This document shows, piece after piece, positions 1-22,490 of a stretch of DNA of 22,490 nucleotides; the first letter of the stretch is position 1; each line of letters starts with the position of its first letter. The translations under genes and the position numbers were made by a program. Source of the DNA: a virus; IMG/VR virus record IMGVR_UViG_3300027971_000242, positions 1 to 22,490 of that record; one strand, written 5' to 3'. The notes below the pieces were generated by a model that worked only from the letters and a program-made list of their open reading frames with translations, was not told the DNA's origin and searched no databases.

Positions 1-1425
1 TTCTTGTTCTTTTCTGACGTCACTTCAAAAAGAGATGGAGTCGATCAGTTGGTCGATAGCGCTGGGTCGTTTGATGAACCAATGAATTACGCATTTAATC
101 ACCCTTTAAACGCAGAGGTTCACGACCTTACAATTCGTAGATACTACATGACGGACCAAGAAATTCTCCAGACTTCTGGTAGTGGAATCTCTAGCATAGA
201 TCAATCAAAAATTGCCTTTCATGTCCCGCCGCTATTTGTAGAAAAAACGAATATTCGTAGGTCAGCAAATGGATTTGGAGGAATTCTTCAAACTCCGTTT
301 TTTGAAATAGACGGTTCTACTGATGATCCATTCAACGTTGCCATGGCCTTTGGAGTAAATGGTCATTACATCAATCTTGAAAATTTTGTGAAAGATTTTG
401 CAAATGAATCTTTCCCACGTTTACATCACTTGTCTGGATCAACGTTGGATTACACAACGTCCGCAGAACCTGCGAATGATTTTTTATACAAAGATCCATT
501 TGTTAGACGTAGAAATTTAACAATAATGCCGTGCGACGATGGAACGTTTGCACCAAACTACAATTTGCTTTCTGATCAAACAGGAAATAAATTCGTAGAC
601 TCTTTTGGAAGAACTGATTACAGTCTTATCAGTCTTGATAATCTTTTAAACGCGTCATCATTGCTGTTCGGAGCGACGCATGACACGGAAAATGACCCGA
701 CATTCTCAGAACAGCAGATAGGGTTTACGCCCGAAAATCCTGGAGTTCAACCGGGCCCAGCAGTTTTGAACAAAAAGAAGAAAATTGAATCAACAATAAG
801 CGTAGATGAAGCCTCTTATGATGTGGGAGTTCAAAGAGGCGTTCCATTGACGATCTTTCAGAGGACGAAAGATCCTTCTTCAAACCAGGTTACAATTTTT
901 GATATAAGCAATCTTTATTATGGCTCAAGAATTTTACCAGGATCTTTTCAAATCGTAGATTCAAATCTTACTGGGTCTGGTGGAAAAATTTCTGTTACAC
1001 TAAAAGATGATGGCTTTGGTAACATCTATAGGTCTGATTCAATAACAAGTAATTGCACATGGAATTCGGTCGGAAATATTTTTTATAATGAAGGTATCGT
1101 CTTAATAAAGAGTCCTCATCTGCAATTTTTTGGAAAAGAACAATACGAAGTATCTTTTAAAGGTGAACAAAAGCTATACACTCAAAAATATGAGATATTA
1201 ACTCCAAGCGGATTGATCAATTCATCATCAAACCCTTCTTACGCTCGTTGCCAAACATCGATAAGCGCGTCTGCTGATCCTCTTGATCAAGAAAAGTTCG
1301 TCTATATTTCAAACATCAACTTGCACGATGAAAACTTGAATGTCGTAGCCAAGGCTGTTCTCGCGCAACCTATCATGAAACGCGAAAGCGAAAAGATCCT
1401 TTTTAAGATAGCTTTAGATTTTTAA
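1..1425 (+). CDS. Probable phage virion structural protein, 5'-truncated by window edge
   Basis: The reading frame is open from the first base to a TAA stop, so the true start almost certainly lies upstream; the TTG at base 4 is not a convincing start. About 474 residues are visible. They are rich in Ser, Asn, Asp, Phe and Tyr, lack signal peptide, membrane segment or coiled coil, and read as a string of short beta-strand-like stretches, especially the last 150 residues (pattern such as NIFYNEGIVLIKSP and YISNINLHDENLNVVAKAVL). The end of the protein resembles C-termini of large structural proteins of marine T4-like phages, where a 'new data available / continue' strand pattern closes a beta domain, but I cannot name the family. 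It directly precedes a head-completion nuclease gene, 1 base apart, consistent with a late virion operon. Could be a baseplate, neck or fibre component; function is inferred only from composition and context. Confidence 0.6.
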   Translation, partial: FLFFSDVTSKRDGVDQLVDSAGSFDEPMNYAFNHPLNAEVHDLTIRRYYMTDQEILQTSGSGISSIDQSKIAFHVPPLFVEKTNIRRSANGFGGILQTPFFEIDGSTDDPFNVAMAFGVNGHYINLENFVKDFANESFPRLHHLSGSTLDYTTSAEPANDFLYKDPFVRRRNLTIMPCDDGTFAPNYNLLSDQTGNKFVDSFGRTDYSLISLDNLLNASSLLFGATHDTENDPTFSEQQIGFTPENPGVQPGPAVLNKKKKIESTISVDEASYDVGVQRGVPLTIFQRTKDPSSNQVTIFDISNLYYGSRILPGSFQIVDSNLTGSGGKISVTLKDDGFGNIYRSDSITSNCTWNSVGNIFYNEGIVLIKSPHLQFFGKEQYEVSFKGEQKLYTQKYEILTPSGLINSSSNPSYARCQTSISASADPLDQEKFVYISNINLHDENLNVVAKAVLAQPIMKRESEKILFKIALDF

Positions 1426-1426
1426 A

Positions 1427-1834
1427 ATGCCTCCCAAAAAGCCTCGTAAGCGAAAGAGAAAGCACAAGGGTCATTACCATAGAGGAACCCACATTTCTCC
1501 GATTGCTGGAGAATGCAAGTACCGTTCTGGATGGGAACAGAAATACATGGTCTATCTAGATGAGAATCCTGATGTGACATCGTGGTCCTATGAGAAGTTG
1601 ATCATTGAGTATGTTTCAAATCAGAAGACCAAGAAGATTCGCAAGTACTATCCAGATTTTCAGGTTGAATATAAGGACGGTAGTAAAGTCATCATAGAGA
1701 TCAAACCATCTAGAAAACTAAACCAGATGACAGTGATTAAGAAGGTCAGGGCCGCCAAAGAGTGGTGCACGATCCACGGAGTGACCTACAAAGTGCTTAC
1801 AGAAATAGAGCTAAAAGATATGGGTCTACTTTAA
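1427..1834 (+). CDS. 4: gp4-like head completion nuclease (TnsA-like PD-(D/E)XK fold)
   Basis: A 135-residue basic protein. After a Lys/Arg-rich N-terminal tail (residues 1-20) it shows the layout of the T4 gp4/gp50 head-completion family and of TnsA-type nucleases: YRSGWEQKYM with Glu37, then YYPDF with Asp77, then IIEIKP with Glu91 and Lys93, giving the E...PD...ExK active site. Length is close to T4 gp4 (about 150 residues). In T4 this protein is needed to finish DNA-filled heads before tail joining; the nuclease chemistry is inferred from the motif. The ATG starts one base after the upstream stop codon, with no clear ribosome-binding site, so translation may be coupled to the preceding gene. 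The alternative label is a generic TnsA-like endonuclease, but the phage context favours head completion. Confidence 0.78.
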   Translation: MPPKKPRKRKRKHKGHYHRGTHISPIAGECKYRSGWEQKYMVYLDENPDVTSWSYEKLIIEYVSNQKTKKIRKYYPDFQVEYKDGSKVIIEIKPSRKLNQMTVIKKVRAAKEWCTIHGVTYKVLTEIELKDMGLL

Positions 1835-1839
1835 TAAGA

Positions 1840-1865
1840 TTTTACTAATGTTAATTTTAGTAAAA
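1840..1865. repeat. AT-rich inverted repeat, 9-bp arms
   Basis: TTTTACTAA (1840-1848) is followed after 8 bases by its exact reverse complement TTAGTAAAA (1857-1865). It lies in the 41-base gap between the gp4-like gene and the resolvase gene. The stem is all A/T except one G-C pair and no T-run follows it on the + strand, so it is a poor intrinsic terminator; it may be an operator, or a weak terminator or promoter region. Confidence 0.5.
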
Positions 1866-1873
1866 ATTAAAAG

Positions 1874-1973
1874 ATGTGGGACCCATGATACTTGGCCTAG
1901 ATGTTTCTACTTCTGTGACCGGAATGTGCGTGGTCGATACTAGGATACCCCCCGACGATCATGGGTCCCACAT
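1874..1973 (+). promoter_or_regulatory. 16-bp perfect inverted repeat spanning the resolvase start codon
   Basis: ATGTGGGACCCATGAT (1874-1889) recurs as its exact reverse complement ATCATGGGTCCCACAT at 1958-1973, 68 bases downstream inside the coding sequence. The left arm contains both possible start codons of the resolvase gene (GTG at 1876, ATG at 1885). In mRNA the arms could form a stable 16-bp stem (17 with a terminal G-U) that buries the initiation region; in DNA they could be paired protein-binding sites. The right arm encodes part of a short segment (PDDHGSH, residues 26-32) between the first two strands of the resolvase. Confidence 0.65.
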
Positions 1974-2448
1974 TCTTCTTATAGATAGGATCGAATTCAA
2001 AAAGTGCAAGACTCTTTGGGAAAAAGCTGACGTCGTCGCTTTAGAGCTTGCTGAATTGTTGAAGAAGTTTCCTGGTGAATATCGTGTTGCACTTGAAGAG
2101 CCCCTCATGGGGTTTCGTACTGGAATGTCTTCTGCTGCGACCATCACTACCCTCATGAGGTTCAACGGCATCGTGTCATACATCTCAAGGGAGATATTCA
2201 AGGTTGATCCTGAGTACATCTCTTCATCTCACGCAAGAAAGTTGTGCGGAATCAAGATGCAACGGACATCGATAGCCGGGATGAGCGGAAAAGAACAAGT
2301 CTTCAAGTACATGGCAGAGCATGACCTTCAACACATCCAATGGTCCCTAAAAAAGAACGGTTCTGCTGTCGACTGGAGCCGCGATGCTACGGATGCATAT
2401 GTGATCGCCAGAGCCGCTAGTATTCAGGGTCAGTTGAAAAACGTCTAA
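1876..2448 (+). CDS. RuvC-like Holliday junction resolvase
   Basis: A 190-residue RNase H-fold nuclease. The first strand reads MILGLDVSTSVTGMCVVD with the catalytic Asp9, a second acidic site is VALEEPLMGF (Glu74/Glu75), and the C-terminal helix carries SRDATDAYVIARA with Asp170 and Asp173, matching the four-acid metal-binding site of RuvC-type crossover junction endonucleases. Expected role: cutting branched DNA made by recombination-dependent replication so that concatemers can be packaged, the job done by gp49 (endonuclease VII) in T4. Two starts are possible, GTG 1876 and ATG 1885; the ATG leaves only one residue before the conserved strand (M-ILGLD) and is equally plausible. No clear ribosome-binding site is visible, and both starts lie in a long inverted repeat. 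The TAA stop is followed by the primase gene 21 bases later. Base composition is richer in G+C than the flanking genes. Confidence 0.85.
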   Translation: MGPMILGLDVSTSVTGMCVVDTRIPPDDHGSHILLIDRIEFKKCKTLWEKADVVALELAELLKKFPGEYRVALEEPLMGFRTGMSSAATITTLMRFNGIVSYISREIFKVDPEYISSSHARKLCGIKMQRTSIAGMSGKEQVFKYMAEHDLQHIQWSLKKNGSAVDWSRDATDAYVIARAASIQGQLKNV

Positions 2449-2469
2449 TGGGTATGTTACAGTGATACC

Positions 2470-3447
2470 GTGGTCCACTCCCTCACGGACAAACTGAAGT
2501 TTTACGAATCGATCTTTGGTCGAGGTCGAATCTCTGGCAACGGTCTCAACTTTGATGTCAGGTGTCCTATCTGTGCCCCAACAGATCCGACCAAAAAGAA
2601 GTTGGCTATCCGTACAACAGACGATGCGAATCACTGTTGGACATGTGGATGGAAGGCCCGGAGCCTTGCTCCTTTATTACGGAAATATGGGACGCAGGAA
2701 CACCTAAACGCATATCGAGAATTAACTGGACAAGGTGGCAGGTCGGACCTGGTTACCGCCGAGGTCGAGAAAGTCCAGAAGATAGAGCTACCAAAGGATT
2801 TCCGACTGTTGACCTTAGCTAGCGAGATGGACCCAGATGTCAAGGCTGCATGGAGGTACGTTTATTCCAGAGGATTGACTGACCGTGATGCCTGGTACTT
2901 CAAGTTTGGAGTCTCTGATGAACAGAGGTGGAAGAGGAGGGTCATCATGCCGTCCTTTGATTCCAATGGTGAATTGAATTACTTTGTGGCTAGAGCGGTG
3001 GATAAAGACAAGAAGCCGAAGTATGACAATCCTGATGTTGACAAGAATCCGATAGTCTTCAATGAGATCAACCTGGATTGGAACAAGCGGCTGGTTCTCT
3101 GCGAGGGACCGTTCGATATGGTCAAGTGTCCAGAGAATTCAACTGCATTGTTGGGGTCAGACCTTGATGAGCGGCATGAGGTATTTAACAAAATTCTTCT
3201 ACATGGAACTCCTGTTGCCCTGGCCCTAGACGGTGACATGTGGCAGAAGAAAACACCACGGATCGTGAAGAAGTTACAGGAATACAACGTCGATGTCGTG
3301 GTGGTGGATGTGAGGCCCTGGGGAGATCCCGGAAGCATGTCCAAGGCCGAGTTCGAAAAAGCTCTTTTTGAGGCTAAACCTTTATTCTGGGAAGACAGGT
3401 TCTTGACCAAGCTGGATAAATTTGTTTCATCTAATTTTAAGTTTTAA
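2470..3447 (+). CDS. 61: DNA primase, gp61-like (zinc ribbon plus Toprim)
   Basis: A 325-residue protein, close to the 342 residues of T4 gp61. The N-terminus has a zinc ribbon, CPIC (Cys32, Cys35) and HCWTC (Cys56, Cys59), spaced as in gp61 (RCPVC...HCYNC). A catalytic Toprim domain follows: LVLCEGPFDMV with Glu212 and the LALDGD motif with Asp254 and Asp256. A DnaG/gp61-type enzyme would make RNA primers for lagging-strand synthesis together with a replicative helicase that is not in this window. The start is taken as GTG 2470 because the frame is closed by a stop at 2446-2448 and no ATG precedes the motif; no Shine-Dalgarno sequence is obvious. As with the resolvase before it, G+C content is higher than in the recombination and head genes, so the two may share a history. 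A Toprim/zinc protein of another role (for example a helicase-loader fusion) is less likely because no helicase domain is present. Confidence 0.82.
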   Translation: MVHSLTDKLKFYESIFGRGRISGNGLNFDVRCPICAPTDPTKKKLAIRTTDDANHCWTCGWKARSLAPLLRKYGTQEHLNAYRELTGQGGRSDLVTAEVEKVQKIELPKDFRLLTLASEMDPDVKAAWRYVYSRGLTDRDAWYFKFGVSDEQRWKRRVIMPSFDSNGELNYFVARAVDKDKKPKYDNPDVDKNPIVFNEINLDWNKRLVLCEGPFDMVKCPENSTALLGSDLDERHEVFNKILLHGTPVALALDGDMWQKKTPRIVKKLQEYNVDVVVVDVRPWGDPGSMSKAEFEKALFEAKPLFWEDRFLTKLDKFVSSNFKF

Positions 3448-3476
3448 TGGCTTATTGAACACTAACTGCTAATGTG

Positions 3477-3499
3477 GTACATTGATTGATCAATGGTAC
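3477..3499 (+). promoter_or_regulatory. Inverted repeat centred just upstream of the Mre11-Rad50 fusion start codon
   Basis: CATTGAT-TG-ATCAATG (3480-3495) is a perfect 7-bp dyad; it extends to GTAC at each end (3477-3480 and 3496-3499) if one bulged base is allowed. The ATG start (3493-3495) lies in the right arm. There is no Shine-Dalgarno sequence in front of this gene. The loop of 2 bases is too tight for a full RNA hairpin, so a dimeric repressor site on DNA is at least as likely as an mRNA structure. Confidence 0.45.
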
Positions 3500-6400
3500 G
3501 AATTGCTCATACGGCCGATATTCACTGGCGAGGTTTAAGTCGACACGATGAATATCGTGAAGTTTTCACAACTTTTCTTAAAGACTGCAAGAAGAACAAT
3601 GTCGATCATATCTTCATTGGTGGCGATCTGTTTCACACTAAAACTACTGGTATTTCTCCTGAATACATCGAGCAAATGACTTGGTGGCTAGATGCCATGG
3701 CAGAGGTTGCTCATGTTCACCTCACTCTTGGCAACCATGATGGTAACCTGGTAAACCTGTCCAGGCAAGATGCCGTGTCTCCGATCGTATCAGCCTTAAA
3801 TAACCCCAGAGTTCATCTCTACAAGAAGAGCGGGGTGTATGAATTTCATCCTGGGTTCAATTGGTGCGTCTATTCTCTCTTTGATGAAGAGGGGTGGAAA
3901 GATGTGAAGCCGGAGCCTGGTAAGATCAACATCGCATGTTACCATGGTCCAGTTCATGGATCAGTGACAGAGACGGGTTGGGAACTTGATGACGCTCAAA
4001 TTAAGGTAGAGTTTTTTGAAAGCTATCCGTATGCATTTTTGGGAGATATTCACCAGATGCAATTTCTAGGTTATAGAGATACGGTAGAAGGTGAAAATAA
4101 ACCTTGGATTGCTTATCCAGGAACTCCAATCCAGCAGAACTACGCAGAAGAGGTGGACCGTGGATACCTTTTCTGGACTATCACTAGTGATATTGATTGG
4201 GATGTTAAGTTTAAGAAACTTCCTAACCCAAAGCCATACGTGACTTTAATGTGGTCCGGTTCTTTAGAAGAACTTTTAAAATCTTCAAAGAAGTATCCGG
4301 AAGGGACTAGATTCAGAGTCAGGTCTTCTGAAGATCTTGGGCAAAAAGATTTTAAAGTTATCAGCGAGGCTTTAAAAAGTTCAAAGCTTGCGACCGAAGT
4401 CACTTTTAAATCAGACTTTATTGTTGATCGGTCGGTGGTTAAAGCTGGAACAGTGACTATTGGAAAGTCGGACCTAAGAAGTTCAGATGTATTGTTAAAA
4501 CTGATAAAGGATTATTACAGCTCAACTCAAATATCAAAAGACTCTTGGACCTCTATTTCAGAGCAAGTAAAATCTTACTTGTCGATTGCTGCTGCAAATG
4601 AAGAGACTACCCGCAATTCAAAATGGTCATTGCGTTATCTCGAGTTTGATAATATGTTTGCTTATGGTGAGGGTAACGCCATTAATTTTGATAAATTAAG
4701 CGGAATTATCGGCGTATTTGGACCTAATAGAATTGGTAAATCTTCTATTGTTGGTACTTTGATGTATTCTTTATTTAATACCACAGATCGTGGACCAATG
4801 AAGAATATCCACGTTTGTAACGTTAGAAAGCCATACTGCTCGTCCAAAGTGATTATCAACCACAACGGTATAGACTATGTGATCGAACGCCAGACTACAA
4901 AAAGTGAAAATAAGAAAGGCATTATTAACGCCGCAACAGCTCTTAATGTGTTTAAAATTCGAGATGACGGAGAAGCCGATGATCTTGCTGGTGAGCAAAG
5001 GACAGACACAGAAAAAGTTATTAGGTCTTTGATCGGAAGCCAAGAAGATTTTACTATGACGTCCCTTGCTGCGCAAGGAGAGACAAATCAATTCATATCT
5101 CAAGGGTCTACGAAGCGTAGGGCAATCTTATCAAGATTTCTTGATCTTGATATCTTCGATAGGATGCATGAAATTGCTAATAGGGAGTTGAGTGGATTAA
5201 AAGCTCAACTTAAGAATTTTCCTGAGAGAGATTGGAACGAAGTAATTCAGCTTGGAAACAAAGCTATCGAAAAAGTTGATGATGAGATTAAACAATTAAA
5301 TCAAAAAATAAAAGAAAAACAGTTTAAGCTTTCTCAGTTCCAGACAGAACTTTCAAAGCACAAGGATGTTACCCCAGTTACCAAGTCTCAAGTTGAATCA
5401 TTCGCTAAAATGGTAGAATTGTTAGAACAACGCTGCAAGTCTTGTACCCAAACAATAGAGAAGTTAGGACAAGAAATAAAAGAATGTGAAAAGAAGATCG
5501 AGACAATAAAAGAGGTAAAGTCAGATAACAACCTCACAGATTTAAAAGCCAGACATTCTGCTTATTTGAGTCTAGAGTCTTCTATTACATCGTTAAAGCA
5601 TTCTTATGAAAAAGAGTCGACTTTACTGAAGAACCAGCAAAAATCTTTAAAGATTCTTGACGAAGTTCCATGTGGAGACGATTATCCAAGCTGCAAATTT
5701 ATTAAAGATGCTCATATTAACAAAGGTAAGACATCAGAACAAGAAGAAAAAGTTAGTTTCGTGCAGCAAAAGCTTTTAGAAGCCTCAAAAGCTCTTGACG
5801 AACTCGAAAAAGAAAATATTCTTGCTCGACTTGAAAAGCTTGAAAGATTAATCGATCTTGAGTCCAAGCTTCTTCTTGAAATGTCTAGAAAAGAGACAGA
5901 GCTTGCAAAGGCAAAGTCTACATGCGATTCTCAAGTTATCGATCTAAAATCTTCAAAAGAGCGTCTAGTTCATCTTGAAGAGGCTTTAAAAAATGAAGAA
6001 AATGCTGAAGCTGTTTCTATTAAGACAGAAATAGAAAATATTTCTCGTGACATAGATGATCTTACTTCTCTTAAAATTTCAGCAGCCACAAATAAAGGAA
6101 AGCTTACTGCTACCTTAGAAAAGACAGGCGAAGAAAAAGAATCGCGTGATAATCTTCTTGAAAAAATGAAAGTTCATGAGATTGTCGCTTCTGCTTTTTC
6201 TAAGAAGGGAATACCTCTCATCATCACAAAGTCTCAATTGCCTGTTATTAATTCAGAAATATCTAAGATACTTCAAGGTATCGTTGATTTTACAATTGAA
6301 TTAGAGAATGATGAAAGCACTGATTCTTCTGAAATCTATATCAATTATGGAGACTCTAGAAGGGTAATTGAACTGTGCTCTGGGATGGAAAAGACGATCG

Positions 6401-6660
6401 CTTCTCTTGCTGTTAGAGTTGCAATGATTAACACGACGACCCTGCCAAAATCAGATTTTTTTATTGTAGATGAAGGATTTGGTACATTAGACGATGCAGG
6501 AGTTGAAGCTTGTAATAGACTTCTAACATCTTTAAAGAAATATTTTAGATCTATTATTGTGATTACCCATGTTGATGGCGTCAAAGATATTGTAGACCAT
6601 GTATTTGAGATCACAAAAAACGAGAAAGACTCAAAAGTTTTGTACGGAGTCGATGAATGA
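3493..6660 (+). CDS. Fused Mre11/SbcD-Rad50/SbcC recombination nuclease-ATPase (gp47-gp46 fusion)
   Basis: A single 1055-residue chain joins two proteins that are separate in T4. Residues 1 to about 300 are a metallophosphatase with all Mre11 motifs: HTADIHW, GGDLFH, GNHD, YHGPVHG and GDIHQMQ. After a capping/linker region the Rad50 half starts near residue 376: Walker A GPNRIGKSS (about 410-418), long charged coiled-coil stretches (about 560-720 and 745-900), a hook apex CGDDYPSC (Cys727, Cys734), signature ELCSGMEK (960-967), Walker B FFIVDEGFGTLDD (Asp993, Glu994) and a switch His in VITHVDG. The hook has a C-x6-C spacing instead of the classical C-x2-C. Expected role: ATP-gated end resection and double-strand break processing for recombination-dependent replication. 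The start is fixed by the nuclease motif at residue 6. Its stop overlaps the next ATG (ATGA). There is no frameshift or internal stop, so the fusion is genuine in this sequence. Confidence 0.93.
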   Translation: MVRIAHTADIHWRGLSRHDEYREVFTTFLKDCKKNNVDHIFIGGDLFHTKTTGISPEYIEQMTWWLDAMAEVAHVHLTLGNHDGNLVNLSRQDAVSPIVSALNNPRVHLYKKSGVYEFHPGFNWCVYSLFDEEGWKDVKPEPGKINIACYHGPVHGSVTETGWELDDAQIKVEFFESYPYAFLGDIHQMQFLGYRDTVEGENKPWIAYPGTPIQQNYAEEVDRGYLFWTITSDIDWDVKFKKLPNPKPYVTLMWSGSLEELLKSSKKYPEGTRFRVRSSEDLGQKDFKVISEALKSSKLATEVTFKSDFIVDRSVVKAGTVTIGKSDLRSSDVLLKLIKDYYSSTQISKDSWTSISEQVKSYLSIAAANEETTRNSKWSLRYLEFDNMFAYGEGNAINFDKLSGIIGVFGPNRIGKSSIVGTLMYSLFNTTDRGPMKNIHVCNVRKPYCSSKVIINHNGIDYVIERQTTKSENKKGIINAATALNVFKIRDDGEADDLAGEQRTDTEKVIRSLIGSQEDFTMTSLAAQGETNQFISQGSTKRRAILSRFLDLDIFDRMHEIANRELSGLKAQLKNFPERDWNEVIQLGNKAIEKVDDEIKQLNQKIKEKQFKLSQFQTELSKHKDVTPVTKSQVESFAKMVELLEQRCKSCTQTIEKLGQEIKECEKKIETIKEVKSDNNLTDLKARHSAYLSLESSITSLKHSYEKESTLLKNQQKSLKILDEVPCGDDYPSCKFIKDAHINKGKTSEQEEKVSFVQQKLLEASKALDELEKENILARLEKLERLIDLESKLLLEMSRKETELAKAKSTCDSQVIDLKSSKERLVHLEEALKNEENAEAVSIKTEIENISRDIDDLTSLKISAATNKGKLTATLEKTGEEKESRDNLLEKMKVHEIVASAFSKKGIPLIITKSQLPVINSEISKILQGIVDFTIELENDESTDSSEIYINYGDSRRVIELCSGMEKTIASLAVRVAMINTTTLPKSDFFIVDEGFGTLDDAGVEACNRLLTSLKKYFRSIIVITHVDGVKDIVDHVFEITKNEKDSKVLYGVDE

Positions 6661-6974
6661 AAGAAAACTGGCAGCCTTATCCAAGAGGAAGAAAAATAGT
6701 CGATAGAGGTCAGTACGTGTTAATTGTACCTGAAAGTTTTGAAGGTAAAGAATCTTCAAACGTACCACTTTTTTGCGAAGTCTGCGGAATTAGATTTAAC
6801 GATAAAGAAGACGAAAAATCATTTTTTAAGTTTAAATGTTGCGCGACGTGTGCAGACACGTGGGCTTATTCAAACAAAGAAAAGTGGGAAAATGGCTGGA
6901 GACCAAGCGAACAACAGGTCAGCGAGTCTCTTGATAGCAGGTCTTTTATTAGTTCTGATCTGATCTTTGAGTAA
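6657..6974 (+). CDS. Small zinc-binding (Cys4) protein of unknown function
   Basis: A 105-residue protein whose ATG overlaps the stop of the Mre11-Rad50 fusion by 4 bases (ATGA), with GGAG 7 bases before it, so translation is probably coupled. Two pairs of cysteines, CEVC (Cys40, Cys43) and CCATC (Cys61/62, Cys65), separated by 17-21 residues, predict a single zinc ribbon or treble-clef knuckle. The flanks are polar and the C-terminus is Ser-rich and disordered-looking; several Trp residues (WQPYP, ADTWAYSNKEKWENGW) are notable. I do not recognise the family. Position suggests a partner or late addition to the recombination block, but that is guilt by association only. Confidence 0.7.
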   Translation: MKENWQPYPRGRKIVDRGQYVLIVPESFEGKESSNVPLFCEVCGIRFNDKEDEKSFFKFKCCATCADTWAYSNKEKWENGWRPSEQQVSESLDSRSFISSDLIFE

Positions 6975-7001
6975 TATTGTATATTTAAGTACGGAGATTT
7001 T

Positions 7002-7379
7002 ATGCCAAACATCGATTACAACGCTCTTGGCCAAGCTTTAGATACATCTTGGGGTCGTTCTTCTACTCCAAAAACATCTTCGTACTCGGTTAAATTTACT
7101 CTTGCCGGTGATGTATTAACAGCGTCATATCAAGCAGTTGTTAATTTTGCTACCGAAAAAGAGATGATTATTATGAAAAGACTTTATGAAGAAGAGTCCA
7201 TCGAAATTACCAGCGCTGTTCTAAAAAGTGTTAAGTCTGTCTACAAAGATATTTCTGGAAATTCCCTTTCAACAAAAGAAGCGTCTTCATCTACGTCGAT
7301 TGAAATAATAAATTTCAATATTCATAATCCAAAGAGAACTGCATACTTCCGTAGGAAGACAGCTTTTGAAATAGCTTGA
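7002..7379 (+). CDS. Conserved-looking phage protein of unknown function upstream of terminase
   Basis: A 125-residue protein with a good ribosome-binding site (GGAG at 6993-6996) and an ATG start. The sequence alternates hydrophobic and polar residues in strand-like stretches (YSVKFTLAGDVLTASYQAVVNFA, then SIEIINFNIHNP) around a short helix (EKEMIIMKRLYEEES) and ends with a basic tail (NPKRTAYFRRK). No zinc motif, signal or membrane segment. Its TGA overlaps the terminase ATG by one base. It occupies the place where the small terminase (gp16) sits in T4, but gp16 proteins are mainly helical and this one looks beta-rich, so I do not call it small terminase. A minor virion or head-assembly protein is the best guess. 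Confidence 0.65.
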   Translation: MPNIDYNALGQALDTSWGRSSTPKTSSYSVKFTLAGDVLTASYQAVVNFATEKEMIIMKRLYEEESIEITSAVLKSVKSVYKDISGNSLSTKEASSSTSIEIINFNIHNPKRTAYFRRKTAFEIA

Positions 7380-8989
7380 TGAAACCTCTTACAAGAAGTG
7401 AACAGATAAAGGAGATCATCCGATGCGGAAAGGATCCGATCTACTTTATGAAAAATTATGTGAGGATTCAGCACACGGTGCGTGGTCTTATACCGTTTGA
7501 AACTTACGACTTTCAGGATGATTGTGTTAAACAGTTTGAAGAAAATCGCTTTAACATTGTTTTAAAGTCTCGTCAGTTAGGCTTATCAACAGTCACGGCT
7601 GCTTATGCAGTATGGTTTGCGATCTTTAAAAAAGATAAAAATATCCTTGTCATCGCTACAAAACTTTCTACGGCTATGAACTTCATCAAAAAAGTGAAGA
7701 TTATGTTAGACGGTTTACCAAAGTGGCTGTTACTCACAAAGTTTGAACCTACAAAGCAATCAATATCTTTTGCAAATGGTTCACAAATAACTGCAATACC
7801 GACGTCACCAGATGCTGGTCGTTCCGAGGCGCTGTCTCTTCTCATCGTCGACGAAGCTGCATTCATTAGAGACTTTGAAGACATCTGGACCGGTCTATAT
7901 CCAACCTTATCTACTGGTGGTAACGCTATTATCATTTCGACTCCGAATGGTGTTGGAGGACAATACTATCGACTCTGGATGGAAGGTGAGACAAAACAAA
8001 ATGAATTCAACACTATCAAGCTTTCTTGGTGGGTTCATCCTGAGCATGATCAAGAATGGTTTGATAAAGAAACAAAGAATCTTCCAAAACGTAAAGTAGC
8101 CCAAGAGTTTCTTTGCGACTTTATTTCTTCAGGTGACACATTCTTACAGCCTTCAGAACTTGAAAGTCTGAGAGAGTCTATTAGACCTCCTGTTGAAAAG
8201 TCGGGACCACAAAATGCAGTGTGGACGTGGAGGCACCCAGTCGTCGGTAAAAAATACATTATTGCAGCTGACGTCGCTCGAGGAGACGCAGGAGATTTTT
8301 CTACTTTTCATATTGTCGATAATGAATCTTGTGAGGTCGTTGCAGAGTATATGGGAAAAACGCCACCAGACAAGCTCGCAGATCTTTTATTCGAATATGG
8401 AAAAAAATACAACGAAGCTTTGATCTGCCCTGAACAAAATACATTCGGTTATTTTACTTGCGTAAAGCTTCGTGATGACGGGTATCCAAAGTTATATTAT
8501 CAAGGAGCTACGGGTGATCCTTTTGAATATCATTCCATGGACCCGAACGCCGTCCCAGGATTTTCTACTCAAACAAAAACTAGGTCTCAAATATTAACAA
8601 AGTTAGAGGAATTAGCACGTAATTCTGTTCTTAAAGTTTATTCTCAAAGGCTTTACGATCAGCTACAAGCCTTTGTTTGGAACGGTTCTCGTGCTCAAGC
8701 ATCAAAAGATGCTCACGATGATCTTATCATGAGTCTTGCTATCGCGATGTGGCTTGTTGCTGGCGATTCAGGCGTAAATGAACAAGGAATGGCTCTTGCG
8801 TATGCAATGTTAAAAGCTACGACAGTTCAAAGAAATGAAAGCATGCCAGGTGACGTAGCTTCAGTACGACCGGTCCCAAACGCGAACATGCAAAATTTTA
8901 ACAATAGACCACAGGACGTTTATAAACCAAAGGACCCTTCTCAAGTTCGACACACAGATGTGACAGATTTTTCTTGGCTGTATCGTTAA
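7379..8989 (+). CDS. 17: Terminase large subunit (gp17-like ATPase/nuclease)
   Basis: A 536-residue packaging motor. The ATPase half has a Walker A variant SRQLGLST (residues 64-71), Walker B LLIVDEAAF (Asp158, Glu159) and the coupling motif IISTPNG (about 186-192). The C-terminal RNase H-fold nuclease shows IIAADVARGDAGDFS (Asp298), a second acid in ICPEQN (Glu352) and DAHDDLIMSLA (Asp447, Asp448). It pumps DNA into the prohead through the portal encoded downstream and cuts the concatemer. The start is ATG 7379, overlapping the preceding TGA by one base; the TTG three bases earlier is not needed. Length is somewhat short of T4 gp17 (610 residues). I see no inserted intein or intron. The last 60 residues are low-complexity (Asn, Pro, Gln) and end with a conserved-looking DFSWLYR. 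Confidence 0.96.
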   Translation: MKPLTRSEQIKEIIRCGKDPIYFMKNYVRIQHTVRGLIPFETYDFQDDCVKQFEENRFNIVLKSRQLGLSTVTAAYAVWFAIFKKDKNILVIATKLSTAMNFIKKVKIMLDGLPKWLLLTKFEPTKQSISFANGSQITAIPTSPDAGRSEALSLLIVDEAAFIRDFEDIWTGLYPTLSTGGNAIIISTPNGVGGQYYRLWMEGETKQNEFNTIKLSWWVHPEHDQEWFDKETKNLPKRKVAQEFLCDFISSGDTFLQPSELESLRESIRPPVEKSGPQNAVWTWRHPVVGKKYIIAADVARGDAGDFSTFHIVDNESCEVVAEYMGKTPPDKLADLLFEYGKKYNEALICPEQNTFGYFTCVKLRDDGYPKLYYQGATGDPFEYHSMDPNAVPGFSTQTKTRSQILTKLEELARNSVLKVYSQRLYDQLQAFVWNGSRAQASKDAHDDLIMSLAIAMWLVAGDSGVNEQGMALAYAMLKATTVQRNESMPGDVASVRPVPNANMQNFNNRPQDVYKPKDPSQVRHTDVTDFSWLYR

Positions 8990-8991
8990 GA

Positions 8992-9017
8992 AGATCTTAA
9001 TTATGATTAATATCTAT
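8992..9017 (+). promoter_or_regulatory. Intergenic motif, copy 1 of 2 (candidate promoter)
   Basis: AGATCTTA-a-TT-ATGATTAATATCTAT. A near copy stands at 20875-20904 with 23 matching bases and a 4-base gap. Both copies follow a stop codon and precede a gene with a strong ribosome-binding site, which fits a phage promoter or processing site. There is no independent evidence of transcription start. Confidence 0.35.
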
Positions 9018-9035
9018 TACTGCTAGAGGACCACT

Positions 9036-9356
9036 ATGCGTAAAATTACACCTAAAAGACTAAGAGAGATTATTACAGAAGAGATAAGCTTGTTAAAAGA
9101 AGGAGGGGAAGAAGTTAAAGCCGTAGAAGATTTATTCAGAGTTATTAGACCTCTTCTTCAAGCAATTGAGTCTTTTAATGAAAAAGCTCCTGAAAAAGTA
9201 AAGGCTTCAGGTTGCGGTTCAAATAGTACGTTGCAGGCATGCCTACAAGAAATAGAGACAACGCTAAATAGAATTTCTGACTCTCCAAAGGTACATATTG
9301 ACTCAGTTAAACCAAAAGTTAAAAAAGTCGTTTTAAAGCCTGAAAATGTGATGTGA
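9036..9356 (+). CDS. Putative internal head protein with capsid-targeting-like N-terminus
   Basis: A 106-residue protein with a strong ribosome-binding site (AGAGGA, 9025-9030). The N-terminus, KITPKRLREIITEEISLLKEG, is an amphipathic helix that ends L20-K-E22 followed by Gly23. It shares the pattern K/G-[IL]-T-x3-L-[KR]-x-I-[IV]-x-E with the proteins at 13344 and 13836, and more loosely with 20127. In T4, internal head proteins carry a short N-terminal capsid-targeting sequence removed by the gp21 protease after [L/I]-x-E; the arrangement here, between terminase and portal and in a genome that encodes that protease, suggests the same. The remainder is helical, with one Cys pair (C-G-C-G separated from Cys by 8-9 residues), and ends in a basic Val/Lys stretch. 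No family is recognised and the internal-protein role is inference. Confidence 0.6.
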   Translation: MRKITPKRLREIITEEISLLKEGGEEVKAVEDLFRVIRPLLQAIESFNEKAPEKVKASGCGSNSTLQACLQEIETTLNRISDSPKVHIDSVKPKVKKVVLKPENVM

Positions 9357-9404
9357 AGTTATACGACAATTACTTTAGCGTTATTATCTTCAAAAGAAAG
9401 AGCA

Positions 9405-9422
9405 CCGTCCAAGATTGGACGG
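9405..9422 (+). promoter_or_regulatory. 18-bp palindrome just upstream of the portal start
   Basis: CCGTCCAA-GA-TTGGACGG, an 8-bp perfect dyad, ends 10 bases before the ATG at 9433. The right arm holds the only purine-rich stretch (GGACGG) in ribosome-binding position, so an RNA hairpin (about 7 bp with a 4-base loop) would hide it. It is not followed by a T-run, so a terminator role is unlikely. The rest of the 76-base gap from 9357 shows nothing further. Confidence 0.5.
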
Positions 9423-9432
9423 GCAAATTTGT

Positions 9433-11448
9433 ATGGTAAAAGAAAAAGATCAATCGTTATTTCAACGTCTTTCGAAACTTTTTAAGAGTGGTCCTGTAGT
9501 TAAGCGTAAAATACGTACTCTTGACACAGCTGTCGCCGTTGCAGATAAAACAAAATCTTCTGGTGCTTTACTTTTTCAAAAGTCGTTAGCTCCTTCTTAC
9601 GCTACCATTACTGCGAATGCTTATAACTTATCAGAACGTCTGATGAGGTATCAAGATTTTAGCGAAATGGAGTACACTCCTGAGATCGCGGCAGCAATGG
9701 ACATTTATGCTGATGAGACCGTCGCGCAGGATGATAAAGGAAGAGTACTTCACATCTACTCTGATAACGAAAAGATAAAAGAAATTCTTGAAGATTTGTT
9801 CTACAACACATTAAACGTAGAATTTAACCTTCGTTCTTGGGCAAGAAACCTCGTTAAATATGGAGACTTTTTTCTCTATAATGATGTCTCTCCAAAATAT
9901 GGTGTAATTAACGCATTTCCAATACCAGTCAACGAGATTGAACGCGAAGAAAACTATGATCCAAACGATCCCTTTGCCGTACGATATCGTTGGGTAACAT
10001 TAGGAAATAGGACCCTAGAGAACTGGGAAGTAACCCACTTTCGTCTACTCGGCAACGACATGTTCTTGCCTTATGGCTCATCAGTCATCGAGGCCGCTCG
10101 TCGCATTTGGCGTCAATTAATCCTTATTGAGGATGCTATGCTGGTTTATCGAGTCGTCCGCGCTCCGGAGCGTCGTGTTTTCTATATTGATGTTGCCAAT
10201 ATTCCTCCTGAAAACGTTCCGATGTACGTCGAAGAGCAGAGAAAAAATCTTCGTACAAACCAGGTCGTAGATAGAGCAACGGGTCGTCTTGATCTTCGTT
10301 ACGCGCCACTTTCTATCGAAGACGATTACTTTATTCCAGTCCGTGGTGGAGAATCTGGTACAAAGATTGACACGTTGGCAGGTGGTCAAAATGCAGCAGC
10401 CGTTGAAGACGTAGCTTACATCCAAAAGAAGCTGTTCGCTGCTTTAAAGGTTCCAAGAGCTTATCTCGGTTATGATGAGATGTTATCTTCAAAAGCAACG
10501 TTGGCTCAGGAAGACATCAGGTTTTCTAGGACTATCCAAGTTATCCAAAAAGTTCTTATATCTGAATTAAATAAACTTGCAATAATCCATCTGTATTCTA
10601 ACGGTTTTGATTCTGATGATTTACAGAACTTTACTCTGCGCCTCTCTAACCCATCGACGGTTGCTCAGCAACAGAAGCTCGAGTTGTGGAGGTCTAAGTT
10701 TGAGATCGCGGGCTCTTCTCCTGAAGGTATGAGTAGCAAAGAGTTTATCCGTAAGACAATTTGGGGTCTTACAGACGAGCAAATCAGCGATATTGACGAA
10801 CAAAGATATCAAGAAAAGATTGTCGATGCAGCTATCGAAAACGCAAAACCTGAAGGTGAAGAAGCCGCTGAGGACGACGAAGGTGGCGGAGGTGGCGAGC
10901 TCGGTGGGGAAGAAGAGAAAGAACCAGCTGAAGAAGAAGCAGGCGGCGAAGAAGCAGGCGGCGAAGAAGACCTCTTTGCTGGTGATGATATTGAAGAAAA
11001 AGAGCCTTCCGTCGATCTTTTAACTTCTTCAGATGAACCTGACGTTATGCCTGCTTTATACGAAAAAGATAAGCTTCCTGTTAAGGCGCGGTCTCAATTA
11101 AAAAGAGCAATCTATAATCAAAGTCGTAGAAAAAAGAGACACGATCATATACCAAAGTTTAAAGAAATGACAGACTATGATTCTGATGGTATGACTGATC
11201 CTTTTGACTCAGGATGGATGAAATCGATTGTTAGTAATCCGTTCAAAGAGTCGTCGAACAATGAGAGGTCGGCGCCGAAGGTGTCACTGCCACCAGACTT
11301 AAAATCATCTCTGACAAAGATGTCAGAGAAATTAAACTTTGTAAATTCTCCCGAAAGATTTGGTTTGCTGTCAGAAGAAAAAAAGATCAATTATGACTTT
11401 AACGATAACGGCGATTTACTTATCATAGACGAAAATATTGAAAGGTAG
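9433..11448 (+). CDS. 20: Portal protein (gp20-like)
   Basis: A 671-residue portal subunit of the T4 gp20 type; twelve copies form the vertex through which DNA enters and leaves the head. Diagnostic stretches include ERLMRYQDFSEMEYTPEIA, the AMDIYADE segment, YGDFFLYND, RVVRAPERRVFYIDVANIP, and the signature DDYFIPVRGGESGTKIDTL followed by AGGQN and a VAYIQKKLFAALKVPRAYLGYDE helix. T4 gp20 has 524 residues; the excess is a C-terminal extension containing a very acidic Gly/Glu-rich stretch (about residues 474-535) and a basic segment (QSRRKKRHDHIPKFKEM). I chose ATG 9433; the frame also offers TTG 9415, but this lies in a palindrome and would add residues with no conserved content. The acidic tail resembles the acidity of the scaffold and might mediate prohead core contact, an inference. 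Confidence 0.95.
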   Translation: MVKEKDQSLFQRLSKLFKSGPVVKRKIRTLDTAVAVADKTKSSGALLFQKSLAPSYATITANAYNLSERLMRYQDFSEMEYTPEIAAAMDIYADETVAQDDKGRVLHIYSDNEKIKEILEDLFYNTLNVEFNLRSWARNLVKYGDFFLYNDVSPKYGVINAFPIPVNEIEREENYDPNDPFAVRYRWVTLGNRTLENWEVTHFRLLGNDMFLPYGSSVIEAARRIWRQLILIEDAMLVYRVVRAPERRVFYIDVANIPPENVPMYVEEQRKNLRTNQVVDRATGRLDLRYAPLSIEDDYFIPVRGGESGTKIDTLAGGQNAAAVEDVAYIQKKLFAALKVPRAYLGYDEMLSSKATLAQEDIRFSRTIQVIQKVLISELNKLAIIHLYSNGFDSDDLQNFTLRLSNPSTVAQQQKLELWRSKFEIAGSSPEGMSSKEFIRKTIWGLTDEQISDIDEQRYQEKIVDAAIENAKPEGEEAAEDDEGGGGGELGGEEEKEPAEEEAGGEEAGGEEDLFAGDDIEEKEPSVDLLTSSDEPDVMPALYEKDKLPVKARSQLKRAIYNQSRRKKRHDHIPKFKEMTDYDSDGMTDPFDSGWMKSIVSNPFKESSNNERSAPKVSLPPDLKSSLTKMSEKLNFVNSPERFGLLSEEKKINYDFNDNGDLLIIDENIER

Positions 11449-11452
11449 ACAG

Positions 11453-12322
11453 ATGTCAAGATTGCACAACAAGAAGCGTAATACTGCTTTATTATATGAG
11501 TTCTTAGTCAGGACAATTTCTAGCGCTCTTGTTGAGGGCGACAAGAAGAAGTCATCAATGGCCTTAAGAATACTTCGAAAACATTTTAAACCTGGTAGTC
11601 AGTTATATAAAGAGTTTAGGTTGTTTAACGCTTTGCTAAAAACGACTGTAAGCACCGATGGTGTTGCAACCTCAATTTTAAATGAAGCAAGAAATGCTGC
11701 AGTTTCTGCAGATATTTCTTCTTTAGACAGAGAAAAGTCTTTGTTGATTCGCAGCATTAATCATATGATTCAAGATGAAAATTTCTATGATCAGCCAATT
11801 GCAGAGTACAGACTTTACGCAACCATTCAAACTTTACTTAACGAGTGGAGAAAGCCAACTGGTACTGCTGATATTCCTTCTCTTGCAAATTATGAAGAAC
11901 AACTTCGTGAATGGTTACTTTCAGAAAAAAAGAAAGACGATCACGTACTCATCGATGAGTCTCCTGGGACGACCAGACTTTTGATGAAAGTAATGATGAA
12001 GAAGCTCAATGAAAAGTATTCAAACGCTTTGAACGACGATCAACGAGAGATTATAAAAGCTTACGCATTTTCAGCAGCAAATGAAGATCAAGCTACAATC
12101 AAAAAGAAGCTAGAAGAAGTTCGATCAGAGCTTATTGAGTCAATAGAAGAATACACGACTCAAAAATCAGATAATACTTTTTTGGTTAACAAACTGCAGG
12201 ACGCAAAGTCGAAGATTCTTTCTGAGTCTCTTGATACGGTGGACGATTCTGTAGTCTCCAAGTTCATGTTGTATTCCACCCTACGTCAGGAGCTCAACGA
12301 GAGCGAAGGAGAAGAGTCATGA
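11453..12322 (+). CDS. Helical head-assembly protein between portal and protease (unknown, gp67/gp68 position)
   Basis: A 289-residue, largely alpha-helical, charged protein. ATG 11453 is preferred over TTG 11438 because AGGT lies 7 bases before it and the conserved-looking text starts there (NKKRNTALLYEFLVRTISSALVEG). It contains a segment DREKSLLIRSINHMIQDENF and a C-terminal helical region with two or three [L/I]-x-E sites, such as ALVE-G (Glu28) and ILSE-S. It lies where T4 encodes the small prohead core proteins gp67 and gp68, overlapping the end of the portal gene's neighbourhood and sharing an ATGA overlap with the protease gene. I recognise the layout from large marine phages but not a named function. 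A prohead core or scaffold accessory protein processed by the protease is the most economical reading. Confidence 0.7.
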   Translation: MSRLHNKKRNTALLYEFLVRTISSALVEGDKKKSSMALRILRKHFKPGSQLYKEFRLFNALLKTTVSTDGVATSILNEARNAAVSADISSLDREKSLLIRSINHMIQDENFYDQPIAEYRLYATIQTLLNEWRKPTGTADIPSLANYEEQLREWLLSEKKKDDHVLIDESPGTTRLLMKVMMKKLNEKYSNALNDDQREIIKAYAFSAANEDQATIKKKLEEVRSELIESIEEYTTQKSDNTFLVNKLQDAKSKILSESLDTVDDSVVSKFMLYSTLRQELNESEGEES

Positions 12323-12930
12323 AAGATTTGCGCTTATTAAATTCCTATGAAGTCTTCGATTACACACCGGAGATGATTAAGGAATCTCGCGAAAAAAATA
12401 ACGGTAAAGTAATGATGAAGGGCGTTTTACAAAAAGCAGACACGCTCAATCAAAATGGTCGAATTTATCCAATTCATGTGCTGGAGCGTGAGGTTAGAAA
12501 TTATCAAAAGTTTATTGTAGAAAATAGGGCACTTGGAGAGCTAGACCACCCTGATTCTTCTGTCGTCAATCTCAAGAATGTTTCTCACGTTGTTCGCGAA
12601 GCGCATCTCGAAGGTGGAACAGTCTATGGAACAGTTGAACTTCTTGATACACCTTCAGGAAAAATTCTTCAATCGTTGGTTGAGAGTGGCGTGAAACTTG
12701 GTATATCTTCTCGTGGAGTTGGTTCGACCAAAAAACAGGACGATTACCATATTGTACAGGATGACTTCCAACTTATTTGTTGGGACTACGTTTCTGAACC
12801 ATCAACGCCTGGTGCGTTCATGTTACCAGAGGGTCGTAGAATCACTACAGCGGAACTTCAAAAAGTCTTTAATAAATCTGATAGAATTGACAGAATATTA
12901 AACGATATTATTTCTTCTGGAGGTAAATGA
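12319..12930 (+). CDS. 21: Prohead maturation protease (gp21-like, U9/S80 serine protease)
   Basis: A 203-residue protease of the herpes-assemblin/T4 gp21 class. The fold starts VMMKGVLQKADTLNQNGRIYP, a hallmark of this family, followed by ALGELDHPDS with catalytic His77 and VKLGISSRGVGS with catalytic Ser130 or Ser131; a third acidic or polar partner cannot be assigned by eye. T4 gp21 (212 residues, His85/Ser140) is nearly the same size and layout. In the prohead it degrades the scaffold and trims the capsid protein, cutting after Glu in [L/I]-x-E. Its ATG overlaps the previous stop (ATGA), so it is probably translated in proportion to that gene. Substrate sites are plentiful in the scaffold (14646) and at residue 60 of the capsid protein. 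Confidence 0.94.
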   Translation: MKDLRLLNSYEVFDYTPEMIKESREKNNGKVMMKGVLQKADTLNQNGRIYPIHVLEREVRNYQKFIVENRALGELDHPDSSVVNLKNVSHVVREAHLEGGTVYGTVELLDTPSGKILQSLVESGVKLGISSRGVGSTKKQDDYHIVQDDFQLICWDYVSEPSTPGAFMLPEGRRITTAELQKVFNKSDRIDRILNDIISSGGK

Positions 12931-12931
12931 C

Positions 12932-13342
12932 ATGTCTTTAAATAATCCAAAAACAGGACTTAATGCCGCAGCAGAGTTTACGATGTCTGGCGTTCCATGG
13001 GTTTTATCTGGAACTGTATCTGATTCCACAGTGAGGTACCAATTTCCAAAGGTTACAAAAGATATCACAATCATCAATAACAATACGACAGCGGCCCAAA
13101 GATTAAGAGTTGGTTTTACTGAAAATGGAATCAACGGAGTTGGTGGAGCGTATTACATTGCTATTAATGGCGGAAGTAGTTTGACTTTAAATGTTAGAGT
13201 AAAAGAGTTATATCTTTTAAGAGATACGCCAAGTGATGTTTCTGCTAGCATTTGTGCAAGTTTAACTTCAATTGGTTCAGATATGATGCCAGTGTTAACT
13301 GGTTCGATTGGTGGGACGATCTTCTGGGAAGGCGTGGGTTGA
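12932..13342 (+). CDS. Beta-rich virion protein, probable head decoration or fibre protein
   Basis: A 136-residue protein with a strong ribosome-binding site (GGAGG 12919-12923, inside the end of the protease gene). It is short-stranded and Asn/Gly/Ser/Thr-rich: VPWVLSGTVSDSTVRYQFP, ITIINNNTTAAQRLRVGFT, YYIAINGGSSLTLNVRVKELYL. This pattern (regular strands, a conserved aromatic Trp, an NGGSSLTL turn) is that of a small jelly-roll or Ig-like beta sandwich. Only one Cys and no signal peptide. Similar small proteins sit among head genes of marine T4-like phages and are annotated as structural proteins; I cannot assign a specific one. The protein at 20979 is of the same general type. The stop is one base from the following ATG, so the two are in one transcript. 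Confidence 0.68.
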   Translation: MSLNNPKTGLNAAAEFTMSGVPWVLSGTVSDSTVRYQFPKVTKDITIINNNTTAAQRLRVGFTENGINGVGGAYYIAINGGSSLTLNVRVKELYLLRDTPSDVSASICASLTSIGSDMMPVLTGSIGGTIFWEGVG

Positions 13343-13343
13343 T

Positions 13344-13772
13344 ATGGGAATTACTAAGAACCAGCTTAAGTCGATTGTTAAAGAGTGTTTAGTTGAAATT
13401 CTTTCAGAAGGAATGGGGCCATCAGTTAATTCTTCAATTAATGAAGCTTCTAGGAAAGTTTTAAGACAACCAACCAACCAATTGTCAACATCCCAAAAGT
13501 TGAATCAGCAAAAGACGAAGTTGCAGACTTCTGCTTTAAAAGAAGCGATTCGTCGTGAAGCGGGAGGAAATGACATGATGGCAGCAATTTTAGCAGACAC
13601 TGCTACAAACACTCTTCCATCTATGCTGGAAAATGATAGAACAAAAGTAACTCCCAGCGTTGGTGGCTCTATAGAAAGAGTTGTTGCTTCTCATGACCCC
13701 GAAGAGTTATTCGGAGAAGAGGCTGCTTCAAAGTGGGCCGATCTAGCATTTACGGGTTTGTCTAAGAAATGA
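13344..13772 (+). CDS. Putative internal or scaffold-associated head protein with capsid-targeting-like N-terminus
   Basis: A 142-residue protein. ATG 13344, one base after the previous stop, is chosen over an upstream TTG (13308), which would overlap the preceding gene and only add an unrelated segment. The N-terminal helix GITKNQLKSIVKECLVEILSEG matches that of the 9036 product and ends L20-S-E22 followed by Gly23, the same residue number as there. The middle is Gln/Ser/Lys-rich and looks disordered; a helix follows (GGNDMMAAILADTATNTLPSML) and the C-terminus is EEAASKWADLAFTGLSKK. This end resembles the C-terminus of the scaffold core (DRWAKLAGIK) in its W-A-x-L-A core, suggesting that both termini address common prohead partners. 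Function unproven. Confidence 0.62.
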   Translation: MGITKNQLKSIVKECLVEILSEGMGPSVNSSINEASRKVLRQPTNQLSTSQKLNQQKTKLQTSALKEAIRREAGGNDMMAAILADTATNTLPSMLENDRTKVTPSVGGSIERVVASHDPEELFGEEAASKWADLAFTGLSKK

Positions 13773-13778
13773 TGTAAA

Positions 13779-13798
13779 TTTTTTCGTATTTTTTTTTT
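13779..13798 (+). other. Poly-T tracts in the gap before gene 13836
   Basis: The gap holds a T6 run (13779-13784) and, five bases later, a T10 run (13789-13798). No G+C-rich hairpin stands upstream, so it is not a standard intrinsic terminator; it may be promoter spacer DNA or a pause site. The TTTCG and CGAAA that flank the T10 run could pair, but with the T-run in the loop. Confidence 0.4.
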
Positions 13799-13835
13799 AT
13801 CGAAATATTTAGCAATTGTTGCAGGAGAAATTATT

Positions 13836-14075
13836 ATGAAACTTACAAGTAAATTACTCAAGAAGATCATTGAAGAAGAAGTTGCCAAGTTTGGAGACAT
13901 GAAGGATGTCGAAGACGTCAAGGCTGATGAGGTCGAGGCGGATGAGTTTGGTTCTGACAAGGCTCTTGAGAAGAAGATCGACTACATTAAGGCTCTTAAG
14001 ATTGAAGAGGCACGTCTTCGTAATCGTCTAAAGAAGATTGCTGAAGCCCGCGACCGCGCTTTACGCAACATTTGA
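13836..14075 (+). CDS. Small helical head-region protein with shared N-terminal helix
   Basis: A 79-residue, highly charged protein with AGGAG 8 bases before its ATG. N-terminus MKLTSKLLKKIIEEEVAKFG follows the same pattern as the 9036 and 13344 products ([IL]-T-x3-L-[KR]-x-I-I/V-x-E) but lacks an L-x-E at residues 20-22 (the nearest is I12-E-E14), so it is the weakest member of the group. The rest is acidic (DVEDVKADEVEADEFGSD) and then a strongly predicted coiled coil (ALKIEEARLRNRLKKIAEARDRALRNI). No catalytic motif. It is probably a small scaffold-associated or internal protein; I do not know the family. Confidence 0.6.
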   Translation: MKLTSKLLKKIIEEEVAKFGDMKDVEDVKADEVEADEFGSDKALEKKIDYIKALKIEEARLRNRLKKIAEARDRALRNI

Positions 14076-14108
14076 ATTTTGTTTTATAATATTTGAAAGG
14101 CGATTGTT

Positions 14109-14597
14109 ATGGGAACACCAGGCAGCGGAAGATATACAACTTACTTACCTGTTAAAAGCTCTAAGACCGACAGACTCTTGAAGCTATTTAAGAATGGACT
14201 TAGTGCTCTTTACAACGATAAAGAAACTAACTCCCTTGCCGCGAAAGAGGCAGTCGCCGTCGCTAAGTCTGTTATAGACGGAAAAGGCGATGTAGACATG
14301 TTTGGCACAGGTGTCGATTTGACATATGGAAAAGCGCCAAATACAGCAGACGTTAAGTGGACAAAATCAGGAGATCCTGCAAATGCATATGCCCCTGATC
14401 TATCTTCTCCCGGGCCTGGAAAGACAGGCGGCGTCGATAAAGATGTTGATCCAAAGCTTTCTCCAGAAGACATCAAACCTAATTTTGATTCGAAGAAGCC
14501 AAGCGTCAATGCGACATCTCCTTCTGCGACTTCCCATCGTCTTGGCACAACTTCGTTGGGAGAAAACCTTGAGGGCGGAAAGAGCTCTGTTGAATAA
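14109..14597 (+). CDS. Unknown head-region protein with basic N-terminus and disordered acidic tail
   Basis: A 162-residue protein with AAAGG 8 bases before the ATG. Residues 1-60 look ordered: MGTPGSGRYTTYLPVKSS, then a helix TDRLLKLFKNGLSALYND and a second one SLAAKEAVAVAKSVIDG. After residue 70 it becomes Pro/Gly/Ser/Asp-rich and disordered-looking (SSPGPGKTGGVDKDVDPKL and so on). There are no Cys residues and no membrane or signal segment. It lies between small helical head genes and the scaffold gene and shares their + strand late-operon arrangement, so a virion or assembly role is likely. I cannot name a family. One possible protease site (LGE at about 152-154) is not enough to claim processing. 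Confidence 0.6.
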   Translation: MGTPGSGRYTTYLPVKSSKTDRLLKLFKNGLSALYNDKETNSLAAKEAVAVAKSVIDGKGDVDMFGTGVDLTYGKAPNTADVKWTKSGDPANAYAPDLSSPGPGKTGGVDKDVDPKLSPEDIKPNFDSKKPSVNATSPSATSHRLGTTSLGENLEGGKSSVE

Positions 14598-14645
14598 CTC
14601 CGATCTAGTTAATAGTTAATGAGTATAAGAGAGGTCTGAGAAGGT

Positions 14646-16610
14646 ATGTCTAAGCAATTATATGAAGAGGCTTTAGCCGACGTAAAGAAGCTGAAGGAGA
14701 TTGCAGAAGATAATGCTAAGAAAGCATTGATCGAAGCTGTTTCTCCTCGTATCAAAGATCTAATTGAGGCTGAGCTTCTTCGTGAAGTTGAAGAATTTGA
14801 GAAAGAAGAAGACGGTCTTCTTTTAGATGATGGAATGGAATCACCAGAAGCTGCAGGCTCTATTCCCATGTCTTCTATTGGAGTACCTACAGATGATGAA
14901 AAGGTTACTCTTGATCTAGACAAACTTGCGATTTCTCCTTCTGAAGAAGAATATGAACTCAGCAATCAAACTGATGATGCTGCGACAGACCTCGTCGGCA
15001 AGTTAAATTTAAATTTTGCAGAGTCCACAAAAGTTGAATCAAAACTTTTCAGACTTAGCGAATCAGCAGAAACTTTTTCGAAAGTCAGACCAATGATAAA
15101 GGCGTTGGACGGTTTTCAAAAAAAGGTCTCAGAAGCAATTTCTGAGGTCGAAAGTTTGTATCAGTACCTGCAGGAATCTGCGGGCAATCTTCAAGGTAAA
15201 GGTGCCTATGAAGAAAAGTTAGAAGATCTATACAAGAAACTCAACAAGCTCGTGGAGCAGGATAACATGAAAAAGAACTTAAAGTCACTAACAGAAGCAG
15301 AAATCTCTCTTAAACTTACTAACGTACCAGATGAACTTGAAGACGCACTTGACCAACTACAGGTCGAACTCTCTCCTGGAGAAGGTTCAGACGAAGATGA
15401 AGAAGATCTTGACCTTGGTGGTGAAGGCGAAGAAGGCGAAGAGGAAGTTGATCTCGATCTTGGCGACGAAGACGAAGACGAGGCCGAAGATGAAGAAGTT
15501 GAAGAAGAAGGAGCAATGCCAATGGAGTCTCTTTCCTTAACAGATAATGTTGTTGTCGAAATTGACGAGAACATGCTTCGTCAAGAAATCGGTCGTATGC
15601 GCGCTCTTCGTGAAGCTTCTGAGTCCGCAGACGTTCAGTCATGGGGTCATGATGCCGGCGAGGTTGCAGACGGATTTGAGGATGAAGACATGGGAGACCC
15701 ATTCGTCGACGTTGAGCTCACAACAGAGGGCGATGCCGATGCTGAAGAAGTCGAAGAACTCGATGAGCTTGATCAGGCGATGTATCAGGGGGTCGACCGT
15801 GCCGCGGGTGGTCGTCGTTCAGCAGGTCAGTCACCATCCGCAGGACCAGGAGCTGGCTCCTCCAAACGTGGTAGATCACCTGGCTCTGATGTTGAAGAAG
15901 CTCAAAAAGATGAAAAAGAGATGGAAGAAGATGAACAAGTACAAGAGGTTCGTCATCGCTTAACTCGAGAATTTAGAATTCAGACTGAAGCCAAGAAAAA
16001 GGCTCAGACTGCCAAAAAGCAGCAAAAAGAAGCGCAGAAGAAGTCTCAGCAAAAGCAGCTTGAGGCTCAGAAAAAGGCTAAACAAAAGAAGCAGCAAGAG
16101 GCTCAGAAAGCAAAACTAGAGTCTCAGAAGCAAGCTAAGCAAGCCAAGAAGATGCAGGAGGCATATGCCTACTACGCAAATATTTTCAACGAATCAGTGC
16201 GTCGCACTGCCAAGTTGCAATCGGTTCTCATTGAGAGCCGTAAAGAGGTGAACCTAAATGGCACTTCAACAAAGTCCGCGGTAGAGACTAATAATCTCCG
16301 TAAGAAGTTGGCGGAAACGAATCTGTTCAACATGAAACTTCTCTATAGCAATAAACTACTTCAGAACGAGTCCCTTACTAAACGCCAAAAAGCCGAGGTT
16401 ATTGAACGTCTTGATGAAGCATCTAGCGAAAGAGAAGTTAAACTTGTGTATGAAAGCCTTGTCAAGGCATTAGCAGGAACTTCTCGCCCAATTGCCGAGA
16501 ACGCTAGCCGAGTTATTGGCTCTTCTTCACAAGCAACTCGTCCCGCGTCCACTGTCATAGCCGAGGGCTACGAGGCAGATCGTTGGGCGAAGCTTGCAGG
16601 TATCAAATGA
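14646..16610 (+). CDS. 22: Prohead core scaffold protein (gp22-like)
   Basis: A 654-residue protein that forms the inner core on which the shell assembles. It sits directly before the major capsid gene as gp22 does in T4, but is more than twice as long as T4 gp22 (269 residues). It is very acidic in the middle (about residues 248-290, runs of Asp/Glu/Gly) and in 340-375, then Ala/Lys/Gln-rich with a long coiled coil (about 440-510). A conserved-looking C-terminal helical domain follows (NLFNMKLLYSNKLLQNES, then REVKLVYESLVKALAG). By eye at least 14 [L/I]-x-E sites are present, for example after Glu30, 41, 139, 177, 217, 323, 530, 591 and 640, as expected of a scaffold destroyed by the gp21-type protease. 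The last site would release a C-terminal peptide with DRWAKLAGIK. A GAGAGGT sequence 10 bases before the ATG serves as ribosome-binding site. Confidence 0.85.
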   Translation: MSKQLYEEALADVKKLKEIAEDNAKKALIEAVSPRIKDLIEAELLREVEEFEKEEDGLLLDDGMESPEAAGSIPMSSIGVPTDDEKVTLDLDKLAISPSEEEYELSNQTDDAATDLVGKLNLNFAESTKVESKLFRLSESAETFSKVRPMIKALDGFQKKVSEAISEVESLYQYLQESAGNLQGKGAYEEKLEDLYKKLNKLVEQDNMKKNLKSLTEAEISLKLTNVPDELEDALDQLQVELSPGEGSDEDEEDLDLGGEGEEGEEEVDLDLGDEDEDEAEDEEVEEEGAMPMESLSLTDNVVVEIDENMLRQEIGRMRALREASESADVQSWGHDAGEVADGFEDEDMGDPFVDVELTTEGDADAEEVEELDELDQAMYQGVDRAAGGRRSAGQSPSAGPGAGSSKRGRSPGSDVEEAQKDEKEMEEDEQVQEVRHRLTREFRIQTEAKKKAQTAKKQQKEAQKKSQQKQLEAQKKAKQKKQQEAQKAKLESQKQAKQAKKMQEAYAYYANIFNESVRRTAKLQSVLIESRKEVNLNGTSTKSAVETNNLRKKLAETNLFNMKLLYSNKLLQNESLTKRQKAEVIERLDEASSEREVKLVYESLVKALAGTSRPIAENASRVIGSSSQATRPASTVIAEGYEADRWAKLAGIK

Positions 16611-16634
16611 TTCGTTAACCAACAAACAAAGATT

Positions 16635-16640
16635 TAGGAG
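16635..16640 (+). promoter_or_regulatory. Strong ribosome-binding site of the major capsid gene
   Basis: TAGGAG, 6 bases before the ATG at 16647, is the best Shine-Dalgarno match in the window and fits the expected high expression of this gene. Confidence 0.7.
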
Positions 16641-16646
16641 AAAACT

Positions 16647-18497
16647 ATGAAACAGTTCACATTAGAACATTTAGCACAGGGCATCAAGGACAAGCACGTC
16701 GGTGCTGAACGCGCCCGTTTAACAGAGAAGTGGAGCCGTACAGGTCTCCTCCGCGGACTCGACGGAACACGTCGCGAGACGATGTCTCAGCTCCTCGAGA
16801 ACCAGGCAGCACAGGTCCTCAAGGAGAGCAATGCTCTCTCTGCAGGCGGCGGCGGTCTCGTTGGTTCTGGACAGATCCAGGGCTTCAGCAACATCGCATT
16901 CCCAATCGTCCGTCGCGTGTTCGGTGGCCTCGTCGCCAACGAGCTCGTCTCTATACAACCAATGAGCCTCCCATCGGGACTCATCTTCTATCTTGACTAT
17001 ACCTACGGTTCTACCCAGGGTACACCAGCCGGTGGCTCAGGTTCTACATACACACGTGGAGATTCTCTCTACAACAATCCAAAAGGCAAAGGCGTCCAGA
17101 GCGGATCTCTCGCAACTGGTGGTATGTATGATCTTGTCAACACCGGATACTCTCGTGTCACTGGATCTGCAACAGGTCTCACTGTTACAGCATTCGGCTC
17201 ATGGGGTGGTTTGAACGGAACATCGTGGCAGGATGGTCTCGTCATCACAAGCGATACAATGTTCTCTGGAACAAACGCTCGCTTCGCGGACTTCGACGCT
17301 CAGGTCGAGACAGACCTCAACCTCGGCAACGTCGACGCAGCGTTCGCAGTCATTCCTCTTGCTTCTCTCAGCAACATGGACAAGACAGCGGTCAGCCAGC
17401 TCGCAGTCTTCCCAGGAACATTCGCAAACTGCACCGCATGGGGCGAAAGCTACCAGGGTGGAACAGGCGTCCTCAATCTCCGTCGCCTCAACAAGCGCGG
17501 TAACTGGTCTGCAGGCGTCTTCACACCAGATCCTCTAAACGGTTCGCACGTCCTCACACTCGTGAAGGGCGCAAACGCTGCAGCAATCTCCGGTACAGTT
17601 GCTAGCGTTGCTTACTCAATCTCGACATCTCTTTCTGTTGATTCATCCTCTGGTGGATCCGTCACAGTCCCTTCCTTCGAGTCTGATTTCGGTGCAACAC
17701 CAGCTCCCGCAATCCCAGAGATCGATATCAAGATCGAGTCTATCGCAATCACAGCAGAGACCCGTAAACTCCGCGCAAAGTGGAGCCCTGAGCTCGCTCA
17801 GGACCTCAACGCCTATCACTCGATGGACGCTGAGGTGGAACTCACATCGATTCTTTCTGAGCAGATCGCTCTTGAGATCGACCGTGAGATCCTCAACGAT
17901 CTCGTGACATCTGCAAACGGTGCAAACTACTACTGGTCCCGTGCACCAGGCAAGTTTGTCAACAAGACAACAGGCGCCGCAGTGCAACTCGCATCGTCCC
18001 TCTCTATCGGACCAGCCTTCACCGGTACAGTCCGCGAGTGGTACGAGACACTCATCGAGACAATCATTGACGTAGCAAACACCATCCACCGCAAGACACT
18101 CCGCGGCTCCGCAAACTTCATGGTTTGTGGCCCAGACGTTGCAACCATCCTCGAGTCCTCAGTGCTTTATAAGCCAAAGTTCTCTATGGACGGCGAAGGT
18201 CAGGTCGGCAGCCCATTCACAATCGGTGCCGAAGCGATCGGTACTCTCAGCAACCGCTTCACAGTCTACAAGGATCCTTACTTCTCTCGTAACAAGATCC
18301 TCGTCGGCTATAAGGGTGGTTCCTACCTTGAGACCGGTTACGTCTACGCACCATACGTGCCACTCATCGTGACACCAACAATCTTCGCACCAGAGGATTT
18401 CACACCACGCAAGGGTGTGATGACTCGCTACGGTAAGAAGGTCGTTCGTAGCGATTTCTACGGAACGGTCACCGTTTTAGACATGAATATCATATGA
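16647..18497 (+). CDS. 23: Major capsid protein (gp23-like)
   Basis: A 616-residue HK97-fold shell protein of the T4 gp23 family. Recognisable parts: the N-terminal delta region; GFSNIAFPIVRRVFGGLVAN and SIQPMSLPSGLIFYLDYTYG; the helix MDAEVELTSILSEQIALEID; VREWYETLIETIIDVANTI; NFMVCGPDVATILESS; and a C-terminal VYKDPYFSRNKILVGYKG and YGKKVVRSDFYGTVTVLDMNII. A consensus maturation site is QVLKE60 followed by SNALSAGGG, matching the place where T4 gp23 is cut (after Glu65); cleavage should leave about 556 residues. Compared with T4 gp23 (521) it is about 95 residues longer, mostly in residues about 150-350, a Gly/Ser/Thr-rich insertion likely exposed on the outside of the capsomer. Codon use differs sharply from neighbours (Leu CTC, Ile ATC, Val GTC, Arg CGC, Thr ACA, Pro CCA). 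Confidence 0.96.
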   Translation: MKQFTLEHLAQGIKDKHVGAERARLTEKWSRTGLLRGLDGTRRETMSQLLENQAAQVLKESNALSAGGGGLVGSGQIQGFSNIAFPIVRRVFGGLVANELVSIQPMSLPSGLIFYLDYTYGSTQGTPAGGSGSTYTRGDSLYNNPKGKGVQSGSLATGGMYDLVNTGYSRVTGSATGLTVTAFGSWGGLNGTSWQDGLVITSDTMFSGTNARFADFDAQVETDLNLGNVDAAFAVIPLASLSNMDKTAVSQLAVFPGTFANCTAWGESYQGGTGVLNLRRLNKRGNWSAGVFTPDPLNGSHVLTLVKGANAAAISGTVASVAYSISTSLSVDSSSGGSVTVPSFESDFGATPAPAIPEIDIKIESIAITAETRKLRAKWSPELAQDLNAYHSMDAEVELTSILSEQIALEIDREILNDLVTSANGANYYWSRAPGKFVNKTTGAAVQLASSLSIGPAFTGTVREWYETLIETIIDVANTIHRKTLRGSANFMVCGPDVATILESSVLYKPKFSMDGEGQVGSPFTIGAEAIGTLSNRFTVYKDPYFSRNKILVGYKGGSYLETGYVYAPYVPLIVTPTIFAPEDFTPRKGVMTRYGKKVVRSDFYGTVTVLDMNII

Positions 18498-18513
18498 CAT
18501 GAACGTCATCTGA
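18480..18513 (+). repeat. Overlapping tandem duplication of the capsid gene 3' end
   Basis: Bases 18480-18497 and 18496-18513 match at 15 of 18 positions with a 16-base period. The second copy lies just after the true TGA stop in the next frame, where it again reads DMN-V-I-stop. This looks like a small slippage duplication after the stop codon. Confidence 0.55.
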
Positions 18514-18533
18514 GTTCATAGCTTGAACAGCTG

Positions 18534-18569
18534 CAAAAGCCACCCAAAAGGTGGCTTTTGTAGTTTTTG
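18534..18569 (+). terminator. Strong intrinsic terminator after the major capsid gene
   Basis: A perfect 11-bp stem, CAAAAGCCACC / GGTGGCTTTTG (18534-18544 and 18550-18560) with a CAAAA loop, is followed by TAGTTTTTG. It ends the late head-gene transcript 37 bases after the capsid stop codon. The A-run in front of the stem could also let it work on a leftward transcript. Confidence 0.85.
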
Positions 18570-18607
18570 CTGTCTGTTTTATTACAACTTTAGATTTATC
18601 GATACTA

Positions 18608-18643
18608 TGTAGTCCATAGAAGGGTGTGATGATATGGACTGCA
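18608..18643 (+). promoter_or_regulatory. Hairpin sequestering the start codon of the homing endonuclease
   Basis: TGTAGTCCATA (18608-18618) pairs with TATGGACTGCA (18633-18643), 11 bp with a single G-U wobble, around a 14-base loop. The loop holds the ribosome-binding sequence (GAAGGG, 18619-18624) and the right arm holds the ATG (18634). It would fold well in mRNA and block initiation. Stem-loops covering the initiation region are known to limit expression of T4 homing endonuclease genes. Confidence 0.7.
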
Positions 18644-20064
18644 AGTTGTGTAAATTCAAGCATGATGATCTAAAGAAGCTGACCAATCACATCAGATCCG
18701 AACATGGATTGTCTTCTGAGGACTACACGGTAAAGGTTTATCACGATGGAATAAAGCCTACCTGTAGGGAATGTCAAGCTCCTGTCAGGTATGTTTCTTT
18801 CTCTTTCAAGGCTTTCTGTAAAGATCATTCGCATCTTGCCATGAAAGAAGGCGGATCTCGCGGCGGAAAAGCCGAGGCTTGGAACCGCGGTAAGACCAAA
18901 CAGACTGACGATAGGATCAAACAACAATCAGAAAAGATGACGGGTACCGGCAATCCTTTTTACGGTCAACACCACGCTCAGGATACCCTACAAAAAATCA
19001 GTTTAAGCAAGCTGTTGGTAACCTCGACGTTAAGCGAAAGATTATCTGCAAGGCAATCTGAGTTCGTCCTGATAACGCCGATAGATCAATACGTCTCTAG
19101 ACAAGAGCAATACCTAACATTCCAGTGTACCAAGTGTGGAGAACTACAACCAAAGACCCTTCAAGCCTTCGAAAGAGGAAGTAGGTGTTATCGGTGTTAT
19201 CCAATTGGTAAATCTAATTGGGAATTAGAAGTATTTTCTTATGTCCAGTCGATAACCTCAGACGCCATATCAGGAGACAAGAAGGTCATCTCTCCGAAGG
19301 AGATAGACGTCTATGTTCCATCCAAAAAATTTGGAATCGAGTGTCATGGATTGTATTGGCACAGTGATGGAGCGAAGCAGGATGAGATATTCAACAAGAA
19401 TAAACACCTAGAGAAATCCGTCTTAGCTTCTGAAAAGGGAATAAAGTTGCTACAGATATTCGAGGATGAGTGGAGGGACAAACGAGGGATATGTGAGTCT
19501 ATGATCCTCCACCGTCTTGGATTAGATGCTCACCGGTGTAAGACTTGGTCTACAAAGGTTGTGGAGTTGAATTCAAAAGAGCAGAGAGAATTCTTCGATT
19601 CTACCCACATCTCCGGGTATGTTCCTTCAAAGATTACCTGGGGTTTGAAGGACAGAAGCAATAACATCGTAGCTGCATTATCGTTGAGGGTTCCTCGTCA
19701 CGGAAAGAAGTACGAAGGATGTCTAGAGATAGCTAGGTTCAGCGCAGCGATAGGAACGTCTGTTCCAGGAGGATTGTCCAAGTTGTTGAAAGCAGCAAAG
19801 TTTTGGTGCATTGAAAATGGTTATAAAGGTATCATGACATATGTCGATAGACGGATTGGTGACGGGAAAGGATACAAGCTTGCTGGATTTAATTGTATAG
19901 GCGCAACAGCTGTTGATTATTGGTATACGGATAACTATCTACGTTATGATAGGTTTAAATTTCGAGCAAAGAATGGAAAGACAGAAAAACAAGTTGTATT
20001 AGATTCAAAAGTTTCTAGAATTTATGGATGTGGATCTTCAATATTTTCATTATCACTTTCATAA
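18634..20064 (+). CDS. Homing endonuclease, Vsr-like/EDxHD type with NUMOD3 and zinc fingers
   Basis: A 476-residue free-standing selfish endonuclease. It starts with a C2H2-type finger (Cys3, Cys6, His19, His24), a second Cys/His cluster (CREC at 44-47, Cys62, His65), and NUMOD3-like DNA-binding segments (AWNRGKTK at 83-89 and GTGNPFYGQHH at 104-114). A zinc ribbon (CTKC 165-168, CYRC 185-188) leads into a Vsr-like PD-(D/E)XK nuclease: KEIDVYVPSKKFGIECHGLYWHS with Asp225, Glu236 and His238, then GIKLLQIFEDEW (270-280). A C-terminal domain of about 170 residues (VDRRIGDGKGYKLAGFN, DYWYTDNYLRYDRFKFR) is common in this group and looks like a GNAT-type fold. It lies immediately after the capsid gene terminator, a favoured target for homing; no intron is present. 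The start codon is inside a hairpin. Base composition differs from the flanking capsid gene, consistent with recent arrival. Confidence 0.85.
   Translation: MDCKLCKFKHDDLKKLTNHIRSEHGLSSEDYTVKVYHDGIKPTCRECQAPVRYVSFSFKAFCKDHSHLAMKEGGSRGGKAEAWNRGKTKQTDDRIKQQSEKMTGTGNPFYGQHHAQDTLQKISLSKLLVTSTLSERLSARQSEFVLITPIDQYVSRQEQYLTFQCTKCGELQPKTLQAFERGSRCYRCYPIGKSNWELEVFSYVQSITSDAISGDKKVISPKEIDVYVPSKKFGIECHGLYWHSDGAKQDEIFNKNKHLEKSVLASEKGIKLLQIFEDEWRDKRGICESMILHRLGLDAHRCKTWSTKVVELNSKEQREFFDSTHISGYVPSKITWGLKDRSNNIVAALSLRVPRHGKKYEGCLEIARFSAAIGTSVPGGLSKLLKAAKFWCIENGYKGIMTYVDRRIGDGKGYKLAGFNCIGATAVDYWYTDNYLRYDRFKFRAKNGKTEKQVVLDSKVSRIYGCGSSIFSLSLS
18640..18716 (+). other. C2H2-type zinc finger coding segment of the homing endonuclease
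   Basis: Encodes residues 3-24 and flanks (CKLC...H-x4-H). Zinc fingers of this kind at the N-terminus of a homing endonuclease usually help choose the DNA target. Sub-feature only. Confidence 0.5.
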
Positions 20065-20126
20065 AATGATCACAACAATAACTAATATTCTGATTTTACG
20101 CATGCACCTCTATATTTTATAGAAAT
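20065..20126 (+). other. Short A+T-rich gap, possible promoter
   Basis: This 62-base gap before the double zinc-ribbon gene is A+T-rich. It includes a 5-bp dyad CTATA-TTT-TATAG (20110-20122) that ends five bases before the ATG. No ribosome-binding site matches the consensus. The downstream gene must have its own promoter or read-through because a terminator lies upstream of the homing endonuclease gene. Confidence 0.3.
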
Positions 20127-20876
20127 ATGATAAGAACCAGACGATCCATCACTGAAGGCACACTTAGAACCTACATTCGTAGCGTTCTCTTAGAGTATCC
20201 ACAGGACGTATGTCCGAAGTGCGGTGCGGACAGATCGAAAGCATCAACAAAGAAGTTCTGTGGTAAGTGTGGAGCTAAGATGGGACTGTGTCCTAAGTGC
20301 GAGGAACCACTCGGGGACAAACCCAAGCAGAAGTTCTGTACCAAGTGCGGTGAGAAGTTAGCCTCTCCGGACTCGGGAACGACGAGCGATAAACCAAATC
20401 CAGCTGCTGCCGTCAAGAAAGAACTCGAAAAGACTCTCACGGAGGCTGAGAAGCTTCTAAAAGAGCTTGAGGACGCCGCCTCTAAGGCACCCGAGACTTC
20501 TTCCAAGGAAGAGGAACGTCTGTATGATGAGATCATGGGTCCATATGAAGAAGAGCAAGACAGAATGTTAGAAGTGGATCCTGAGACTCCGCAAGAGGCT
20601 AGAGAACATGTGAGGAAGGTCGGAGACCACATAAGAAAGTTTAGACCAACCATGATAAAGTTGTACAAAGCAGTCAAAGATGAAGGAAAAGTTTTGTCAA
20701 AGCCCGTGCTCGAGTTGTTGATCACGTCCATGAGAAAAGAAGTAGAATTTGAGAAGGAGATGGCGTCGATGGCAGCAGAACACAAGAAGAAGATGGACGC
20801 GTTGAATGATGAAATCTACAAGAAGAACCCACATCAGAAGATGATTGACGACGCGATAAGTTCATCAAAAAAGTAG
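20127..20876 (+). CDS. Double zinc-ribbon protein with a possible capsid-targeting N-terminus
   Basis: A 249-residue protein. Eight cysteines in four C-x2-C pairs (29/32, 45/48, 55/58, 71/74) form two zinc ribbons of the DZANK type (VCPKCGADRSKAS...FCGKCGAKMGLCPKCEEP...FCTKCGEKL). The N-terminus RRSITEGTLRTYIRSVLLE ends in L21-L-E23, resembling the helices of the 9036 and 13344 products, although it is less close in sequence. Residues 95-249 are strongly charged and predicted coiled coil (PAAAVKKELEKTLTEAEKLL, MRKEVEFEKEMASMAAEHKK). There is no catalytic motif. Double zinc ribbons usually bind nucleic acid or protein partners. One reading is a packaged, injected protein acting early in infection; another is a cytosolic adaptor. 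ATG 20127 is the start, without a clear ribosome-binding site. Confidence 0.65.
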   Translation: MIRTRRSITEGTLRTYIRSVLLEYPQDVCPKCGADRSKASTKKFCGKCGAKMGLCPKCEEPLGDKPKQKFCTKCGEKLASPDSGTTSDKPNPAAAVKKELEKTLTEAEKLLKELEDAASKAPETSSKEEERLYDEIMGPYEEEQDRMLEVDPETPQEAREHVRKVGDHIRKFRPTMIKLYKAVKDEGKVLSKPVLELLITSMRKEVEFEKEMASMAAEHKKKMDALNDEIYKKNPHQKMIDDAISSSKK

Positions 20877-20904
20877 ATCTTACTTGATAATGATCAATAT
20901 TTAT
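20875..20904 (+). promoter_or_regulatory. Intergenic motif, copy 2 of 2 (candidate promoter)
   Basis: AGATCTTA-c-TT-gata-ATGATCAATATTTAT, matching the copy at 8992-9017 at 23 positions. It lies at the stop codon of the zinc-ribbon gene and about 75 bases before the next gene, so it could drive that gene. Confidence 0.35.
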
Positions 20905-20949
20905 CGGCAGGCCCGGACCAGTGATCAGCCGACCTCGCCGGCGGTTCGG
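20905..20949 (+). promoter_or_regulatory. G+C-rich structured leader before gene 20979
   Basis: An island much richer in G+C than its surroundings, with several possible stems: CCGAC...GTTCGG (20929-20933 / 20944-20949) enclosing the palindrome CGCCGGCG (20936-20943), and CGGC...GCCG (20905-20908 / 20928-20931). An AAGGAG ribosome-binding site follows at 20965-20970. A structured 5' leader or a terminator without T-run are both possible. Confidence 0.35.
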
Positions 20950-20978
20950 AATCTTGCGAACAAAAAGGAGATCACATC

Positions 20979-21437
20979 ATGCCAAAAGTTACGATTAACA
21001 ATTCACAAGGTTTAGTTCAAAGTTCAGGATCTGGAGTAGAATTTAATTCTTCTGTTTCAATAAACTCGCCAGTTTCAATGACATCGTTACCGACAACGAC
21101 GGTTTCTGCAAAGACAGCTGCTGAAACATTAGTTAGTCCTGGAGCATATACGGTATCTGGAAGTTCTGCATTGACAATGATAATGCCTTTAGCATCTTCA
21201 GTCCCTGGTGGAACATTCGTGTTTCGTACGGCTTCTGCTCATGCTCACATTCTAACTGGTTCTCAAGAAGCAAACGGAACTAAGGTTTTTGCAGGCCAGG
21301 TTGGTGCAACTCCCGATACGCAAGGAAGTAAGTTAACACTTTCTGCCGTTCAAGGCTCATCCGTCGCATTTATCAGCGACGGGGCATCATTTTTGTTGAT
21401 GGCAGTTTCAGGCTCTCATGCGATCAGCGGAACTTGA
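20979..21437 (+). CDS. Beta-rich virion protein (probable decoration or fibre)
   Basis: A 152-residue protein with a strong ribosome-binding site (AAGGAG 8 bases before the ATG). It is Ser/Thr/Gly/Ala/Val-rich and low in charge, with repeated short strands: ITINNSQGLVQSSG, SVSINSPVSMTSL, GAYTVSGSSALTMIMPLA, GGTFVFRTASAHAHILTG, SKLTLSAVQGSSVAFISDGASFLLMAVSG. Such sequences in large phages are typically tail-fibre heads, decoration proteins or head fibres; the GTFVFRTAS...HILTGSQ stretch followed by DGASFLL is a repeated motif of bacteriophage surface proteins. There is no Cys and no signal peptide. It resembles the gene at 12932 only in general type. It stands alone between a zinc-ribbon gene and an HNH endonuclease, which is unusual for a structural gene. 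Confidence 0.65.
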   Translation: MPKVTINNSQGLVQSSGSGVEFNSSVSINSPVSMTSLPTTTVSAKTAAETLVSPGAYTVSGSSALTMIMPLASSVPGGTFVFRTASAHAHILTGSQEANGTKVFAGQVGATPDTQGSKLTLSAVQGSSVAFISDGASFLLMAVSGSHAISGT

Positions 21438-21473
21438 TATTATCAATAATAAAAAGTAGAATATAATTCTTGA

Positions 21474-21797
21474 GTGAAACGTCGCAGTCGTAATCAACCG
21501 CAGCTCATCAAAAACCGATGTGAGGTCTGTGGATTTGATCGGACTGCGGCGTTGAACTTTCATCATATCATTCCGAGGTGTGATCCTCGGTGTACCAATG
21601 ACAATCACAATCTAGCTGTGGTGTGTCACTCTTGTCATGACTTGATCCATGCCGGTGAGATCATTATCATAGGTGTTTATCCTTCGACGGGTGGAAGGAA
21701 GCTCATGTGGTTCCGTGAAGGTGAACAACCACCATTGCCCAAGGAGTTCTGGAAGGTACAGGATAATGTTTTGGTATTAAGGCATAATAACAAGTAA
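21474..21797 (+). CDS. HNH endonuclease
   Basis: A 107-residue protein with a compact zinc-stabilised HNH domain: CEVCG (Cys16, Cys19), LNFHHIIPR (His30, His31), N-x-NLAVVCHSCHDLIH (Asn46, Cys51, Cys54, His59). The catalytic and structural residues are intact. GTG 21474 is the start by frame, and is preceded only by A+T-rich DNA with a weak purine signal. The C-terminal 45 residues (GVYPSTGGRKLMWFREGEQPPLP) may bind DNA. In phages such small HNH genes are either free-standing homing endonucleases or packaging cofactors; since the terminase is 12 kb away, homing is the likelier role. It is followed by a candidate terminator and the lipoprotein gene. Confidence 0.8.
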   Translation: MKRRSRNQPQLIKNRCEVCGFDRTAALNFHHIIPRCDPRCTNDNHNLAVVCHSCHDLIHAGEIIIIGVYPSTGGRKLMWFREGEQPPLPKEFWKVQDNVLVLRHNNK

Positions 21798-21817
21798 GAT
21801 ACTTTTATCTTTTTTTT
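21796..21817 (+). terminator. Weak candidate intrinsic terminator after the HNH gene
   Basis: AAGATA-CTTT-TATCTT (6-bp stem, 4-base loop) followed by six Ts, beginning at the HNH stop codon. The stem is almost all A/T, so it is weak, but stem plus T-run is correctly arranged. Confidence 0.45.
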
Positions 21818-21839
21818 AGTGACGTTGTATTATGGTTAT

Positions 21840-22490
21840 ATGCCTATGAATAGCTCTTTGAAGAACATTATACTTTTATTTTCATTGTCTGGACTGGTAG
21901 CGTATGGATGCGAGAGACCCAACCCTAACAAGATTGCTGGTGATACATCGGCCGTACTTAACGACTGTCCGACTCCGTCCATAGCAAGCGGTCCTGAAGT
22001 TAAACCTTCATCAGGACCAACCGTCGGCGTGACGTCAGGGGGGAATCAAACCTCCAATGTGAGCACATCTTCTTCTGTCTCTACGGGAGCCTCTACTGGT
22101 TCTGGTAATCAACCCCAAGTTGAAAAGACGGAACTTGATGAACGAGAGCTAGACTATTCTGAAGCCTTGCGTACAGCGAGCATTTTGATTGTTGGTGACG
22201 CGCCTACTGTTTCGCAGCTATACGAGCTAGGAGATCTTCCTAAGGAGCAGCAGAAAGCAAAGTATGAAGAGATGATCGACAAGATGTTATCAGACCAACG
22301 GTTTGCTGACGCATTAGTAGAATTCTACAAATATACCTTTAAGATGGGTGGAGCAGCAACGACTCCCGGTGAGCCGACAAGGGACACGGCTCCTACCCTC
22401 GCGGCAAAGATCGTGTATGAAGGTGGCGATTGGAGAGGTATTCTTACCCAGGAATCAGGCACTTGTCCGAGCTTCAATTCCACGAATCAT
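21840..22490 (+). CDS. Secreted lipoprotein resembling DUF1549-type bacterial proteins, 3'-truncated by window edge
   Basis: The frame is open from ATG 21840 to the window end (217 codons) with no stop. Signal: Lys8, a hydrophobic core ILLFSLSGLVAYG, then Cys24 in a relaxed lipobox (A-Y-G-C), consistent with a lipid-anchored exported protein. Residues 44-95 are a Ser/Thr/Gly/Pro-rich linker. From about residue 104 a helical domain reads DYSEALRTASILIVGDAPTV, then KYEEMIDKMLSDQRFADALV and EFYKYTFKMGG, ending in GTCPSF. This resembles the start of DUF1549-like lipoproteins of Myxococcota and other deltaproteobacteria ('LRTASL.LTG..PT...YE..ID.LL.DPRFA'), but I have no database result. A second in-frame ATG (residue 3) is an alternative start. 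A phage-carried lipoprotein could change the host surface, for example superinfection exclusion. Confidence 0.6.
   Translation, partial: MPMNSSLKNIILLFSLSGLVAYGCERPNPNKIAGDTSAVLNDCPTPSIASGPEVKPSSGPTVGVTSGGNQTSNVSTSSSVSTGASTGSGNQPQVEKTELDERELDYSEALRTASILIVGDAPTVSQLYELGDLPKEQQKAKYEEMIDKMLSDQRFADALVEFYKYTFKMGGAATTPGEPTRDTAPTLAAKIVYEGGDWRGILTQESGTCPSFNSTNH

Follow-up and report, generated by a model that had tools for sequence, protein, structure and literature searches.

The window analysed here is the 22,490-base IMG/VR virus contig IMGVR_UViG_3300027971_000242. Its last gene was read in a preliminary description as a bacterial-type lipoprotein with a DUF1549-like domain. This raises the question of where such a gene comes from, with which partners it acts and what it could contribute to a phage infection.

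The window and its phage genes

The terminase large subunit, portal gp20, prohead genes and gp23 read on the contig identify it as a T4-like phage. The features relevant here are listed below (strand given where assigned).

7376-8989, terminase large subunit
9415-11448, portal gp20
16647..18497, plus strand, major capsid protein gp23, bounding the variable module slot on its left side
18634-20064, homing-endonuclease-like protein of 476 aa (NUMOD3; PHROG 3339)
21474..21797, plus strand, HNH endonuclease gene, directly upstream of gene A
21840..22490, plus strand, 5' part of gene A (217 of 493 codons), with signal peptide, Cys24, Ser/Thr/Gly linker and PSCyt2/DUF1549-like residues 102-163
21840..21911, plus strand, signal peptide and lipobox of gene A (residues 1-24, ending LVAYG-C24)

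The NUMOD3 gene lies directly 3' of the capsid gene; it is found in many relatives and is absent from some. No T4 late promoter (TATAAATA) occurs within the window. A single 1055-aa ORF (3493-6660) fuses an SbcD-like (gp47) phosphoesterase to an SbcC-like (gp46) ATPase, which are encoded by two genes in T4.

Since gene A is located at the contig end and displays bacterial-type features, the right end might have resulted from chimeric assembly or bacterial contamination, and the preliminary description had considered that it could belong to another replicon. It does not. An independent contig, L002, is contiguous across this end and shares 97.0% DNA identity with the window over 21452-22490, compared with 96.5% over the capsid region (13562-20058), so that the window end is not chimeric. 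The same junction is present on phage contigs of 211, 205, 187, 97 and 90 kb. Moreover, the GC content of the gene is 0.48 in the phage against 0.63-0.71 at the bacterial loci described below. The probability of an artefact is therefore negligible. Between the homing-endonuclease-like and HNH genes (20124-21450 in the window, 6650-8078 in L002), a small repeat-rich gene differs between the two contigs, with a 152-aa version in the window and another version in L002, and is flanked on both sides by 96-97% DNA identity. To judge from this alignment, the region resembles a cassette that has been swapped, a break lying near the HNH gene start.

Gene A, a lipoprotein with a haem c motif

The frame opened by the ATG at 21840 (or 21846; this second ATG may be the true start) runs off the window end after 217 residues. 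The complete gene, encoding 493 aa (P0001), was obtained from L002 (8478-9959), and the feature extends about 3.5 kb beyond the window, including the rest of A and two further genes. Relatives of the 217-residue fragment are encoded on five other viral contigs. A genome scan with this fragment detected no bacterial relative, no PHROG family matched it better than E=0.7, and a weak match to the tape-measure gene of a Rhodococcus phage (E=0.9) was taken as chance.

Cys24 follows a hydrophobic signal, LLFSLSGLVAYG-C, and precedes the Ser/Thr/Gly linker. Two types of this gene set, I and II, can be distinguished, type II being the distant paralogue. The lipobox cysteine is found in LVAYG-C24 in the window, in LVLSAC and CGVGC in type II members, and in a similar context in the bacterial copies. 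The YGCERPNP motif is kept in most type I orthologues of both phage and bacterial origin. The description of A as a bacterial-type lipoprotein is thus upheld.

The window protein matches PF07583 (PSCyt2/DUF1549) with E=0.0025 and 18.2 bits, below the cut-off of 29.8, and P0001 stays under the Pfam cut-offs for PSCyt2, PSCyt3 and PSD2 (16.9 for the latter). Type II phage homologues pass the PSCyt2/DUF1549 threshold (30.7 in L127 and 29.9 in L176), and that of L176 also passes PSCyt3/DUF1588 (28.8, cut-off 27). The bacterial type I homologue of L046 scores 43.9 against PSCyt2; against PSD2/DUF1585 it reaches 29.3 (cut-off 25.8), a threshold that bacterial L040 also exceeds. The proposed DUF1549 likeness is thus supported through relatives, whose versions of the gene pass the curated threshold; the window protein itself stays below it.

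The predicted architecture of A is PSCyt2/PSCyt3/PSD2 (DUF1549/1588/1585). The part missing from the window includes a PSD2/DUF1585-like C-terminus and a haem c motif, CSNCH, at residues 323-327 of P0001, followed by QFDSKG, in keeping with the C..CH and FD..G pattern of PSCyt3/PSD2 proteins. CxxCH is invariant in all 25 aligned A proteins, phage and bacterial. The motif makes it likely that A carries haem. The AF2 model of A has a pLDDT of 63, and a Foldseek search with it against the PDB returned no match at E<=0.001.

A three-gene operon

A heads an operon, A-B-C, whose second and third genes lie directly behind it in L002. B is a second, Cys-rich lipoprotein of 352 aa whose start overlaps the end of A; no known family was found for it. 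C (533 aa) carries a twin-arginine signal, RRRNFLK, in which RRNFLKM and the following hydrophobic stretch correspond to a Tat substrate (TIGR01409 18.9, cut-off 16.7); C of L127 matches PF10518 (24.6, cut-off 22.7). The order A-B-C is kept on every contig reaching far enough. The operon and the lipoprotein assignment can be regarded as practically certain. The single lipoprotein gene of the preliminary description is thus real but is one of three, and its c-type haem motif and Tat-exported partner had been missed. In L127, the type II B gene (13969-14696) has an in-frame stop soon after the signal peptide, with a later start possible; in L176 (200 kb, type II), A, B and C are all open.

Beyond the Tat signal C has no Pfam match, and it does not reach the cut-off of the PF07394 (DUF1501) profile. 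Profile-profile comparison with DUF1501 proteins from Myxococcota genomes gives probabilities of 95% (local) and 98% (global), against 5% for DUF1552, the frame-checked DUF1501 template set being small and noisy so that this is moderate evidence. In the alignment, D-P-H of C pairs with the D.H motif of DUF1501 and GDTPxTP with the EFGRTP-like motif. On this basis C is rather likely to be a remote DUF1501 relative. However, on our reading C shows no clear counterpart of the N-terminal metal/nucleophile motif that DUF1501 proteins carry, and it therefore may not be a hydrolase. An AF2 model of C built from 21 close homologues has a pLDDT of 33.

Slot, distribution and exchange among phages

C was found on 31 viral contigs, including those of 211, 205 and 187 kb, and is accompanied by A and B wherever the contig reaches. 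The module is located downstream of gp23 and, where visible, upstream of gp13-gp14-gp15, a right border that falls outside the window. Among the 41 scorable capsid sequences in the tree (the window included), 15 are associated with a type I module and 3 with a type II module; the other 23 have neither within the downstream sequence available for each contig. The three type II phage contigs were found by a scan with the L127 protein. Contigs of 278, 213 and 162 kb contain no module copy anywhere. Since the module is missing from the majority of related capsid lineages whose sequence extends far enough, it is dispensable. Searches of the INPHARED phages with both types of A and C yielded no match for the full proteins; the carriers are a family of large T4-like freshwater phages without a close reference phage. 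The three-gene exported envelope set is a kind of phage cargo absent from the reference phage records searched.

The HNH gene occurs at this site both with and without the module and belongs to an exchanged block. Between L003 and the window, the HNH-plus-module block shows 92% DNA identity while parts of the core show about 70%, which indicates that the block moves between phages. The operon could thus be a passenger, persisting mainly through HNH-driven spread of the block with little benefit for infection: the HNH gene is directly upstream of it in many carriers, and the exchange takes place between phages with quite divergent cores. However, the median pairwise dN/dS is 0.08 for A, 0.14 for B and 0.04 for C (from few unsaturated pairs), pointing to strong purifying selection on all three genes and already weakening this explanation. 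Most copies are without decay, the HNH gene does not depend on the module for its presence at the site, and the operon appears to have been captured twice (see below). A passenger status is accordingly improbable.

The position between the capsid and the neck/tail genes, together with the predicted export of all three products, would also fit a late envelope remodelling in which the module, rather than serving metabolism, alters the envelope for progeny release or spread. Such a lysis-related role is equally improbable: spanin-like lysis genes were rejected as candidates since sequence and domains differ, endolysins and holins are likewise dissimilar, and an M15 peptidase with a peptidoglycan-binding domain is encoded by its own gene downstream (L003 15969-16757).

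On the minus strand (17991-20537), L003 encodes a repetitive protein of 848 aa in which seven segments match bactofilin (PF04519); it could be a fibre or a cytoskeleton-like protein. Small protein-kinase-like or phosphotransferase-like genes with a GSSR..Y...VLKIA motif are found at the slot edges (L002 12633-13433, L127 9977-11212), on either strand among relatives; the L002 gene has no Pfam match.

Bacterial copies and direction of transfer

A scan with gene C identified ten bacterial loci, at most 78% identical, in MAGs that carry the labels Polyangiaceae, Polyangia, Myxococcales or Deltaproteobacteria and of which several evidently come from lakes. The closest copies are those of Polyangiaceae, in agreement with the Myxococcota affinity initially suggested. 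Complete A-B-C operons are present on real chromosomes (e.g. L040 7429-11617; L039; L047). A lack of similarity to bacterial lipoproteins, which would have spoken against the preliminary description, was not observed. These freshwater Polyangiaceae operons agree with those of the phages in their three genes, in gene order, in the export signals and in the haem motif but differ in being chromosomal, of high GC and multi-copy: each MAG checked contains between one and three close copies as well as a distant type II paralogue. The L040 operon is flanked by clpA, glmS, a beta-galactosidase gene and nuoN/M/L; the beta-galactosidase and nuo genes recur beside L038 (gene names as we read them from the translations). 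Upstream of the operon in L040, L043 and L046 there is a Clp-type ATPase gene, an arrangement that points to vertical inheritance in these bacteria. Only ten of 284 Myxococcota genomes gave any match, and only two contain type I copies. The operon genes of L043 and L046 have a GC3 of 0.89-0.93, higher than the 0.84-0.87 of the adjacent genes, which may reflect high expression.

A maximum likelihood tree built from 53 rows of C groups the 24 phage sequences of type I in a single clade (99/99) within the Polyangiaceae type I group (100/99), while the sequence of phage L127 branches separately, among the bacterial type II paralogues (98/95). Phage copies carried by genuine phage genomes of 187-211 kb are thus nested among bacterial homologues at two positions, suggesting transfer from bacteria to phages in at least two independent captures. 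From this topology, the operon was almost certainly captured from Myxococcota, and very probably twice independently, into the same region. GC3 is 0.26-0.44 in the phage genes compared with 0.83-0.89 in L040; this phage-like composition indicates that the capture is not recent.

Host

The gene had been considered a potential hint at the host, and its ancestry names Polyangiaceae. Planktonic freshwater members of this family (Myxococcota) are the likely hosts. Their MAGs include TatC and cytochrome-assembly genes, which the module products would need. The 211 kb relative has 13 tRNA genes, mostly for A/T-ending codons, as would be expected for an AT-rich phage in a GC-rich host. One Polyangiaceae MAG contains a CRISPR array (L209, G001:C13 114600-116737) whose 28-nt repeat resembles that of subtype I-F and whose 35 spacers are mostly GC-rich. 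Compared with 2.4 Mb of these phages, the spacers gave nothing beyond shuffled controls; the host link is consequently based on gene ancestry and is likely rather than proven. No described phage of lake Polyangiaceae was found in the literature searched. Gene ancestry offers a lead to the host of widespread T4-like phages with contigs above 200 kb.

Proposed role

Lipoproteins are an established means of superinfection exclusion, which the preliminary description had named, together with host surface change, as a usual role of such phage genes. By providing a phage version of a host surface receptor complex, or by hiding it, the module might block adsorption or injection by rivals. The multi-copy state of the host's own set and the patchy, exchanged occurrence of the block among competing phages are consistent with this. 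However, T5 Llp and TP-J34 Ltp, which resemble the present system in being phage-encoded lipoproteins, are small single genes without a haem motif or a Tat-exported partner, whereas here three genes include an invariant haem motif and the Tat-exported C is the most conserved of all. The module also sits in a structural, presumably late, region. Known defence families were rejected, as PADLOC gave no similarity. Exclusion or receptor masking is therefore rather unlikely, although less so than the passenger and lysis-related alternatives.

The strong conservation, the haem motif and the capture of a whole operon fit an envelope redox or hydrolytic function at least as well as exclusion or surface change. 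We favour the interpretation, with a probability of roughly 0.5, that these genes let the phage renew or adapt an envelope function that its Polyangiaceae host provides, while infection proceeds. At the sequence level this builds on the operon, its export signals and haem c motif, its bacterial origin, the two captures, selection and a constant position within the structural gene region. During infection, the Sec route would export A and B, which would then be lipid-anchored, haem would be attached to A by the host cytochrome c maturation system, and C would be exported folded by Tat. The three proteins would assemble into the envelope complex that the copies of the host itself also make, composed of a monohaem cytochrome lipoprotein (A) and a DUF1501-like, presumably metal-binding, partner (C) in addition to B. 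The phage version might renew or replace that of the host while host expression is shut down, and thereby keep a nutrient- or energy-gaining redox or hydrolytic function of the envelope going until lysis. The capture of one three-gene envelope operon on two occasions suggests that its products pay off during infection.

This strategy would resemble the use of captured host genes by cyanophages. In T4-like cyanophages, host metabolic genes sit in a hyperplastic region of the structural cluster, with homing-type endonuclease genes nearby (PMC2984593). That cargo (psbA, pho, carbon metabolism) is likewise of host origin, placed in a variable structural slot and patchy, and the similar patchy presence of the module in a single structural-region slot speaks for the favoured interpretation. 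The two systems differ in the host phylum, in the slot (gp23 to gp13 here, g15 to g18 there) and in the products, which are exported envelope proteins here and cytoplasmic or photosystem enzymes there.

The architecture of A is shared by the PSCyt/PSD (DUF1549, DUF1588, DUF1585) proteins of Planctomycetes and Verrucomicrobia, whose neighbours are of DUF1501 or DUF1552 type, C being related to the former by profile comparison. This pairing has been described, and in lake Verrucomicrobia the PSCyt genes are linked by context to carbohydrate use, their function not being known (PMC5615132). Compared with these, phage A has diverged (type I copies fall below the Pfam cut-offs), C is remote and the lipoprotein B is added. 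More tentatively, an exported c-type cytochrome lipoprotein with an alkaline-phosphatase-superfamily-like partner could constitute an envelope redox/hydrolysis module, a previously unrecorded class of phage cargo, in phages of uncultured planktonic Polyangiaceae that rebuild host envelope chemistry during infection. PSCyt/DUF1501-type pairs are common in environmental bacteria, and the compact three-gene version under strong selection makes them testable.
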